NCBI GenBank assembly: GCA_021324825.1
Contig: JAJPII010000047.1
Span: 124,001 to 188,000, forward strand
Direction: 5' to 3'
Origin: Spartobacteria bacterium
Lineage (GTDB): Bacteria > Verrucomicrobiota > Verrucomicrobiia > Chthoniobacterales > Chthoniobacteraceae
DNA: 64,000 nt
Shown: piece after piece, positions 1 through 64,000 of the stretch
How the letters are laid out: every line of letters begins with the position of its first letter
Numbering within the stretch: the first letter of the stretch is position 1
Notes under the pieces: model-generated
The model's input: the letters and a program-made list of their open reading frames with translations, nothing else
The model's database searches: none
What the model was told of the DNA's origin: nothing
Program-made: the position numbers and the translations under genes

Positions 1-241
1 GGCTCTCGGGATCGATCTGTATAAGCGCGTCGCCCAGCATGGTGTTGTTGCGATACTGGCGCGTGCTGGAGCCGCCGCCCGAACTGCCGCCGGAGGCGGA
101 GGACGACCCGCCGCCGCCGCTCGCGCGCGAACTCGGGTACGAATAGCTGCCCGCGGCGGAACTGGGGCGTATGCTCGTCTGCGCGAAGAGGCACGCGGGC
201 AGGACGCACGCGAGGAGGGTGGAAATTTGTATTCGGCTCAT
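1..241 (-). CDS. Secretin (GspD-like) N-terminus, cut by the left edge
   Basis: Start codon ATG at 241-239, open to the window edge, so only the first 80 residues are visible. A Sec signal peptide (SRIQ, then a hydrophobic run ending CLFAQ) is followed by a long Gly/Ser-rich stretch. The first folded residues read MLGDALIQIDPES, the type of strand that opens a secretin N3 or pre-barrel module. It lies 15 nt downstream of a protein that carries only secretin N-domains. My inference is that this second polypeptide carries the outer-membrane barrel, so the GspD function is split over two genes. A second full secretin is also possible, and only sequence to the left can decide. Confidence 0.55.
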   Translation of the reverse strand, partial: MSRIQISTLLACVLPACLFAQTSIRPSSAAGSYSYPSSRASGGGGSSSASGGSSGGGSSTRQYRNNTMLGDALIQIDPES

Positions 242-256
242 AAGGATTTTCCCCGA

Positions 257-1735
257 TCAACGTCCGAAGCCGCCGCCGCCGCTTCCGCCGCCGCGTCCGC
301 TGCTTGTGCTGTTTGTATTCAAAGTGTCGGTGACATCGCTCGATGCGCCGTTGGCGGTGCGTTCCGTCAGGCGGCTTGTCGTAGGCTGCGAATTCGTGTT
401 GGAAGCGTCCACGCCGAACATCCCGCGGAGGATGGCGGCGACATTGTCGGGATCGGCGTGGTCGAGCGTGTAGATATAGACGTGTTGTTTCTTGGAGTCG
501 CTCGCGTCCAGCCGCCCGACCGTCAGCGCGATCTGCTCCATGAGATCGCGCGAGGCGCTTATGATGATGGAGTTGGTGCGCGCATCCGGCACGGCCACCA
601 CGCGCGCCTGGAGGATGGCCCGCTGGCTGACTTGCTGCTGGTTCTGCTGCTGTTGCTGGAATTGCGGCCCGCCGCCGCGGTTCCGGTTGTTGTTATTATT
701 GTTGTTCTGCGCGGTGTTCGTCGTGTCCGCGTAGAGGGATGTCAGGATGCCCGCAAGTTCCGTCGCGTCGGCGTGGAGCAGGCGGAAAATCCGCGTCTCG
801 GTCGTCTCACTGATGTTCGTGTCGATGCGGCTCACGATCTCCGAGATGCTCGCCATCACCTCATCCGGCGCGCTGACGATGACCGAGTTGCTTTGCTGGT
901 CCGCGACGGCCACCACGCGCGAAGCCGCCTGCCGCGCCTCGCTCGCGGGCGTCGCGGCCGCGCCGGCGTTGCCCCCGCCCCCGCCGAACATCCTCCTCGC
1001 AAACCCTCCGCCGAAAGGCGGCTCGTTGGCCTGCGACCGCGTCTGGTCGGAAGCGAAAAGCTCGGTGAGGACGCTCGCCAGTTCCTTGGCGTCCGCGTAA
1101 CGGAGCGGATAGACGTGGATCGTTGAAATGCTGGAGATGGAGGTGTCCAGCGCGCGGATGATGACGGCCATCCGGTGGACATTGACCTGTGTGTCCGTCA
1201 GGAGGATGGCGTTGCTGCTTTCATTCGCGGTGATCGTCGCGTTCGGGTCGAGCAGGGGGCGGAGGTTGTCGATGAGCTTGGAAACGTCCGTGAAGCGCAC
1301 GGGGATGATCTGCGTCACCATCTCGTCCTTGCGCGGGATCTGCGCGGGATCGCCGCCGGTTATCACCGGGAGGTCCTTTGTCTGCGCGTTGTCCCGGCTC
1401 TCGATCTTCAGGATGCGCCCGTTGCGGATCGCGATGAAGCCTTTGCCGAGCAGCACCGCGTTCAGGAGGTCGACCGCGTCATCGGGGGTGATCGGCTGGC
1501 GGCTTACGACGCTCACCGTGCCGGTCACGGGCACGTCCTGAACGATGATGAAGCCCGCCGCTTCGCTGAGGTAGTTCAGCACGTCCGAAAGCGGCGCGCC
1601 CTGGAAATTCAGGCGGATGTTGTTGCTTGCCGCCTTCGGTTCCGGCGACGGCGGGGGAGCGGGGCTTTCCTGCGCCGGGGCGGGCCACGGCAGCAGGAGA
1701 GCGGTGATCAGGAGGAGTATTGGGTGTGGTTTCAT
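257..1735 (-). CDS. Secretin N-domain protein of a type II secretion system (GspD-like, no barrel)
   Basis: 492 residues from ATG at 1735, which overlaps the stop of the preceding gene by 4 nt. A signal peptide (MKPHPILLLITALLLPWPAPAQ) and a Pro-rich linker lead into an N0-like domain (NIRLNFQGAPLSDVLNYLSE). Several N1-type repeats follow, each with the pattern of a variable loop and then VVAV-D-NS-I-SA. Low-complexity inserts separate them: a Gly-rich run, an Asn/Gln tract near residues 340-370, and a Gly-rich C-terminus. The secretin barrel is absent, so the length is short of a typical GspD (about 650-750 residues). It would line the periplasmic vestibule of the secretion channel. The adjacent downstream gene probably supplies the pore. 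Confidence 0.8.
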   Translation of the reverse strand: MKPHPILLLITALLLPWPAPAQESPAPPPSPEPKAASNNIRLNFQGAPLSDVLNYLSEAAGFIIVQDVPVTGTVSVVSRQPITPDDAVDLLNAVLLGKGFIAIRNGRILKIESRDNAQTKDLPVITGGDPAQIPRKDEMVTQIIPVRFTDVSKLIDNLRPLLDPNATITANESSNAILLTDTQVNVHRMAVIIRALDTSISSISTIHVYPLRYADAKELASVLTELFASDQTRSQANEPPFGGGFARRMFGGGGGNAGAAATPASEARQAASRVVAVADQQSNSVIVSAPDEVMASISEIVSRIDTNISETTETRIFRLLHADATELAGILTSLYADTTNTAQNNNNNNNRNRGGGPQFQQQQQNQQQVSQRAILQARVVAVPDARTNSIIISASRDLMEQIALTVGRLDASDSKKQHVYIYTLDHADPDNVAAILRGMFGVDASNTNSQPTTSRLTERTANGASSDVTDTLNTNSTSSGRGGGSGGGGFGR

Positions 1736-2265
1736 CGGATTTCCTTTTGGCGTCTTTCCATCATGCGTCGAATGATATCCGCCTGGCCGGGAGCGCCGGC
1801 GGAAGGAGGAGCGGGCGGTGCGGAAGGGGCTTCGGTCTTCGGGGCGGCGGCTATGGGAGCCGTGCCATCCAGCGCGAGTTGCTGGCCCACGGGGATGACG
1901 AAAGGTTTTCCCGCACGGTTGACTTCGACGTGCTCGGGGGTGATCCGCGTGACTTTCATGTTCGCCACGGTTCCGCTGACGCCCAGCACCGCGTTGAATT
2001 CGGGGCGCGATCCGCCGAAGAAGGCGAGCGCTTTCTCTTCGGTGACAAGCGTCCCCGTGACCGCCACGTAATCCGGGATGGGCGGCGCGGAGGGATGCGC
2101 CGCGACCGGCGGAAGATGCGCGGAATACGGCTGGCGTTCCGGATCGAAGATATTGCGCGTCCGCACGAGGTTGAAATTCGCATACGAGAGGTTTTTCGGC
2201 GGCGCGTCCGCATAAACAGCCAAACCCCCGAACGCCAGGATGCAAGCCAGGGCCGTCCGTTTCAT
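1732..2265 (-). CDS. GspC/PulC-like periplasmic protein of the secretion operon
   Basis: 177 residues from ATG at 2265, with 4-nt ATGA overlaps to the genes on both sides. A signal or anchor segment (MKRTALACILAFGGLAVYA) is followed by the motif NLVRTRNIFDPERQPY. That motif resembles the HR-domain entry of GspC/PilP proteins (N-IF-P). A beta-rich stretch (YVAVTGTLVTEEKALAFFGG, VIPVGQQLAL) comes next, then a Pro/Ala-rich tail. GspC and PilP link the inner-membrane platform to the secretin N0 domain, and the position directly before the secretin gene fits. The assignment rests on the short motif and gene order; full GspC length and a PDZ domain are missing. Confidence 0.6.
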   Translation of the reverse strand: MKRTALACILAFGGLAVYADAPPKNLSYANFNLVRTRNIFDPERQPYSAHLPPVAAHPSAPPIPDYVAVTGTLVTEEKALAFFGGSRPEFNAVLGVSGTVANMKVTRITPEHVEVNRAGKPFVIPVGQQLALDGTAPIAAAPKTEAPSAPPAPPSAGAPGQADIIRRMMERRQKEIR

Positions 2266-2804
2266 CGCGCGCTCCTTTCCGGGGCGGGCAGGCGCAGAAA
2301 GCTGAACTTCGCCGTCAGGGCGATCTGCGCGCCGCGGTTGTCGCGGGTGCTGAGTTCGCATTCTTCCAGGTTAACGGGAACGTGGTCCGTCTCCATCTCA
2401 TAAATAAAGCGTCCGATGGAAGCCTGGTTGCCCGTCCCGGCGGCCCTGCATTCCAGGGTTTCGTACCCTTCGTCGTGGGTCTGCCATTGCGGGGTGAGGC
2501 TCGTGAAAACGACTTCGCTGTCGCGCGCCCAGCGTTCAATGGCCTTGAACACCTGGTTCTCGGCGACGGACATATCGGGCGGCAGGTTGTTCCGCTGCAT
2601 GTCGGCCCAGCGCTCGCGGATCGAGTCTTCGCGCTCGAGCAACTGGCGCCCGCGCTCCACTTTCTGCCGCAGCACCGCGATGCGATCGCCCTGCTCGCCC
2701 CAGTGCGCCAGGGCGGGCGAGAGAACGAGGCGATCCAGCAGAAAGAGGCACGCGACGGCGGCTGCTCCTATTTTCAGGTAGGTTTGCCGCCGCTCAGCCT
2801 TCAT
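2262..2804 (-). CDS. GspM/PilO-like inner-membrane assembly protein
   Basis: 180 residues. One N-terminal membrane helix (about residues 10-30, LKIGAAAVACLFLLDRLVL) is followed by a coiled-coil region with Arg/Glu heptads. A ferredoxin-like C-terminal half comes last (VFTSLTPQWQ, YETLECRAAGTGNQASIGRFIYEME, VNLEECELS). This is the GspM/PilO plan: a bitopic protein that pairs with the GspL/PilN-like protein under the pseudopilus platform. The start overlaps the end of the upstream gene by 11 nt, so translational coupling is likely. Confidence 0.65.
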   Translation of the reverse strand: MKAERRQTYLKIGAAAVACLFLLDRLVLSPALAHWGEQGDRIAVLRQKVERGRQLLEREDSIRERWADMQRNNLPPDMSVAENQVFKAIERWARDSEVVFTSLTPQWQTHDEGYETLECRAAGTGNQASIGRFIYEMETDHVPVNLEECELSTRDNRGAQIALTAKFSFLRLPAPERSAR

Positions 2805-4146
2805 GTTTCTGCTCCCATTTATAAGTGATGGCGAACTGCACCGGGTTGTCGCCCCGCAATTGCTGGACTTGCAGCGCCGTCACGTCCGGCCGGGCGCGCA
2901 GCTTGTCGAGCAGCGCCAGCCACGCCGCGTGCGTTCGCGCGAATCCCGTGCAGGTGATCTTGTAGTTCTCCCCTATCTGGATGCTCTTCGCCCAGACATC
3001 GCCGCTTTCCGGAAAGGCCGCGATGAGGCTTTCGAGAACCTGCACGCCTTGCGGCGACGTCTCGAACCAGGGCCGGAAACGGCGGATTTTCTGTTGCAGC
3101 GCGTCAACCTCCGCGACGTTGCCCTTCATGTTATCCCACTCCGACTCGAGGCTGCTTTCGATATGCGAACGGATGAGCAGGGTCAGTATCAACAGGAGAA
3201 AAACGCCGCCCGCCGCGGCCGCGAACCCGCGGCGCCGCTTGCTGTCGAACCGCTGGAAGATTTCCTCAAACCGGTTGGTGTGCGGCACGACAAACTCGAA
3301 CGGCGCGTCCTCCCGGCGCAACACCCGTTCCGCCGCCGCCGTTGCGTTCCCATCCTCGAGATCGCACTCCAGCCCCATCCGCTCGAGCCCTGCGCCCGTG
3401 GCGAAACGAAGCGTCTCCGCGATCTCCCGCGCGCCGCCAAACCGCGCCCGGGTAATCTGCTTGCGCAGCCCCTCGGGCAATCGCCCCAGGGTTATCCGTA
3501 TCTCCCGGCAGAAAGATTCGGGATCAAACGGCGCGATGAGCGAGAGCGTCCGCAGGCCGGCGATCCCCCCCCCGGCGGTGAGCGCCACGTCGACGTGGTC
3601 TTCCGCCGCGAGCAGATGGAGCATCGGCTCGGCGCCGAGGCAGCCATCCAGGGCCAGCGAGATGGAAACGGCCCGGCAGCCCGCTGTTTCCAGCATTTTT
3701 TCGACCGCCTCGATCCGTTTCGCGGAGATGGCGGCCAATGTGGCGCGGCGCGTCCCATCCGGCGCCTGATACGTCGAAAAACCAAAACGCAGGTCGGATG
3801 CCGGGATGGAAAATTCGCGTTCCGCGCGCAGTTCGAGATAGCCGCGCCAGTCGTCATCTCCGACCTCGGGCACGTCCGTTGACGCGGTGAGCGCCCACGA
3901 AGGGGGCACGCGGACCGCGCAGCGCCGCTCGCGGATGCAGGCCTCGGCAAGCGCCGCGCGCAATTCACTCCCCACGCGCTCCGGGTCTTTCAAGACCTCC
4001 TCCGCGCCGGCGGGGAGAGCCGCCGACTGGGCGAACCCTTCCCCGCGCCCGACGACGACGCACGCGAGCCTGCTGAACTCGATGGTGAGAGACAGCAACG
4101 AGCGCGGTTGCAGCCGCTTTTTCAGTTCCGCGAGGTCCAGATTCAT
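2794..4146 (-). CDS. GspL-like protein (PilM/PilN fusion type)
   Basis: 450 residues from ATG at 4146. The N-terminal two thirds resemble the actin-like PilM/GspL cytoplasmic fold (SLLSLTIEFSRLACVVVGRG; later VDVALTAGGGIAGLRTLSL). A single membrane helix sits near residues 315-335 (GFAAAAGGVFLLLILTLLI). A PilN-like periplasmic ferredoxin domain follows (WAKSIQIGENYKITCTGFA, FAITYKWEQ). GspL bridges the GspE ATPase and the periplasmic GspM. An alternative start further upstream would add residues with no protein character, so the ATG that overlaps gspK by 4 nt was chosen. Confidence 0.7.
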   Translation of the reverse strand: MNLDLAELKKRLQPRSLLSLTIEFSRLACVVVGRGEGFAQSAALPAGAEEVLKDPERVGSELRAALAEACIRERRCAVRVPPSWALTASTDVPEVGDDDWRGYLELRAEREFSIPASDLRFGFSTYQAPDGTRRATLAAISAKRIEAVEKMLETAGCRAVSISLALDGCLGAEPMLHLLAAEDHVDVALTAGGGIAGLRTLSLIAPFDPESFCREIRITLGRLPEGLRKQITRARFGGAREIAETLRFATGAGLERMGLECDLEDGNATAAAERVLRREDAPFEFVVPHTNRFEEIFQRFDSKRRRGFAAAAGGVFLLLILTLLIRSHIESSLESEWDNMKGNVAEVDALQQKIRRFRPWFETSPQGVQVLESLIAAFPESGDVWAKSIQIGENYKITCTGFARTHAAWLALLDKLRARPDVTALQVQQLRGDNPVQFAITYKWEQKHEG

Positions 4147-5411
4147 TGCATGACCTTTGCCTGCCCGAGGTTTTGAAGCGCGGCGGGGCCGAGCGCCCAG
4201 CCGAGCGAGGCGAGATTGCGCCGATAGACGATCTGCGGCGCGCCCGTGCTGGAGTCGATGACAAACAGCGTCCGCCTGTAACCGCGTCCGTAACGCCCGA
4301 CCGCCCCCACGTCCGCCGTCCACTGGAAGCTCTGCGTGGTGAGATACGGCCCCGCTTGAACGGACGCCGCGGTTCCAAGGATCGGCGAGACCCACGCGAG
4401 ATTCGTGTAAGGCGCGGCCTGGTTCTGCCGGGCCGAGACCAGTTGCGTCGCGAGAGCCTGCGTGATGCCCGGCACGCATTGCAGGACGGCCGCGCTGGCG
4501 GTGTTCACGTCGATCAAGCCGGTTTTGAAAGTCCCGCCGCCCATCGTCAGTTTCGGAGTCACCTCATCCAGTTCCGCCTCGGTCAGCCCGCCGCGGATGT
4601 AAAACTCCAGCACGCTGCGCACGGAACCGCCGCCCAGGCGGCGGATGATCGCCTGCGCCCGGCTGGAACCAAAGGCGCTCGTCAACACCGGAAGCAGCGC
4701 GGCGGAGGATTGGGTCACATCCGCGCGGCGGGTTCCATCCGGCAGCGTGTTCGGTTCGCGGCTGAAGACGGTGACGTATTCGAAAAGCCCGGGATTGAAG
4801 TTCCCGCCGCCGCTGTTCTCGCCGGCGTCGAGGACGTGGTTCAGGTTCAGGTCGTCGCCGTAAAGGATCGCCGGATCGCCGCCGTTCTCTTCGTTCACCT
4901 GCGCCAGTTCGTCGACCGACTCGAACGGCCCGCCCTTCGAAGTCGAAGCGGTGGCGCTCGTGGCCGCATTCGCGGAGCGCCACGACACGATGGCCTGCGC
5001 GAGGTCGGGCGTCATGTTCGGCAGGTTCTCGAGCATCGCCACGCTGGCGGTGTTCAGGTTCAGCTTGGAGGCTTCATCGACCAGCCCGAAAGAGGGCGCG
5101 TCCGTCGCGGAGGAGGAAAGCGGCTCGCCGATGAACCAGAACGCGGCGTCGCCCACGGGCACGGCTTCGCTTTGGTAATCCGAGGAATCGGGCAGATAAC
5201 CGGGCGTATCCGTGTTCGCCATGAGATACTCCGCATAGCGCACCGCGCCCTGGATCGCCTGCTCGGCCTCGCGGCCCGCGAGCGCCGTTTCCTCGCCGCG
5301 ATACGCCATCACCATGGAATGGCCGAAGACGATGGTGAGGCTGACCAGCCCGAGGCAAACCACGAGCACGATGATGAATACGGAGCCGCGGCGCTTGTCG
5401 GGAGTCTTCAT
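4143..5411 (-). CDS. gspK: Type II secretion minor pseudopilin GspK
   Basis: 422 residues from ATG at 5411. The N-terminus is pseudopilin-like: basic leader, Gly, then a hydrophobic helix (RRGSVFIIVLVVCLGLVSL). Two helix-hairpin-helix-like SAM domains follow, each with the GspK hallmark D-x-NTAS (EASKLNLNTASVAMLENLP; GLIDVNTASAAVLQCVPGI). GspK caps the pseudopilus tip with GspI and GspJ. It lies between gspJ and gspL with 4-nt overlaps on both sides. The family-typical Glu at +5 of the mature protein is not evident, which is normal for GspK. Confidence 0.85.
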   Translation of the reverse strand: MKTPDKRRGSVFIIVLVVCLGLVSLTIVFGHSMVMAYRGEETALAGREAEQAIQGAVRYAEYLMANTDTPGYLPDSSDYQSEAVPVGDAAFWFIGEPLSSSATDAPSFGLVDEASKLNLNTASVAMLENLPNMTPDLAQAIVSWRSANAATSATASTSKGGPFESVDELAQVNEENGGDPAILYGDDLNLNHVLDAGENSGGGNFNPGLFEYVTVFSREPNTLPDGTRRADVTQSSAALLPVLTSAFGSSRAQAIIRRLGGGSVRSVLEFYIRGGLTEAELDEVTPKLTMGGGTFKTGLIDVNTASAAVLQCVPGITQALATQLVSARQNQAAPYTNLAWVSPILGTAASVQAGPYLTTQSFQWTADVGAVGRYGRGYRRTLFVIDSSTGAPQIVYRRNLASLGWALGPAALQNLGQAKVMQ

Positions 5412-6112
5412 TGGGGCGCGGCTCCGAAAGCGAAGTTTGATCCCGAGAGAAACGGCGCGGTATTCCACGGCACGAGTATTTCCAGGGGCGCGGAAGAGGG
5501 AGCCTGCCGGATGTCCACGCGGACGGCCACGGGCAACACCGCCGCGCTGGAACCGCTGGCCGCCGCCGTGCCCGTTGTTTCTGCGTTCGTGCCGCCGAGC
5601 ATCCAACTCCCCTGCCACTCGGAGCCGTCATAGAACGAGACCTGCATGGAACTGACGCCTTGGAGGATGCGCTCCCGGTGCACGACGTTCGGCACGGCGT
5701 CCAGCAAGTCGCGCGTCACGACGCGCACAAGCGTCCCGGCGTTGTTCGCGGTTCCCTCGTCCCTGGTGATGTAGTACTCCACCTGCTGGACGTCGCCGTA
5801 GATTTCCTTCGTCGTGTCCTTCCCGGTCGTGGTCGTCATTTTCAAGTAACCGGGAAAGCCGGAGCCGCCGCTCGACGTGCTGCCGCCCTCGAAATCGGCC
5901 GCGAGCAACCCGCCCGAGAACAACGCGTTTTCAAGGTCGTTGCGAATGACGCCCGCGGCTCGCGTCCTGGCGCGGACATCGCGGATGCGCGCCGTGGCGC
6001 TGTCGCGCATCTTGATCGCCCGCTGGAAGAGACCGTAGATCGCCGCCAGGATGAGCGCCGCCGCGATGGAGGCGAGCATGATCTCTATGAGCGTGAATCC
6101 GGAGCGGTTCAT
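5408..6112 (-). CDS. gspJ: Type II secretion minor pseudopilin GspJ
   Basis: 234 residues from ATG at 6112. A short leader is followed by the type III signal SGFTLIEIMLAS, with the peptidase site after Gly and Glu at +5. A membrane helix and a GspJ-type beta domain come next (VQQVEYYITRDEG, LVRVVTRDLLDAV, VSSMQVSFYDGSEW). It forms the tip complex with GspI and GspK, whose genes flank it with 4-nt overlaps. The Ser/Ala/Gly-rich segment before the C-terminus is probably a loop. Confidence 0.85.
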   Translation of the reverse strand: MNRSGFTLIEIMLASIAAALILAAIYGLFQRAIKMRDSATARIRDVRARTRAAGVIRNDLENALFSGGLLAADFEGGSTSSGGSGFPGYLKMTTTTGKDTTKEIYGDVQQVEYYITRDEGTANNAGTLVRVVTRDLLDAVPNVVHRERILQGVSSMQVSFYDGSEWQGSWMLGGTNAETTGTAAASGSSAAVLPVAVRVDIRQAPSSAPLEILVPWNTAPFLSGSNFAFGAAPQ

Positions 6113-6516
6113 TGCGTGGCGGTCTCGGGCTGCAGCGTCTCGGAGCCGGTTACAAGAGTGGCGAGGCGGACGTTGTGCTCCTTCCCCTGGACGGGGAAAA
6201 ACACCTCCATCGAAAGCTCCGTCATGGGATTCGACGTGTCGCCTTTCCAGCCGGTCTGATTCATCTCCCACCGGTAGCCGGGCCATTCCGCGCCGAAGTC
6301 GCCGCGCGTGGCGCCGGAGGAAGCCCAGGCGTCATCCAGGAGCATCTCGTTCATCTTGTTCTCGGCGAGTTCGTTCGCCACGGCGCTGCGCTCGGAAAAA
6401 ACGGAGAGCCGGTTGGAGAGCGAAAGCCCGCCCACCACCGCGGGAACGAGGATCGCGAGAAACATCAGCGCCGCGAGGATTTCGACGAAGGTGAACCCGC
6501 CCGCCGTCCGCGTCAC
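6109..6516 (-). CDS. gspI: Type II secretion minor pseudopilin GspI (GTG start)
   Basis: 135 residues from a GTG at 6516-6514, which overlaps the end of gspH. The prepilin motif is GGFTFVEILAALMFLAIL, with Glu at +5. After the helix come the GspI-like LAENKMNEMLL and a beta-rich tail (YRWEMNQ, ELSMEVFFPVQGKEHNVRLATLV). GspI nucleates the pseudopilus tip. Longer readings upstream run through gspH in another frame and are not protein-like, so the GTG was preferred. Confidence 0.8.
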   Translation of the reverse strand: MTRTAGGFTFVEILAALMFLAILVPAVVGGLSLSNRLSVFSERSAVANELAENKMNEMLLDDAWASSGATRGDFGAEWPGYRWEMNQTGWKGDTSNPMTELSMEVFFPVQGKEHNVRLATLVTGSETLQPETATQ

Positions 6517-6995
6517 TTCGCCTCCTTCGCGATTTCGTAGCCCAGGCCGTCCTGCGTGCGCGCGACGGTCATCGTGGAGTTCCACCTGTTCGCGATCCGT
6601 ATGGAGTCCACGCCTCCGTCCGCGTCCATGTTCCCGTCCGGCGCGAACCGCGCGGCTTCCACGCGTCCGTCGCGCGCGTCGGGCGTTTTTTCGAGATCGA
6701 AATGGATGTCCCCGCCCAGCGCGTAGTGCTTGCGGCGGACATCGCCGGGGACGAAACCGGGCTCCGCGTCCACGCCGAAAACCCCGCGCTCCGGCTCGAT
6801 CCATACGGACATCGGCGCGCCTTCGGAGACGGCTTCGTCGCGCCCGTACTCGGTCACCGCGAGGAGGCGGGCGGCTTCCTGTTCGAGGTTGCGCTGCCGG
6901 AACGACCGCGCGATGGACGGCACGGCGATGGCCATGACCACCGTCAGGATGACCATGACCAGGATCAGTTCGACCAGCGTGAACCCCCGCGTCAT
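6513..6995 (-). CDS. gspH: Type II secretion minor pseudopilin GspH
   Basis: 160 residues from ATG at 6995, inside the end of gspG (ATGA overlap). The prepilin motif is TRGFTLVELILVMVILTVVMAIAVPS, in its canonical form. The globular domain follows the GspH pattern (EAARLLAVTEYGRDEAVSEGAPMSVWI, FAPDGNMDADGG). GspH joins the major pseudopilus to the tip complex. Gene order G-H-I-J-K is standard. Confidence 0.85.
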   Translation of the reverse strand: MTRGFTLVELILVMVILTVVMAIAVPSIARSFRQRNLEQEAARLLAVTEYGRDEAVSEGAPMSVWIEPERGVFGVDAEPGFVPGDVRRKHYALGGDIHFDLEKTPDARDGRVEAARFAPDGNMDADGGVDSIRIANRWNSTMTVARTQDGLGYEIAKEAK

Positions 6996-7432
6996 TTCTT
7001 GCCCGTATCCCAATTGGTGATGTCGTCATCCGTGCCCGCGCGTCCGTCGGGGCCGTTGGACATCAGGTCGTAGCCGCTGGCGTTATGCTTGCCCGGGTTT
7101 TCATAGACGTAGGGACTGCCCCACGGGTCGAGCGGAACGCCCTTCTTGAGATAAGGCCCCTTCCAGCCCTGCGCGTTCGCCGGTTGATCGACGAGGTCGT
7201 TCAACGCGCCGGACTTGGGGAAGTAGCCGTTATCCACCTCGAAGGCGTCCAGCGCCAGTTCGATGCTGTTGATCTGCGATTGCGCGGCGGTGACCTTCGC
7301 CTGCTGGCTGCGGCCCGCCATCTTCGGGATGACGATGGCTGCGAGCGTCGCAAGGATGACGAGCACGAGCAGCATTTCAACGAGCGTGAACGCGTGGGTT
7401 TTGATTGAGCGTGGTTTGTTTTTCATAGTCAT
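6992..7432 (-). CDS. gspG: Major pseudopilin GspG
   Basis: 146 residues. The prepilin leader MTMKNKPRSIKTHA precedes FTLVEMLLVLVILATLAAIVIPKM, with Glu at +5. The C-terminal calcium-binding loop of GspG is recognisable: DPWGSPYVYENPG, then YDLMSNGPDGRAGTDDDITNW. This is the polymerising subunit of the pseudopilus. An ATG two codons in is a possible second start. The ATG at 7432 overlaps the gspF stop as ATGA and was preferred. Confidence 0.93.
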   Translation of the reverse strand: MTMKNKPRSIKTHAFTLVEMLLVLVILATLAAIVIPKMAGRSQQAKVTAAQSQINSIELALDAFEVDNGYFPKSGALNDLVDQPANAQGWKGPYLKKGVPLDPWGSPYVYENPGKHNASGYDLMSNGPDGRAGTDDDITNWDTGKK

Positions 7433-8661
7433 TTTATATAGTCCTGGATTGTAAAGATGGGGATGACCATCCCGATGAAGATGACCCCGATGAAGCCCGC
7501 GATGAGGAAAAGCATGAGCGGCTCGGCCATGGCGACGGCGGTCTTCATCTGGCGGTCGAGCACTATCTCAGTGACGGTCGCGAGGCGCACCAGTTCCTGG
7601 TCGAGCCGCCCGGTCTCCTCCGCCACCGAGATCATCTCCAGGCTCGAACCGGGAAAGAGCGCGCGGCAATCCGCGAGACTGGCGGCCAGCGGCTCGCCTT
7701 TCTTGACGCGCTCGGTCGAGTCGGCGACGAGGTCGATCAACACCTGGTTTCCCAGCGAGCGACGCGCCACGTTCAAGCCGTTCACGAGCGGCACGCCGAC
7801 TCCGAGCAGGGTGCCGAGCATCCGGCAGAACCGCGCCATGGCGATCTGCGCGGCCAGCGGCCCGATGACGGGCGCGCGGAGGATCGCCATCTCGACGGCG
7901 CGCCGGCTGCCGTCCCGCCGGAGCCAGGTCCGCCCGAAATAGAACGCCGCGCCGATCCCGGCCACGACGAAGAGGCCGTAGCGGCGGACGGCCTCGCTGA
8001 CGCCGACGATGACCTGGGTCAGCAGCGGGAGCGCCGCGTCGAAGCCTTCGAAGAGCGTCTGGAAACGCGGGATGAAAAAGACGAGCAGGAAGATGACGAC
8101 GCCGATGGCCAGGACGAGCAGCACGGCGGGATACATGAGCGCGGCGACGACCTTGGCGCGGAGTTCCTTTTCGCGCGCCTGGAAATCGGCGATCTGGGCG
8201 AGCACGACGTCCAGGAAACCGCCCGCCTCGCCCGACTCGACCATGGCGATGTAGACGCGCGGGAAAACATCCGGCGAGCGGCTCATCGCCTCGGCGAGCG
8301 GCACGCCGTCTATGACGAGATCGTGCAGTTCGCGCCACTTCGCGGCCGCGGCCTGGTTGGAGCATTCCTTGTAAAGAATCGTGAGCGCGCGGCTGAGCGG
8401 CACGCCCGCCGTCAGGAGGCTGGAAAGCGAGCGCGTGAAATCCTCCAGCGCGGCGAAGGGGACGCGCTTGGAAACCCACCCCGCGGGAAGCTTCAGCCCG
8501 GGGTTGGCGCCGGCGGGCGCGGCGGTCGTCTCCGCGATGCGCAGCGGCTTCAGACCGCGATCCTCGATCATCCGCATCGCGTCCTGCCGCCCCCCGGCGT
8601 CAACGCGCCCCTGGGTCACGGCTCCGTTCGCCTGCAGCGCCCTGTATTCAAAGACCGGCAT
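7429..8661 (-). CDS. gspF: Type II secretion inner-membrane platform protein GspF
   Basis: 410 residues, the usual GspF length. It has two tandem GspF domains (about residues 70-190 and 275-400), each closed by membrane helices. Family signatures include FTRSLSSLLTAGVPLSRALTIL and the repeat FCRMLGTLLGVGVPLVNGL. FIPRF lies after the first hydrophobic pair, and the C-terminus ends VIFIGMVIPIFTIQDYI. GspF is the platform that couples ATP hydrolysis by GspE to pseudopilus assembly. It overlaps gspE by 14 nt and gspG by 4 nt. Confidence 0.93.
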   Translation of the reverse strand: MPVFEYRALQANGAVTQGRVDAGGRQDAMRMIEDRGLKPLRIAETTAAPAGANPGLKLPAGWVSKRVPFAALEDFTRSLSSLLTAGVPLSRALTILYKECSNQAAAAKWRELHDLVIDGVPLAEAMSRSPDVFPRVYIAMVESGEAGGFLDVVLAQIADFQAREKELRAKVVAALMYPAVLLVLAIGVVIFLLVFFIPRFQTLFEGFDAALPLLTQVIVGVSEAVRRYGLFVVAGIGAAFYFGRTWLRRDGSRRAVEMAILRAPVIGPLAAQIAMARFCRMLGTLLGVGVPLVNGLNVARRSLGNQVLIDLVADSTERVKKGEPLAASLADCRALFPGSSLEMISVAEETGRLDQELVRLATVTEIVLDRQMKTAVAMAEPLMLFLIAGFIGVIFIGMVIPIFTIQDYIK

Positions 8662-10342
8662 ATTCGTTCTCGTCCTTGGAAACGCGGAGCACCTCCGCCG
8701 GCGTCGTCGCGCCTTCGATCACGACGCGCCAGCCGTCCTCGATCAACGTGCGCATCCCGTCCTTGCGCGCGGCTTCCTTTATCTCCACGCTCGAACCGCC
8801 GCGGAGCAGTATCTGGCGGATGCCGGTTGACATCGTCATCAATTCGAAGAGAGCGCGCCTTCCGTTGAATCCCGTCATGCGGCAAGCCTTGCAGCCCGTC
8901 GTGCAATAAATCTTCGCGCCTTTCAACGCCGGAGTCCGCTCGCGCAAGGCGGCGACGCGCGCGCTGCGGTCCTCCTTCTTGCACTCCCCGCACAGCACGC
9001 GGACGAGGCGCTGGGCCGCGACCGCTTCCAGCGACGAGGCGACGAGATACGGCTCGACCCCCATGTCGACCAGCCGCGTCAACGCGCCCGGCGCGTCGTT
9101 GGTGTGGAGCGTGGAAAAAACCATGTGCCCCGTGAGCGAAGCCTGCACCGCGATCTGCGCCGTTTCCTGGTCGCGGATTTCCCCCACCAGCACGACGTCC
9201 GGGTCGTGGCGCAGGATGGCCCGCAACCCGCGCGCGAAGGTCAGGCCAGCCTTCTCGGCGATCTGTATTTGGTTGATGCCCTTGAGCTGGTATTCGACCG
9301 GGTCTTCGATGGTGATGATCTTGCGCGTCGCGTCGTTTATCTGGGTCAGAGCGCTGTACAACGTCGTCGTTTTCCCGCTGCCGGTCGGCCCCGTGACGAG
9401 CGCGATGCCGTGCGGCATCCCGAGGACGCGCTCGAAAAGCCGCCGGTCGCGATCCGCCATACCCAAGCCTTCAAGGCCGATCAAGCCCGCGTCCTGGCGC
9501 AAAAGACGCATGACGACCGCCTCGCCGTGCAGCATCGGGATGACGGAAACGCGGATGTCGACCTCGCTGTTCTTCACCCGGATCTTGATGCGCCCGTCCT
9601 GCGGCACGCGCTTTTCGGCGATGTTCAGGTTGCTGAGAATCTTGATGCGCGAGACGATGGCCGGCTGGAAACGCTTGATCTGCGCGGGGACGGGCGCTTC
9701 CTGGAGCAGGCCGTCGATGCGGTACCGTATGCGCAGTTCGTGCTCGAACGGCTCGACGTGGATGTCCGAGGTGCGCAGCGAGATGGCGTCGCCGAGTATC
9801 TGGTTTACGAAACGGATGATCGAGGCGTCCGCCGCGGCCTTGTCGAGATCGCCGCTGTCCTCGTAGTCGTCGGCGACGACCTGGAAGGCGTCCTCCTCTT
9901 CGAGAAGATTCAGCGTGTCGGCGCCGACGCCCAGGTGCTTCTTTATCTCGCGCTGCAACGCCTCGCTCGGCGCGAGCACCGGGCGCAGGCGCAGTTCGGT
10001 GAACGGCTTGAGGCTGTCGAGGCCCGGCTCCCCGAAGAGCCTCCCGACGGCCACGTCGACGAAGCCGTCCTCCTCCTTCAGCGGAAGGAGTTCCTCCTTC
10101 AGCAAAATGCGGGCGGGGAAACGCGCCAGCAGCGCGCGCTCCGGCTCGCAATGCTCGAGCGGCGTGTAGCCGAGGCCGTATTCGCCCGCCAGCCATTGCA
10201 GGACTTCCTCTTCCGTCTCCGCGCGCGCCTTGCCTTGGGCGCAAAGGCGCTCCAGCGCTTCCGCGTCGACGGCGGAAAGCTGGCGGCTCTCCACCATCCG
10301 CTTCGGGAGGTCGGAGGATATTGCCGGCGCGGGGGAAGCCAC
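8648..10342 (-). CDS. gspE: Type II secretion ATPase GspE (GTG start)
   Basis: 564 residues from GTG at 10342, 9 nt after the stop of the preceding small gene. The N-terminal MshEN-type domains are followed by the ATPase core. Seen motifs are Walker A GPTGSGKTTTLYSAL, the Asp box EDPVEYQLKGINQIQI, Walker B DPDVVLVGEIRDQETA and the His box HMVFSTLHTNDA. A C-terminal zinc tetracysteine is present (CGEC, then CTTGCKACRMTG). This is the hexameric cytoplasmic motor of the secretion system. PilB is the main alternative, but the neighbours are pseudopilins of the GspG-K set. Confidence 0.93.
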   Translation of the reverse strand: MASPAPAISSDLPKRMVESRQLSAVDAEALERLCAQGKARAETEEEVLQWLAGEYGLGYTPLEHCEPERALLARFPARILLKEELLPLKEEDGFVDVAVGRLFGEPGLDSLKPFTELRLRPVLAPSEALQREIKKHLGVGADTLNLLEEEDAFQVVADDYEDSGDLDKAAADASIIRFVNQILGDAISLRTSDIHVEPFEHELRIRYRIDGLLQEAPVPAQIKRFQPAIVSRIKILSNLNIAEKRVPQDGRIKIRVKNSEVDIRVSVIPMLHGEAVVMRLLRQDAGLIGLEGLGMADRDRRLFERVLGMPHGIALVTGPTGSGKTTTLYSALTQINDATRKIITIEDPVEYQLKGINQIQIAEKAGLTFARGLRAILRHDPDVVLVGEIRDQETAQIAVQASLTGHMVFSTLHTNDAPGALTRLVDMGVEPYLVASSLEAVAAQRLVRVLCGECKKEDRSARVAALRERTPALKGAKIYCTTGCKACRMTGFNGRRALFELMTMSTGIRQILLRGGSSVEIKEAARKDGMRTLIEDGWRVVIEGATTPAEVLRVSKDENEYAGL

Positions 10343-10351
10343 GGGTTTAGG

Positions 10352-10954
10352 TTACTCCAGTATACCCATCAGCACGAGGGTCGCCTCCTGGCGCTGAGTG
10401 AGCACTTTGACCAGATCCTGCCGCGCCTGCTCCAGTTCGCCGGCGCTCTTTTTGCGGGCGGCGCGCAACGCCGCGAGCTTCGTCTGGATGTCGGCCGGCG
10501 CGGAACTGTCGGACGCAAGCGCGTTCCGAAGGGCTTCCGTCTCGGGAGAGCCGTTCCGGTTCCCGCCGCGATTATCCGGAGGCGGAGGGCCGCCCGCGCC
10601 AGGGCCGCCGGGGTTTCCGCCGGGGCCGCCGCCCGGGCGATTGCCGCCCCTGCCTCCGAAACCAAAACCGCGGGGATTCGCCTCGCGCATCTTGGTTTGA
10701 ACCTTCTCCAAAAGCGGCTGGATGACGGCCCACTCCTCATCCGTGGCCTTTAGCTCCGCCTTGAGGTGTTCGTTCATCCGCTGGCGAAACTGCTCCATGC
10801 GATCGGCGGCAGACGGCGCCGGTGAAGCCGCCGCGCCCGGCGTGCTCGCCACGCTCGTAGCGGGCGAGGCGCCCTGGGCAAAAAGGCTGGGACTGGCAAG
10901 GGCAAGCGCCAGCGCGGAAGCGGCGGCGCACGTTTTGAAGTTGGGAATTTTCAT
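10352..10954 (-). CDS. Small secreted helical protein, Spy/CpxP-like, first gene of the secretion operon
   Basis: 200 residues. A signal peptide ends at about SLFAQGA. The mature protein is almost entirely helical and charged (MEQFRQRMNEHLKAELKATDEEWAVIQPLL), with an internal Gly/Pro/Asn-rich linker (residues 95-135). The second helical half (LRAARKKSAGELEQARQDLVKVLTQRQEATLVLMGILE) resembles the LTxxQ-type repeat of periplasmic Spy/CpxP chaperones. It lies 9 nt ahead of gspE on the same strand and so is probably co-transcribed with the secretion genes. Its role there is unknown. A preceding GAGAGGG gives a ribosome site. Confidence 0.55.
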   Translation of the reverse strand: MKIPNFKTCAAASALALALASPSLFAQGASPATSVASTPGAAASPAPSAADRMEQFRQRMNEHLKAELKATDEEWAVIQPLLEKVQTKMREANPRGFGFGGRGGNRPGGGPGGNPGGPGAGGPPPPDNRGGNRNGSPETEALRNALASDSSAPADIQTKLAALRAARKKSAGELEQARQDLVKVLTQRQEATLVLMGILE

Positions 10955-11050
10955 CCCTCTCTTCTACAACGCGAATGTTAAGCCCGTATTGGGAGGGAGA
11001 AGGAAAATTGTTAAGAGTTCGTTAAATCCCGCGCGCGCCCGGACGCGAAA

Positions 11051-11086
11051 GAGGCGGCCCCGCGTTTGCAAACGCAGAGCCGCCTC
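11051..11086 (-). terminator. Strong hairpin after the porin gene
   Basis: Perfect 8-bp arms GAGGCGGC/GCCGCCTC (11,051-11,058 and 11,079-11,086) enclose a second self-complementary core GCGTTT/AAACGC. The hairpin sits 38 nt after the porin stop and upstream of the secretion operon. On the minus strand it is followed by TTTCGCG and not by a clean U-tract; the plus-strand side has AATTAAAAA. Its position fits a rho-independent-like stop for the porin transcript. Confidence 0.6.
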
Positions 11087-11123
11087 AATTAAAAACCCGG
11101 AGGCCGGTTCTTACCGCCCTTAG

Positions 11124-12857
11124 TTAGAACTTCACGATAAGGTCGAAGTAGTAGAACGAGTAGTTATGCAGCGGGTCGAGCGCGAAGGCATTCGACGGCC
11201 CGCCCGTGCCGACGGCTGAGTCGGAGCGCTGAGCATAGTTATAAGAAAACGCTCCCGTCACCGAGTCCGTGAAGTTGTAAGCCGCCGTCACCACGGGGCC
11301 GTTCATGTTCAGGCGTCCGTCAAACACGTCGTTATCCACGAGGTTCGGATCGAGCGCATACTGGTCGCTCTGTTGGTAATAGGCCTTGATGAGCCAGTTC
11401 CCCTTCTTCTTGAGCGATCCCACGCTGGCGCCCACCTGGTAGGCGGTGTTCTGGTCACCCTGGTCCGGATGCCCGGCCTTCTTGGCGCGATCATGAGCGT
11501 CGATGTTGATCGCGAAATCGCCAAACACGCTGAGCGGCAGCTTAAACAACTGGAAGTCGAGTTCCGCCGGGATGTCGATGACGGCCAGATCGTTTATGCC
11601 CGTCTGGTTAAATCCGACGAACAGAGCCGGAGTCGAACCCGTCGATGGGATGACCTGCGGACCGTCGCCCTGGAAGTTGGACGTCGAGAGGCTCGTCGTA
11701 TGTCCCGTGTAGTTGTAAAACGTGGGAGCGACCTGCAAAGAGACCGTCTTGCTGAAGTTGACCTTCGCGCCGACCTGCCATGCCAGCAGGAACGTGTCCG
11801 ACTTGTCGGCGGTGGGCGTCCCGTCCGCGCCGCCGAGCACGCCAAAGGAGTTATTCGGATTGTTATCCGCGTAGTCGAACTGCCCCAGGTTTGAGAACAG
11901 GTCGATGGAGAAGTCGTCCTTCCACGATTTTGCAACCACGCCCGATTTGCCATCGCCGGCTTTGGAGTCATCGGGGTCGCCGAAGGGCCGGATAGTGAAG
12001 CGGACCTGTTCGGCAAAGCCCTCCGGATTGATATCCGGGTCCCAGGTCATGGGGGTCGTAATGAGCGGATTCGGCATCTTGCCAGCCGTCAACGTAAGCC
12101 ACGGCGCGGGCTTATATTGCATGTAGAGCTGCCCGAAGAACGCGGTGTAACCATAGTTCACCGCCGTTATGGCGGAGGAGGTTTTGGTGGCGGTAAGAAC
12201 AGTCCCGGTCGTGGTCTTGACAGACGCAACCGCTTTCCCGGATGTCGCCACCCCTGCCTTGACGGAAGTCACCACGGTCTCGGTCGTCGGCGTAACCACC
12301 GTCACAGCCTTGCCGCTCGTCACACCGCTTATAAACGTGCCGGAAACCGCATTCGCTTTTCCAAACGCCGGAACCTGGCCTTCCGTCACGTTGGTGGAAC
12401 GGGGATCATTGGACGTCTCCAGGCGGACGCCGACAAGCCAGTTATCCGTCAAATGCCACTCCGCGCCGAGGCGCAGGCGGAGCCTGAAACGGTCAACCTG
12501 TGAATGGTCGCGACCCGATTTCGGATTGACTCCGCCGGGGCCCGAGTCGTTCGTCGCTCCCGCTTCGTTGATGGCGAAACGTTGCCGGATGTCACCGTAA
12601 ATCTTCAACTCGGTGACTGGCGTGGCAATGTTAAACTTTGAAGCAGGCTCGGAGGATTCTTCCTTTTCGATGTCGGCGCGGGCCTTTTCCGCCTCCTGGT
12701 CGGAGATGACGTGGTGCTTCACGAGCAGGTCGAGCACGGGATCGGCCTCCTGCGCGTGGGCGGGCCGGGCGGCGCCAAACAGCAGCCCGGCGCTCAAGGC
12801 CGCGGCGAGAACGCCGCCACGACTGAACGGGGACAGGGATGGATGGAATGCTTTCAT
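11124..12857 (-). CDS. Outer-membrane porin-type beta-barrel protein
   Basis: 577 residues from ATG at 12857, preceded by AAGGA at good spacing; an in-frame ATG 27 nt further upstream lacks a better site. The signal peptide ends ARPAHAQ. A short helical periplasmic module follows (DLLVKHHVISDQEAEKARADIEKEE), as in the SHT-domain porins of this phylum. The rest is a barrel of alternating aromatic strands (ELKIYGDIRQRFAINEAG, WHLTDNWLVGVRLETSND) ending in YSFYYFDLIVKF with C-terminal Phe. The role is probably passive uptake. A Thr/Val/Lys repeat insert interrupts the barrel at about residues 175-230. It is transcribed alone, with the hairpin at 11,051-11,086 downstream. Confidence 0.8.
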   Translation of the reverse strand: MKAFHPSLSPFSRGGVLAAALSAGLLFGAARPAHAQEADPVLDLLVKHHVISDQEAEKARADIEKEESSEPASKFNIATPVTELKIYGDIRQRFAINEAGATNDSGPGGVNPKSGRDHSQVDRFRLRLRLGAEWHLTDNWLVGVRLETSNDPRSTNVTEGQVPAFGKANAVSGTFISGVTSGKAVTVVTPTTETVVTSVKAGVATSGKAVASVKTTTGTVLTATKTSSAITAVNYGYTAFFGQLYMQYKPAPWLTLTAGKMPNPLITTPMTWDPDINPEGFAEQVRFTIRPFGDPDDSKAGDGKSGVVAKSWKDDFSIDLFSNLGQFDYADNNPNNSFGVLGGADGTPTADKSDTFLLAWQVGAKVNFSKTVSLQVAPTFYNYTGHTTSLSTSNFQGDGPQVIPSTGSTPALFVGFNQTGINDLAVIDIPAELDFQLFKLPLSVFGDFAINIDAHDRAKKAGHPDQGDQNTAYQVGASVGSLKKKGNWLIKAYYQQSDQYALDPNLVDNDVFDGRLNMNGPVVTAAYNFTDSVTGAFSYNYAQRSDSAVGTGGPSNAFALDPLHNYSFYYFDLIVKF

Positions 12858-13163
12858 TTTTTTCCTTGGGTTTAAGAGGTTCATTTACACTACTGGGTTG
12901 GTAGGGTTGTGAGAGATAGCAACTCTTCCGCCCGGCGCAACACAAATTTTGATATTTTTTTCGGGGCGTCCGAAAACGTCGCCGCCCGGCAGGGATGCTT
13001 CCATTCTTGGTTGGGTTCTCATTTCCTTTTTGTTCGCGGTCAGAAAATCAGTTTGGCCGGAACGAGTCTTTCTATTTATTGTAACGATCCTGAGTAGATT
13101 TGTGGCAATCGCGTTAAGGACGTGGGGCGTTGACGGACGCCCGGATTGTGCGAGCCTTCCCCC
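12858..13163. other. Intergenic region between divergent porin and small secreted gene
   Basis: 306 nt with no plausible gene. It must hold the promoter of the porin (minus) and of the secreted protein (plus). The stretch is more AT-rich than its surroundings, but I could not pick out a convincing -35/-10 pair for either. Confidence 0.4.
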
Positions 13164-13649
13164 GTGAAGAACAATGCGGCTTTCGCCCTTATTTTGCTGG
13201 CATTTGCAGGGTTCGCGCGCGCTTCCGACATCGACATCGTGAGCGCGAACACCCCCCAGACCTACGCCCTCAGCTCGATCGTCTGGAAGCAGTTGCGCTG
13301 GGCGCCCGCCGCCGGCGCGCTGGTCGCCTCGATCACCTTCAGCAATTACGAATACTCCTCGCGCTTTGACCAGCGCGACGAACAGCGGTTCGATTTCGCC
13401 TTCCCCGGCATAACGCTGGATCGCGGAAGCGGGATTTTCTACGCGCGCGATTCGTCCGGCAAGAGCATCCCTGTCGCAAAGCGCACCCACGAATTGTTCT
13501 TCCCCGCGATAGCCCTGCTGCCCGGCGCACAGATCGCCATTATAAAGAACAGCGGAAAAGTGAAAGTCGAGTTGACCGCCAGTTCGCAACCGATCCCCGG
13601 TGGACGCTGGGTCGAACGATCCCGCCAGCAAATCCTGCCCGGGTTCTAA
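13164..13649 (+). CDS. Small secreted protein of unknown function (GTG start)
   Basis: 161 residues from GTG at 13164. Upstream codons in the same frame lack a signal sequence, while this start gives a clean one (KNNAAFALILLAFAGFARA). The mature protein looks like one beta-rich domain (GALVASITFSNYEYSSRFDQRDEQRFDFAFPGITLD, SGIFYARDSSGKSIPVA, GKVKVELTASSQPIPGGRW). I do not recognise a family. It is convergent with the GH130 gene and overlaps its stop by 4 nt. Confidence 0.65.
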   Translation: MKNNAAFALILLAFAGFARASDIDIVSANTPQTYALSSIVWKQLRWAPAAGALVASITFSNYEYSSRFDQRDEQRFDFAFPGITLDRGSGIFYARDSSGKSIPVAKRTHELFFPAIALLPGAQIAIIKNSGKVKVELTASSQPIPGGRWVERSRQQILPGF

Positions 13650-14692
13650 CGCAACGAGGCGAGAATGGCGTCCAGCGACAGCCGCGCCCCGCAGATAACG
13701 CTGTCGGACGCGCCATAGTAAAGCGTGACACAATCCCCATCCACCAGATGCCCGTTTGTGAAAACAACATTGCCGAAAAACCCGGCCCGCTCGTATTCGG
13801 CGACGGGCTCCATGACCGGCTCCTTTGAGCGGGCAAGCACCTTCCAAGGCTCTTCGAGATCCAGCAGCAGCGCGCCGAGGCAATAGCGGTGGCCCGCATC
13901 CGCGCCGTGATAGATTTCCAACCACCCCTCCGGCGTACGGATGGGAGACGCGCCCGCGCCGACGCGAACGCCATCCCACATTCCCGGGCGCGTCCTCGCC
14001 ACGCAACGATGATTCCCCCAATGAACAAGGTCGGGCGACTCCGCCAGCCAGATGTAGTTGCCGCCGATCTCGACACTGCTCGGTCGATGAAGCGCGAAAT
14101 ACCTGCCGCCGATCCGCTCTTCAAAGAGCGCGCAATCCTTGTTATGCGGCGGGAAGATCATCCCCGGCCTGGAAAAAGCGCGCCAATCCGCGGTAGTCCG
14201 CAGACCCACGCCAACCCCGTTGGGCGAGACCTGCGTATACGTCAGGAAGAACGTCCCGTCCATTTCCGCCACGCGGCAATCCTCGATTCCAAAAGACTCC
14301 AGCTCCCCCGCGCCAAAAAGCGGCGTATACGAAGACTCCCCGGCAAAGCGCACTCCATCGACGCTGGAGACGAGCCGAAGATGAGACAGCGTAGTCAGAT
14401 AATCGACGCCGTCATAATGAACAACCCTGGGGTCCGACAGGTCCAGCTTCGGATCCTCCTTGTCGAATTCAAGAATCTCCATGCCTCCCGCCGCCGTCAG
14501 GATCGGGAAAGAAGTCTTGCCCGGCATCTGTCCGGGCCGTTCCGCCACGCGCAAGAGCAGCCATATCCTTCCGTGAAACCGGAAAACGCCGGGATTCAGG
14601 AGACACTCCACCGTCATCCCCGGCGTGCTTGGAAGAACATCCCCCGGCGCGAGAATGGGATTTTCAGGAAACCGTAGAGCGAGATCCGCCAT
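13646..14692 (-). CDS. GH130-type beta-mannoside phosphorylase/hydrolase-like protein
   Basis: 348 residues from ATG at 14692. Five-bladed-propeller glycosidase signatures are visible: FPENPILAPGDVLPS at the N-terminus, ESFGIEDCRVAEMDGTFFLTYTQ with the family ED(P/C)R element, HNKDCALFEE, and RVGAGASPIRTPEGWLEIYHGAD near the end. GH130 enzymes cleave beta-1,2/1,4-mannosides, many by phosphorolysis. The general acid is the Asp in the ED-R region. Whether this one is a phosphorylase or a hydrolase cannot be told without aligning phosphate-binding residues. It ends the core segment, and the tRNA scar starts 7 nt upstream of its start codon. Confidence 0.8.
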   Translation of the reverse strand: MADLALRFPENPILAPGDVLPSTPGMTVECLLNPGVFRFHGRIWLLLRVAERPGQMPGKTSFPILTAAGGMEILEFDKEDPKLDLSDPRVVHYDGVDYLTTLSHLRLVSSVDGVRFAGESSYTPLFGAGELESFGIEDCRVAEMDGTFFLTYTQVSPNGVGVGLRTTADWRAFSRPGMIFPPHNKDCALFEERIGGRYFALHRPSSVEIGGNYIWLAESPDLVHWGNHRCVARTRPGMWDGVRVGAGASPIRTPEGWLEIYHGADAGHRYCLGALLLDLEEPWKVLARSKEPVMEPVAEYERAGFFGNVVFTNGHLVDGDCVTLYYGASDSVICGARLSLDAILASLR

Positions 14693-14698
14693 CAGGAG

Positions 14699-14743
14699 TG
14701 GTCGGGCTGGTGGGATTTGAACCCACGGCCTCTGCGTCCCGAA
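14699..14743 (-). other. 3' remnant of tRNA-Pro(CGG), probable attachment site of a genomic island
   Basis: Read on the minus strand, these 45 nt are the 3' part of a tRNA. The anticodon loop TTCGGGA (anticodon CGG), half-stem CGCAG, variable loop AGGCC, a perfect T arm GTGGG-TTCAAAT-CCCAC, acceptor half CAGCCCG, discriminator A and CCA are all present. The 5' half that should follow to the right (D arm, CTGCG half-stem) is absent: TGGCA stands where CTGCG would pair. Integrases often recombine in the 3' half of tRNA genes, so one end keeps such a fragment and the other an intact gene. The polarity places the island to the right. Confidence 0.85.
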
Positions 14744-14880
14744 TGCCATTTGGCCGTTTTGGACGCATTTCGGCACCAGGGGACATAGGTGGACAATTTG
14801 CGTAATTGATTCGTAAAAAGCAACTTACAGATTATTTCATTTGGTCGCGACTGGACATGGTAGGACTGGATGTTTTTCAC

Positions 14881-14903
14881 CGGGTGCACCTGCGGGTGCA
14901 CCT
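14881..14903. repeat. Tandem duplicate of CGGGTGCACCT inside the island end
   Basis: Two copies of CGGGTGCACCT stand 12 nt apart. Each contains the palindrome GGTGCACC. They lie about 140 nt inside the tRNA scar, in a 240-nt stretch with no gene, a plausible place for integrase or excisionase arm sites. Function is inferred only from position. Confidence 0.4.
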
Positions 14904-14983
14904 AAACCCGCCAATCGAGATCGACACTAACCCGCGTCGCGTATCATCGCAAATAGGCACGGTGAGATACTTGCAAGGCGGAA

Positions 14984-16756
14984 TCACCCACCAAGATGTA
15001 CGTCAACATTGCGCTCCCGGTGAAGCAAAACCCAATCGCCGTTTTCCTCTAGCGCTTCTTTTCCCAAATCAAAAATGGTCTTTATTGCCAATTCGCGATC
15101 ATTTGTCGCCAATGCCTTTTTAAGGCATTCAGATCCCCGCCTGAATAAACTCTGCATTCGTCGGTACTGCTTTTCTTGTTCGCCAACCGCCATCTTCAAA
15201 GAATACGCAGTTATGGCACCCGCCGTCGCCCAGAGAATGGCCATTCCAATTAAAATCAAGCCGTGCAATTCCATTTTATAACGATCAGGCAACCCGTATT
15301 GCCAGGGATGGCTTGAAAGAGCCAGATTAAATCGCCGTCCGAAGCCACCAATTAAAAGAGTGGCTGACGCGATAGCCATGGTTAAAAGCAGAATATAGAA
15401 TGTACAGCACTTTTCAATTTTCTGGCGTCGCTGGTCTCTTTCTGACACCCTCTCAAAAAATCTAAATTGATCTTCAATCCAGCGAGATTGAACGATATCC
15501 AACCGCTCGTTCTCTCGCGGTGTCGTCGTCGCCGCAGCGCTCCAAACACGAATTGCGTTCCTGATCCATCCTAACTCCGTCTTTTGCTTTCTGAGGTAAT
15601 AATCCGCTACTTGCTGTTTAAGGCCCGCAATACGCCAGAATATTTGTAACCGCAGTCCTTCGGCCAAGGCACGGTAGTCTAAATATTTCGTCTTGAATCG
15701 TTCCGGATTTACAAGTTTATAGCTTCCATACGTCACCGCGCAAAGAATTACGTAGCAAAGCAATGCCCAAACCTGAAGCGGTTCCGGTCCATCCGCAAAA
15801 CATTCAAACAAAAAGACGGCTAAAATGCCGCTGCCGAAGATGATAGCGCGCAGAGATCGTTGAGTTAACGTGCGGTAATAAATAGCTAGGGTATCCGTCA
15901 GCGCATAATAATCTATCATCGAGACCATAGAATCACCAAGTTCAATTCGGACCTCTCTTTGAAACAAATGGTCTTTATTTTTCTCGCAGTCTGCTTTTAG
16001 CGTTTTGCCATTTGTGAGGGCGTCCCTATTAAATGCATCCATCCGCCTGTAAATGTTGGCGTAGGAGTTTTCGACTGCTTTTTGAGAGTGATTTGGACAG
16101 CCCCGTTCGCAAAGGCTGTACGGTTTTCCCACAGGCTCGGGATTTCCGATCCTGGGTGTGACGACGTGGAGCACAGGCCCCGTTTCTGGAAAATCAATGG
16201 GGTGGTTTGAATCGATATCTCCGCTGAGTTGCATATGCACGACGGATGATGTGCCTCCCACGAGGCCGCTGTCGACTCCGTCCCACAGCGCTATGAGAAT
16301 TTGACACTGCGTAACCAAATATACAGCGAGATTTTGATATTGGAGGTTTCGCTTATGGTCTTGGGCCTTCGCGTGTTCGACGAGTGTTTCGCCTTGCACC
16401 AACGATAACGTAACGATTCTGCTCGCATTTTGAAGCAGTGCTTTAAATTCATCGCGGGATTCGTTCGTTTTGAAATCGCATTCGTAAAGGGATTTTTCCA
16501 TTGGCAAACACGCTACGACGGGAATATTGAATTCCAAGGCGACCGACGCCACGAGACGGTCTGCACCTTCTGCCAAAGCAGACATCAGTTGGAACGGAGT
16601 AAAGGGGTAGTCTTTTTCGAGTGTATGAAAAATAGTCCGGACCTGTTGTTTCAGTGGTTTGTGATCTTCGCCGCGCAAATCACGATGGCCTGTGACCGCC
16701 AAAACGAGGGGAAGAGGCCCCTTTTCGTCGCGTTTATTCGGGGGATCTGAAAGCAT
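14984..16756 (-). CDS. SLOG-domain protein with SLATT-like membrane segments, probable conflict effector
   Basis: 590 residues. The N-terminal Rossmann-like domain has LVLAVTGHRDL, then LMSALAEGADRLVASVALEF and IPVVACLPME, which is the pattern of SLOG/LSDAT nucleotide-binding domains. Further on are SRIVTLSLV and QCQILIALWDGVDSG. Two membrane-helix pairs follow, at about residues 300-345 (IIFGSGILAVFLFECFA, ALLCYVILCAVTYGSY) and 455-530 (YILLLTMAIASATLLIGGF, LILIGMAILWATAGAITAY). The intervening soluble helix (YRALAEGLRLQIFWRIAGL) resembles the SLATT family. SLOG-SLATT combinations are predicted to sense a nucleotide signal and open a membrane pore in abortive infection. It is the first island gene, with no partner on its strand. 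Confidence 0.65.
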   Translation of the reverse strand: MLSDPPNKRDEKGPLPLVLAVTGHRDLRGEDHKPLKQQVRTIFHTLEKDYPFTPFQLMSALAEGADRLVASVALEFNIPVVACLPMEKSLYECDFKTNESRDEFKALLQNASRIVTLSLVQGETLVEHAKAQDHKRNLQYQNLAVYLVTQCQILIALWDGVDSGLVGGTSSVVHMQLSGDIDSNHPIDFPETGPVLHVVTPRIGNPEPVGKPYSLCERGCPNHSQKAVENSYANIYRRMDAFNRDALTNGKTLKADCEKNKDHLFQREVRIELGDSMVSMIDYYALTDTLAIYYRTLTQRSLRAIIFGSGILAVFLFECFADGPEPLQVWALLCYVILCAVTYGSYKLVNPERFKTKYLDYRALAEGLRLQIFWRIAGLKQQVADYYLRKQKTELGWIRNAIRVWSAAATTTPRENERLDIVQSRWIEDQFRFFERVSERDQRRQKIEKCCTFYILLLTMAIASATLLIGGFGRRFNLALSSHPWQYGLPDRYKMELHGLILIGMAILWATAGAITAYSLKMAVGEQEKQYRRMQSLFRRGSECLKKALATNDRELAIKTIFDLGKEALEENGDWVLLHRERNVDVHLGG

Positions 16757-16778
16757 CGACGTTACTGTTATCCTCAGA

Positions 16779-16814
16779 CTCGGAAAAAGCCGAAGAATTC
16801 GATTCTTTTCCGAG
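16779..16814 (-). promoter_or_regulatory. Inverted repeat just upstream of the SLOG gene
   Basis: Arms CTCGGAAAA (16,779-16,787) and TTTTCCGAG (16,806-16,814) enclose 18 nt, 22 nt upstream of the start codon. It could be an operator or a 5'-leader hairpin that limits translation. No good Shine-Dalgarno is visible before the ATG. The 293-nt gap to the next gene holds no convincing coding sequence. Confidence 0.4.
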
Positions 16815-17049
16815 GGGGGTTAAGACGTTTGCGAAAAACTTCGTCGCGTACATTTGCATGCCGATACTTGATTCAGGCTTTAACAACGCCGATACAGCCC
16901 TCAATGGGCCTACAGGGACTGGTTATTGACCCGAAACAAAGGAGCTTTTCTTCCCAAGGGAAGCAATTCCTTTTTGCCTCGCTTACAAAAGACGAGACGG
17001 AGACTCCCATTATAGGGCGAAAAAAAGAGGTGAAAAAGCACCCTTAATC

Positions 17050-17322
17050 TCACAGATTCTCCTTTGGAGCCGATGTCTGCATTGCCTCGGCCATCTTCTT
17101 CGCGAGCATCGTCGTGTTTTCATCCGTCAGACGCTTCCGAAGATCCCAGACGGCGCAGATAGAGGCAATGAACCAAAGAGGGATTCCGATGGGAGCACCA
17201 ATCATACTCGCAATGCAAACGAGGGCGACGAGGCAACTGATTGTCGTCAGGACGCCCGCGATCCAGCGGCCTTTGATGAAGAAATACAGAGGAGGAAGGA
17301 CTATGGCGACAAGGTAGATCAT
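17050..17322 (-). CDS. Small two-helix membrane protein
   Basis: 90 residues from ATG at 17322; a TTG 45 nt upstream would add a basic head. Two or three hydrophobic segments are present (YLVAIVLPPLYFFI, WIAGVLTTISCLVALVCIASMIG, IPLWFIASICAVWDL), followed by a charged helical tail. The LPPLYFF segment recalls the small YqaE/Pmp3 membrane proteins, but the length and third segment differ, so no family is claimed. Function is unknown. Confidence 0.5.
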   Translation of the reverse strand: MIYLVAIVLPPLYFFIKGRWIAGVLTTISCLVALVCIASMIGAPIGIPLWFIASICAVWDLRKRLTDENTTMLAKKMAEAMQTSAPKENL

Positions 17323-17454
17323 ACGTTTGTGAGGTTTCGGTTGATGCCGTTTTGCAGCGATTTCCAAGAATACTGACTGGGGGTATATTCGACATCAAGA
17401 AATTTCTGCCGCGCTGAAAATGGAGCGCGCCAGCGCACCCCCTCACTTCGGGCC

Positions 17455-17684
17455 ATCGGGCAGAACATCCGGTCAGCCCGTCTTCGGGCGGGTTTGACCC
17501 AGGAATGCGAGGCAGGACTTTGGGGAATCCGCCCGCAGAGCGTGAGCAATATCGAGCGCGGACGACACCCTTTTGGGTGACCACATTCGCTGAGATTTCG
17601 CAGTATCTTGGGACGAGTGCCGATGATTTCCGCTCGGCCTTCAACGCCCGAACAAGAGAGGCGCGAGGATCAAGGAAGGATTAG
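17455..17684 (+). pseudogene. Frameshifted XRE-family transcription regulator
   Basis: From 17,455 one frame reads IGQNIRSARLRAGLTQ, then GIRPQSVSNIERGRHPF, a clear Cro/C1 helix-turn-helix with its SxxS-IE-G motif. It stops at TGA 17,578. The neighbouring frame continues smoothly from there as TTFAEISQYLGTSADDF and ends at TAG 17,684, the usual C-terminal half of such a domain. The shift lies in the run CCCTTTTGGG (17,568-17,577). The start is unclear because no ATG is in frame. One indel in a homopolymer-rich spot could be a true lesion or a sequencing error. Confidence 0.7.
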
Positions 17685-17862
17685 CAAGGCGGCGGAGCCC
17701 GTCGGTGCCTTGAGCCGTTTTGTCCTCTGACTAGCGCCCTGACCGTCCCCTGGCCACCCTTTGGATAAAATAGACACCATTTTCCAACTGGCTCCCCAAC
17801 TGGCTCTAATTAATCGACTTCGTTGGAGGAATCGCTTGCCTTTTCTTCGGAGCGAAGAGTAA

Positions 17863-18555
17863 ATGTTGAAGATGCACGCGAAACAAATTTGTATTATGAC
17901 ATTAACGTTAATGGTTCGGTCGAGCTATGCCGATATCGTGGAAGTTACAAAGACCGAGCAATCGACAGGATTCAATCAAATGGTTTCGATGACAACGAAA
18001 AAGATCAAAGGCGATTTCATTCGGATTGAGACGAGAAGCGACCCTGAGAGGCCCACTGGCATGGAGGTTCACATCGAAAACAACAGGACAGGCGAGGACA
18101 TTATCCTCTGGCCCGTTAGCAAAACCTATAAAGTCAAGCGGAAGAGCGATGAAAAGGAGGGGATGGAAATGACGGTGCAGAGTCTCAAAAAGACCGGGGT
18201 GATTACGGCCGTGAGGCCCTTGCTTGAGCCCACCGGCAAGTCCGAGATGATGAATGGATACCAAGCAGATATCTACACGTGCGCTATCCCTTCGCGTACG
18301 AGCACTTATTGGTTAGCCCAGGATTTGGCGAAATTTGTTCCCTTACTGGCCGCTTCGCATAAGCTGACGAACACCCCCATCGAAAAACAATTGCCCGATC
18401 CCGCCACCTTTCCGGGAGTGCCGGTGCATACGGTTCTGGAGCAATCCATTGGCGGATTGAAGGTAACCGTCACGACCGACTTGGTTTCGCTGAAGGAGGA
18501 GAATCTCAGTGATTCAGAATTCCAGGTGCCGCCAGATTACAAAAAAGTGAAGTAG
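17863..18555 (+). CDS. Secreted DUF4412-like protein
   Basis: 230 residues. The N-terminus is a signal-peptide-like segment (KQICIMTLTLMVRSSYADI). The mature part has the layout of outer-membrane or lipoprotein-carrier-like DUF4412 proteins. A motif of the type GDFIRIETRS comes first, then ENNRTGEDIILWPVSKTYKV. GYQADIYTC and STYWLAQDL follow (a disulphide or ligand loop), then LKVTVTTDLVSL and a C-terminal SDSEFQVPPDYKKV. The last motif is typical of proteins that report modification of a lipoprotein or periplasmic state. Its role next to defence genes is unclear. Confidence 0.5.
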   Translation: MLKMHAKQICIMTLTLMVRSSYADIVEVTKTEQSTGFNQMVSMTTKKIKGDFIRIETRSDPERPTGMEVHIENNRTGEDIILWPVSKTYKVKRKSDEKEGMEMTVQSLKKTGVITAVRPLLEPTGKSEMMNGYQADIYTCAIPSRTSTYWLAQDLAKFVPLLAASHKLTNTPIEKQLPDPATFPGVPVHTVLEQSIGGLKVTVTTDLVSLKEENLSDSEFQVPPDYKKVK

Positions 18556-18560
18556 GAGGC

Positions 18561-21500
18561 CTATCTCCCTGACGGTTCGCCGCCGATCAGTCCGTCTTCA
18601 CTCAACCGCCACGGGTCCCTTTGCCGGACGAGGGCGCTGATCTCCATTGGGGATCGCATCTCCAGAGGCAGGCGAATCACGATGACCGCTCCGATGCCTT
18701 CATCCGTCCTGATAGCGGCTTCCCCGGATTCACTGGCGATGGTTAAAATAGAATGTTCGTCCGGGCTAAATGTGGCTTTCAGGCCCGAGAATCGAGCGAG
18801 CTGTTCAGCATGAAGAACGTCCCATATGACGACGCCCTCCGGCGTGGCGGTCAAGGCGAGGGCACCATCCCGGCTAAGTTCGAACGAATCTACGAAAGTG
18901 GCTCCGCATTGAAGAGTGGCCAGCAACCGCCCGTCGTGCGCGGCCCAGATTTTGGCTGACCCATCCCCTCCCGCTGAGATTACGCGCGAACCATCGGTGT
19001 TGAAACTCGCGTCCAGCATCGCAAAGGAGTGGCCCGCGATGTCCGCGATCAGTTTCCCGCTTTTCACCTCCCAAACCTTTCCGGATCCCCCGTCTATCGT
19101 AAAAATGAATTTCCCATCCGGGCTGAAAACCGGCGCGCCCGTCTGGTTGGGTCCTTTTCCGGATGAGAGCAACCTCCCGGCCATCTTACCCGACGCGGCA
19201 TCCCAGAGGATGACCGTATGGTCTGGGGCGACCGTGGCGATTTTTTTTAAATCCGGGCTGAATACGGCATCGGTAGCCAAGTGTTTGGCAGCGTGGAGGG
19301 AAAGAATGGTGCGGCCGCTGCCGGAATCGTAAATGACGGGATCGAAATCTTTGGCGGCTACGATGAACTTCGAGCCATCGGACGAGAAATGGACGGCTGT
19401 GCCGTCGACGGTAGCGATGACTTGGCCGCTCGCAGCATTCCAGAGGCGAACGCGGTTATGGCCCACGGCGGCAGCGAGGCGGCCTCCATCCCGATTCATG
19501 GCGAGCCGCAGCACGTATAAATCCGGTGTGGCGATCCTGCGCATCAGCCGGTTCGTTTCGGCGTCGAAGATGCAGATGGTGTCGAAACTCGCTGTCACGA
19601 TTTGCCGCCCGTCTCTGCTATAAAAAGCCTGCGACACAGGCTTGTCCGATCCGCCGCTGGGAAGCCGGTCCGGCATGTTTGGGTTCCAGAGTGACACGAT
19701 GCCCGACCCGCTCAATGACGCGATCCAGCAACCATCGCGGCTGATGTCGAGAATGCTCACGTCACTCTTCAAAGGGCCGGCCTGTCCTTGGGGCTGAAGG
19801 GTAAAAAGTGGGCTTCCGGTGGCGGCGTCCCAGATGCGCGAAGTGCCGTCCCAACTCGTGCTGATGATCCGGCGTCCATCCGCTGTCACCCGCGCGTTGG
19901 TAACGGTGTCCGTATGCCCGCTTAGTGTAGCAACGACTTTTGGTGAGAGGGCGTCGCGAATGATGACGGTATTGTCCGGCCCCAACGAAACAAACAGCAC
20001 CTTATCACCGTTCTCGCCGAAAAACGCTTGGCAAACGCGTTCCGATGAATTGTTCGTAGCGACCTTCCGGCCGCTGGCGCAATCCCAGACCACGACATCT
20101 CGATGGAAGGTCGTGGTAACCAAGTGCTTAGCGTCAGGACTCAGAACCGCATCAAGCACGCTGTCCCCGGCATCCAAAGAAAGAAGGGCCTTTCCAGTTT
20201 GCGCGTCCCAGATTTTGACAGAGCCGTCCGTGCTGGCGGTCACGATGCGGGAGGCGTCGCGGCTGAAAAAAGCAAGAACGACGGAAGCTTCATGGCCACG
20301 GAGAGTCAGCAGCAGCGAACCGGTTTCCGTATCCCAGACCTTCGCGGTATTATCCACGCTCGCCGTGATGGCGCGACGGCTATCTGTGGAAAAACGGGCG
20401 CTTTTAATGTCCATCTCGTGGCCCTGGAGTCTTTGCAGAATGCGGCCAGTTCCCGCATCGAGGATCCATGCATTTCCCTCGTAGCTGGCGATGACGCGGC
20501 GCCCGTCGAGACTCAATGCCAGATGCTGGATCGAAGGCAGCGCGGGGTCCAACGGGACGACGGTCCGGCCGGTTGCCACGTCTCGAAAGGCCGCAGTCCC
20601 ATCCGTATAGGAAACCAGCAATCGCTTTCCATCCGGGCAGAAGGATACGTTTTTGATGCCCTTGCCATTCCCCGAGAAAGAGGTACTCTTCGCATCCAGC
20701 GGCTCCGTAGCACGCGCCAGCAAGAAGCGCAACGCCGGCCGAGTATCGCCCAAGGAGTAGGCTTCACTCAGATAAGGTAGAGCTCGCAGCCCGTCCCCTG
20801 CTAGAAGTTGCTGCCGCCCGTGATCGATGTCCCGTTCGATCAGTGCCGCACGAGCCTGGCGGATTTTTGCCTGTTCCTGGATCTCCCAGAGACTGAGACC
20901 GGCAAGGCAAACGACTGATGCCAAAGCGCTCCATTGCAAGCGACGCCGCTGGGTGCGCCTGCGTTCCCGCTGCCTGAGATCGTCGTAATTGACACCCAAG
21001 ATGCCGGCAATGAGCTTGAGTCGGGCGTTCGCACGCCCATCTTGACCCGGGCGCGCATCTGCGGCGATGGGTTCGGAGCGCTGATCCGTCAGCCGTCCAT
21101 CCGATCCAAGGTGGTAACGGAGCGCCTCCCCAAAACATTCCTGCGACTCGCTTTCCGGGCGGTCTGCTGCGTTCGGTTCGCCGTCCACGATGAGGCAGAG
21201 CACGCGGTCTTCGCGGCCAAAGGACTTAAATTGAAGAATCTCTTCTTTAACCCATCTCGAATGCGCCGAGCGGGGAGAACAGATAACGATGAGAAATCGC
21301 GACTGCCGAAGCGCTTCTCTTAACTGGGCTCCAAGATCGGCGGACGTCGGCAACTCCTCGCGATCCCGGAAGACCGGAAAGATTCGCGGGGGCACTTTGC
21401 CGTGGCGTGACGCCGTTCCGACCAAACGTCTCGGAACGCGATAGGTTTCCAAAGCGCGGTGCAACCAATCACCCCAGGTTTTGTCCGTATGGCTGTAGCT

Positions 21501-21623
21501 GATAAAGGCGGCGTATTTGAAGTCCCCGTTGATTTGCGGCTGCGGCGTTTGAGGGAACTCCATGCTGGTCGAACTGGCGATTTCGGGCGTTAGTCTCTTT
21601 ATTAAACGACAACGTAAGTTCAT
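18561..21623 (-). CDS. TIR domain fused to a membrane helix and WD40 propellers
   Basis: 1020 residues from ATG at 21623; an in-frame ATG at 21563 is an equally possible start. The TIR domain spans about residues 35-165: KYAAFISYSHTDKTW, FPVFRDREELPTSADL, SRFLIVICSPRSAHSRWVKEE. A short helical region and one membrane helix follow (LQWSALASVVCLAGLSLWEI, about 230-250). The rest is roughly a dozen WD40-type blades (VKIWDAQTG, VWDTETG, IWDAATG, LWNAASG). TIR domains of this type can hydrolyse NAD+ or make cyclic ADP-ribose signals, and the propeller would sense a partner at the membrane. There is no adjacent SLOG/ThsA gene, so this is not a Thoeris locus. Convergent with the DUF4412-like gene. 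Confidence 0.85.
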   Translation of the reverse strand: MNLRCRLIKRLTPEIASSTSMEFPQTPQPQINGDFKYAAFISYSHTDKTWGDWLHRALETYRVPRRLVGTASRHGKVPPRIFPVFRDREELPTSADLGAQLREALRQSRFLIVICSPRSAHSRWVKEEILQFKSFGREDRVLCLIVDGEPNAADRPESESQECFGEALRYHLGSDGRLTDQRSEPIAADARPGQDGRANARLKLIAGILGVNYDDLRQRERRRTQRRRLQWSALASVVCLAGLSLWEIQEQAKIRQARAALIERDIDHGRQQLLAGDGLRALPYLSEAYSLGDTRPALRFLLARATEPLDAKSTSFSGNGKGIKNVSFCPDGKRLLVSYTDGTAAFRDVATGRTVVPLDPALPSIQHLALSLDGRRVIASYEGNAWILDAGTGRILQRLQGHEMDIKSARFSTDSRRAITASVDNTAKVWDTETGSLLLTLRGHEASVVLAFFSRDASRIVTASTDGSVKIWDAQTGKALLSLDAGDSVLDAVLSPDAKHLVTTTFHRDVVVWDCASGRKVATNNSSERVCQAFFGENGDKVLFVSLGPDNTVIIRDALSPKVVATLSGHTDTVTNARVTADGRRIISTSWDGTSRIWDAATGSPLFTLQPQGQAGPLKSDVSILDISRDGCWIASLSGSGIVSLWNPNMPDRLPSGGSDKPVSQAFYSRDGRQIVTASFDTICIFDAETNRLMRRIATPDLYVLRLAMNRDGGRLAAAVGHNRVRLWNAASGQVIATVDGTAVHFSSDGSKFIVAAKDFDPVIYDSGSGRTILSLHAAKHLATDAVFSPDLKKIATVAPDHTVILWDAASGKMAGRLLSSGKGPNQTGAPVFSPDGKFIFTIDGGSGKVWEVKSGKLIADIAGHSFAMLDASFNTDGSRVISAGGDGSAKIWAAHDGRLLATLQCGATFVDSFELSRDGALALTATPEGVVIWDVLHAEQLARFSGLKATFSPDEHSILTIASESGEAAIRTDEGIGAVIVIRLPLEMRSPMEISALVRQRDPWRLSEDGLIGGEPSGR

Positions 21624-21971
21624 CTTCTGAACGCGTCGAGCCTTTCATCCTAAAACGTCGAGATTCATTCGCGCCCGCCAAGAAATCAGAACATTACAAC
21701 CCTAAATTGTCACTTCGCTTTTGAGTGGGTAAAATCTCTCCTTTTTTGAAGCAGAACTCCACTCATGCATGTCCCTTGTCCAGGGTCAGGCCAGAGGGGT
21801 GGTAAAGAAGGGCCCGCGATCCCCTCGGCTGAAACACCGCTCCCGCCAAACGCCAGCCAGGAATCCCCCTTCGCAAGTTTACCACGGCGCCCAGCGAAAC
21901 ATTGCTCCACATACGGAGCCATTGTCGCGAGCGGAAAGCCTCAGTTTTGTGCCCAGAAAAGCACAAGACTC
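21624..21971. other. Intergenic region with a long imperfect inverted repeat ahead of XRE gene 1
   Basis: 348 nt without a credible gene. GTGGTAAA (21,799-21,806) pairs with TTTACCAC (21,878-21,885). After a 5-nt bulge the pairing continues between GAAGGG and CCCTTC. The structure lies 87 nt upstream of a small XRE gene and could be an operator or transcript hairpin. It also contains the divergent promoter region for the TIR-WD40 gene. Confidence 0.35.
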
Positions 21972-22250
21972 ATGAAATTCAGAAACATCATTGGACCTCA
22001 ATTGCGCAAGCTTCGCTACGCACGTCACTGGTCTCAAAGCAAACTCGCGATCAAGCTGCAATGCGCCGGATGGGATGTCTCCCGCAGCACCGTGTCAAAG
22101 ATCGAAGCACGGCTCAAATTCGTTCTGGATTTCCAACTGGAGTATTTGACGAACGTAATGAATGTTGAATTGAAGGAGTTGTTCCCCGCGCAGATGGCTC
22201 GGGAAACAGTGCATGATCGACTTGAACGGCTGATGAACAGCAGGTTCTGA
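21972..22250 (+). CDS. Small XRE-family regulator, copy 1
   Basis: 92 residues from ATG at 21972; the frame stays open upstream but that part is not protein-like. The whole protein is one helix-turn-helix of the Cro/C1 type: IGPQLRKLRYARHWSQSKLA, then GWDVSRSTVSKIEARLKFV, where the recognition helix has S-STVSKIE. The C-terminus (VLDFQLEYLTNVMNVEL) matches the capping helix. It is related to the XRE gene at 23,136 (shared GWD-SRS-VSKIE). It may regulate neighbouring defence genes. Confidence 0.8.
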   Translation: MKFRNIIGPQLRKLRYARHWSQSKLAIKLQCAGWDVSRSTVSKIEARLKFVLDFQLEYLTNVMNVELKELFPAQMARETVHDRLERLMNSRF

Positions 22251-22397
22251 CACTTGGTATCCCTGCAAGTCGATCCGCATGGGGCAACCCCGGGCCAGAA
22301 CCTGGAACGGCAAAAAATCGTCGCCAGTGGCTCGGCATTGAAATAGCCTGGGTAAGAAATCGGGCCAGTGAACTGCCCCCCTTGGTCGCTGAATTAA

Positions 22398-22733
22398 ATG
22401 AAGTCACCAACCATAGAATCCTCCTTCAAGCTTCTCCGCGCTATCGAGGGGCTCTTGCAGTGCGCAGAGATGCAGAGAGATGACGTCTCGGAAGCCACTC
22501 ATCAACTCATCGACGGAGTCCTAGAGGCCGCCGCGCAGGTGAAAAGGGAATGCGAGTTCCCAGAACGCAGGGAGATCATTGAATTCTTCGCAAAGCGCTT
22601 TGCCGAGGAAGACCGGGAAACGGTGGTGAAGCGAATCGTGGCCTTGGTCGGCACTCTTTCCAATGAGGAGTTGTACGCCGGCTTTGAAGAAGCTCGGGAG
22701 ATGGATAGCGGTCTCGACCAGGGCCGGGCGTGA
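22398..22733 (+). CDS. Small acidic helical protein of unknown function
   Basis: 111 residues, nearly all helix and strongly charged (LLRAIEGLLQCAEMQRDD, HQLIDGVLEAAAQVKRECEFPERREIIEFFAKRFAEEDRETVVKRIVALVG). No family is recognised. It lies between the two small XRE genes on the same strand and may belong to their transcription unit, although the gaps (147 and 402 nt) are long. Confidence 0.5.
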   Translation: MKSPTIESSFKLLRAIEGLLQCAEMQRDDVSEATHQLIDGVLEAAAQVKRECEFPERREIIEFFAKRFAEEDRETVVKRIVALVGTLSNEELYAGFEEAREMDSGLDQGRA

Positions 22734-23053
22734 CCGGTTGGTCGCCCGCCTCTGCGCTCGGCTCCGTTCAAGGGCCAGATTATCTGGCGGAACCCGCCTT
22801 GGCTAGGACATCCCTACGCAAGTGCGGCGGTCCAAGCCGCTTAAAAGCCTGAGTAACTCACTCGCGGTCATCCAAGCCGCCCGGAAATACCCCGGTTCGA
22901 TGTCCTTGCCGCTTCCTGCGCCATAAGACCTAGCGTCAGTGCCCTTCGGAATGAATACGCCGAATTCCGTTCGAGGAGCCTTGCATCCAGCTTCCCAAAA
23001 TCCGCCCCTGCCGTGGGGCTTCCATTCAAAAAGCGCGTGAGTGTCCCACCGGG

Positions 23054-23077
23054 AAATTGCCACCAGGTGGGCAATTT
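23054..23077. promoter_or_regulatory. Palindromic operator-like site upstream of XRE gene 2
   Basis: AAATTGCC (23,054-23,061) and GGCAATTT (23,070-23,077) form a perfect 8-bp inverted repeat with an 8-nt spacer, 58 nt before the start of the XRE gene. This is the size and symmetry expected for a dimeric Cro/C1 regulator, so autoregulation is a reasonable inference. It lies in a 402-nt gap (22,734-23,135) where I see no other supported feature. Confidence 0.5.
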
Positions 23078-23135
23078 GCATGCGCTGTGCAGTTGTGCCG
23101 CTGCTGGGCATGGGGCGTTCACCCCTTGGACGGGC

Positions 23136-23417
23136 ATGGTTTACAAAAATGTCGTCGGTCGCCTCGTTGCCCGGATCAGATACGACCGCAGTCTATCGCA
23201 GGCGGGTCTGGCGAGAGAATTGCAGAAAGCGGGATGGGACATCAGCCGCAGCGAAGTATCCAAGATTGAAGGGCGGATACGGGAAGTAAAGGATTGGCAG
23301 ATGATGTTCCTGGTGCGCGTTCTCGACGCGCGGCACGAGTCATTCTACCCCAAACTCGACGAGAAGGAACGATTCTCCGACGCTTTCCACAAACTCATGC
23401 ACAAAAAAACGTCATAG
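23136..23417 (+). CDS. Small XRE-family regulator, copy 2
   Basis: 93 residues from ATG at 23136. The frame runs open to 23,013 but the extra residues lack protein character. The helix-turn-helix is VGRLVARIRYDRSLSQAGLA followed by GWDISRSEVSKIEGRIREV. It parallels copy 1 almost position by position (GWD, SRS, VSKIE, then a basic segment and V-DFQ/V-DWQ), so the two are diverged paralogues. The C-terminal tail is Lys-rich. A palindrome at 23,054-23,077 is a likely binding site. Confidence 0.8.
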   Translation: MVYKNVVGRLVARIRYDRSLSQAGLARELQKAGWDISRSEVSKIEGRIREVKDWQMMFLVRVLDARHESFYPKLDEKERFSDAFHKLMHKKTS

Positions 23418-23529
23418 CAGGTCTGGTTGTTGCCGACCAAAAGGAGGCTGCGTCTGAATTCCGCAACCCGCCGCGGCGGCTGCCATCTCCCACGCATTTC
23501 ATGGATGGAATCCTTGCCGACCACCATCG

Positions 23530-23862
23530 CTTCTCCGCGTGAATCCTTAAGCGCCTCTTGTCTTCGGCGAGCGAGCACGGTCAAGGTGGAGATCGGCGGT
23601 GCGAAGGTGGGGGCGATTCTACCTTGACGGCGCACAGCGAGCCATATAATCGAGGCGCGATTCACGCGAACCGGTCGGCCTTTGAAAATTCGCGCGTTAT
23701 GCGCTGAGAAATGAACGGCGTGATCGCCGAAACGGGATGTGGCCGCGCAGCTTGCGGAGCGGCGACATCATTCGGGGGCGGGAAGGGAGCGCAAAGTCTT
23801 TGGCTTCAGAGCGCGCCAGCCGCAACGAAGTGGTGGAGCCAAAGTCTTTGCGCAGGGGAGGA
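23530..23862. repeat. 0.33-kb structured repeat, copy A
   Basis: The segment is clearly homologous (roughly 80-85% by eye) to 50,706-51,050. It carries nested inverted repeats. Outer arms are CGCGTGAATC/GATTCACGCG (23,536 and 23,659) and GCGCCTC/GAGGCGC (23,551 and 23,652). An inner arm TCAAGGT/ACCTTGA lies at 23,581 and 23,621. A second hairpin pairs GCAAAGTCTTTGGCT (23,787) with AGCCAAAGTCTTTGC (23,837). Both copies sit immediately downstream of the last gene of a large minus-strand defence operon. No protein reading frame is shared beyond a short MNGVIAET stub. Confidence 0.75.
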
Positions 23863-23907
23863 ATTATTTGAAAGCTCTCCCCTGAAACATGGCTTTCGCT
23901 GCCTGTT

Positions 23908-26900
23908 CTATGCGTTGAAGTCCCGCTTGATCAGTAGCCCTTCCCCATCCACCGCTACTTCTTCAACGGAGCCGTCTTTGAAAATGACGCAGAAGCGGGT
24001 CTCGGAAATCCTCACGAAGCTGGTGATTTCTTGCTCGAAATAGATGTGTGAAAAGAAAGTCCCCTTAAAAGGGTCCACCAGGCAAAGGCCAAAATGATGG
24101 AAAGAGTCTTCGCCGCGGGGTACCGTCACACCCACTAAGAATGAGCTATTGTTCAAGCTATAGGCAGCCAGCGAGGAGAGCTTGTTGTGGTTTGCAACTG
24201 TGGGGTGAAATTTCTTTTCGGCTACATCGATCCAACCGACCAAGCCTTTGACCCAATCTATCAACACCACTTTGTTCAACCACTCAAATGGAACGCCACG
24301 CTGAATGTGGTAACCCTCGGAACGCTCGGGCATGGCATCCCTTTCAAAACTCTGCCAGGAATCTTTCTTCAAATCCCATAAACCAAGTCGGTCACCAGAC
24401 TGACTCGGGAGCACCATCCAGCTTCCTGAAACTGCAAAATTTTCCGATTGCAACTCAAAGGAATCGACATTTCGGATTTTGCTGATTTTTCGTTCAGCAA
24501 GGTTGATATGAACAAGAATGTTCGGATAGGCGGAACCTACCGCTTCACCGGGAACATCAGGACGGGCGCACACCATTCCCCAGCGCTTCTGATGTGCGGA
24601 AGACATCGGCGTCTCCGAATTTTCCAAACGATGGTTTTTATTCTCAGTTTCCCATGAAGGTCCCACAATGATTTCTTCCCAATTAATCTCAGGATGCCGC
24701 TTGATAAGATGCGTCCGGAAAAGGAGCTTTCCGGTTGCCTTGCAAACTTCATCCAGGACAAAACCTTGACGAGGTACCCACAATACCTCCGCATCAAGAA
24801 GAGGTATGCCGCTATATTTCCCAAGGAGGTCAACCTCTCCATCGATGGTGCCCCTCACGAGATCGGGTCCATCAAGCTTTAGAATTTCCCACTCCAGCGA
24901 ATCGTAAAAAAACTCGTGCCAATCAGGATTGCGATCCTGCTGGCTCACTGCCACTTCGCGTAAACCCACAGCGACAGGCAACGGGTCCAGTTCTTCATTC
25001 AGCGAGAATCTTGGGGTGTCCATTATCACGTCTGAACTAACAGATCGGCAAAGATCCACCACACTGAACGCTTCGGTATCGGTCCGGACCATTAGAAAGC
25101 GTCCGTCGATTGTGAAAACCAGGCATGGAGTTGGACCAGGAACCTCAGCGCCGGCTTTGCACAGAACGTAGCCAATCAATTGACCAACCTGGACATCAAA
25201 TACTCGCAGTTCGCCATTCCTCTCCAAAATGGCGAGCATACGGCCGTCTGCCGAAAAGGCCGCCACCGCCTCCGCTGAAACATCCGAAAAGCGTCTAAAT
25301 ACCTTTCCGCTGGAAAGCTCATAGAGTTGCCTACGGAGGTAAAAAAAGCGACCGCTCGGCGAAATGATGAAGTTCCTCGGTTTGTCGTCCGATTCAGGAT
25401 AGTTTCGAATGGCCGACCATGACGCTTGCCCGCGATATTGGAACTCCGCGATTGGAGTCCAAAGCTCGAAGCTTCTGTAGTCCAGAAAGACAGCGAATGC
25501 ACCGAACTCTGTCAGTCTCGCACCGATAAGCTCCTCCCCGGTGGGCGGATCGCAAAGCGCCACGTTTTTGGCCATGTCTATGTAGTGGTAACGGGGGCCA
25601 CAAATGGCGTGAGTGAATTCGGGGTTGACAGCGGCTAAATTTGACTTTTCCGGGACATTGAGGTCATTTGCGATACCATCCCAACGCACAATTTGCATTT
25701 TGTTGTCCACCGAGGCGATTAATTGTCCGCCATCTCCGCTTAAAGCGCAGAGATAGACATCTTTTGCATCAGGGAGTGAAAGCGTTCGCACCACACGATT
25801 CTCCAGCCAATTCCACAAGACCAGAGTTGGCGGCAGCGGAGAACGCCGTTCACGAGGCTCGGCGTAAGCCAGTAATGGCGCCATCGAGGCAAATTGAAAG
25901 GAGTGGTTCCATTGCCTGTGAATGATCTCCCCATAAAAATGATGCTTCCGGCCGGGATTGAGTCTGGATAGAAAGGGGCCGGTGTCCTCAGCAAGGAGTT
26001 GCCGTGCTCTGAGTAGGAGTGAAGAGGTTTTAAGCATGCCGGAATTGAAGATGCACATAGCCAACGCTTTGTCTAAAAAGTCCGGGAGGGCTGAGATTTC
26101 ATCCAGAGCGGTGCGTGAGGATTTCAGGAAAGATTCAAACTCCCAGAGAGCCTTGGCGGATTGGTCTATGGGAATCTCTGACTCGATTCCCCCCAACGCG
26201 TCGTTGTAAGAAATGTACACACGTCTTATAGCCTGTAGTGCCTTGCTGGTGTCGAAAACTCCTTTGAACCAATCATCGGGAAGCGGGCTACGCAGCCGCT
26301 CCTTTTCCTCCACCTCGGCCTTTTCCTGATATTCAAACAGTTCGCGCGCCTCTTTTCTGGTCAATCCTCCCAATATATCAAGTTCTTCTTCGTCCTCTTT
26401 ATCGATGTATCCGGATTCGCGAGCCTCGCTTTCGCATTTTAGAGACTCTGCCCACTCTTCCAAGCGTAAGTTTCGCTCTCCAAGCACACGGCGATCCTCG
26501 TGATTTGGAGCAGCATGCAAATCGAACGACGAGCGCAGAACCTGAAGGCTTTCATCTTCCATCAACTCAAGGCACGTTGCTTGAAATTCGGATATCCTTT
26601 TCGCACGCAGAATCCAGACGAGGAATTCCCAGTCCTCACAAAGACTCACCAGCGTTTTCACCAAGCTCTGTCTACGCGGTGCTGTAGTTTCGTGGTCACC
26701 CGATTTTGCCCGGTGATAGCAATGCGCGATAAAAGGCAGCAATGAGGAGGTCTTAAGATCATCGCCACGCCAGTCAGTGAGCCAAGTTTCCAATCGCGAT
26801 TCGGCCGCAGTGGTCAGTTGGCTTCCTCCCTCACGCGATAGAAGAAAATCCGCCACTCGTTCGTGATAGAGGGTCAACGCCTTCCGAGTCGTTCGGATGA

Positions 26901-28755
26901 ACGACGCACATGCTTTGAGAAATCGCGTGACCCTTTGCCGCTCCCAGCCGAGGATTTGCGCAAGTTGCTGCTCGTCCAACGGATTTGGCGAACAAGCCAG
27001 AACATAGAGCAGAAGGGCTTTCTCTTCCCGGCCAAAGCGCTGCGTTAGGTGAAGATGAACCTGGTCACTCAGATCTTCAAGCGACGGTAGCAATGAAGGT
27101 TGTGCTCGGTGGATCAACCACAGAATCTCATCAATGCGCTTGGTCTGTTCCTGCAGTTCCGCCTCGGATGACAAGGATGCGAGAGCCGGATCCAATATAC
27201 CCGCCCAGTAATCATTCAGAGCCGCGGGCAGGGATTCGATGTCCTTCCGAGTTTTTCTACCTTCTGAAACCTCTTTTAAAACCGATTGCACGTAGAGAGG
27301 CAATCCACCTGTCTTTTTGACGAGTTGTCGACTGTCCCCATCTGTCCATCCCTGATTCCATGCTTCGTACTTTTGTGCAACACTTCTGACTTCCTCGAAA
27401 CTCATACCGCCCGCAGCAAAAGGAATGTAGTGGTCGCGCGCGGCGTTTTGAAAAGGTCGCTCCAAATGGGGCTGCCCCGCAATAAGGACGCGAAGAGACT
27501 GCGGGCCAACCGATTTGGCCATTTCTCGGATCAGCGCCTCCGCTTCTCCCGAGGTTTCCATTTCATCAAGCCCATCTATGAAAATCCAGAGATCATTTTG
27601 CGACGATTCCAGATAGCGGGTGATGGTATCGCCCAGTTTAGATGCGGGCTCGCCGACTGGCAAATGCGCACGAAGTTGAGCGATTAGATTCTTTTCGGCG
27701 GCTGCGGCGCTTGAAATGCCGCTGACCCGTCTGGAGCAAAAATGCCGCAATACTACAGCGGACGTTTTCGAAGCGGGGTCTTGCTCAAGCTCGACTATCA
27801 ATTGACAGACAAGGCTAGTTTTGCCAATACCAGCCTCCCCGTTTAGCCAGATGATCTTTCCTTTGTTGTCGGACAGTGCTTGACGGATTGAGTTCAAACT
27901 CTGGGTCCGGGTGACGTACGGAGAGCTGGGGTCTCTGAAATCGCTGCGGATGGCGATCATCTCGTCGAAGGTCATGGCCGGTCCATCCACCTCGAAAATC
28001 TGATTGAGACTCTGAACAATCCAGGTATCAGCCACGGGAGAGAAAGATGCGCGCCCGCCGCCTTGTCCATGATCCACAAACGAGGGAGTGCTTTCTCTGA
28101 AATCGTTGAAAACGTAAATGCCGACCGTTTCATCCCGTTCGACCTTGGCCACCAGCCATGGAAAGAGGTCTATTTCGCCCGCATTCCACTTCAGATAAAC
28201 CCGCCCCCATTCCGGCCTGGACGTGGCGGACTGCTGCTTCGGCTCAATCACAAAGGCTAGTGCACGTTTTGAGAAATTATCGAGGAGGCCTGTCACAACT
28301 TTCCTGAGTTGCTCCGTTTTCTGCACAAGTTCCGCACGGGCTGGAGTAGCTTCATGAGCATTGCGGTTGCGAATTTCCGAAAGACCGGCAGTCCATTTCT
28401 TGAAGTCCGCGTTGAATAGTGAATCCAGAGCCAATACGTGAAATTGTTCCCGCAGATCAATACATTTGCCCCAGTCTCCCAAAGTGGCGGTTTTGAGTTT
28501 TTTGACCGTGGCCTCGTAATTTATTTTCTGCTCCGGAGCGGAGAAAGGTCGATTGCGGATGATGCTGAGAACGAACGCCGCCTGCGCCTTGAGACAGAAC
28601 TCGCCAAGATCGAGCAGCAGATTTAGTTGCCAAAGAAGGTCCTTCTCATCCCGCAATCTTTGAGCAATCTGACGGAAAGTAACCACGTCACTCACCTCCA
28701 AAGTTTTAACGAGGTCTTCTGTTGCTTGGGAGTCTGGCGCCATATCTCCGTTCAT
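23908..28755 (-). CDS. HEPN-NACHT STAND protein with C-terminal propeller
   Basis: 1615 residues from ATG at 28755, chosen because AAGGAG lies at good spacing; an ATG 27 nt upstream is possible. Residues 1-190 form a helical domain containing the HEPN RNase motif R-NRNA-H (SEIRNRNAHEA). The STAND NTPase follows, with Walker A NGEAGIGKTSLV (about residue 310), Walker B DLWIFIDGLDEM, then winged-helix and helical regions. The last 650 residues are repetitive beta strands with WD40-like spacing (VLWNWLENRVV, LIASVDNKMQIVRWDG). The architecture is that of antiviral STAND sensors: the propeller binds a viral trigger, NACHT oligomerises and the N-terminal effector cleaves RNA. It lies 71 nt after the HD gene and is likely co-transcribed with it. 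Confidence 0.85.
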   Translation of the reverse strand: MNGDMAPDSQATEDLVKTLEVSDVVTFRQIAQRLRDEKDLLWQLNLLLDLGEFCLKAQAAFVLSIIRNRPFSAPEQKINYEATVKKLKTATLGDWGKCIDLREQFHVLALDSLFNADFKKWTAGLSEIRNRNAHEATPARAELVQKTEQLRKVVTGLLDNFSKRALAFVIEPKQQSATSRPEWGRVYLKWNAGEIDLFPWLVAKVERDETVGIYVFNDFRESTPSFVDHGQGGGRASFSPVADTWIVQSLNQIFEVDGPAMTFDEMIAIRSDFRDPSSPYVTRTQSLNSIRQALSDNKGKIIWLNGEAGIGKTSLVCQLIVELEQDPASKTSAVVLRHFCSRRVSGISSAAAAEKNLIAQLRAHLPVGEPASKLGDTITRYLESSQNDLWIFIDGLDEMETSGEAEALIREMAKSVGPQSLRVLIAGQPHLERPFQNAARDHYIPFAAGGMSFEEVRSVAQKYEAWNQGWTDGDSRQLVKKTGGLPLYVQSVLKEVSEGRKTRKDIESLPAALNDYWAGILDPALASLSSEAELQEQTKRIDEILWLIHRAQPSLLPSLEDLSDQVHLHLTQRFGREEKALLLYVLACSPNPLDEQQLAQILGWERQRVTRFLKACASFIRTTRKALTLYHERVADFLLSREGGSQLTTAAESRLETWLTDWRGDDLKTSSLLPFIAHCYHRAKSGDHETTAPRRQSLVKTLVSLCEDWEFLVWILRAKRISEFQATCLELMEDESLQVLRSSFDLHAAPNHEDRRVLGERNLRLEEWAESLKCESEARESGYIDKEDEEELDILGGLTRKEARELFEYQEKAEVEEKERLRSPLPDDWFKGVFDTSKALQAIRRVYISYNDALGGIESEIPIDQSAKALWEFESFLKSSRTALDEISALPDFLDKALAMCIFNSGMLKTSSLLLRARQLLAEDTGPFLSRLNPGRKHHFYGEIIHRQWNHSFQFASMAPLLAYAEPRERRSPLPPTLVLWNWLENRVVRTLSLPDAKDVYLCALSGDGGQLIASVDNKMQIVRWDGIANDLNVPEKSNLAAVNPEFTHAICGPRYHYIDMAKNVALCDPPTGEELIGARLTEFGAFAVFLDYRSFELWTPIAEFQYRGQASWSAIRNYPESDDKPRNFIISPSGRFFYLRRQLYELSSGKVFRRFSDVSAEAVAAFSADGRMLAILERNGELRVFDVQVGQLIGYVLCKAGAEVPGPTPCLVFTIDGRFLMVRTDTEAFSVVDLCRSVSSDVIMDTPRFSLNEELDPLPVAVGLREVAVSQQDRNPDWHEFFYDSLEWEILKLDGPDLVRGTIDGEVDLLGKYSGIPLLDAEVLWVPRQGFVLDEVCKATGKLLFRTHLIKRHPEINWEEIIVGPSWETENKNHRLENSETPMSSAHQKRWGMVCARPDVPGEAVGSAYPNILVHINLAERKISKIRNVDSFELQSENFAVSGSWMVLPSQSGDRLGLWDLKKDSWQSFERDAMPERSEGYHIQRGVPFEWLNKVVLIDWVKGLVGWIDVAEKKFHPTVANHNKLSSLAAYSLNNSSFLVGVTVPRGEDSFHHFGLCLVDPFKGTFFSHIYFEQEITSFVRISETRFCVIFKDGSVEEVAVDGEGLLIKRDFNA

Positions 28756-28826
28756 CGCGGTCTCCTTGTCTCGGATGGGCATGCATTAAGGAGACTGAAT
28801 GGTTTCACTTGGACATTTTCTCGTTA

Positions 28827-29687
28827 TCAAACAAATGCCTCTGCCCACGGAAAAACTCCGGCCTTGGAGCGTTTTACAGCCCAATCCACCATCTCTTTCG
28901 CCCTGGCGGGTTCCGTACAGAGAAAATGGCGCTTGATCCAAGTCCCGATCCTTGGGAGATCTAAACGATCGGCATCCCAGCATGTGAGGATGCTGATGTC
29001 TCCCGGTGGACGCCCGCCTGTGTGCCCTGCGCATGCCTCGCGAAGCAGTTCCCACCCGGAGTCGTCGATGTTGTAATGAACAGCGCGAAACTCGCAAGCC
29101 AGCTCTGAGCCGCGCGCGCCGTGCCCAGGATCTTGACCGTCATTCTCACGGCACGCATCATGAAAAAGAGCGAACAACACCACGACATCCTCTCTCGCAC
29201 CCGTGGCCGTCGCCAACAGGAGTCCGTTTTCCATAACCCTTGCCCAATGGCTGGCTCCGTGAATGCCGTTCCAGTCGAGCCGATACTGCGCATGAATCGC
29301 GCGGATCAGGTCCGAAGAAAACGGAGCACTCGTTGTAGAAGATGGCGGGTCTGAAAACCCAGAACACTCGGGCTTGGATACCTCGTTCCTTGTTTGACCT
29401 CGTAAATACGTCAAGCGAAAATACTCTGGCATCTCTTTGCGCACCTCACTGCCTTCAAGATGTGGGAACAATTTTCCGTTTCTCTGAATCGTCAGCCGAA
29501 TGAACGTCTCCAGAGCAAAAGAAAAAGCCATGTGCGCGTCATGCTCCTCCCAATCGTGCCGCACAGTCCACAGCCTGATAAAATGGCAAATGGCATCCCA
29601 TTCTTCATCGGTTGGCAGATAGTCCAGGTGGTCGCCGAGCCGAAAACGTTCATCTTCCAATTCTGCTTCGCTGAGCCATTTGTTCAC
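28827..29687 (-). CDS. HD-domain phosphohydrolase-like protein (GTG start)
   Basis: 286 residues from GTG at 29687, which has GGAGG just upstream; an ATG at 29789 would add 34 unlikely residues. The N-terminal half is an all-helical region of unknown fold (EEWDAICHFIRLWTVRHDW). The C-terminal half carries the HD signature: GIHGASHWARVMENG, then VVVLFALFHDACREND with the HD pair, HGARGSELA, AGHTGG and CWDADRLDL. HD enzymes cleave nucleotides, cyclic nucleotides or phosphomonoesters. It precedes the HEPN-NACHT gene by 71 nt, so a nucleotide-linked role in that system is plausible. Confidence 0.7.
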   Translation of the reverse strand: MNKWLSEAELEDERFRLGDHLDYLPTDEEWDAICHFIRLWTVRHDWEEHDAHMAFSFALETFIRLTIQRNGKLFPHLEGSEVRKEMPEYFRLTYLRGQTRNEVSKPECSGFSDPPSSTTSAPFSSDLIRAIHAQYRLDWNGIHGASHWARVMENGLLLATATGAREDVVVLFALFHDACRENDGQDPGHGARGSELACEFRAVHYNIDDSGWELLREACAGHTGGRPPGDISILTCWDADRLDLPRIGTWIKRHFLCTEPARAKEMVDWAVKRSKAGVFPWAEAFV

Positions 29688-29857
29688 GGGCCTCCACGCT
29701 ACACGCCGATTATCCCTGTTTGCACGAAAAATGAGGGGGACCGGTCTCGCTGTCAAAGACCTCCGATACAGCCGCTTCGGACAGTTCACATTCTCAAGCC
29801 TGCGGAGGCGATCCGATTTCGGCGCGGACGATCCGCTTTAAAGGGTGCCAATCGGGC

Positions 29858-30361
29858 GTGTTTGAGTTTTGTGTTACAGTAGGCTCCAAGCCCGTGCCGG
29901 AACTCCCCATCTTATATCTCGACGTTGACGGTGTCCTGCAATACGCCAAGGATAATCAATGGAAACCGCGACCAGATGCCGCCGAGTTTCTGCAATGGGC
30001 GGTGACCCGATTCCGCTGCCGGTGGTTAACCAACTGGATCAACCCCAACGACGAGATTCCGCGTCAACTCGGCGTCCATGTGCCGACTGGCATCGGAGAG
30101 GTCGTCTGGCGAATAGCGGGAACGCGGTATCCGTTCAAGGCGGCGGCCATCAGTGATGCCGAAGACTGGCTGTGGCTGGAGGATCAACCTTCCGATTTTG
30201 ACTTGGCCGATCTCCGACGCCGGAAGCAACTGGATCGGCTGATACGCACCGACCACGTCAGACCTTGGATTTTGATGAGCTTTGTTCGTCAGGAGTTGAT
30301 TACACGATTGCAGCAACGCAACTCGGCTGACGACCGGGACCGTCTAGCAGGGGCGGGCTAA
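29858..30361 (+). CDS. HAD-like small protein (GTG start)
   Basis: 167 residues from GTG at 29858; an internal GTG at 29,894 (VPELPIL) would trim 12 residues. The HAD nucleophile motif is present as PILYLDVDGVLQYA. Later segments match the short-HAD fold (RCRWLTNWIN with the motif II Thr, WLWLEDQPSDFD with an acidic motif IV-like stretch). HAD proteins are mostly phosphatases, and the substrate is unknown. It is the only plus-strand gene between two minus-strand operons, and its stop overlaps the convergent protease gene by 4 nt. Confidence 0.65.
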   Translation: MFEFCVTVGSKPVPELPILYLDVDGVLQYAKDNQWKPRPDAAEFLQWAVTRFRCRWLTNWINPNDEIPRQLGVHVPTGIGEVVWRIAGTRYPFKAAAISDAEDWLWLEDQPSDFDLADLRRRKQLDRLIRTDHVRPWILMSFVRQELITRLQQRNSADDRDRLAGAG

Positions 30362-31035
30362 GGCGCAATGATCGCGTCAGCCTGAGTGGTGATGATCCGC
30401 CGTGGCCAATCGGCTATCTTGTCGCGGCAGCTATCGCAAAAGAGAGTAGTCCCACCATCAACCGTTTCGAGCGAGTCAACTCGCTCATCGGCAACCATGA
30501 CGCACTCAATTCCGTCCCCAAAGCCATGGTGGTCAAGTCCTAGCGTATGGCCGATCTCATGCACCGCGACCCCGATGACGCGCCGGATCAGCAATTCCGC
30601 TTCGGGTTTATCGGAAGAGAGCATTTGAAGGCTGATAACGGCCGCCGGGAAACCCACGTAGGCGTAGCCGAAAAGGAAATTGTACCGGGAACTGGGAACA
30701 ATGTTGTGTTCCGTTACCCCGAGGCTTGCGAAGGTCTCGCCACTGTCCCGGCGAAGGACTTGATCGAGGAAAGCGTTTGAGGAAACGCCTTTCCAACGAG
30801 GGCGCTTTGACGGTCTCTCATCGAGAAAGGCTGGCTGAATGACGGCGCCGGCTTCGAAAGCCCGCCAAAGACCTGATACCAGATGCCCCATGAGGCCACC
30901 GCGAATGCCACCAAGCCGCCAAATCGAAATTCGACCGTTGGCCTCGCACACCAAGGGCTGACCGCAATTTGGGCAATCGCTCGCGTCCAGATCAACGTAG
31001 CGGTTGCAGTGTTCGCAGATGTTGAAGTCTTTCAT
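30358..31035 (-). CDS. Archaemetzincin-like zinc protease with N-terminal zinc ribbon, copy 1
   Basis: 225 residues. The N-terminal ribbon has C7-x2-C10 and C21-x2-C24. The peptidase M54-type site is HEIGHTLGLDHH (residues 159-170, HExxHxxGxxH). CVM (178-180) and a CxxC pair (200-203) follow, which is the archaemetzincin arrangement. These are small zinc proteases with few known substrates. The ATG overlaps the stop of the upstream SIR2 gene (ATGA), so it is the last gene of the ANK-nuclease/helicase/SIR2 operon. It is about 85-90% identical to the gene at 37,814-38,497 except for the last 20 residues. The protease role is inferred from the intact metal site. Confidence 0.8.
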   Translation of the reverse strand: MKDFNICEHCNRYVDLDASDCPNCGQPLVCEANGRISIWRLGGIRGGLMGHLVSGLWRAFEAGAVIQPAFLDERPSKRPRWKGVSSNAFLDQVLRRDSGETFASLGVTEHNIVPSSRYNFLFGYAYVGFPAAVISLQMLSSDKPEAELLIRRVIGVAVHEIGHTLGLDHHGFGDGIECVMVADERVDSLETVDGGTTLFCDSCRDKIADWPRRIITTQADAIIAP

Positions 31036-31881
31036 GATTCAAGGGCAAGACGGCATCCAGAATGCTCTGCCAGCGCCGCCCTGATCTTCTTCAGAGCGTC
31101 CAATGCGCCTATCGGCAGGCTTATGCTGCCGTCTGGGGCTTCCGGTTGCCGGAGGTTGATTCGAACGAGCTGTGCGTTCTTCTGTTCGGCGATGCCTTCC
31201 GAAAACGTCCGTACGGTCGGCACCGAGGTCCCGGCTCCCAGTTCGACCACCACGAGCTTCTGACCGACCGAACGCAGCCAGGCGTCCAGCCGATGCTCTT
31301 GTTGAGCATTTCGCCCAGGGTCCCACCCATAATCTCCGAACATCAAGATATTCGGTCGGGCAAGAGCCCCGCACACCGGGCACTTCGGCAACTCGCCTTC
31401 GCACCGCAACGTGGTTTGATCGACTTTCGGCACGAACGAATAAGCCGGGAAAATGCCCACCCCGCACCGCTTCATGCACTGCGCGTAATGAATGCTCCCA
31501 TGGATTTCCGTGATCTGATCCTCGGAAAACCCGGCGCGTTGAAAATGCCCGTCCACGTTCGAGGTGAAGACGAAGGCGCCGCATTTCATTCGGGCGCTCC
31601 ATTGGCGAAGAATCTCAAAGCCGGCGTGCGGGGATGTGGCGCGGTAAAGATTGAGCCGGTGCCCATAAAATCCCCAGGCCAGAGCCGGGTCCTCGACGAA
31701 CCACCACGGAGTCGCCAGTTCCGAAAACTTCAGGCCGAGGCTCCGATAGGCCGGGTAAGCCCTCCAGAAGCCTTCAGGTCCGCGGAAATCCGGCAATCCA
31801 GAATCCGGCACCGGCGGCAATCAGCAGGGCTTGCGCATTCGCAATTGCCTCCGCCGCAAGCTTGATCAACTCCTCACTCAT
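31032..31881 (-). pseudogene. SIR2-family protein with a frameshift in the NAD-binding loop
   Basis: Translation starts at ATG 31881, right after a strong AGGAGG site, as MSEELIKLAAEAIANAQALLIAAGAG. It then leaves the sirtuin frame at 31,801-31,809. The other frame continues DSGLPDFRGPEGFW and runs through TSNVDGHFQRAGF, EIHGSIHYAQC, a zinc CPVCG, RPNILMFGD and VVELGAGTSVPT to the stop at 31,032. The sirtuin motif GAG-MGV-DSGLPDFR has thus lost about 8 nt including MGV. Sirtuin-type enzymes consume NAD+. Here the glycine loop is broken, so the product is probably dead unless the shift is bypassed or is a sequencing error. The shared start and stop signals keep it in the operon. Confidence 0.8.
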
Positions 31882-31955
31882 GCCTTTCCTCCTGCGCGAG
31901 CTTGGCACCGCTAAACTTTCGAGGGTGTTATGCGCTACTTGTTTATGCAAAGGGC

Positions 31956-34900
31956 TCACGAGTCGGCCAGTTTACAGAACAGGTTGATGAGCGTCATTTC
32001 ACTGATGGAACCGGCTGCGGCTCCGGCGATGCGCGGGTCAGCGACAACTACCGCTAGGCATTGGGCGCGGGAGACGGCGACATTGACCCGGTTGCGGTCG
32101 AGGATAAAGGCAAGCCCGCGGGAACCGTATTCGCCGAAGCTCGAACAAAGAGAAAGAATGCAGACGGGGGCTTGTTGCCCTTGAAACTTATCCACGCTGC
32201 CAACACGGGCACCCTTCGGCAGGGCAGCCTGGAGAGCGCGAACTTGGGCGTTGTAGGGGGCAATCATGAGAAAATCCTCCAATGCCAGCGTCCTTGTAGT
32301 GCCATCCTTGGCCGTGTAGAGACGTCCGAGCAACTCGCAGTAGATCGCCTTGACCCGTTCAACCTCCTCATCGCTCTGCTGAATGTCTCCATCGTGCTCG
32401 ACACCACTGAAGACGATACCGCTCTCCTTTGTGATAAGGCAGTTTCCGCCAAGGGGCACGACGATTTTCTGCTGGGCGCAGTCTGGATGTGAACCGAGGC
32501 GTCCCTCGTAAATACTCTCAGAGATGAAGCGGCAGACTGACGGGTGCATCCGCCGCGACTCGCCGAGGAAAAGCCCTTGGTCGGCGGGCACCACCGCGTG
32601 CAAGACGGGAGAATCGGGACGGCTGGCATCGACGTCCTTAAGGGCGTATTGGAGGGCTGAGAGCCCAGCATCGCCGGGATGGGAGCCTTGCACAGGTTGT
32701 TCGAGCTGCATCTGGTCGCCGAGGAGAACAAGATTCTTGGCGCATCGAGCCATCGCCACAGCGTTGGCCAGTGACACCTGCCCGGCTTCATCGATGAAAA
32801 GAAAATCGAGGGTGCTTTCCCACTCGGGTCGCGTAAAAAGCCAGGCGGTTCCGCCTACGACGCCGCCTGTGTACGTAATACGCCCATCACCGGTGTCTTT
32901 GACGTATTGCAAGGCGGGGTTGGCCAAAAACAGGCGATCTTCGGCCTCTCCGCCAACCTTGATTCCCCGAAGAGGATGATTATTCTCCCTGGCTGCATCG
33001 CCGCAGGCAACGAGGAGATTCACGACGGCCTTGTGGCTGTTGGATGCGACACCGACCTTCTTGCCCGTGGCGAGCAGGGCCTCGATCACACGTGAGGCGG
33101 TATAGGTTTTTCCGGTACCGGGAGGGCCTTGGATCACCAGGCATCCGCCGAACATCAAGCCGGTAATCCGGATGGCGGCATTGGTCACGGACTCACCGGG
33201 GTTTTGCAGCGGAGTTGCGGGTGGAATACGATTTAACAGTGAAGCCACCGGTGTATGGAGATTTTTTGACAAGTGCTTCGCGGCAACTTCGGTTAGCGCA
33301 GCCTGAATTGCCGCCGCCGATACAAATTCGTCTGGGATCAGCGAGCCGTGCTTGGGAAACGCACCTCCGAATTTTTCGTTCAAACCCTTCTTGCCGATCT
33401 TGAGTTGAAGTTCGCCCTTGGACGAATCAAGCGCCGACAGGGTAAACTTCGCCTCCAAATTGTGGGTGAACATCGCCTTGGACCTGTCGCCGGCCGCAAG
33501 TTTGCATTCCTGCGACGGATCGAAGCGGTATGTTTGCACGAACGATTGTTTTTCGGGCACCGGAGATCCAATGGCATGAATGCCTTCGATGCAGCCGGGG
33601 TCGTCGCGAAGTTCTTCGGATGTAGCCTGGGCGCGGTCAAACATCCGCCACCACATTGGCTTTTCCTCCCGGCGGTGGAAGTCGATCAAGTCGCCAAAAA
33701 CAACCGAAACCGTGTCTCCCTGCTCCCGAAGTTTCTCTGTGAGCTTCTGCCGCTCAACGATCTCTGGCAGCAAGGCTGGCGGCGATGGGGCCGATGCGGA
33801 AACGCAGCGCTTAACGGCAATCTTGTGTTCTCCGGCCACCTTCCTAAGCCACTGCGACAACTCCGCTGTGGAGCTACAGTCGTCCTCGTTGTAGTCCCGG
33901 ATGCCCTTGAGGATGGTGCTGGCCTTCCAATCACGCGGCTGCTCGCTTTCGATCCAGCGAGCGTATTGGACAATGGAGTCAGCGGCCGTGGCCACCTCAG
34001 TGGTGCGCCTTTGTCGGTAGAGACGCTCTACCGTCTTGATGGAGTAGCTGTCCTCGCCGATGCGTAGGCCCTGGCGGACGATCTGGTAGAGATCAACGAA
34101 TACTTCGTTCTTGAGAAGCTCATCCACCTCGTCCTGGCAAGTGTCGTGCCGGGTGCTCAAACGACGAACCGCGCTGACCTCGTAGGGGGCGTAATGGTAG
34201 ATGTGCATGCCAGGATTGCTTTTCCACCGCTCGAATACCCAGTCCACAAAACCCCCGAAGGCGAACTTCTCCCCTTCACGGTCGTGCGCCCACCAGTCCT
34301 TAAAGGCGAGTGAACTTTGCTGCCCGTTCCGGTAGCAGACCCCAAACAGGTATTCCAGGCCACCAGCAACCAAGGGGTAACCCTCCATGTCGAAGAAGAC
34401 ATCTCCACGATGATCGGGCGGAAGAGTAGCGAGGCCCAGAGGTTCGCCGTTTGCACCAGCATGGGGCAGAACCTGGTATTGCGCGAGAGCGTTGGAGTTG
34501 TCAATACGGTCGGCACGCGTCTGGCACTGGAGGAGAGCTTGGGCGACGAGTTTTTCCAACGATTCGTTTGCGAGTTTGTGAACCGATTTGCCCGAAGAGG
34601 CTGCCAGCGCCGCCATCGTTGCGATGCCGGCCCCTTTCATCTTTTTGATCTGGCCGACACTGATTCCAAAAACCCGGACGAGGTGGTCTGCTTCGTTGAA
34701 GAACCCATCTGCATGGGAACTCCACCGGCCGTGGTCAGCCCGGGGAAGCGGCTCTGGGCGATCCGTCATCTTTCCAGTAAAGCCGTCCTGCATGGCGAGG
34801 AAGCTCGCCTTGATATGGCGGTAGTAATGGATGAAGTCTTCGACGCGAAATTCAACCTTCTCCCTGCTGCCGAGGATGATCCCAAATTTTTCGGGCATCT

Positions 34901-35366
34901 GCTCGCCGGTGGCGGCAGCAAGCATCTCGGAGTAACAGCAAAGCTGAATGGCATAGTACGGCTTGACCGAGTGGGCGAGCTTCGTGTCCCAGACCTGATA
35001 CCGTCCCGATGGATCGATCGTGAGGAAGTCGGCAAACCCGGCGAACTGCCCGCGTTCCAGAGCTGCCTGATAGATGACGGGAGCCTTAGCCATGATGGCA
35101 GAGAGCGTTGTGTTCTGGGCAACGTCAGGATCGTCCTTTGGAACTTCGACCAGGTTGGCGACAGACGACCTGAACTCATCGAGGACCACCCGCTCATGTT
35201 GATCGCCAGTCTGCGCGATAAGGATTTCGTTCTCGGTTTCCTCGTCCGGAGTGACGACGTTACGATTCTCCACGTAGTAACGGTCCATCCAAGACGCAAA
35301 CGGTGATTCGAGATAGCGGACGAGATCACTAGGAGAGTAGAGCAATTGGCCGGAGTGCTTTTTCAT
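31956..35366 (-). CDS. TM0106-family RecB-like nuclease fused to a SF1 (Dna2/Upf1-like) helicase
   Basis: 1136 residues. The N-terminal 350 residues are a TM0106-type RecB nuclease: LYSPSDLVRYLESPFASWMD, later YQVWDTKLAHSVKPYYAIQLCCY with a PD-(D/E)xK-like D-T-K and QL-CY motif. An RNase-H-like exonuclease domain follows (DVFFDMEGYPL, IYHYAPYEVSAVRRL, RDYNEDDCSSTAEL). The C-terminal helicase has Walker A VIQGPPGTGKTYTASRV, Walker B FLFIDEAGQVSLA, LVLLGDQMQLEQP and VDKFQGQQAPV. The upstream ANK-nuclease stop overlaps its ATG by 4 nt. Such nuclease-helicases degrade or remodel DNA/RNA and recur in defence islands. Confidence 0.85.
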   Translation of the reverse strand: MKKHSGQLLYSPSDLVRYLESPFASWMDRYYVENRNVVTPDEETENEILIAQTGDQHERVVLDEFRSSVANLVEVPKDDPDVAQNTTLSAIMAKAPVIYQAALERGQFAGFADFLTIDPSGRYQVWDTKLAHSVKPYYAIQLCCYSEMLAAATGEQMPEKFGIILGSREKVEFRVEDFIHYYRHIKASFLAMQDGFTGKMTDRPEPLPRADHGRWSSHADGFFNEADHLVRVFGISVGQIKKMKGAGIATMAALAASSGKSVHKLANESLEKLVAQALLQCQTRADRIDNSNALAQYQVLPHAGANGEPLGLATLPPDHRGDVFFDMEGYPLVAGGLEYLFGVCYRNGQQSSLAFKDWWAHDREGEKFAFGGFVDWVFERWKSNPGMHIYHYAPYEVSAVRRLSTRHDTCQDEVDELLKNEVFVDLYQIVRQGLRIGEDSYSIKTVERLYRQRRTTEVATAADSIVQYARWIESEQPRDWKASTILKGIRDYNEDDCSSTAELSQWLRKVAGEHKIAVKRCVSASAPSPPALLPEIVERQKLTEKLREQGDTVSVVFGDLIDFHRREEKPMWWRMFDRAQATSEELRDDPGCIEGIHAIGSPVPEKQSFVQTYRFDPSQECKLAAGDRSKAMFTHNLEAKFTLSALDSSKGELQLKIGKKGLNEKFGGAFPKHGSLIPDEFVSAAAIQAALTEVAAKHLSKNLHTPVASLLNRIPPATPLQNPGESVTNAAIRITGLMFGGCLVIQGPPGTGKTYTASRVIEALLATGKKVGVASNSHKAVVNLLVACGDAARENNHPLRGIKVGGEAEDRLFLANPALQYVKDTGDGRITYTGGVVGGTAWLFTRPEWESTLDFLFIDEAGQVSLANAVAMARCAKNLVLLGDQMQLEQPVQGSHPGDAGLSALQYALKDVDASRPDSPVLHAVVPADQGLFLGESRRMHPSVCRFISESIYEGRLGSHPDCAQQKIVVPLGGNCLITKESGIVFSGVEHDGDIQQSDEEVERVKAIYCELLGRLYTAKDGTTRTLALEDFLMIAPYNAQVRALQAALPKGARVGSVDKFQGQQAPVCILSLCSSFGEYGSRGLAFILDRNRVNVAVSRAQCLAVVVADPRIAGAAAGSISEMTLINLFCKLADS

Positions 35367-37627
35367 CGCTTGGTGAATGCCAGTTTCAGAATGGGCTTAA
35401 ACAGTTTTGAGGGGCGAGCTCCCGCCTCCCAAAGAAATTGTAGAACTTCGCGAGGCGAAATGTGGTCTGCCCTGAGATTCTTCGGATCCACATGCCCGCT
35501 GGCTCCCAACGCGAAATCCATGGGAGTAAATCCGTGCTTTGATCGCATTTTCAAATTTGCACCAGATTCAACCAGCCACCGGATCATTTCGAACGACCTG
35601 TGCTCATGCTGATGCCGGCACATTGGATGACATATACACATGAGGGGCGTCATTAGCGAGTATGGCTGCCGCTGGTTAACGCTTTTCAAGCGCTCGAACA
35701 AAACTTGGGCGCAATCAAGAAAGCAATCGATAGCACATCCGTTCATAGGAAGTGCGTAGCCACAACGGTCAAAAATCATGTTGGTCAGAGTCCCATGTAG
35801 GTTTGGATCAGCCCCACGCTCTAACAGGAGATGGATAATGTCCGGTTTTGGCCGCACTCTCCAACGGTTGCAAATTTTCGAGAGAATGGAGGCCTTCCGC
35901 CAATCGCGGGCGTTCGGATCAAGGCCAATGTCAAGGAGAGCTGTGGCCGTTTCTACGTTCCCTTCTTTGCAAGCGATAAACAGAAGCGATTCCTCATCGC
36001 TATTTCGAAACGTCTTCAACCCCGCTCCCTCGCTGGCCAACCGAAGAACCAGTTCCCTGTCGCCGTGACGAGCGCATGCAGGTAAATCGTCCTTTCCAAG
36101 ATGCTTTTTCCAACTCTCTGAACCGCGGCGCTTGACTGGTGGCTTAATAGAAACCTGGGGCGAGAGAGGCTTAGCCTGACGCACGGGGAGGGATGAATGC
36201 GCAGCTTTCGGGGGCGCTTGAGACCCAGGCGCTCCGAGGTTGTCTGCTGGCCTCGCACGCGCTTTGATTTTCTCGACTATCGGCTCAATCGGATCGCCCG
36301 CGAATACCTCAACCAATAGACAACCGTGTAATTCGCATAGTTCTCTTTTCTTCTTGTCTAGCCGCTGGCGAACACGCAGCGCTGCTTCACCTCCGAAAAT
36401 CGCCACCGACTGCCCATGCTGAACGCCCTGATATTCAATCGCCACGTTCAGTCGAGGAAAATAGATATCGATATGCTGTCTGCCGATCCATTCGGGCTTG
36501 GCGTGGTGGATAACAACGTCGTCAGGGAAAGCCTTTTTCAGCGAGGCAAAGAGCACCGTTTCCGATACCCATCCTTGTCCAACGCCCCTCAGTCCCAAGC
36601 TCTGTCGAAAACGATCTTCACAACGGCGAAAAATCTTTGCGATGTGCCGCTCCATGCAGCGTCTTATCAGCAATGGGATGGTCGGAAGAGTTACTTGATG
36701 CTGGCCGTCCTGATAAACCTCCTTTAGAGTGCAGGTATCCACTTTTAAGCCGAACTCTTCGCCGCAACCGCAGACCGCATCAAAGTGAGTGTAGAGAAAT
36801 TTTCGCTTGTGGGGCAACGGAAGCTTCGAGCTTGTTTGGAATCGCTTAAAAGTTTGTTCTCTTTCTTTCAGAAATTCTTCCGGATTGTCGAAAACCGCTT
36901 TCAGTTGATCCTCAAAAGGCTGGATACCGGTATTGAATCGGCTTCGGAATGCGGCAAGGATTCTGTCTTGAAATCGCTTACGCTCGAATATGCCTTCTAC
37001 ATTCACTTGCCCAAGATTCTCAAGCTGAGTCACATCCGCGCAAGAACTAACAACCGCTTGTGCAATATCGAGGTAGAAATCGAAGAGATTCTTGCGCTCC
37101 CTGGCTTGAAATCGCTCCAACTCCTCATCTACCAACGGAAAGATATCCGCTGTATTCTTCCTTCCCACATCCGTGAGCGGGGCGCGATGATGAGGGCCAA
37201 AATAGTAGGCTTGACGCGCTTTGAATTTCCGTTCCTGGCATTTTACGCCGAAAACCAAGTAGTTTGATTCTTCGCTATCGAGCCCGGTTTCGACACACGC
37301 TCGCCATGCTGAATCGAAATATCCGGCGAAACCGTAAACCTCACAAAGCTTTTGGAACACTTTTGCTCGATTTATTTGGTTTGGAAGATTCTTGGCCCAA
37401 ATGGGCCTCAAAGCTTTCTCCCCAACATTCCGAGTCAGTGCCTTCGCCGCCGTTTCCATGAACTGGCACAGTTGGGTGATGTCCTTCGCTTTCAAATAAT
37501 GCGCTACACCTTCTTGGATCGCTTCATCTAGGAGAGCAACGGGAAACTTTGCGTGTTTGGTTTCTGGCTGATGTTCGTCTTCTGACTCTGCCCAACCAAG
37601 GAACTGTTGTTGTGCCTTGTAAATCAT
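35363..37627 (-). CDS. PD-(D/E)xK nuclease-like protein with C-terminal ankyrin repeats
   Basis: 754 residues. The first 330 residues are helical and unrecognised (FYLDIAQAVVSSCADVTQ; a C-x-C-G pair near HFDAVCGCGEEFG). The nuclease core lies near residues 395-460: VSETVLFASLKKAFPDD, WIGRQHIDIYFPRLNVAIEYQG and QH. The D-IYF-x4-AIEYQG pattern is that of Vsr/restriction-type PD-(D/E)xK enzymes. A linker rich in Pro leads to ankyrin repeats (SLLFIACKEGNVETATALLDIGLDPNARD, IIHLLLERGADPNLHG, IRWLVESGANLKMRSKHGFTPMDFAL). The ankyrins would bind a partner or ligand and direct the nuclease. First gene of a four-gene operon with helicase, SIR2 and archaemetzincin. Confidence 0.8.
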   Translation of the reverse strand: MIYKAQQQFLGWAESEDEHQPETKHAKFPVALLDEAIQEGVAHYLKAKDITQLCQFMETAAKALTRNVGEKALRPIWAKNLPNQINRAKVFQKLCEVYGFAGYFDSAWRACVETGLDSEESNYLVFGVKCQERKFKARQAYYFGPHHRAPLTDVGRKNTADIFPLVDEELERFQARERKNLFDFYLDIAQAVVSSCADVTQLENLGQVNVEGIFERKRFQDRILAAFRSRFNTGIQPFEDQLKAVFDNPEEFLKEREQTFKRFQTSSKLPLPHKRKFLYTHFDAVCGCGEEFGLKVDTCTLKEVYQDGQHQVTLPTIPLLIRRCMERHIAKIFRRCEDRFRQSLGLRGVGQGWVSETVLFASLKKAFPDDVVIHHAKPEWIGRQHIDIYFPRLNVAIEYQGVQHGQSVAIFGGEAALRVRQRLDKKKRELCELHGCLLVEVFAGDPIEPIVEKIKARARPADNLGAPGSQAPPKAAHSSLPVRQAKPLSPQVSIKPPVKRRGSESWKKHLGKDDLPACARHGDRELVLRLASEGAGLKTFRNSDEESLLFIACKEGNVETATALLDIGLDPNARDWRKASILSKICNRWRVRPKPDIIHLLLERGADPNLHGTLTNMIFDRCGYALPMNGCAIDCFLDCAQVLFERLKSVNQRQPYSLMTPLMCICHPMCRHQHEHRSFEMIRWLVESGANLKMRSKHGFTPMDFALGASGHVDPKNLRADHISPREVLQFLWEAGARPSKLFKPILKLAFTKR

Positions 37628-37813
37628 ACTGAGGGTTCAGAGATGCCGCACATCGATAAAGTAGGCCCTGCCTTGCAGGCGGCTTGCGAGCGGCTTTAGC
37701 GCGAGAGATCTCTTTGCTGCCGGTGGACCAAGGAGCGAGTGGCCGTGGGGTGCGCGGTGAAACGCAGGGCGTCTTGCGCGGTCGTTGGTGTTCACAGAAT
37801 GGTTAAAGCGTGA

Positions 37814-38497
37814 TTACTTTGAACAGGAAACTCCGGAGCGCCCAGACGAATCAGTCTTGCGCCGGGGCCAGTCGGCTACCTTCTGCCGGCAGGTTTCGCA
37901 AAACAGAGCCGTTCCGCCATCAACCGTTTCGAGTGAATCGACCTCTACATCGGCCACCATGACGCACTCGATCCCGTCTCCATAGCCGTGATGGTCAAGT
38001 CCCAGCGTATGCCCGATCTCATGGACCGCGACCCCGATAACCCGCCGGATCAGCAATTCCGGTTCGGGTTTATCAAAAGAGAGCATGTGAAGGCTGATAA
38101 CGGCCGCAGGGAAGCCGATGTAGGCGTAGCCGAAAAGGAAATTGTATCGGGAACTGGGAACAATGTTGTGTTCCGTTACCCCGAGGCTCACGAAGGTTTC
38201 GCCACTGTCCCGGCGGAGGACTTGATCGAGGAAGATGTTTGAGGAAACACCTTTCCATTTGGGCCGCTTCGATGGTCTCTCGTCGAGAAAGGCTGGCTGA
38301 ATGACGGCTCCGGTGTCGAAAGCCTGCCGGATACCGGGTACCAAATATCCCAGGAGGCCACCGCGGATGCCACCAAGCCGCCAAATCGAAATTCGACCGT
38401 TGGCCTCGCAGACCAGGGGCTGACCGCAATTTGGGCAGTCACTGGCGTCTAAATCGACGTAGAGGTTGCAATGTTCGCAGATGTTGAAGTCTTTCAT
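37814..38497 (-). CDS. Archaemetzincin-like zinc protease with N-terminal zinc ribbon, copy 2
   Basis: 227 residues from ATG at 38497, whose A is the last base of the DUF2130 stop (TGATG), so translation is coupled. The domain plan is identical to copy 1: CEHC/CPNC ribbon, HEIGHTLGLDHHG active site, CVM and a C-terminal CETC pair. Only the last 20 residues differ. It closes a different operon (ARPP-1, DUF2130, protease). The two copies are direct repeats about 7.5 kb apart that bracket the ANK-nuclease operon. A 186-nt gap without a gene separates it from the next one. Confidence 0.8.
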   Translation of the reverse strand: MKDFNICEHCNLYVDLDASDCPNCGQPLVCEANGRISIWRLGGIRGGLLGYLVPGIRQAFDTGAVIQPAFLDERPSKRPKWKGVSSNIFLDQVLRRDSGETFVSLGVTEHNIVPSSRYNFLFGYAYIGFPAAVISLHMLSFDKPEPELLIRRVIGVAVHEIGHTLGLDHHGYGDGIECVMVADVEVDSLETVDGGTALFCETCRQKVADWPRRKTDSSGRSGVSCSK

Positions 38498-39777
38498 CAC
38501 GCAGCCACAGATTCGGCTCCGTCCGCGCCTTCGGGCAGCTCCTTCATCGCGGCGCATTCCAATTCAAGAGCTTCAATCTTCGGTATTTGCCCCCCTATAA
38601 TCCCCTGCATGTCGCCGTAGAGTCCCACGGTGTTTCTGATCACCCGTTCGATTTGTTTCTCCCGCTCTTTCCAGATCTTCTCCATTGCCCGACGCTCCCG
38701 GTTGAGTTGTTTCTGCATCGAGGTGAACGCTTCCACGATGCCCTCGATCTTTTGCTTGAATTCCGTGCCGGCAAGATACCGGTAGAGCATTTCCATCTTC
38801 TCGTTCTTCCCGACTCCGGCCTGACGTTCGCAGTTGACGGCAATCAGATGGTTGCGCAATGAAACCGCGAGCGGGATGGCGGAGAGAATATCTGACACCC
38901 AGAGACCCTCAAAAAATCCGAACCGGTTTACCCCTTGCGGCAATATCACCGATACGATTATCCCCAAGCTGGCCCGGCCTTCAATCATATCGTCCTTGAG
39001 TTTTGAAACCCACTGGTCGTTCCAGACCTTGGTATTCTTGGTTTCCCAGAATATCACCCCACACGTCGCGCCGTCAGAAGTCCGGACCGTTTGGATCAAA
39101 TCGGCGCCACGGACCCCCTTTGGCACGCGCTGGATGTCGTCATGCTGAAAAATACGCTTGAGCTGACTCTCAAAATCCTGTTCGAGCGCCTCTCCCTGAA
39201 CTTCCATCGATCCCTGGTTGGCCTTGCGCGTCATGTTTACCAAGTCGGCTTTCAGGCCGTTGATGACGCTCTCCTTTTCTAGGTCTTTCAAACGGCGCTG
39301 CTCAGCCACTTTCTGTTCCACTTCCTCCCGAATCTTGGAGCGTCCTTCATCCAACTTTCTCGCAACTTCGAGTTCAGCGCTCTCTTTCGCTTGCTCTAAT
39401 TCCCGCTGCTTTTTCCGAAGTTCCAATTCCTGTTCTCGGAAGTTCTTGATGTCCTCTCTGCTCTTTCGGAGCGCCTCCTTCATATCCGTCAGCTCCCCGG
39501 CGTACCGGTCCTCCATTTCCTTTGCGGCCTTTTCCTTGGTCTCCGAAAGCCGCTGCCTTAACTTGTCCTCGACTTGCTGGTCGAGCGCTTCGCGGCTTTT
39601 TTCCAAGTCCTGTTCCTTGGCCCTGATCTCGTCGAGCCTTCTCTTCGCTTCCGCCTCCCTTCTCGCGACTCCCTCTTGAAGCTCTCCTTTCAATTCTTCC
39701 CTGATCTGGCTGGTCAAAGCATCAGAAAGCGCAAATTCGTGGCCGCAACTCGGGCAGGTAATCATTCCGGTTTCCAT
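38497..39777 (-). CDS. DUF2130 protein: zinc knuckle, long coiled coil, PD-(D/E)xK-like core
   Basis: 426 residues. The N-terminus MITCPSCGHEFALSDALTSQI has a CxxC zinc element. About 180 residues of charged coiled coil follow (REALDQQVEDKLRQRLSETKE; ELELRKKQRELEQAKE). The conserved core begins near residue 205: ALEQDFESQLKRIF, GADLIQTVRT, then GVIFWETKNTKVWND with the D-x(n)-E-x-K nuclease arrangement, and LGIIVSVILP. DUF2130 proteins are found beside defence genes and are predicted nucleases; no activity is established that I know of. It starts 14 nt after the ARPP-1 gene and its stop overlaps the protease start. Confidence 0.8.
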   Translation of the reverse strand: METGMITCPSCGHEFALSDALTSQIREELKGELQEGVARREAEAKRRLDEIRAKEQDLEKSREALDQQVEDKLRQRLSETKEKAAKEMEDRYAGELTDMKEALRKSREDIKNFREQELELRKKQRELEQAKESAELEVARKLDEGRSKIREEVEQKVAEQRRLKDLEKESVINGLKADLVNMTRKANQGSMEVQGEALEQDFESQLKRIFQHDDIQRVPKGVRGADLIQTVRTSDGATCGVIFWETKNTKVWNDQWVSKLKDDMIEGRASLGIIVSVILPQGVNRFGFFEGLWVSDILSAIPLAVSLRNHLIAVNCERQAGVGKNEKMEMLYRYLAGTEFKQKIEGIVEAFTSMQKQLNRERRAMEKIWKEREKQIERVIRNTVGLYGDMQGIIGGQIPKIEALELECAAMKELPEGADGAESVAA

Positions 39778-39791
39778 ATAGTGTCTCGGGG

Positions 39792-40739
39792 TTAATTTGC
39801 CATCAGGTTCCTGTGCAGGATTGCATCCTCCAACGCGTGGTCGCAGGTATCGAACAAAACACTTTTCTTCGAGCGCCGCGTTTCAACCCGAACCCGCGGC
39901 GGAACTTCCTGCCGATCCGAAATGTCTGCCCTTTCGGCGTCGGCGAACCATTGGCGAATCGCATCTCCGGTCACCGGCTTCGTCTCCTTTTTGTCCTCTC
40001 GATGAGACTCGGCAATCGCTTCAAGAACCGCCGCATCCAAGAGTTTGTTCCAGAGCTTCCGGAACAACGTGCCGGACCCATACACGTCCGCGGTATTGAT
40101 GGTACCGTTGATCACGAAAACGTAGCCAACCGCATCGGGCTTTTCTTCAAGAATTCCCGCCAGCGTGACACGGTAGGTTTCCTTGCGCTTCTGGAGGTCG
40201 GCATCCTCCATCGACAACTGGTAGCTCGTCGGCGACTCGCTGGCGTGAAGCGACTTCTTCATGCTCGTGCTCAGATCCTTCTGGGTTTCCGCTACCTTGT
40301 CCCACACCTCCCCCTGGCTCTTGTTCAGCTTCGTGGCCACGCGCAGTTTCCTGCTCGCGAGATAATGCTTTGAAGTGGAAAAGCTCCCGGCTTCCTCGGC
40401 GGCCCGCCGATGCCAGCGCCCGCTCTCCACGCAAAACGAGGGAACAGGCACGCGCCCGGACTTGGCAGGCAAGACAAAATCGACACCAAGCGTGCGATCC
40501 TGCCGCCCGCCTTTGACGATATCGCCGGCCTGGATGTAAAGGTCGAGTAGTTCGGACAGATTCTCGACTTCCAGTTGCCCGACAGTGCCGGTCTCGTGGA
40601 CGATGACGCATTTCTGCTCAAGGGCGTCGTCGAGCGGCATGAAGCGGTTGCCGTCAAAAGAATCCTGTGCGTGAAGCAGGAAGATGCCGAGGTTTTCGTG
40701 GATAAAGGGACCGGTGACAGAGATATGATTCAAGTTCAT
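39792..40739 (-). CDS. ARPP-1 domain protein
   Basis: 315 residues from ATG at 40739; an in-frame ATG 30 nt upstream is possible, but TATAAT at 40,746-40,751 suggests the promoter lies there. The ARPP-1 pattern is strong: FLPLDDAL-type MPLDDALEQKCVIVHETGTVGQLEVEN, then IQAGDIVKGGRQDRTLGVDFVLPAKSG, and VPSFCVESGRWHRR. The second half is helical plus a beta domain (AVGYVFVINGTINTADVYGSG). ARPP-1 was named from association with ADP-ribosylglycohydrolases and rhodanese-like phosphatases, and its biochemical role is unknown. First gene of the three-gene operon with DUF2130 and archaemetzincin. Confidence 0.75.
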   Translation of the reverse strand: MNLNHISVTGPFIHENLGIFLLHAQDSFDGNRFMPLDDALEQKCVIVHETGTVGQLEVENLSELLDLYIQAGDIVKGGRQDRTLGVDFVLPAKSGRVPVPSFCVESGRWHRRAAEEAGSFSTSKHYLASRKLRVATKLNKSQGEVWDKVAETQKDLSTSMKKSLHASESPTSYQLSMEDADLQKRKETYRVTLAGILEEKPDAVGYVFVINGTINTADVYGSGTLFRKLWNKLLDAAVLEAIAESHREDKKETKPVTGDAIRQWFADAERADISDRQEVPPRVRVETRRSKKSVLFDTCDHALEDAILHRNLMAN

Positions 40740-40860
40740 GATCGCATTATAGCCCATGGGGTTGGACATCCGCAGTCCATGCCCACAAATTCATGTCAAA
40801 AAGATGAATTTTTGTCGGATGGGGCCGCAAATCGGGAATACTTTAATGAGAGGACTCCGT

Positions 40861-41226
40861 ATGAATCAGATCATGCTCATCAACGCCTACGTTCACGGAG
40901 GCCAATGGGTCTTTGACGACTCCGACAAGGGACTGAATAAGGAACCCTTCGTTTGTGGAGCGGATGATGTTATTGACCGGCTCTGCTCAAGGGCGGGATT
41001 GCCAATACCTCCGCGCAAGGAGGGAAATAAAGCGCCCTTGCTGTTCTCGGCGCAGCCGTTTCCCGGTGCCTCGAAAATGACGTGGTTGCGCGAGGAGTCG
41101 GGCGGCAACTGGTATCACTCGGAGGAATACGCTATCGAGGGGTGGCTTTGCCCGGCGATGTTCCATTACTTCCCGGTCGCACCGAACGAAATTTACGTCG
41201 TGGTCAAAGTTTCGGGGAATCGCTAA
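40861..41226 (+). CDS. DUF6717-type small protein
   Basis: 121 residues from ATG at 40861 behind GAGAGG. The conserved pattern is MLINAYVHGGQWVFDDSDKGLNKEPFV, then GADDVIDRL, LLFSAQPFPG, WLREESGGNWY and EGWLCPAMFHYFP, which I recognise as the DUF6717 family. No activity is known. The Trp/Tyr-rich conserved surface suggests a ligand pocket. It is divergent from the ARPP-1 operon (121-nt shared promoter region) and its stop overlaps the convergent WYL gene by 4 nt. Confidence 0.65.
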   Translation: MNQIMLINAYVHGGQWVFDDSDKGLNKEPFVCGADDVIDRLCSRAGLPIPPRKEGNKAPLLFSAQPFPGASKMTWLREESGGNWYHSEEYAIEGWLCPAMFHYFPVAPNEIYVVVKVSGNR

Positions 41227-42242
41227 TCGTTCGTTTGTTCGGGATAGATTTTTTCGATTTCACGACCGAAACTCCGAATCCGGTCCATCAGTTCCTTGGG
41301 TTCGATCACCCGAGCGTGGACACCCCAACTTAAAATCCACCGCTCAATCTCCTCCAGGCCGTCGAGTTCCATCGTTATCTCGATTTCCCTGTCGCCGACC
41401 GGCTTGATCTTCTGGGAGGCATGCCACTGGCGCTCCCCCACCAAGCGGGCGGCAAACGCATCAAAATGAATCCGGACCCGGTGGCGGCCGCTGCCGGTGA
41501 AAACACCGAAGCTTTCACTCAAGTGCTTCGTAATCGAAAAATCCGCCGGGCGCTGGAACCGCATCCCGGAATTCCGCCCCTTGCGCATCCGCGGCAACGC
41601 GAATGTCCGGAGTTGCTGCCGAAGAAGGTCGAAACCGAACAGATACCATTGGTTTTCGACGCACCCAAGGTGATACGGCTGAACTCGACGCTCTTCATAC
41701 CGGGAGCTACCGAGCTTTTTGTATTCAAAAACTAGCTCATGGGAACGAAGGACGGCAGTGCTGACGATTTCAAACAGGTCGATATCCGCTACGCTGGTTC
41801 CGATTCCTTTGAACGAAATGCCGGCATCTACGTTGCCCAAGTTGAAGGTTATTTTATCCTGGAGGCCGTCCGCGATTTTCCCGAAGGCCGTCTTTAGCGC
41901 CTTTTCAAACGGTGTCCCTTCGTATTGAGCCAGAGCCTTCTGGGCGACAAACAGCGCCACCAGTTCACCCTCGGACACTTCAATACTCGGAAAGCTCGTG
42001 ACCGGCTCCGAGTAATAAAAGCCAAATTGGAACTGGTCGTACTGGATCGGCATTCCCAGCTGGTCCCGCATGAACTCGATGTCACGCTGGACGGTCTTGC
42101 TTGAAACTTCGAGTTCCTTGGCCAGTTTTCGGTAATTGGGAAACAGCCCGGATTTCAACTGCTGGTGGACCTGAAGCATGCGCCGCAGTGGTGGCCGGGA
42201 GAAGCGTCCCAGTTTTTCGAGTTTCACTCTGGGGCGTGCCAT
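41223..42242 (-). CDS. WYL-domain transcription regulator
   Basis: 339 residues from ATG at 42242. The N-terminal winged helix-turn-helix is PPLRRMLQVHQQLKSGLFPNYRKLAKELEVSSKTVQRDIEFM, the DeoR/HTH-11 type. The WYL domain is in the middle (HELVFEYKKL, RVQPYHLGCVENQWYLFGFDLL), followed by a WCX extension (SGRHRVRIHFDAFAARLV, ILSWGVHARVIEP). Such proteins often repress defence operons until a nucleotide or DNA ligand binds WYL. The divergent neighbour is the YbjN/AAA gene set, with a 192-nt intergenic region, and that set is the likely target. Confidence 0.88.
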   Translation of the reverse strand: MARPRVKLEKLGRFSRPPLRRMLQVHQQLKSGLFPNYRKLAKELEVSSKTVQRDIEFMRDQLGMPIQYDQFQFGFYYSEPVTSFPSIEVSEGELVALFVAQKALAQYEGTPFEKALKTAFGKIADGLQDKITFNLGNVDAGISFKGIGTSVADIDLFEIVSTAVLRSHELVFEYKKLGSSRYEERRVQPYHLGCVENQWYLFGFDLLRQQLRTFALPRMRKGRNSGMRFQRPADFSITKHLSESFGVFTGSGRHRVRIHFDAFAARLVGERQWHASQKIKPVGDREIEITMELDGLEEIERWILSWGVHARVIEPKELMDRIRSFGREIEKIYPEQTND

Positions 42243-42434
42243 GGGAAGAGCCGTAGCTTTCCCTTTTGAACGTGGCAATTCAAATATTTTGACGGGGTGG
42301 ACAGCATTTGTCCTCCCAGTCGTAGTTTAATGGTCGCGTCCATCAGAAGACCGGCTCCGCGGAACGCGGGCGCAAGGGGGGACAGGCGCTGGGAGGCGCG
42401 GAGTCGGTTTCGAACGACAAAGAAAGGATTAAAT

Positions 42435-42920
42435 ATGAATAATGCGCTTCCCGAGATCATCGAATATTTCAAAGGTCACGATTGGAAATTCACGCTGGAC
42501 GATGAGCGTCCCGTTCTGCACACGGGATTTTCCGGGCAGAACGGCGAGTGGCGTTGCGTGGCAGCGCTTGAGCGCGAGGAAACGCAGTTCGCGTTCCTTT
42601 CCTTTCTCCCGTGCAAAGCTCCTGCCAAGGTCCGACGGACCTGCTCGGAACTTCTGGTCCGAATAAATTACAGGCTGTCCGCTGGAGCTTTCCACATGGA
42701 CTGGGACGATGGCGAAATTTTGATGAAAACGACCACAATCATCTCCGGGGAAAGGCTGTCCGGCGAGATCATTCACCCGGTTGTGGGACTGAATTTGACG
42801 ACAATGGATCATTTCTTCCCGGCGTTCATGAAGGTTTTCTACACGGGGGCAAAGCCGAAGGAGGCTCTTGAACAGTCAGATGAAGCCGGGGAAGTGCGCC
42901 CGCGCTTTGAACTCAATTGA
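42435..42920 (+). CDS. YbjN-like (type III chaperone-fold) protein
   Basis: 161 residues from ATG at 42435 behind AAAGGA. Features are IIEYFKGHDWKFTLDDERPVLHTGFSGQNGEWRCVAAL, then VRRTCSELLVRINYRLSAGAFHMDWDDGEILMKTTTII and LTTMDHFFPAFMKVFYTGAKPKEAL, ending in RFELN. This is the alpha/beta layout of YbjN and related secretion-chaperone-like proteins, which bind partner proteins. It is followed by two AAA+ ATPases on the same strand, so it may be their adaptor. The first AAA gene starts 144 nt downstream. Confidence 0.65.
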   Translation: MNNALPEIIEYFKGHDWKFTLDDERPVLHTGFSGQNGEWRCVAALEREETQFAFLSFLPCKAPAKVRRTCSELLVRINYRLSAGAFHMDWDDGEILMKTTTIISGERLSGEIIHPVVGLNLTTMDHFFPAFMKVFYTGAKPKEALEQSDEAGEVRPRFELN

Positions 42921-43064
42921 GTGCGTTTTTATGGATGGAACGGAAAACCGGCTTTTCCACTCAGATTACAATCCAAACACAAGCTTTCGGATAGGCTTTG
43001 CACTCAACGGCAGAAACTACTGCCCGGACGCCGGGCGCGAGAAAACAATCGGTTTTACTTCAAT

Positions 43065-44255
43065 ATGAACGACACACCAGAGGACACTGCTGGCCTTAAC
43101 GACCGTCCTGAAGTGGCCGAGAGCATGACCAGCCCACGGGCAACTCGATCCAACGGTTCCGCCAAGCCGCATCGGGCTCATGACGGGGGCGCTCGCACGG
43201 TTTGCGAGATAACGAGGGCAAACGCCTTTTCGGCAGGCTATGATCAGTTGCCGGTTCCGGTTGTGGTCGCCTTCGGCGATGGGCGGCTGCATCAACACCG
43301 GAGGGAGATTTCGTGTGATCTGGACCGGGCCATTGAAGAGAATGGCGAGGCTCTCATTCGATCACACCGCAACCACGTCCGCGATGATGCCTCAGCCAAG
43401 TGGGAGGAGCTTCTCTTCAAGTTCGGACCGAAGGCTTTTCTTCACGCCAAGGATCATAGAATTGTGGGCTACGGTAGAAACCCATCGGAGGCGGAACGCC
43501 AGGTGAAGGAGTTCAGCGAAAAATACGCGGGCACGCTGAAGCCCTCGGGCGGCTCATTCCAACTCATAAAAATTGACCGCTACGATGACATCGAAACGGA
43601 AACTGTTTCTCTCGATGTGAGCACAATCCTAAGCGATGAGCGGCTTGATCTCCATTTTCGCGACGGATTCGCGCAATGGCATCGGGATTTCTCCGGCAGG
43701 CTTTGTGATTCCACCTATGGACTCTCCATTTTTGAAGGAACTCCTGGAACGGGCAAGACATCCTACCTGCGGCATCTGATGGGCACATTGAAGGCATCGC
43801 ACAGATTTTACTTCATCCCGACCTCGGGCATGAGCGTGCTTTCCGATCCCAAGTTTATCGAGTTTTGGTCCCGTCAGCGCCGTGCGAATCCTGCCCGGAA
43901 GTTCATCGTCGTTTTGGAGGATTCCGACGCTGCCCTCATGACGCGGGCGTGCGACAATCGCGAGCAGGTCAGCGCGATCCTCAATCTGTCGGACGGAATG
44001 CTGGCCGACTTTCTGCGTCTCCAGATTATCTGCACGATCAATTGTACCGCCGCCGACATTGATCCGGCTCTGATGAGGCCTGGCCGGCTTTTATGCCACC
44101 GCGTTTTCCGAAGGCTCGACTACTCTGGTGCGTCTCGGCTGGCTGAATACCTCGGCAGGAACTTGAAGGTTGCTCGTGATTACTCCCTCGCGGAGGTCTT
44201 CGCAGGTCATGAAGGGAAGGACACAAACCGTCCGCATATCGGTTTTGGGGCATGA
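43065..44255 (+). CDS. AAA+ ATPase, paralogue 1
   Basis: 396 residues from ATG at 43065; the open frame upstream (to 42,921) is not convincing and no clear ribosome site is seen. The N-terminal 200 residues are of unknown fold (FGDGRLHQHRREISCDLDRAI). The AAA core has YGLSIFEGTPGTGKTSYLRHLM, Walker B KFIVVLEDSDAAL, sensor 1 LQIICTINCTAADIDPALMRPGRL and a C-terminal RPHIGFGA. It resembles the Bcs1-like single-AAA group. Paralogue 2, with the same order and C-terminus, lies 234 nt downstream. Role unknown, probably with the YbjN-like protein. Confidence 0.75.
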   Translation: MNDTPEDTAGLNDRPEVAESMTSPRATRSNGSAKPHRAHDGGARTVCEITRANAFSAGYDQLPVPVVVAFGDGRLHQHRREISCDLDRAIEENGEALIRSHRNHVRDDASAKWEELLFKFGPKAFLHAKDHRIVGYGRNPSEAERQVKEFSEKYAGTLKPSGGSFQLIKIDRYDDIETETVSLDVSTILSDERLDLHFRDGFAQWHRDFSGRLCDSTYGLSIFEGTPGTGKTSYLRHLMGTLKASHRFYFIPTSGMSVLSDPKFIEFWSRQRRANPARKFIVVLEDSDAALMTRACDNREQVSAILNLSDGMLADFLRLQIICTINCTAADIDPALMRPGRLLCHRVFRRLDYSGASRLAEYLGRNLKVARDYSLAEVFAGHEGKDTNRPHIGFGA

Positions 44256-44264
44256 CATATTTGT

Positions 44265-44452
44265 GGTTCCTCAACATTTTCAGTGGACCAGGTGGTGTTA
44301 TCTCAGGCAGAGCTTCGTCGCATCCTTCGGAGGGATGCCCTTGCGGGCGGCTAAAAATCGAGGTTTTTGAAGGAAAAGTGAGCGAGAGAATATTTTTGGC
44401 GACAAATTTGCTATCTCATTTCCCCGTCGGTCCACTGAAAATGTTGAGGAAG
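44265..44452. mobile_element. 188-bp MITE-like insertion with 23-bp terminal inverted repeats and 9-bp target duplication
   Basis: Perfect 23-bp inverted arms lie at 44,267-44,289 (TTCCTCAAC...GTGGACC) and 44,429-44,451. Outside them, CATATTTGT is repeated directly at 44,256-44,264 and 44,453-44,461. There is no room for a transposase. Inverted ends plus a 9-bp target duplication are the marks of a non-autonomous DNA transposon. It lies directly behind the stop of AAA paralogue 1 and 28 nt before the start of paralogue 2, so it split an originally close gene pair. The parent IS family is not recognised. Confidence 0.85.
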
Positions 44453-44488
44453 CATATTTGTCCCCCAAATGTGTTAAATGAACCTCTC

Positions 44489-45580
44489 ATGACAAAACGG
44501 CGGACAGTTCAAGTCGAGGCCCTGACCTACTCGGATTCCTATGATTCGATTGTAGAAAAGCATTTTCGTGATCGAGCGACACATCGGGCAGAGGACACGG
44601 GTCCCTATGAAATTGAAAAACTTGTCGCCCGTTTTGAGAAATCCGTCCTTCGCTCCCGGCAGGAGTTCGTGCCCGCGCCTAGCGGGCTGACCAGGCGTTT
44701 GAGATGGGCCAGCATGTGCTTTCAACCGGAAGACGATCTGTTCGTGACCATTTTTGTACAGGGGTTTGCGGCTGAGGTATTCAAAGTGTCGGTGACCGCT
44801 TCCTCCGCAAAAAAGGCGGCGGAAATGCTTGTGCAGTTGCGCCGGGAGTTTTTGCTTGAGGACGAAGCTACCGGTCCCGGCTTTTTTATCATGAGCGACA
44901 GGGGACGGGCGCAACGCGCCAAGTTGGAGAAAAAACACCAACTGGACCCGGTACGTCTGGCGCTGCACTACGGAGACAATTTTCTTGCGTGGGACCGGGA
45001 GTTTCAGCAAGGGCTGAGCGAACACGGCATCAGCATTCTCCGAGGCAATCCTGGCACTGGTAAGACTTCCTATCTTCGGCATGTGATGTGTTCGCTGGCT
45101 GCGACACACCGTTTTTATTTCGTGCCGGTGGATAATTTTGATTTGCTTACGTCCGGGCGTTTGACGGCTTTCTGGAAGGGGGAGCAGGAGGGGCATCCAG
45201 GGGCGATAAAGGTCTTGGTGCTGGAGGATACGGAAACCTTGCTGTTCGAACGAGACCGAGAAAACCGGAGCCCGGTTTCCGCCTTGTTAAACATCACGGA
45301 CGGATTGATCACGCAACTCGTCAAATTGCATCTCATCTGCACCTTGAACTGCAAAACGGATGATCTCGATCCTGCGATCTTGAGGCCGGGCCGATTGCGT
45401 TTTTTCAAGGAATTTGAGCGTATTCCACGTGACCGGGCGGCGCGAATGGCGGACCACTACAGTTTGCGATTGCCGGAAGGAACCGATTTTACACTGGCGG
45501 AATTGTTTGCTTCCCTAAATTTTGCTCAAGTAACTGCCGGAGCGGTTCGAAAGGTGAGCCAGATTGGTTTTGGGGCATGA
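44489..45580 (+). CDS. AAA+ ATPase, paralogue 2
   Basis: 363 residues from ATG at 44489; the frame upstream runs through the MITE and is ignored. The AAA core is HGISILRGNPGTGKTSYLRHVM, Walker B IKVLVLEDTETLL and sensor LHLICTLNCKTDDLDPAILRPGRL, with the C-terminal QIGFGA also found in paralogue 1. The N-terminal region (RWASMCFQPEDDLFVTIFVQGF) differs from that of paralogue 1. The two may form a mixed ring. The MITE just upstream may alter its expression. Confidence 0.75.
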   Translation: MTKRRTVQVEALTYSDSYDSIVEKHFRDRATHRAEDTGPYEIEKLVARFEKSVLRSRQEFVPAPSGLTRRLRWASMCFQPEDDLFVTIFVQGFAAEVFKVSVTASSAKKAAEMLVQLRREFLLEDEATGPGFFIMSDRGRAQRAKLEKKHQLDPVRLALHYGDNFLAWDREFQQGLSEHGISILRGNPGTGKTSYLRHVMCSLAATHRFYFVPVDNFDLLTSGRLTAFWKGEQEGHPGAIKVLVLEDTETLLFERDRENRSPVSALLNITDGLITQLVKLHLICTLNCKTDDLDPAILRPGRLRFFKEFERIPRDRAARMADHYSLRLPEGTDFTLAELFASLNFAQVTAGAVRKVSQIGFGA

Positions 45581-45658
45581 CCTGTGGGGGCAACACGCCG
45601 ATTCTTTCGCTATTGCTCTCTCATCCAGGGCTGTGTTCCTCTATCTGTATAACCTTCG

Positions 45659-46063
45659 ATGATGATTATGCGTGAGATGAATTTCCCCTCAGGCCCTTGG
45701 ACCGGCTTTTACAATTACCGCGCCGGCGGCGGAAGACACCGGATGGATCTTTCCCTCACATTTGCCGATGGCCGGATTTCAGGCGGTGGAAGCGACGATG
45801 TCGCCCGGTTCACCATTGCGGGAGCTTACGACAGCGGCAGGGGCGAGTGCCACTGGACCAAGAGCTACTTTGGCGCACACACCGTTTTTTACCGGGGCTT
45901 TCGCGAAGGGAAGGGAATCTGGGGACTCTGGGAGATCGCGTATATCTCGGGCGGGTTCCACATCTGGCCGCTTGGCGAGGAGGAAACCGAACAGAAGACC
46001 GAAGCGACCGCTGAGCCCCTGGTGCTCAAAGCCGTCGCATCCGAAGTGTGTAACGTATTATGA
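45659..46063 (+). CDS. Small beta-rich protein of unknown function
   Basis: 134 residues; ATG codons at 45,659, 45,662, 45,668 and 45,677 are all possible starts. The body is a compact beta barrel-like pattern: GPWTGFYNYRAGGGRHRMDLSLTFADGRISGGGSDDVARFTIAGAYD, then WTKSYFGAHTVFYRGF and GIWGLWEIAYISGGFHIWPLG. I do not know a named family. It lies 78 nt after AAA paralogue 2 and overlaps the next gene by 4 nt (ATGA). Confidence 0.6.
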   Translation: MMIMREMNFPSGPWTGFYNYRAGGGRHRMDLSLTFADGRISGGGSDDVARFTIAGAYDSGRGECHWTKSYFGAHTVFYRGFREGKGIWGLWEIAYISGGFHIWPLGEEETEQKTEATAEPLVLKAVASEVCNVL

Positions 46064-46506
46064 GTCAGTCATCCTCCATTCATCGGGTAGTTAGAGTTCT
46101 GATGGCTCTCGGTGACGACGAACTGGGTGAAGTGTCAGCGGATTTTGTTGTTGAGTGCGCTGGGAGTGACATCAGTGTGGTTGTCCACACCTGTCCAGAC
46201 AGACACGAAGCGTCTATACGCACGTTGGCACACATGGTCTGCTTTGACGTATGTTTTCTCACCCTCAATAATGTCAAGTATACTCGGCACGAGCCCAAAA
46301 ACGCCCGTTTGCAATCGTCAGTGACACTTGTGCACGATCTCGTTCAGCTATACGCGAAACCCGTTGTGGCATTCTTTGGCTGGCCCGATGACCCTGAATA
46401 CCCTGAAAGGATTCTTGCCGCAGGGGCGACTGCTCTCTTTTACCTCCCGTTCGAATTGCAACCGCTCCGTGAGCTGCTAATTGATGAACTTGACCTGCCC
46501 CGTTGA
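46060..46506 (+). CDS. Receiver-like alpha/beta protein of unknown function
   Basis: 148 residues. Alternating strands and helices recall a degenerate response-regulator receiver: VVVHTCPD, MVCFDVCFLTLNNV, KPVVAFFGWPDD, AAGATALFYLPFELQPLRELLID. The last segment matches the K-P-F/helix 5 region of receivers, with Leu in place of the conserved Lys. No phosphorylatable Asp can be named with confidence. It is translationally coupled to the preceding beta-rich protein and is the last gene of the YbjN/AAA set. Confidence 0.5.
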   Translation: MSQSSSIHRVVRVLMALGDDELGEVSADFVVECAGSDISVVVHTCPDRHEASIRTLAHMVCFDVCFLTLNNVKYTRHEPKNARLQSSVTLVHDLVQLYAKPVVAFFGWPDDPEYPERILAAGATALFYLPFELQPLRELLIDELDLPR

Positions 46507-46678
46507 ATCCGTTTCCAGCTTGACTCCCTCCGGCTGCCCAATACAACCGACTCCCATGCCCGATCGTCAAACAGTCCGGTCGATGCGGCTTCAATGCCCG
46601 CTGTTCGTCCCGGAAAAACTGCGCTCTTCGTCCGGCCCTTCTTTCGCCCTCGTCCGCGAGCCTGGTGGCGTCAGGCAT

Positions 46679-47527
46679 CTAGTGACGTGAAAGCTTTACC
46701 TCCACGATGGGAAATCCTTTTTCGAGGATTTCATCGAATTTCACGCCCCAGCTCCGTTCGATAAAATGGAGAGTCTTTGGCTGGTGTTCCAGCGACGCTC
46801 GCACGCCACGGAACGCAAGCAGCCCAAAATTTTTCTTCCAGATGGCATCCTCTCGCGGTTTCGCAACCAACCACTTGACTTTGACCAAGTACTCACTCTT
46901 TTTAGGATTGTCGGAGTCGTGGCAAATCTTGGTTACGTTTAGCTCCAGTTGATTCAATGCTTTGTTCCTGCAACGAAAATCGCGAGCTCGCACGGCTTCC
47001 TCAGTGATTCGTCCGATCCCTACGTAGCCATGCCCCCTTAAGAACGCGACAACAACATCTTCCTTATGAAGCTGACGGACTTGGTTTGAATACTTTGGGC
47101 CATAACCCGCTGAAAGAAACCCATGCTTTCTACAATCCTCCCACGATCTCCAAGGGTCGCCCACGTCAAAATAATGTATGCGGGTGGAGAAATCAAAGCC
47201 CACAAGCTTCTTGTGCAACGTGTTCTTGGGACGGAACTTGCTTTTGTAGTGTCCTGCATTTTCGTTGGTCAGCCGCTCGCCCAGTTTCCAAATGAGTGCT
47301 GCTTCAATCATGAATGCTTCATCCGACGTAAGGTCCGCCGCAATTATCCTGATTGTCGGTTCAACTCCATCGGCGCGGATCTGCCTAATCCTGGCTGCCT
47401 TTTTGGACCTGCCTTGGGCCAAGAGGTGGGCGGAACTCCTGCTCCCTGTGCCCTTCCCGTAGTAAAACTCTTCAAGGTTGCGGGGGTCGATGTAGCAATA
47501 GACGTAATAATCTCCTGGCGCATTCAT
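46679..47527 (-). CDS. GIY-YIG nuclease domain fused to a PUA/EVE-like domain
   Basis: 282 residues. The N-terminal GIY-YIG domain of the LEM-3/ANKLE1 type has YYVYCYIDPRNLEEFYYGKGTGSR, then AARIRQIR and a conserved Glu in DEAFMIEAALIW. The C-terminal domain opens SWEDCRKHGFLSAGYG and continues LHKEDVVVAFLRGHGYVGIGRITEEAV, the signature of EVE/PUA-like modules that read modified bases. A nuclease joined to a modified-base reader suggests modification-dependent DNA cleavage. The ATG overlaps the upstream gene by 4 nt, and an Nmad3 gene precedes that one. Confidence 0.75.
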   Translation of the reverse strand: MNAPGDYYVYCYIDPRNLEEFYYGKGTGSRSSAHLLAQGRSKKAARIRQIRADGVEPTIRIIAADLTSDEAFMIEAALIWKLGERLTNENAGHYKSKFRPKNTLHKKLVGFDFSTRIHYFDVGDPWRSWEDCRKHGFLSAGYGPKYSNQVRQLHKEDVVVAFLRGHGYVGIGRITEEAVRARDFRCRNKALNQLELNVTKICHDSDNPKKSEYLVKVKWLVAKPREDAIWKKNFGLLAFRGVRASLEHQPKTLHFIERSWGVKFDEILEKGFPIVEVKLSRH

Positions 47528-48015
47528 TTGGAGTTTCTACAAGAAGAGTGTGATCGGTTTTCACCGCAGGTCTTTTGGACGATCTGTTGAGGCGTACCCT
47601 CATGTTGTGGTGAAGGCGGTGCTTGCTTCGCGAGATCAAGAATCTTCCCAACCTCCTTCCGCACTTCATCAGACAACGATGTATCCCACATCAGCCTCAC
47701 GCCACGATCATAAATACGTTTGGCCAACGATGGCGCCTGCGTTTCTAACAACGGCCCCTCCTCGCCGTAATAAAGAAAATGGTCGAAGGTCACGAGCGGA
47801 CGGCCCTGATCACCCTTCTTGTGCGGTCCGACCCCGACCCACGTTAGTTTTCTGGCTATGCAATTCTGTTGAGCTTCACACCCTATTCCTCCTACACCGA
47901 TTACCGCATCGAATGGCCAAGCGCGGACCGTCTTCATGCAATTGTTATTCCCAAAAACGCCAGTATCCTTATCAGGATCTCCGCAGTGCGTTCTTTTGTA
48001 AATCAGGGTTTTCAT
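47524..48015 (-). CDS. Unknown protein between the Nmad3 and GIY-YIG genes
   Basis: 163 residues. The N-terminal half is well structured: MKTLIYKRTHCGDPDKDTGVF, GNNNCMKTVRAWPFDAVIGVGGIG, IARKLTWVGVGPHKKG, PLVTFDHFLYYGEEGPLL. It recalls the compact alpha/beta domains that Aravind and colleagues grouped as nucleotide-modification-associated (Nmad), but I cannot assign a member. The C-terminus is a helical and basic tail. The tight coupling to the GIY-YIG gene suggests a joint function. Confidence 0.55.
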   Translation of the reverse strand: MKTLIYKRTHCGDPDKDTGVFGNNNCMKTVRAWPFDAVIGVGGIGCEAQQNCIARKLTWVGVGPHKKGDQGRPLVTFDHFLYYGEEGPLLETQAPSLAKRIYDRGVRLMWDTSLSDEVRKEVGKILDLAKQAPPSPQHEGTPQQIVQKTCGENRSHSSCRNSK

Positions 48016-48116
48016 TGCAGCGCTTAATTAAAGTATCGAAGTCCTTTATCGACCGCTAGGTTTTTTGATGGGTCTTTGTTTTGTCAAGTGGGGGGCGACC
48101 GGTTATCTGATCCACG

Positions 48117-48812
48117 TTAATTGTTCCTGTGCGCAAGGCGGAAGTTGCGACTCTTGAACCAGGCGTAAAATCTCGAGGCATTACTCAACTCGGGCAGGCG
48201 AGCACTGCGCTGAATATAACCATCTTTGACGGACAAGCCGCCCCATTCTTCGAGCACTGGGCGACAGACGCGATAAGCGCGGTCACGATATTCGCCAATG
48301 GGAATACATCGCTCCAGCCGACCGGAAACCTTGGGCTCTGCACGGACAACGATATCGGTGGCGCCAGGAACGCGACGGGTATGAGCGTTTTGGTCCCAGA
48401 GACTTTCGGGCACGTCGATGGGCGGGACGATATCTTTGATTACGAAAAGACCGATCAGGGCGTAGAGCAGATTTTCGTCTCGAATATCCCGGAGGCTTGC
48501 GTAGAAGACAAGTAGGTCACCGGCTCCTAGTTCTTGTATGCGCATAGCACGCCGGCCTTGGTCACCGTAAGTGAGGGTGCCGAAGTCTGGATCAAGGTGC
48601 ATCCGCCGCCGAAGAAGGCGGGCGGGAAATGACTGGCTCAACGCCGCCAGAGCAGGCTGCATTTCCTCGTAAAATCGCGCATGGCCGTCTCTCAAGGTTT
48701 TGGTTTCGGCGATCGGGATATACACGAACTTCCCTAATCGGGCATCAACCGGTCCGTTCCAGTGGCCATCGTCACTGGAATCAATGCCAACGCGCACCAG
48801 AAGAGCTTTCAT
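48117..48812 (-). CDS. Nmad3-family putative nucleotide modification protein
   Basis: 231 residues. The start MKALLVRVGIDSSDDGHWNGPVD, then KFVYIPIAET, RMHLDPDFGTLTYGDQGRR and GDLLVFYASLR, follows the Nmad3 family (nucleotide modification associated domain 3). That family was predicted from its links to DNA hypermodification loci. No reaction is demonstrated to my knowledge. First gene of a three-gene operon; a 101-nt gap separates it from the next gene. The 227 nt upstream hold only its promoter region. Confidence 0.7.
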   Translation of the reverse strand: MKALLVRVGIDSSDDGHWNGPVDARLGKFVYIPIAETKTLRDGHARFYEEMQPALAALSQSFPARLLRRRMHLDPDFGTLTYGDQGRRAMRIQELGAGDLLVFYASLRDIRDENLLYALIGLFVIKDIVPPIDVPESLWDQNAHTRRVPGATDIVVRAEPKVSGRLERCIPIGEYRDRAYRVCRPVLEEWGGLSVKDGYIQRSARLPELSNASRFYAWFKSRNFRLAHRNN

Positions 48813-49039
48813 GGATCAAATGAGAAGTGGGATTGGATGAGGAAGTCTCGACGGTCATTTTGGCGAATTGGGTGACTTTGACAATGCCAAACGCCCGCGC
48901 ATTTTCGGATCGATAAACCGCCGAAATCGCTGCCCGGTTCCATGTGGTCGACGATGTATTGCTTATCCCATATACCCCTATACTGGGACGTCCTCGCCTT
49001 TATCCTGAACAGGATCGTACGGGTTGCCGGGCGTCCTGT

Positions 49040-49423
49040 TTATGGCAAGAAAAACTTCGTTCCGGCCCCTGCACCCTGACGCTTCAAGACCTTGGGATTC
49101 TTCTTGAGAAAATCACGGATGCGGATGGGCGCTTGACCAACCGCGTCAGCAATCTTCTTCGCATTCATCCCGTGCGTCCCATTGGTTGCGAATACCTCCA
49201 GAATCTTGCGCTTCAACTCTTCATCCGGGATCGACTCACGCCGGATTCGAATTGTGCCTGTCGGTACAGCGTGACCCGTGAGTTCCTCGATCTCCTTTTC
49301 CAAATCTGCCACTGCTCGACGTGCTGCGATTAGCTTCTCCTTTAGTTCGAGGACGGCATCTTCCTTGAGCTGTCGGATTCGGAGTTCGAGTGATTGGATT
49401 TCTTCGAGAGTGGATGTGGTCAT
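49040..49423 (-). CDS. Small coiled-coil plus winged-helix DNA-binding protein
   Basis: 127 residues. An N-terminal coiled coil (EEIQSLELRIRQLKEDAVLELKEKLIAARRAVADLEKEIEEL) joins a C-terminal winged-helix-like part (DEELKRKILEVFATNGTHGMNAKKIADAVGQAPIRIRDFLKKN, ending RQGAGAGTKFFLP). The layout recalls H-NS-like or MvaT-like silencers with an oligomerising coil and a DNA-binding tail, but the wing is not of the H-NS type. A role in silencing acquired DNA is speculative. It stands alone, 227 nt from the Nmad3 gene. Confidence 0.6.
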   Translation of the reverse strand: MTTSTLEEIQSLELRIRQLKEDAVLELKEKLIAARRAVADLEKEIEELTGHAVPTGTIRIRRESIPDEELKRKILEVFATNGTHGMNAKKIADAVGQAPIRIRDFLKKNPKVLKRQGAGAGTKFFLP

Positions 49424-49747
49424 GGGTGTTGATTGATTTACGGGCTCAAGGACGCTTTAGTCGAAAAGGAAATGTCGGCGGACGAGGATTTTAACCTCAC
49501 TCGGATTCTCGCCCAAGTTTCAACGGGTTGACACGCTACCGCCGGTAAATTTCCCAAATCGGGGAGGACGTGTAAGGTGGCAGGGTTTGCTGGTCTGTCA
49601 AGTCCGTCCTCATCGTTCTCGTTTGACACGTCGCGGGATTACGCTCGGCCGGTGACGGTGGAGGCTGCGATCCCGTGCCCGAAATGCGATGGGGGGTTCG
49701 TTCGAAGGTGGGGTTGACCGCGCTGCCGCCTGTCTTACGTTCACCCG
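49424..49747. other. Intergenic region before the SRAP gene
   Basis: 324 nt. I see no intact gene. The plus strand has a 22-codon stretch ending before 49,718 that contains CPKC and could be a gene remnant, but this is too short to support. TTGACA occurs at 49,529 and TTGACC near 49,717, and no convincing -10 box accompanies them. Confidence 0.3.
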
Positions 49748-50389
49748 ATGTGTGGGCGCTACCGCCTTAAAGATCCCAGAGAAGCATTAGATTGGCTCGA
49801 CGTCGAACCGTCATTCGAGTTCGAGCCGCGATACAATATCGCCCCAATGCAACCGGTTTCGGTCGTAACTGCTGCTGGAAGAATTCAGGAGATGACGTGG
49901 GGAATCATTCCGGGTTGGACGAGGGAGAAATCAAGGCCGCTGATCAACGCCCGATCAGAAACCGTGCGGGAGAAGAGCTCGTTCAAAGAATCGTTTACAC
50001 GGCGGCGATGTTTGGTTCCTGCTGATGGATTTTACGAGTGGACGAAAATTGGAAAACGACCCCACCTGTTCACGCTAAATGATGGTGCCCCATTCGCCCT
50101 GGCCGGCTTTTGGGAAATGGGGGAACAAATTCCTCGGTGTTGCCTGCTCACCACGGCGGCAAATTCGGTGCTGGAAGCGATTCATGACAGGATGCCGGTG
50201 ATCGTTCGTCGGGATGACTGGGCGGAGTGGTTTTTCCAGAGGGAACTGGCGGATGAAAGTTTTCAGCGGATCACGGCGCCATATCTGGCCGAGGAGATGT
50301 CGGCGTTGGCTGTTTCGCCACTGGTGAACAATGCCAAGTTTGATGATCCGAGATGTTGTGAGCCGTTGCCGCCGACGCTCGGAATTTGA
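49748..50389 (+). CDS. SRAP (YedK/HMCES) abasic-site protection protein
   Basis: 213 residues. The protein starts MCGRYRL, so removal of Met exposes the catalytic Cys2 that crosslinks to abasic sites in single-stranded DNA. Other family motifs are present: PRYNIAPMQPV, WGIIPGWT, PLINARSET (active-site Asn), CLVPADGFYEW (active-site Glu) and HDRMPVIV (active-site His). The length is normal for YedK. It shields AP sites during replication and can also occur in defence islands. It stands alone, followed by the second copy of the structured repeat. Confidence 0.93.
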   Translation: MCGRYRLKDPREALDWLDVEPSFEFEPRYNIAPMQPVSVVTAAGRIQEMTWGIIPGWTREKSRPLINARSETVREKSSFKESFTRRRCLVPADGFYEWTKIGKRPHLFTLNDGAPFALAGFWEMGEQIPRCCLLTTAANSVLEAIHDRMPVIVRRDDWAEWFFQRELADESFQRITAPYLAEEMSALAVSPLVNNAKFDDPRCCEPLPPTLGI

Positions 50390-50408
50390 TGTCGGAAACA
50401 GAAACCGC

Positions 50409-50633
50409 TCAGTAAGGGTTAGCGGCGGTGGAGGCAAATTCGAGGGTTTTCGTCACGGCGCCGACGCTGTCGCAAATTTCGACCATGGCCCCATTCACCC
50501 GACTCCACCACCTTGCGTAGCTCACTGCGGCCTCGATTTGAAATACCAGAGCGGGAATGCGAGGGCATCGCTGGCAAGAGTCCAGCCGGTATTCCCTGGG
50601 CGCGGAGATAGTCGAAAACGATCCATCCGGCAA
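50409..50633 (-). CDS. Possible small protein, weak support
   Basis: 74 codons from a TTG at 50633, with no visible ribosome site. The product reads RIPALVFQIEAAVSYARWWSRVNGAMVEICD, then VGAVTKTLEFAS. The run is protein-like (an aromatic helix followed by two strands), unlike its antisense frames. No family is recognised. It could equally be non-coding sequence between the SRAP gene and the structured repeat. Confidence 0.25.
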   Translation of the reverse strand: MPDGSFSTISAPREYRLDSCQRCPRIPALVFQIEAAVSYARWWSRVNGAMVEICDSVGAVTKTLEFASTAANPY

Positions 50634-50705
50634 TGATGGCCGCAGAGGTTTGCAGGCGTCAAGAGTGGGCGAAATCAGCCAGTTTTACACCTCCGACCGC
50701 GATAA

Positions 50706-51050
50706 CTTCTCCGAGTGAATCCTTAAGCGCCTCTTCTCTCCGGCGAGCGAGCACGGTCAAGGTGGAGATCGGCGGTGCGAAGGTGGGCGATTCTACCTTG
50801 ACGGAGCGCAGCGAACCATACAATCGAGGCGCGATTCACGCGAGGCCCTGTCAGCTTTGAAAATTCGCGCCTTATGCGCCAAAAATGAACGGCGTCATCG
50901 CCGAAACGGATGTGGCCGCGCAGCTTGCGGAGCGGCGACATCATTCGGGCTACGGGCAGAGCAAAGTCTTTGACCTTGGCGAGCGGCTTCCAGCGGCGAC
51001 ATGGGGAAGCATGGCGAGCAAGGCCGAAGTCTTTGCGTGGCGGGAGGGAC
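50706..51050. repeat. 0.34-kb structured repeat, copy B
   Basis: Homologous to 23,530-23,862 over its whole length. The blocks TCCTTAAGCGCCTCT, CGAGCGAGCACGGTCAAGG and TGGCCGCGCAGCTTGCGGAG are identical or nearly so. The nested arms are retained (TCAAGGT/ACCTTGA; GCGCCTC/GAGGCGC). In the second hairpin the bases differ from copy A but still pair: GCAAAGTCTTTGACCTTGG lies opposite CAAGGCCGAAGTCTTTGC. Paired change of this sort points to a conserved fold. As with copy A, the adjacent minus-strand operon ends right next to it, at 51,079. Confidence 0.75.
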
Positions 51051-51078
51051 GTTCGCGTCGCAGTACTCTGGTGCCTGG

Positions 51079-54000
51079 CTACTCCTCAAATCCGGAGCTT
51101 TGATCGAAGCCGAGTGTGCGGCAGTTCTCCGTCACAGTTCGGATCGTATTTTCGTCAACGCCACTTGGCACATGAGCGCTAATGTCGATGACTACCTGCA
51201 CATTCGCTCCGAGCTTGGCGACCAAATGCTGCAAAACCTCGGTTGAGATCGTCGAGGCATCCCGTGCAAGTCGCGTCGCGTCTACTTCGATGGAACCGTG
51301 AAATCTGGTGGGTTGAGACTTCGGTAGCGGGGACGTGGCTGAAGGGATGGGCGTGCCGCCGATAACAGGCTTTATAGGAACAATAGCCCCGCTTGGACTA
51401 GGCGTCGTTTGCGGAGCGGGCACAGTCTCCTTTTCCAACTGCGCTAGTGCGACTCCCGGCTTTACAATGACACTGCGACCATCGGCTACAATCGCGACGC
51501 CGGTTCGGCCGGCTTGCAGACCGACGTAGCGCTTGTTCTCCTGATCGTAACTCCCGGCGTAGGCAAACGTGTCCGACGACCAAGTGAGGCTCGCTACCCC
51601 ATCGCGTACCGCCTCGACCATCAATTCCTGATACGTCAGCCGTGGTAGATACAGATATTGGGCAAAATATTCCTGGACCTGCCGCAAGTCGATGTGCTCG
51701 CGGTCAGTCCAGAGCATCTTGTCGAGGTGGTGTCGCAGAAAAACTCCGGCCAGTGTTGCCGTAATTAAGCCATCGCGTTCCAGCCGTGCAAAGGCCCGCG
51801 CCGCGAGTGAACCAGAGCCAGTAAGACGAATCGCCTGCCACTCCGTTTTGCCTGAAGGGTTGGGTTGTTCGGGCACAATAAGCCATTGATAAGCCTCTGG
51901 CAGCCGCGCCTCGATAGCGCCATCAAAATCGCCCAACTTTTTCTCGGCGAGCTTCGTGTTAAAAGGGTCAAGGCCTAGTGCATCGCGCTCGTCATGGATT
52001 GACTTCCATGCGCGATAGTTCGCACACGCTTCTCTGAGTTCACCCAGCCTCGTCTTGTCCGCAGCGAGGAAGACGAGCGTGTTGCGATTGACCCTTTGTC
52101 CATTGCCGCGTTTTTCGAGAAACTCCATCGCGGTCTTCATCGCCGGACTGTCTTCGAGGCCATTCGTGTGGGCTTTCTCTGGTGGCAAAATTACCAAGCG
52201 TCCGTCCGTTTCGTCAGGGACCTCGCTGGTCGTGTCAGGTGCCGGGTAGACCTTCGCGAATCCGCCGCGCTGGCCCTGCTGTTTGCGGAGCCGTTGCCGG
52301 ATTTCCGAGAAAACGTCGTCATCTTCTTGCTGCGCCGCACGGTCACGAGCGATGTATCCAACATTGGGCTGCGTTGAATACCAATAGCGCGAGCCATCGG
52401 CATAAAGGTGTGCGGCTTGGTCGCCGAGTTGGCGCAGAGCATCACCAAAGACCGCGATGTTTTCGCCCGGCTGCACGCATCCGAGCCGGATGCGGCGAAT
52501 ATCGAGTCCTTTGTTTGCCTGTCCCGCGACCGGCGCGGAACCCATGTAGATCGTACGGGCCACACGCCGAGTGGCCCAGAGCCGTCCAAAGCGCGGTGAT
52601 TCGGTATCCATCCGCTTCGGCAGCGAATTCGGTCCGTCCACATCTTTCTCGATGATCACCGGCCAATTCGGCGGGAGATAGCGCGTCAACTCGGTTTCCA
52701 CCGTCGGTTCATCAATCGGCACGATGCTCGGCATGATGAGTAACGACCGGTCCTGCCGAACCCAGAGCGTATGAATCACCGAAGCCATCAAACGCAGCAC
52801 GCCGCGAGTGCGCTGGAATTCCTCCAGGCTGGACCAATCGTTGTAAAGGCGGTCGAACAGTTCTGGATGAATGGGATACGCTGCTTCCATGCGGCGTTCA
52901 TACTCGGCCTCGCGGCACTCGTTTGGAAACTCCGCGGGGTTCTGGCGATACTGTGTTCCGAACGCGCGCACGACTGCATCGCGGTCCGCGAAAAGCTGCG
53001 GGTCGGTCATCGGTTCAAACAGCCGGCGCCGCACAATCTCGTAGCTCTCCTCAGCATTCGCGGGCCGCCAGTTGAATTCCACCCGACCGAATGTGTTCTC
53101 AAGTCGCGTCAGCGCCTGCGCGCCGCCTTCGCCTCCCACCTCGATGTCTGACTGCGGCAATGAAGCCACCAGCAGAGCCGTCGGTACCGCTTTCACCGCT
53201 TCGGTTAGGGCTTGAGCGAAGGATAGATTGGAGTCGAACGACCCGCCCGGCAATCCTGGCGTTTCATACATCTGCCGACAGTACGCGACCCATTCATCGA
53301 CCAGGATCAGCAAAGGGCCAACCTGCTGGAAAAGCCGCACAAGGTCGTCGGAGCCAGGCGCCGCACCGTTTTCGTCGGATTCGCGAATGAGCGCATACGC
53401 ATCCTTCCCGCCAAGCTGATATGCGAGCCTGCCCCAGAGCGTTCGCAGCGAAATCCCGTCTTTCATCTTCTCGGGCTGTCCGGCGGAAAGCGCGGTGCCA
53501 ACGAGCACGGCCCGCTTCGCCTTTGGCAAACTCGAAACGCCTGCCTCCGACATCAGCACGTCAATACCCGTCAGATTGCTCGCCTGCGCGCCGCTTACGA
53601 GGTGATATAGGGCGAGCATCGAATGCGTCTTGCCGCCGCCGAAATTCGTCTGCAACTCGATGACGGGATGCCCGCCTTGACCGCTCAATCGCTTAAGGGC
53701 GTTGAGTAGCAACCCACGCAAGCCCTCGGTGAGAAACGTGCGTCGGTAGAACTCGTTCGGCTCACCATATTCCGGCAACGCACCGCCACGATGTACCTGC
53801 GCGAGATCGGCTGCGAACTCCGCCTGCGCGAAAGTTCCGTTGCACACATCCGGGTGGGGCGTGATGACGTCGCGCCACGGCTTCAATCCTTCCATCGGCG
53901 TGCCCTCAGTCGCCTGCCGTTTCGCGCGATCCGTCGCGACGCGCTGCATCTCGGCAAAGCGCGTCCGCATTACTTCGCCTTTCAGCTTCTCCACTTCCGT

Positions 54001-54393
54001 CGCTTGGCTGGCTGCCGAGACAGCGCTAAGCAAGCGGTGGATGGTATCGAGCGCGCGAAGTGTGTCGTCGGTGCTGAAAACCTGCTGGTGCGCCCAATCA
54101 TTCCGAATCACCTCCAGTTCGCCAAGCATCCCGCGCTCCGCCTTTCCCAGCTTGAGTCGAAAGAGATACTGCCAGTCGCTCAAGATGATGCTGATGACGC
54201 AAGCCGTGTCCCATTCGTCGGGTCCGCTCGGCACATGGCCTCCGCTACGCGCACGTTGTTCGAGGTATTCCTGCGCCTTCGCGGCTCCCAGTCCGCTGTG
54301 CCGCGCGTCCATCTGCTGGATGACAAAAGGGCGGTAGCCATCGACGAAGCAGTCGAGTGCGAGTCCCACACGTTCACGATTCGAGCGAGCCAT
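51079..54393 (-). CDS. DUF499 ATPase with N-terminal Swt1-type HEPN domain (anti-phage-associated)
   Basis: 1104 residues. The N-terminal 150 residues are a Swt1-family HEPN domain with the RNase motif R-NDWA-H (ELEVIRNDWAHQQVFSTDDTLRALDTI). The DUF499 ATPase core begins near residue 180 (PWRDVITPHPDVCNGTFAQAEFAADL). It has an unusual P-loop LQTNFGGGKTHSMLALYHL, Walker B PLLILVDEWVAY and sensor TALLVASLPQSDIEVGG. The C-terminal 150 residues are Pro-rich and then beta-rich (FHGSIEVDATRLARDA). DUF499 proteins recur with DUF1156 methyltransferases in phage-defence cassettes, and the DUF1156 gene lies upstream on the same strand. Last gene of the long operon. Confidence 0.88.
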   Translation of the reverse strand: MARSNRERVGLALDCFVDGYRPFVIQQMDARHSGLGAAKAQEYLEQRARSGGHVPSGPDEWDTACVISIILSDWQYLFRLKLGKAERGMLGELEVIRNDWAHQQVFSTDDTLRALDTIHRLLSAVSAASQATEVEKLKGEVMRTRFAEMQRVATDRAKRQATEGTPMEGLKPWRDVITPHPDVCNGTFAQAEFAADLAQVHRGGALPEYGEPNEFYRRTFLTEGLRGLLLNALKRLSGQGGHPVIELQTNFGGGKTHSMLALYHLVSGAQASNLTGIDVLMSEAGVSSLPKAKRAVLVGTALSAGQPEKMKDGISLRTLWGRLAYQLGGKDAYALIRESDENGAAPGSDDLVRLFQQVGPLLILVDEWVAYCRQMYETPGLPGGSFDSNLSFAQALTEAVKAVPTALLVASLPQSDIEVGGEGGAQALTRLENTFGRVEFNWRPANAEESYEIVRRRLFEPMTDPQLFADRDAVVRAFGTQYRQNPAEFPNECREAEYERRMEAAYPIHPELFDRLYNDWSSLEEFQRTRGVLRLMASVIHTLWVRQDRSLLIMPSIVPIDEPTVETELTRYLPPNWPVIIEKDVDGPNSLPKRMDTESPRFGRLWATRRVARTIYMGSAPVAGQANKGLDIRRIRLGCVQPGENIAVFGDALRQLGDQAAHLYADGSRYWYSTQPNVGYIARDRAAQQEDDDVFSEIRQRLRKQQGQRGGFAKVYPAPDTTSEVPDETDGRLVILPPEKAHTNGLEDSPAMKTAMEFLEKRGNGQRVNRNTLVFLAADKTRLGELREACANYRAWKSIHDERDALGLDPFNTKLAEKKLGDFDGAIEARLPEAYQWLIVPEQPNPSGKTEWQAIRLTGSGSLAARAFARLERDGLITATLAGVFLRHHLDKMLWTDREHIDLRQVQEYFAQYLYLPRLTYQELMVEAVRDGVASLTWSSDTFAYAGSYDQENKRYVGLQAGRTGVAIVADGRSVIVKPGVALAQLEKETVPAPQTTPSPSGAIVPIKPVIGGTPIPSATSPLPKSQPTRFHGSIEVDATRLARDASTISTEVLQHLVAKLGANVQVVIDISAHVPSGVDENTIRTVTENCRTLGFDQSSGFEE

Positions 54394-54396
54394 AAG

Positions 54397-54588
54397 TCAA
54401 GGGGATTCCGGCGGAACAATCAGCCGGATGTTTGGAAAATAGGTCCGCAGACAACCGCGGTCGTCTGTGGCCAGCGAGTCCGCCTGGGTCGCGGCATGTG
54501 CGACGCCAAGAAAATCGGGCAATATCGTTTTCGTGGCCCGCCCTCGCTGCGGTGTGACCTGTCCTTTCGAGGTAAGGAGTGCTTTCAT
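54397..54588 (-). pseudogene. Scar of an AbrB-antitoxin/PIN-toxin pair joined by deletion
   Basis: From ATG 54588 (behind GGAAGG) the product starts MKALLTSKGQVT, the first strand of an AbrB/MazE-type antitoxin. It then passes directly into TKTILPDFLGVAHAATQADSLATDDRGCLRTYFPNIRLIVP, the C-terminal third of a VapC-type PIN domain with the late acidic motif (DFL-AHA, TDD-G-RTYFP). The rest of the antitoxin and the PIN N-terminus with its first Asp are missing. One in-frame or near-frame deletion explains this. It lies 3 nt before the DUF499 gene and after the SIR2 gene. The product is unlikely to be toxic. Confidence 0.7.
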
Positions 54589-54685
54589 GCCTTCCACAAT
54601 AAGAATTCTTTGTAGGACTCGCAAGTCATACCATCTGTTCGGCCAGCAGCGGCAGTGCATATCCTCGCCCTGATTTCGCGCTTCA

Positions 54686-55774
54686 TTAAAACGGGATTTC
54701 TCCAAGAGTCTCCTTCAAGAAAGCCTCAATCTCCCGCAGCAGCCCGTGATTTTGGATTAAGGGTCCCGCTTCACTTCCCAGCGGCTTATCGACCCGGATA
54801 GCGCGAGCACTTTCCGCGTCCCCAATTCCCTTCAAAGCGGAAGGTGAAACATGTATTAGCCGCAATTTGCTGGTTTGCCTCTGCGCCTGAGAGATTATGG
54901 AATTAACGTAGTCATCTCCGAAGCTGTACCCGATAACCACCACGAGATCGGCGGCTGAGAGCGTCTCGTAGAAAAAGTGTGCCATTGAGAAAAACGGTTG
55001 TTCACCAGTGAGCTTAACGTCGGTTCCGAATACCAAGTGAGGCGGCATTCCAACAAACTCCTCAGCAGTTTCTGGCGGCATTTTGGAAATATTTATTAAG
55101 CCCCACTCCGGACTGTTGATCCAATCGAGACTTCCATGCATCTTATACAAGCGTATAATACATTGTCCCTCGAGTTGCTTCCGGAACAGTTCCGGTTGCC
55201 ATCCCTTCGCTGAAAAGCCGTCGACCAACACTAGGTTCTTTTGCGCCTCACAACACGGAATGAGTGCTTTCTCGACACAGCAATCATAATTGAGAGAGAA
55301 AATATCCAAACCTTCATAGCGCGCAGCGATTCTCGCTAATCCGTCGATATAAGCAATTTTCTCCTGAGTCGGGAAACCCAACTGCTCGTGTAAATGTTCG
55401 TAAAAGCAGCCCAAATATTCCTCCAACAGTCGGGCTTCTTCGGTGAGCAGTTGAGTGAGGTGAGGATGCCATCCAGATACAAACGGGGCTAGGGGATTAC
55501 GTTCGCGAGCAAGGAGGTGACGAGCGGCAATCGCAATCTGCTCTACGTTCACCGGTGCTGATGGATCGCGCCCGAGCTTGCCGAATTGAAAGCGAATTCC
55601 CCCTTCGATATAGAAGTGTAAAAGTTTTAAAGACTTTGGGCCTTTGGCGTTCGCGCGGTCGATAATGAAGCGTTTGAAGCGCTCCGCCAATTCCACCGAG
55701 GCGGGAAGACCGGCCGATTTAGAAAAACCGGCGCCAAGCAGAAAAACGATACGAGCTTTTGCCTCTGCCGTCAT
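54686..55774 (-). CDS. SIR2-like NADase effector paired with the Argonaute
   Basis: 362 residues from ATG at 55774, in a 4-nt ATGA overlap with the Argonaute stop; an ATG 9 nt upstream is less likely. The SIR2 core has ARIVFLLGAGFSKSAGLPAS, then DIFSLNYDCCVEKAL (the S-N-D of SIR2_2 proteins), RLYKMHGSLDW with the catalytic His, and DLVVVIGYSFGDDYVNSI. Stand-alone SIR2 effectors next to catalytically inactive Argonautes deplete NAD+ once the Argonaute finds invading nucleic acid, which kills the cell. Loop and His are intact, unlike the sirtuin at 31 kb. The tight overlap implies co-translation. Confidence 0.85.
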   Translation of the reverse strand: MTAEAKARIVFLLGAGFSKSAGLPASVELAERFKRFIIDRANAKGPKSLKLLHFYIEGGIRFQFGKLGRDPSAPVNVEQIAIAARHLLARERNPLAPFVSGWHPHLTQLLTEEARLLEEYLGCFYEHLHEQLGFPTQEKIAYIDGLARIAARYEGLDIFSLNYDCCVEKALIPCCEAQKNLVLVDGFSAKGWQPELFRKQLEGQCIIRLYKMHGSLDWINSPEWGLINISKMPPETAEEFVGMPPHLVFGTDVKLTGEQPFFSMAHFFYETLSAADLVVVIGYSFGDDYVNSIISQAQRQTSKLRLIHVSPSALKGIGDAESARAIRVDKPLGSEAGPLIQNHGLLREIEAFLKETLGEIPF

Positions 55775-58029
55775 AGAAACCACATTCGGTTGTTAAGTTC
55801 GGGCTTTGCCGCAATGGCATCGGCGATCCCCTGGAATCGTAGAGATTTCGCAATGAGCGTGCTGTAGAGGACCGAGATCGGTTTGCTTGCCCCATTGAAC
55901 GCCCTGAAATTGACGTGAGACAGATCATATACCTGCGCGACTAGGGGAATGGGATCAATTCCTTTCGCGAGCGCTCTTGTATGGACCCGGACGGAACAGG
56001 GGGATCGAAACCGCGCTGCTGCCAGGTCTTCTATCCCTTCCGTCAGCACCAGGAAATCGTCATCCCTGAGACGAACAACCTGTCCGCGTCCGGGAGTGCC
56101 GTTCGGATTCTCATCTGAAATAGCGAAGATTTCGTGATCCTCTGACACCGAAATAATGCAAACCGACGTGTGGCCGTTAGGCTTGAATGACTCTGCCGCG
56201 GACTCGACAGCTTTCTTCTCCTCCCGCTTGAGATCCCCCGTGAGGTGGATCACAAGTGAATCGTAGGGCAATTTTAATGTTTCTGCCTGTCTCAATGCAG
56301 CGGAAACCGCGTTCCCAAGACTCTCCGCCAAGTCTTCCTCACCCACTTCCGGATATACTGAAACGAAACCAAAGCGCCCATCAGAGCTGGAGCAAGTTGC
56401 AAATGCCTGATATTTATGTCTTGCACGCGACACAGGATCGTGACGTTCAGCCCGACCGATTCCAATAATAAGGCTCTTGCGGGTAGATGAGGGTTCGAGA
56501 GTCCAAGGCGTTCCGCCGAGTTTTGTAAAGGCTCCCAAGGCAATGTTTGAAGCAGCCCATTGAAATTGGGACGGGTTGTCGATGAGATCAACGGTGACAT
56601 TTTGTGCCATTATTCCGTGCCGCAAGAGCAGAGCCTTACAGGCATAATATGGCGAGGTTTCCTCTTCTTGTTCCGTCCGGTCATGAACGACGAAGAATAT
56701 GTCCGGCTTAAAATGAGAACCCTTCAGCCAAGCATCAAGCGCGTTTGCGTATGATTGAGCTGCATCGGCTTCACTCGATCCAATAGCTACGTCAAAATCA
56801 CTGACACTTACGACAGAGTCATTCTTCAATGGCAATCCGAACCACGGCTGGATTCCACGGAAATACCCAACTCCATCACGAAGCGCGGCAAACAGTTTTC
56901 GTGCTTCCGGTCGATGGCGGTTAGCGAACAGGAAACCGTAAGTGGGCTTTCCGATAGGTGGCATTCCGTGCGGACCAATCTTGACCATGCCATCTGTTTT
57001 CTTTCGGTTCTCATGTTTAACATCCCCTTTGTAGAGAAATTCTGGCTGCGGCAGAGAAAAAGCGCAGGGATATGTGCCTTCTACTGTTCCTGGCCGGATT
57101 GGCGCAGCATCAATCTGAATCTCGAGCCCCTGCCCCACAGCGGGAGTCAAATTTAAAGTATCCACCCCGCTGGAGAACAAGAATTCCAATGCAGCTGCCA
57201 AGCGCTCTTTATAGAGCCGCTGATTTCGGGAATGACCAACCAGGGTTTTATCTAGTTGCAGGCGCGTTGTTGTCACCCCGACAAGTGGCGCAAGTTTCGG
57301 GAATGACCTGTCGAATGTTGTAAAATTCTCAGGTTTCGGCTCCAACTTCAGCCAAGACGATGGAATGTCGGTCGTTTCGCCGTTTGGCAGCGAGACGGAA
57401 ACATTGTCACCGGAAATCTGCTTGACCCTTCCGCAATAGCGCCCTGCATAACGCGATAATTCGTCAGGCACTTCCAAGTGAGCCAGCATCACTGACGCCC
57501 CGTTCGCGATGGATCGCATCTCGCGGTTCTCCAGAGTTTTGGTGAAAAGCGTTCTCGCCCGCCAATTTATCACGAGGGTGTATTCACCCGCCTTTTCCGA
57601 ACTATCTGCCCTGAAGTAGATTCCTTCCTCAAAGGCGATATGCTCAAAATGCAGGCCTTCCACCGGCCTGAAGGCACAGCACCCCCACTGACGCTTGTCG
57701 ATCCATTGCCAAACGATCTCACAGCGCTGGGCAAGGTAGTCGGCGACCGCATACTCAATGATGGCCTTCGGAAGATTGCGGGCATTTGTCCACTCGTAAA
57801 TCTGCTTCCCGCAGCTATATCCTTCCGGGGCGATCCCCTTTATGAAGACGATCTGTGATTCGCGAACGTTCCAGACAATGCGAGCGGCTGCTTCTGGTTC
57901 ATAGATCTCGGTGAAAATCTCCTTGGGCTTCCTGTCCTTTGGAAGCGGTAGAAACGGCAAAATGCAGCTCGGCCGAGTTAAGCGGACCGGAAGCATGTTG
58001 AGTTTAAGAGATGTGGTTTCGTCTTTCAT
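55771..58029 (-). CDS. Long prokaryotic Argonaute, predicted catalytically inactive
   Basis: 752 residues. The MID part has PDIFFVVHDRTEQEEETSPYYACKALLLRHGIMAQNVT. The PIWI domain starts NIALGAFTKLGGTPWTL and SLIIGIGRAERHD at about residue 520, continues FGFVSVY and LVIHLTGDL, and ends LNNRMWFL, the usual Ago C-terminus. The first catalytic Asp of PIWI (IGIDV in active proteins) is Gly, and the later H-DG element has Thr in the Asp position, so slicing is unlikely. The N-terminal half holds a reduced N/PAZ-like region. This is the long-B type, which acts as a guide-directed sensor for a partner effector, here the overlapping SIR2 gene. It starts 15 nt after the DUF1156 gene. Confidence 0.88.
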   Translation of the reverse strand: MKDETTSLKLNMLPVRLTRPSCILPFLPLPKDRKPKEIFTEIYEPEAAARIVWNVRESQIVFIKGIAPEGYSCGKQIYEWTNARNLPKAIIEYAVADYLAQRCEIVWQWIDKRQWGCCAFRPVEGLHFEHIAFEEGIYFRADSSEKAGEYTLVINWRARTLFTKTLENREMRSIANGASVMLAHLEVPDELSRYAGRYCGRVKQISGDNVSVSLPNGETTDIPSSWLKLEPKPENFTTFDRSFPKLAPLVGVTTTRLQLDKTLVGHSRNQRLYKERLAAALEFLFSSGVDTLNLTPAVGQGLEIQIDAAPIRPGTVEGTYPCAFSLPQPEFLYKGDVKHENRKKTDGMVKIGPHGMPPIGKPTYGFLFANRHRPEARKLFAALRDGVGYFRGIQPWFGLPLKNDSVVSVSDFDVAIGSSEADAAQSYANALDAWLKGSHFKPDIFFVVHDRTEQEEETSPYYACKALLLRHGIMAQNVTVDLIDNPSQFQWAASNIALGAFTKLGGTPWTLEPSSTRKSLIIGIGRAERHDPVSRARHKYQAFATCSSSDGRFGFVSVYPEVGEEDLAESLGNAVSAALRQAETLKLPYDSLVIHLTGDLKREEKKAVESAAESFKPNGHTSVCIISVSEDHEIFAISDENPNGTPGRGQVVRLRDDDFLVLTEGIEDLAAARFRSPCSVRVHTRALAKGIDPIPLVAQVYDLSHVNFRAFNGASKPISVLYSTLIAKSLRFQGIADAIAAKPELNNRMWFL

Positions 58030-58044
58030 GGCTCGCGAAATGGT

Positions 58045-60930
58045 TTACAGCATATCCCGTTGCGTGAATATCTCGACCGCCGGTTTGCTCGCTGCGAGGC
58101 GGGTGGCTTCGGGCCAGGCTTGGACGAGGGCGTTGTATTGAAGCGCGTCTTTGGCCCATTTGCGGCGTTCACAGAGGGTGTAGAGGCGGTAGCTTAGATC
58201 ACGGGCCAGTTCGGCACGGGCACCGCCGAGCCGGGCGGTCAGTTCGGCGGCACCCTCCTCGCCCCGTGTTTCGAGGGCGCTGACGAGGTGATGCGTGGCT
58301 TCCCAAATCGTGAACCGCTTTTCGGTATTCGGGTCCCAGTCGGGCGCGAGTTCGTCGGTGCGGAGGAGGCGCACTTTTCCGGCTTTGGCCGTGAGGATGC
58401 CGGCTTCGGCCATGCCGGAGACGCTGGTGTTCTTCGCCGTGCTGAGCGTTTCGGCCACGCCGTAGGGGCCTTCCGAAAAACCGTGCTGGTCGAACCACGC
58501 CAGCGCCCATCGTGTATCTGTGTCAAACTCGCCTTCCTGTTCGGCAAGAACTTGATCGAGTGTCTGGTTGATGAGTGTAAGCGCGGTGCGCACCCCCATC
58601 GGCGCGCCGTCGGTTTCGATGACTTTTGTGTAACGAGAAAAGACAGCCATGCCAGGCCCGATGGCAGCTTGAGCCAAATCCACCGGCGCGATATTGCCCT
58701 TCTGCAACTGACGAAGCGCATCGGGGAGTTCACCACGTAGAGCGTGGAGAAATTCATTGCGCGAGGCGACACCAGCATCTTTCGGAAGTGGCCGACAAAC
58801 AATGACTATCGAAGAAGCAAGTGCGTTCCAATTTCGCTTGAGGTTTCCGATCAATTCAGTCCGTATTGGCCACGTGCCATCAATCGAGAAACCGGCGTGC
58901 AGTAGTCCTTCCAACATTGTTTCCCATCCAGTCGAAGCTCGGATTTCCGAAACCTCATCGCTGCCATCGTTCCCGTCTCCTTCCGCTTCGGATTGTTTGA
59001 ATGCGTAAAAGACGGTGAGCGGATACTCCTCGCTCATGGCATGCCGCATATTCACGAACGCGTTTCGGAAGCCTCGCTCGAAAAAGCTCTTCGCTTGTTC
59101 GGCACCTCCATGCCGGAAGCTATCAGCAACCAACTCCGTGACCTTCGGCGTGAGCATCGACGAGAACAGCCCTGGATAAATGTCTCGAAGAATCGGCCTC
59201 TGCCAGACATAAAAAAAGTCAGACAAGTCAGAATACGGAACATTGTCGTAGTAAGGCGGATCGGTCGAGAACACGGGCTTCGTGGCCAGACGGAATGGCT
59301 GCGCGGCATCATGCTGCTGCACGTAACCAGGCGTCGAGAATGACTGCTGCCGCAAAACCTCCAGAGTGTAGTCCAATTGGCCAACGAAGTTTCCGGTAGA
59401 ATCAGAGAAGGGATTTCCTTCCACAAAGTCCCAATTGATCGTGATCGCCTGACGGGCAAACACCTGCTGAATCTTTTCACCGCCCGGATCCCAAAAACAA
59501 AGCGCCGAAAGGCGATTTGCTAACTTGCTCACAGTCAAACCCAAGTAGGTAATGATTGCGTCAACGTAGGCGTCTGCTTCTGCTTTTGAGCCGAATTGCT
59601 TTTCGCATTCTTCACATGCTTTCGTACGAACACTCGGCGCGACGTGCTGAAAGGCTGTGAGTGCAGCGAGCTGACGTGAAGTGAAAAGTTGCCAGTGCTT
59701 CACCATTCCGTAGTTCTGAACACGAAAGCCTAGCTTGCCTGCTGGCAGGTCTGTATCCGGCACTCCCTGCGGCTTGGCACTCCGTGCGAGCGCTTCGTCT
59801 GCTTCCGTCGCACGCAGATAGGCTCTCCCTTTCGGACCTTCTACCACTGTGGCCATGAGACGTGCGCCCATGCGGCCGGCTTTTCCCTCAGCGCGAATGT
59901 AGTCCAACGGCATCGGGCTTCCCGTCAGCAAGCAAATGCCACCATTGCGGCTGACGGTTGCCTCGTGCGCTTCGCCTTCACCCATTCGGATGTCGAATCG
60001 ATACGTCATGTTTTGAGTGTCCACCAAGGGATGGAGCCAAGCTTTCCGCTTAGGTTTAGTGCAGAGCTTGAACGACCGTACCAGCGGGACGTGTGCACCT
60101 TTGGCCGCTGGATTTGGACTGGTCACTGTCCGTGCCCACAGCCACGCAATGACCGTCATTTGCTCTGTCTTGTTCCCCGCTTTTTCATCCGGTGTGGCGT
60201 GGCGATACGTGCCATCGGCCGCGCGGATCGCATGGATTTTCGGATAGAGATGCCCGACAAGCTTCTGTGCCTCGTCGCGCATCCAGCAGCCATAGTAGCG
60301 GATGTCCTCCGCGAGCCCCGCCGCACCTTTGCGCGTGCTCACCTCGGCGACTTGCTTTTTTCCGCGCCCGGCCTTGATCCCGCGCGCCGTACTGCCGAGA
60401 ACATTCGCGTGTCGCGCGTCTGGGTTTACCGGCGGAAGGCCGGCGAACTTCGGCGGCAGCTCAATGAGCGCCTTGGTGATGAGCACCGGCACCGGGTTCA
60501 AATCGCTTGCGTACGCTTCCAGCCCCAGCCGCTGCGCCTCCAGCGGAATGGAACCGCCACCGCAGAATGGATCGTAGATCGGCGGCGGATTGCCATCGGT
60601 GGAAAGGAGAATCTCATCGCGCGCCGCCTTGAGCACACGCTCGTCATTCGAGTTCTCCCACTTCACCAATTCCTCAATAAGCCGAAAGAGTTCCTGCCGC
60701 TTGTTCTCCTGCGCCTCTATGGTCGGATACAAGTCCGGTCGCGACGAAGGATCATCCACCAGTGAAGCAAATAACACCGCCCGGCAAGCCGCTAACGGAC
60801 GCCGCGCCCACCACAGGTGGAGCGTGGAGGGATGACCATGCCGGATGGATTTCTCCCGCGCCGCTTCGCGATTGATGGCCTCCAGCGGCAGCGCGACTTC
60901 GATGAGCTTTTTGCGGTAGGGAGTAGTCAT
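58045..60930 (-). CDS. DUF1156 adenine-specific DNA methyltransferase (anti-phage-associated)
   Basis: 961 residues. The DUF1156 head is KLIEVALPLEAINREAAREKSIRHGHPSTLHLWWARRPLAACRAVLFASLVDDP. SAM-binding motif I is PIYDPFCGGGSIPLEAQRLGLEAYASDLNPVP. The catalytic N6-adenine motif is STDPPYYDNVPYSDLSDFFYVWQ. A zinc-like CEECEKQFG and a large C-terminal helical region follow. Such enzymes mark host DNA in cassettes with DUF499 and helicase genes. The ATG shares one base with the stop of the upstream HEPN gene (TAATG). The cassette is interrupted here by the Argonaute-SIR2 pair. Confidence 0.9.
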   Translation of the reverse strand: MTTPYRKKLIEVALPLEAINREAAREKSIRHGHPSTLHLWWARRPLAACRAVLFASLVDDPSSRPDLYPTIEAQENKRQELFRLIEELVKWENSNDERVLKAARDEILLSTDGNPPPIYDPFCGGGSIPLEAQRLGLEAYASDLNPVPVLITKALIELPPKFAGLPPVNPDARHANVLGSTARGIKAGRGKKQVAEVSTRKGAAGLAEDIRYYGCWMRDEAQKLVGHLYPKIHAIRAADGTYRHATPDEKAGNKTEQMTVIAWLWARTVTSPNPAAKGAHVPLVRSFKLCTKPKRKAWLHPLVDTQNMTYRFDIRMGEGEAHEATVSRNGGICLLTGSPMPLDYIRAEGKAGRMGARLMATVVEGPKGRAYLRATEADEALARSAKPQGVPDTDLPAGKLGFRVQNYGMVKHWQLFTSRQLAALTAFQHVAPSVRTKACEECEKQFGSKAEADAYVDAIITYLGLTVSKLANRLSALCFWDPGGEKIQQVFARQAITINWDFVEGNPFSDSTGNFVGQLDYTLEVLRQQSFSTPGYVQQHDAAQPFRLATKPVFSTDPPYYDNVPYSDLSDFFYVWQRPILRDIYPGLFSSMLTPKVTELVADSFRHGGAEQAKSFFERGFRNAFVNMRHAMSEEYPLTVFYAFKQSEAEGDGNDGSDEVSEIRASTGWETMLEGLLHAGFSIDGTWPIRTELIGNLKRNWNALASSIVIVCRPLPKDAGVASRNEFLHALRGELPDALRQLQKGNIAPVDLAQAAIGPGMAVFSRYTKVIETDGAPMGVRTALTLINQTLDQVLAEQEGEFDTDTRWALAWFDQHGFSEGPYGVAETLSTAKNTSVSGMAEAGILTAKAGKVRLLRTDELAPDWDPNTEKRFTIWEATHHLVSALETRGEEGAAELTARLGGARAELARDLSYRLYTLCERRKWAKDALQYNALVQAWPEATRLAASKPAVEIFTQRDML

Positions 60931-61649
60931 TAAAGCTGAATTGAAATCTGAACGCCGAAGCTGTCCTCAAACTTCTCCTTGAAGCGGGCGCGTAGCGCGT
61001 CGAATGCGGCATCTGGATTTACGAGTTCTCCCAAGTAAGCGGAAAATACATCGACCAGCGTGCCGAGGAGCTTTTGCGGAAAGACCACGATGGTCGGGCA
61101 ATCTGCGCCGGTGTCCGCATAGGTGCAAAGCCCAGTTGACTCAACTGACGCGATTGTTTCTTGCCCAGTGAGGGCACCATAGAGAGCCACATGAGCTTCA
61201 TGCAAGATGCCGCACCGAAATCCCGTGTAGAGAACCTCCGACAGGGTCGAAAGGGTCTCCGGCTGGTTATTATTCTTCAGTCGTCCCGTTCGGATTGGAG
61301 GGGCAACCGGCGTCGCCAGTTCTGGAATGCGGTCGGCAATGAAGTCCTCGAACTTGAAATGCGACGATTCCAGCCTTTTGTTCGTGCAGTTCTTTAACGC
61401 TTCGGTCGGGGACTGCTGCGCTCCATAGCGATATTGACTGAGGGCATCAATAAAGAGACAGTTCAACGCCATGACGGAGAAGGCGAAATCGCTGGTTCCA
61501 GCGAGCACTTTTGCCGGCTGGAGATACCAAGCTTCGAGCCGGTTACGAAACTCGCTCACGACCTCCGGAAACTCTCCCCAGGCGATTTCGGCGTATGTCT
61601 TGTCGGGACGGAACAGGCGGTTGGCCTGAACAGGGCGATGGATTTTCAT
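60930..61649 (-). CDS. HEPN-like helical protein (Rx4H motif)
   Basis: 239 residues. Mostly helical, with EFRNRLEAWYLQPAKVL, FSVMALNCLFIDALSQYR and LSTLSEVLYTGFRCGILHEAHVALYG. The last segment holds R-CGIL-H, the Rx4H pattern of HEPN ribonucleases, at the right distance after a helix. A Leu-rich C-terminal helix (LLGTLVDVFSAYLGELV) follows. No closer family is recognised. It lies between an ApeA-like HEPN gene (17 nt upstream) and the DUF1156 gene, so it belongs to the cassette. An RNase role is inference. Confidence 0.65.
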   Translation of the reverse strand: MKIHRPVQANRLFRPDKTYAEIAWGEFPEVVSEFRNRLEAWYLQPAKVLAGTSDFAFSVMALNCLFIDALSQYRYGAQQSPTEALKNCTNKRLESSHFKFEDFIADRIPELATPVAPPIRTGRLKNNNQPETLSTLSEVLYTGFRCGILHEAHVALYGALTGQETIASVESTGLCTYADTGADCPTIVVFPQKLLGTLVDVFSAYLGELVNPDAAFDALRARFKEKFEDSFGVQISIQL

Positions 61650-61666
61650 AAGTGGAAAGTCAGTTA

Positions 61667-63226
61667 CTAAATCTTGTGATGCTTGTCCTCGAACACTGAC
61701 GTGCGAGCGATGCCGGAATATCCGATGAGGCGAAGCACGAGAACATTGATGGCTCCGGCGATTCGACCGACAGCACTGAAATGATCGTGAATAGGATTTT
61801 CAGGGTCGGGACCAAGGGCCGCGTGGACGCTCTTGTGCCGCACCGTTTTCCAGGTACTCCAGGCGTCTTTCATCAGGCCCTCCCAAGGAAGTCCGAGGTG
61901 CTCGCAGACCGCACGATATTTTTCAGCTGCCGTGAGGGGGGAGGAGCAGGAAACGACCGCCAGCAAGCGGGAGAATCCCGTCTCAGAAATCCGCGGATGT
62001 TTTTCCAGCCAGCCCTTAACCGCATCTTTAGCGGTCGTAAACGAAGCGGCGTCTTCTTTCGCATCCAGATTGAGTCCCTCGAACATCAAAACGGCAAGGC
62101 TCTCCAAGAGAACGCAAAGAGAACTGAGCGTGATCTCGCCGGGAATTCCCTTGGCACCCGCAGCCCTTAGCAACCAGAGGGCCTTTGATGCAGCCTCCGA
62201 AAGCGCGCTGTTCGTGTTAAAAAAGCGGGTCGCCTTGCCGAGGAAATCGCTGAAATTCCATTCGATGCTGCCGACCTTGGCGTTGAACCCGATGCGTTCG
62301 CTGAACGGGGCGAGAGCCGTGCGGTCAAGTTTGCGGACGGCGTGGAGTTTATCCAAGAGCTGCTTACCATTTTGGCGGAGGATTACCCGATAGGGCCAGC
62401 AATGTTGGCCCGTGGCGAAGGCAAGTCCTGTGAGAAAGGACGTGAGAAGTTGCTCGTGCGTTTCAACTGGAATAGTTTCGTCAGTCGCCGCAGGGAGGAA
62501 GAGATAGACGTTCAGGTCCTCGCCCCGCTTCAGCAAGCCATATTCGATGCCGTCGAAGCTGCCGGAAAAAGTGTCCGCGGTGCTCCTCGTAACCTTGCCA
62601 AGAAAATCATTCTGCTCTGTGAACTGGGTGCCACCATTGGTGTGGATGAGCGGGAAATCGAGGACGACCGCATGAATCCAAGTACCATCCGCATAAGGCG
62701 ATGGCGTTGCCGGCTCCTGAGGTGATTCGACGCTCGGCGGTTCCGGACCTTCGGTCGATCCAGGGATCTCAATCTTGAGGTTCTCAGGTAGGGTGCCATC
62801 ATTGGCATCAACTTCGGCTTGGAGACGCTCGAGTAGCTTCCCGATCGTCTTGAGGGGCATCTTGTCGAGCCCGACGGGGAGCAGCGAAAGGGTGTGGGTG
62901 TCGTATTCCTGAGACGTGATTCCATTGGTCCAGTGCCTTGTCCCACAGGGGGCGAGGTGCTCAATTACGATGGGGAGATTCGAGCCGATGACACCTTCAA
63001 ATCGCCAGAAATCTTCTCGGCTGTAGGTTCCACCTTCCGCTTGTGGGGCCTCTCCGCCAACTGGAAACGTAAGGTGCAGCACGAATTCATTTTCTGTTCT
63101 TTTGATCGTCCCCTCACCGAGAAACGCTCCACCCTCCTTCGGATACACAGTTCCACTCACCGAGAAGCTGGCTCCCGGAATTTGGGCCTTCTCTGCAACC
63201 TCGTTGGCTGTGATTGGATTACTCAT
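61667..63226 (-). CDS. ApeA-like protein with C-terminal HEPN motif
   Basis: 519 residues. The N-terminal 300 residues form a beta-rich region (PGASFSVSGTVYPKEGGAFLGEGTIKRTENEFVLHL, later WIHAVVLDFPLIHTNGG), like the sensor domain of ApeA abortive-infection proteins. The C-terminal 190 residues are helical (SLCVLLESLAVLMFEGLNL) and contain AWSTWKTVRHKSVHAAL, where R-HKSV-H is the HEPN Rx4H RNase motif. ApeA senses phage capsid and cleaves tRNA; whether this protein does is unproven. The linker near residues 165-185 is Pro/Glu-rich. Gaps to neighbours are 14 and 17 nt. Confidence 0.65.
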   Translation of the reverse strand: MSNPITANEVAEKAQIPGASFSVSGTVYPKEGGAFLGEGTIKRTENEFVLHLTFPVGGEAPQAEGGTYSREDFWRFEGVIGSNLPIVIEHLAPCGTRHWTNGITSQEYDTHTLSLLPVGLDKMPLKTIGKLLERLQAEVDANDGTLPENLKIEIPGSTEGPEPPSVESPQEPATPSPYADGTWIHAVVLDFPLIHTNGGTQFTEQNDFLGKVTRSTADTFSGSFDGIEYGLLKRGEDLNVYLFLPAATDETIPVETHEQLLTSFLTGLAFATGQHCWPYRVILRQNGKQLLDKLHAVRKLDRTALAPFSERIGFNAKVGSIEWNFSDFLGKATRFFNTNSALSEAASKALWLLRAAGAKGIPGEITLSSLCVLLESLAVLMFEGLNLDAKEDAASFTTAKDAVKGWLEKHPRISETGFSRLLAVVSCSSPLTAAEKYRAVCEHLGLPWEGLMKDAWSTWKTVRHKSVHAALGPDPENPIHDHFSAVGRIAGAINVLVLRLIGYSGIARTSVFEDKHHKI

Positions 63227-63240
63227 AGTAAAAAGCAGTT

Positions 63241-64000
63241 TTAATCGGACTGCACGAGCCGGTATCGCGAAGGGTAGAGCTTTACCTGCCCCGTTTGTTG
63301 GAGCGCGAGGACCTCATCGCCACTCAGGATGCAAGGCTCATGGTCGCTGCCAAGGACAACAATTATGGTGGCGGATGGCGCCTCCTTCATCAGCACCCAA
63401 AGATCAGCAGCAATCTCGACGCCGTTCGCCAGCTTCTGATCGCTCACCCAAAGACGATTTATCAGATCACCATCTGCCGCGCGCTCTTCCCAGTTAAACG
63501 GACTGGCGGACTTCCCGACGCAGCGCCCATCCGGGTGAGCGTACTGTTTGCTGTCGCCGTTCCAATGGAATCCGCGCGTCCGCGCGTAGCGTGAGATTAA
63601 CGTCGAATCGGCCGATGACGCATTCCTTGAGGTGGCAGGGGGCTGCTCGGGTGTCGAATCTTCTTTGTGCTCAGGTGGTCTTTCGTCTTGATCATCCAGC
63701 TCTCCCGCTTCTTCGGTTTCCTCGGATTCCGGCTCGTCGTTTTCGTCCGTTTCCCCTTGCCCCTCCTTCGACCCCAGGGATGTTGATCCTGCCCTGGTAC
63801 TTGGCGCAGCTGACACGGGTGTGTCATCCTCAAGACCTGGAAGCGGCAGATTCGGATCGATCTGGAACTCGGATGCCAGATACTCGCGAACAAATTCCGG
63901 CACGCGGTCAACACAGGCGGAAATCGCGACCGCAATTCCAGGATGCGCAAATGGACGACTGAGTTCATCTACAAGCTCCTTATGAAGACGGGCTGCGGAG
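63241..64000 (-). CDS. C-terminal part of a larger protein, cut by the right edge
   Basis: The frame is open to the end of the window, so at least 252 residues belong to it; the GTG inside at 63903 is probably not the start. The visible part begins AARLHKELVDELSRPFAHPG, a helical end of an unseen domain. A long Glu/Asp/Ser/Pro-rich linker follows, then a compact C-terminal domain (GFHWNGDSKQYAHPDG, SPFNWEE, GVEIAADLWVLMKEAPSATIIVVLG, LSGDEVLALQQTGQVKLYPSRYRLV). No family is recognised. It is 14 nt ahead of the ApeA-like gene and is the first visible gene of the cassette. Confidence 0.7.
   Translation of the reverse strand, partial: SAARLHKELVDELSRPFAHPGIAVAISACVDRVPEFVREYLASEFQIDPNLPLPGLEDDTPVSAAPSTRAGSTSLGSKEGQGETDENDEPESEETEEAGELDDQDERPPEHKEDSTPEQPPATSRNASSADSTLISRYARTRGFHWNGDSKQYAHPDGRCVGKSASPFNWEERAADGDLINRLWVSDQKLANGVEIAADLWVLMKEAPSATIIVVLGSDHEPCILSGDEVLALQQTGQVKLYPSRYRLVQSD

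Follow-up and report, generated by a model that had tools for sequence, protein, structure and literature searches.

A displaced tRNA-Pro(CGG) 3' half bounds a 101-kb element, most likely integrative and conjugative, in a Spartobacteria genome

Genomic islands that integrate into tRNA genes commonly leave a fragment of the target gene at their far end. In the Islander collection, 3,760 of 3,919 islands leave 3' fragments and 159 of 3,919 leave 5' fragments, and a class with an anticodon-centred crossover is described there (PMC4383910). A crossover in the anticodon loop is presented as usual for tRNA integrases in a review of archaeal integration, according to which targeting of the 5' half is seldom met in bacteria (PMC8371274). 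The element described here shares with the Islander islands an intact tRNA at one end and a fragment at the other, an integrase between them, the correct orientation, a length within 2-200 kb, an apparently anticodon-centred crossover, and a 3' fragment (PMC4383910); nothing essential in the account of these islands sets it apart, and its oddity is an integrase from a family that otherwise leaves 5' fragments. The pTN3-like archaeal integrases use the tRNA 5' half, and relatives of the present integrase likewise restore a 5' half; in contrast to the pTN3-like enzymes, the family considered here is bacterial and the present element restores a 3' half (PMC8371274). Its transfer genes resemble those of the F/R388-like MOBF elements, with which it shares a TrwC/MobF relaxase-helicase, a TrwB coupling protein, a TraC-type VirB4, and homologues of VirB9 and VirB10.

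The window analysed is a stretch of 64,000 nucleotides (C3:124001-188000) from a 3.30-Mb genome in 47 contigs, and coordinates beyond its end are given on contig C3 or on the scale of the window. The earlier note on this DNA had described a tRNA-Pro(CGG) fragment running from the start of the anticodon loop to CCA, with a perfectly paired T-arm and a missing 5' half, as the end of a large integrated element. Our reading of the sequence agrees: on the minus strand, 14699-14743 comprises the 7-nt anticodon loop TTCGGGA (with the CGG anticodon), CGCAG, the variable loop, the T-stem, the acceptor strand, and CCA, and the T-stem pairs perfectly (GTGGG/CCCAC). ARAGORN called no tRNA gene anywhere in the window, so the 5' half is absent at this position. 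When the whole genome was searched for the 45-mer with up to three mismatches, two places were recovered, both exact and on the same strand (C3:138699-138743 and C3:239678-239722), against none in the control; a chance match was rejected on this basis. An Rfam tmRNA match at 14699-14779 was also rejected: its 17.1 bits fall below the gathering score of 47, and it reflects a tRNA-like 3' end aligned to tmRNA.

The second copy of the 45-mer, 101 kb farther right on contig C3, lies within an intact tRNA-Pro(CGG) called by ARAGORN (C3:239678-239754), in the polarity that the earlier note had predicted for a gene beyond 64 kb. The exact repeat is 47 bp long, as it continues for two bases past CCA, and identity stops at tRNA position 32, just before the anticodon loop. 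Because the two repeat copies are located at C3:138697-138743 and C3:239676-239722 (window-scale 115676-115722 for the second), the element measures 100,979 bp with one repeat copy counted. A search for further complete tRNA-Pro(CGG) genes in this genome found none; two other matches, at 80% and 77%, presumably represent other tRNAs. The contig stops 754 bp past the intact tRNA-Pro.

A tyrosine recombinase had been predicted beside the intact tRNA, and an integrase ORF of 383 codons (C3:238442-239593; PF00589, E 1.3e-10) is present 84 bp from it, for which the ATG at codon 8 is the more likely start, judged from the sequence. Adjoining the integrase is a small, excisionase-like HTH_17 protein (3.8e-09). 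The intact tRNA at one end and the fragment at the other thus share a strand and face the correct side, with the integrase inside and near an end, and the repeat pair, the tRNA, and the integrase together bear out the interpretation of the fragment as the end of a large integrated element. With very high confidence, we regard the fragment as the host's own 3' half of the sole tRNA-Pro(CGG) gene found, displaced to the far end of an element that is most likely a Verrucomicrobiota integrative and conjugative element (ICE). Coordinates of the principal features are collected in Table 1.

Table 1. Features of the left part of the element, its adjoining chromosome, and selected features beyond the window (window coordinates unless stated otherwise).
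Feature	Position	Strand	Remarks
GH130-type mannooligosaccharide phosphorylase gene, first chromosomal gene left of the element	13649..14692	-	PF04041 9.6e-49
Left 49.3 kb of the element	14697..64000	.	runs on to window-scale 115722 (C3:138697-239722)
Displaced tRNA-Pro(CGG) 3' half, left attachment-site copy	14697..14743	-	tRNA positions 33-77 plus 2 bp; exact 47-bp repeat
Anticodon loop TTCGGGA, putative 7-bp crossover (overlap) region	14737..14743	-	identity between the ends begins exactly here
Paired direct repeat GGGTGCACCTGC-GGGTGCACC, candidate arm-type sites	14882..14902 (C3:138882-138902)	+	21 bp
Partner repeat GGGTGCACCTGCC-GGGTTCACC	C3:239586-239607		22 bp; just upstream of the integrase ATG
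HmaC-like gene (DUF499 / Swt1-HEPN)	51079..54393	-	PADLOC HmaC 1062 bits
Argonaute-associated SIR2 (Aga_SIR2)	54686..55783	-	PADLOC 5.9e-55
Prokaryotic Argonaute (Piwi domain)	55771..58029	-	PF02171 2.7e-13; PADLOC pAgo_II 1.5e-58
HmaB-like methylase (DUF1156)	58045..60930	-	PADLOC HmaB 1103 bits
TmtA-like/sacsin-type gene, 3' part	63241..64000, on to window-scale 67425	-	PADLOC TmtA 7.6e-52
HmaA, outside the window, adjoining the TmtA-like gene	window-scale 67422-70964		PADLOC 1621 bits

To the left of the fragment are a type II secretion cluster, a porin, and the GH130 gene, whose ATG is 6 bp from the CCA of the fragment, and to the right are mobile and defence-like genes. The change in gene content that had been proposed at 14.7 kb therefore stands, while the accompanying change in composition is real but occurs in two steps, the drop beginning ∼3.7 kb before the fragment: G+C is 0.651 over C3:118-135 kb, 0.595 over 135-138.7 kb, 0.498 in the first 3.7 kb to the right of the fragment, and 0.560 over the whole element. 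The intermediate segment with the porin and GH130 genes (window 11000-14700), at whose left edge G+C falls from 0.65 to about 0.60, is perhaps an older acquisition. As a synteny probe, the GH130 gene was recovered from 5 of 57 genomes (its own included, in a set holding no genome of the same genus), and no tRNA was found at the 10 loci of the 4 other genomes.

In the intact tRNA, the anticodon stem and loop read CTGCG-TTCGGGA-CGCAG, an inverted repeat around a 7-bp centre. We infer a crossover within the anticodon loop, since identity between the element ends starts there and the displaced 5' halves left by related elements (see below) finish at positions 38-40. The paired direct repeats inside the two ends are probably arm-type sites of the integrase: their common pattern has two matches in 3.30 Mb, one inside each end of the element, and none in the control. 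In the end-versus-end comparison alone, the paired repeat of the 101-kb element is weakly to moderately significant (p 0.027, 300 shuffles). Across the elements tested, a paired repeat with 12-13-bp spacing is the best segment common to both ends in seven of eight (six of seven relatives); the G008 element fails this test (p 0.69) and that of G006 gives a weak result (p 0.05). Many single regions upstream of related integrases are without a significant repeat pair.

We compared the orientation of the target tRNA across 36 distinct integrase loci (39 loci minus the duplicates L140, L158, and L149). The count leaves out seven partial integrase matches (L029, L032, L034, L035, L036, L039, and L040), two of which, L035 and L036, likewise have an upstream tRNA with its 5' end facing the integrase; L020, L022, and L023 coincide with L139, L142, and L143, and L077 and L079 duplicate L139 and L142. 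At 27 of the 36 loci, an intact tRNA (for Ala, Val, Arg, Ser, Met, Asn, or Pro) lies within 500 bp and has its 5' end towards the integrase, and at L152 (G166) tRNA-Pro(CGG) itself is in this arrangement. The 3' end faces the integrase at a single locus (1/36), that of the present element. The remaining eight lack an intact tRNA in this interval: at the G006 locus there is a 3' fragment, at G001 (L025) a match to the 3' part of tRNA-Gly, at G051 (L024) and G085 (L160) broken tRNA-Val matches, and at four none of these.

Displaced 5' halves are located on the same contig in five genomes, namely G052 (tRNA positions 1-39), G017 (1-40), G005 (1-39), G008 (1-40), and G051 (1-38), and elsewhere in the genome for L078 (G058; another contig, positions 1-41, 98%) and, more weakly, L080 (G059; 1-41, 90%). 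None was found for L076 (G057), G034, or G027, where contigs end soon after the integrase or were read in part; the query for G060 was a different isoacceptor only, and that for G026 was the tRNA-Arg of G017. Together, the 27 loci and the displaced 5' halves indicate that the relatives bring a new 5' half, presumably with its promoter, so that their tRNA is presumably expressed from element DNA. The present element departs from this pattern, as the 3' end of its tRNA faces the integrase and a 3' fragment is displaced. The only stretch common to the 3' fragment here (positions 33-77) and the 5' fragments of the relatives (1-38/40) lies in the anticodon loop, supporting a crossover at that place in either polarity. 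Small elements of ∼2-28 kb with integrases of the same family (L116, L119, L134, L137, and L138) also displace and restore the tRNA 5' half.

An independent element of ∼23 kb is integrated in tRNA-Pro(CGG) in G006, a member of the same family as the host, and its integrase is ∼45% identical to the present one. The ends of this element are marked by a 3' fragment at C152:13921-13967 and an intact tRNA at 36950-37026; both ends carry the paired repeat, and the integrase lies by the fragment. A stray tRNA-Pro(CGG) 5' half on another contig of that genome (G006:C91:50057-50097; positions 1-41, 95%) may mark one end of a 5'-type element inserted in that tRNA gene. In G053, a full tRNA-Pro-like match (C48:25717-25793) and a part match covering positions 26-74 (C48:46342-46389), 20.6 kb apart on the same strand, are a possible further tRNA-Pro island. 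In the integrase tree, the present integrase pairs with that of G026 (87/95), and the G006 integrase falls in a clade with the 5'-type G005 and L078 (98/96). These placements suggest, with support that is weak overall, that the arrangement with a 3' fragment originated on more than one occasion. Searches for homologues of the integrase in phages and IMG/VR found none, and among plasmids only two weak Klebsiella matches.

The active site of this integrase is unusual. Y353, R319 (the second Arg), K257, and H342 (of the Gly-His motif) are conserved in 20 of 20 aligned integrases, while Gly232 occupies the position of the first catalytic Arg and Arg316 that of the first catalytic His. Of 36 distinct sequences, 32 have both replacements and four have the standard Arg and His; in the larger alignment, the Lys column is unstable, the second Arg is replaced by Lys in L160, and L148 is cut short. 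IntCTnDOT, in which the first Arg is missing from its usual place, and IntDes, in which it is shifted and the first His is replaced too, are similar exceptions (PMC8138268), and GinC is described as being without the first catalytic Arg (PMC5385486). Given the exceptions IntDOT and IntDes, membership of the tyrosine recombinase superfamily is compatible with Gly232 and Arg316 (PMC8138268). The Gly/Arg exchange may reflect one event on the tree, and our guess, taken from the exchange itself, is that Arg316 would assume the role of the first catalytic Arg.

The element encodes a relaxase that carries an HLHSHC motif and a Walker A motif (TrwC 3.2e-83; NCBIfam MobF 227 bits, cut-off 100), a coupling protein (TrwB_AAD_bind 4.8e-11) with Walker A, a VirB4-type ATPase (P-loop_TraG 2.1e-07) with Walker A, homologues of VirB9 (CagX 1.5e-04, below cut-off) and VirB10 (TrbI 1.5e-16), and a ParA-like ATPase. 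Unlike in the F/R388-like elements, the VirB4 here scores under the NCBIfam cut-off (82 bits against 567), and the closest plasmid VirB4s, on plasmids of Opitutaceae TAV5 and Termitidicoccus, are ∼30% identical. Counterparts of VirB6, VirB8, and VirB11 and an oriT were sought in the element and none was identified; no PDB match was obtained for a VirB8-like protein or for the integrase. A short hydrophobic protein (C3:222098-222418) looks like a VirB2-type pilin, and its residues 41-106 are 91-95% identical in the modules at L083, L088, L089, and L084 (in G025, G009, G052, and G004), where VirB4 identity goes down to 65%. The MOBF relaxase, the coupling protein, the VirB4, VirB9, and VirB10 homologues, and the excisionase-like protein together make an ICE the most likely identity of the element. 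Self-transfer is likely from this gene complement, and is graded no higher because several VirB components lack names.

The unnamed secretion components, as well as cargo that splits the conjugation cluster (e.g., an SLFN/AlbA-Fic-like gene between the coupling protein and VirB4), could instead point to an integrated 101-kb island that has lost the ability to conjugate unaided, either a decayed ICE or a mobilisable element in need of a helper. This alternative appears rather unlikely, as the relaxase, coupling protein, VirB4, VirB9, and VirB10 frames are open and have their catalytic or Walker A motifs where these were looked for, and the gene order of the module is conserved in other genomes. 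Of the 56 other genomes searched, 13 have a VirB4 homologue (41-87% identity), and the module order is kept, as far as the contigs were read, in all four of the other order-level genomes examined (G025, G009, G052, and G004), so that the conservation extends over different families of the order. No integrase of the present family was found within the 47-64 kb read around these four modules; thus the module does not always accompany this integrase and pairs with different ones, and the 101-kb element could be composite. The edges of the modules in G052, G025, and G004 were not located by tRNA fragments. The occurrence of relatives' modules apart from this integrase, like the large cargo, would also fit a tandem accretion of at least two elements at tRNA-Pro, with the inner boundary lost, rather than one mobile unit; we regard this as improbable, since the genome has no third tRNA-Pro fragment, no third arm-like pair, and no second integrase of the family (E 1e-20). 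A tRNA pseudogene that arose by chance or decay, unrelated to any element and with a coincidental match near the contig end, can be dismissed as the nature of the fragment: these genomes do contain lone tRNA pieces (e.g., the stray 5' half in G006), but here the 47-bp identity is exact and begins at a position typical of tyrosine integrase recombination, the polarity, integrase, and arm-like repeats at both ends agree, and the two-place arm-like pattern refutes it for practical purposes.

The cargo of the element is rich in defence-like genes. From 51079 to window-scale 70964, the gene order is HmaA, the TmtA-like gene, two others, HmaB, Argonaute, SIR2, and HmaC, such that the Argonaute and SIR2 pair between HmaB and HmaC constitutes one defence system nested inside an Hma-type operon. 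By the integrase end, a helicase partly like HamB (of Hachiman) and a 323-aa partner (C3:233189-237675; window-scale 109189-113675) might be a Hachiman-like pair. A 1755-aa helicase with a methylase-like part (C3:201296-206563) has a 73% identical counterpart in a different family of the order (G052:C14:384996-390143), also near a conjugation module. Other cargo comprises a WD40 protein of 1020 aa (window 18561-21623), a NACHT-type protein of 1624 aa (window 23908-28782), and two M54-type metallopeptidase genes within ∼8 kb of sequence (window 30358-31035 and 37814-38557).

For the preferred reading, in which a single ICE integrated at tRNA-Pro(CGG), we propose the following mechanism. The attP of the circular element would have carried a copy of the tRNA 3' half, from the loop to CCA. 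At the chromosomal gene, the integrase would have bound the inverted repeat of the anticodon stem as core sites; the paired 9-bp direct repeats to either side of attP would have served as its arm sites, and strands would have been exchanged across the 7-bp anticodon loop. This would have joined the host 5' half and its promoter to the 3' half of the element, forming the present intact tRNA-Pro, and moved the host's own 3' half 101 kb away, to its place in the window. The HTH_17 excisionase-like protein beside the integrase probably drives excision, and the MOBF relaxase, the TrwB-type coupling protein, and the system containing VirB4, VirB9, and VirB10 probably transfer the excised circle. In a broader reading, to which we give an even chance, a Verrucomicrobiota clade of tyrosine recombinases, with Gly and Arg in place of the first Arg and His, would use the palindromic anticodon stem-loop of many tRNAs as its core in either polarity. 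Nearly all of its members would bring a 5' half and promoter, and the 101-kb ICE, with its core reversed, would bring a 3' half, such that one family could switch halves; the Arg at the first-His position would replace the catalytic Arg.

The island itself is a textbook tRNA integration of a familiar kind. In a limited search of titles and abstracts, no dedicated description of such elements in the Verrucomicrobia literature was found, and a limited search of the literature on 5'-half targeting found this integrase family not described. Its relatives make it more informative: in this bacterial integrase family, replacement of the tRNA 5' half predominates, a paired arm-like repeat is conserved at both ends of the elements, and the active site is unusual. 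In addition, exact bounds are now set for a conjugative carrier of several defence-like genes in the Verrucomicrobiota. As the mirror-image exception within its family, the present element offers a direct test of what sets the polarity of integration at a nearly symmetric core.
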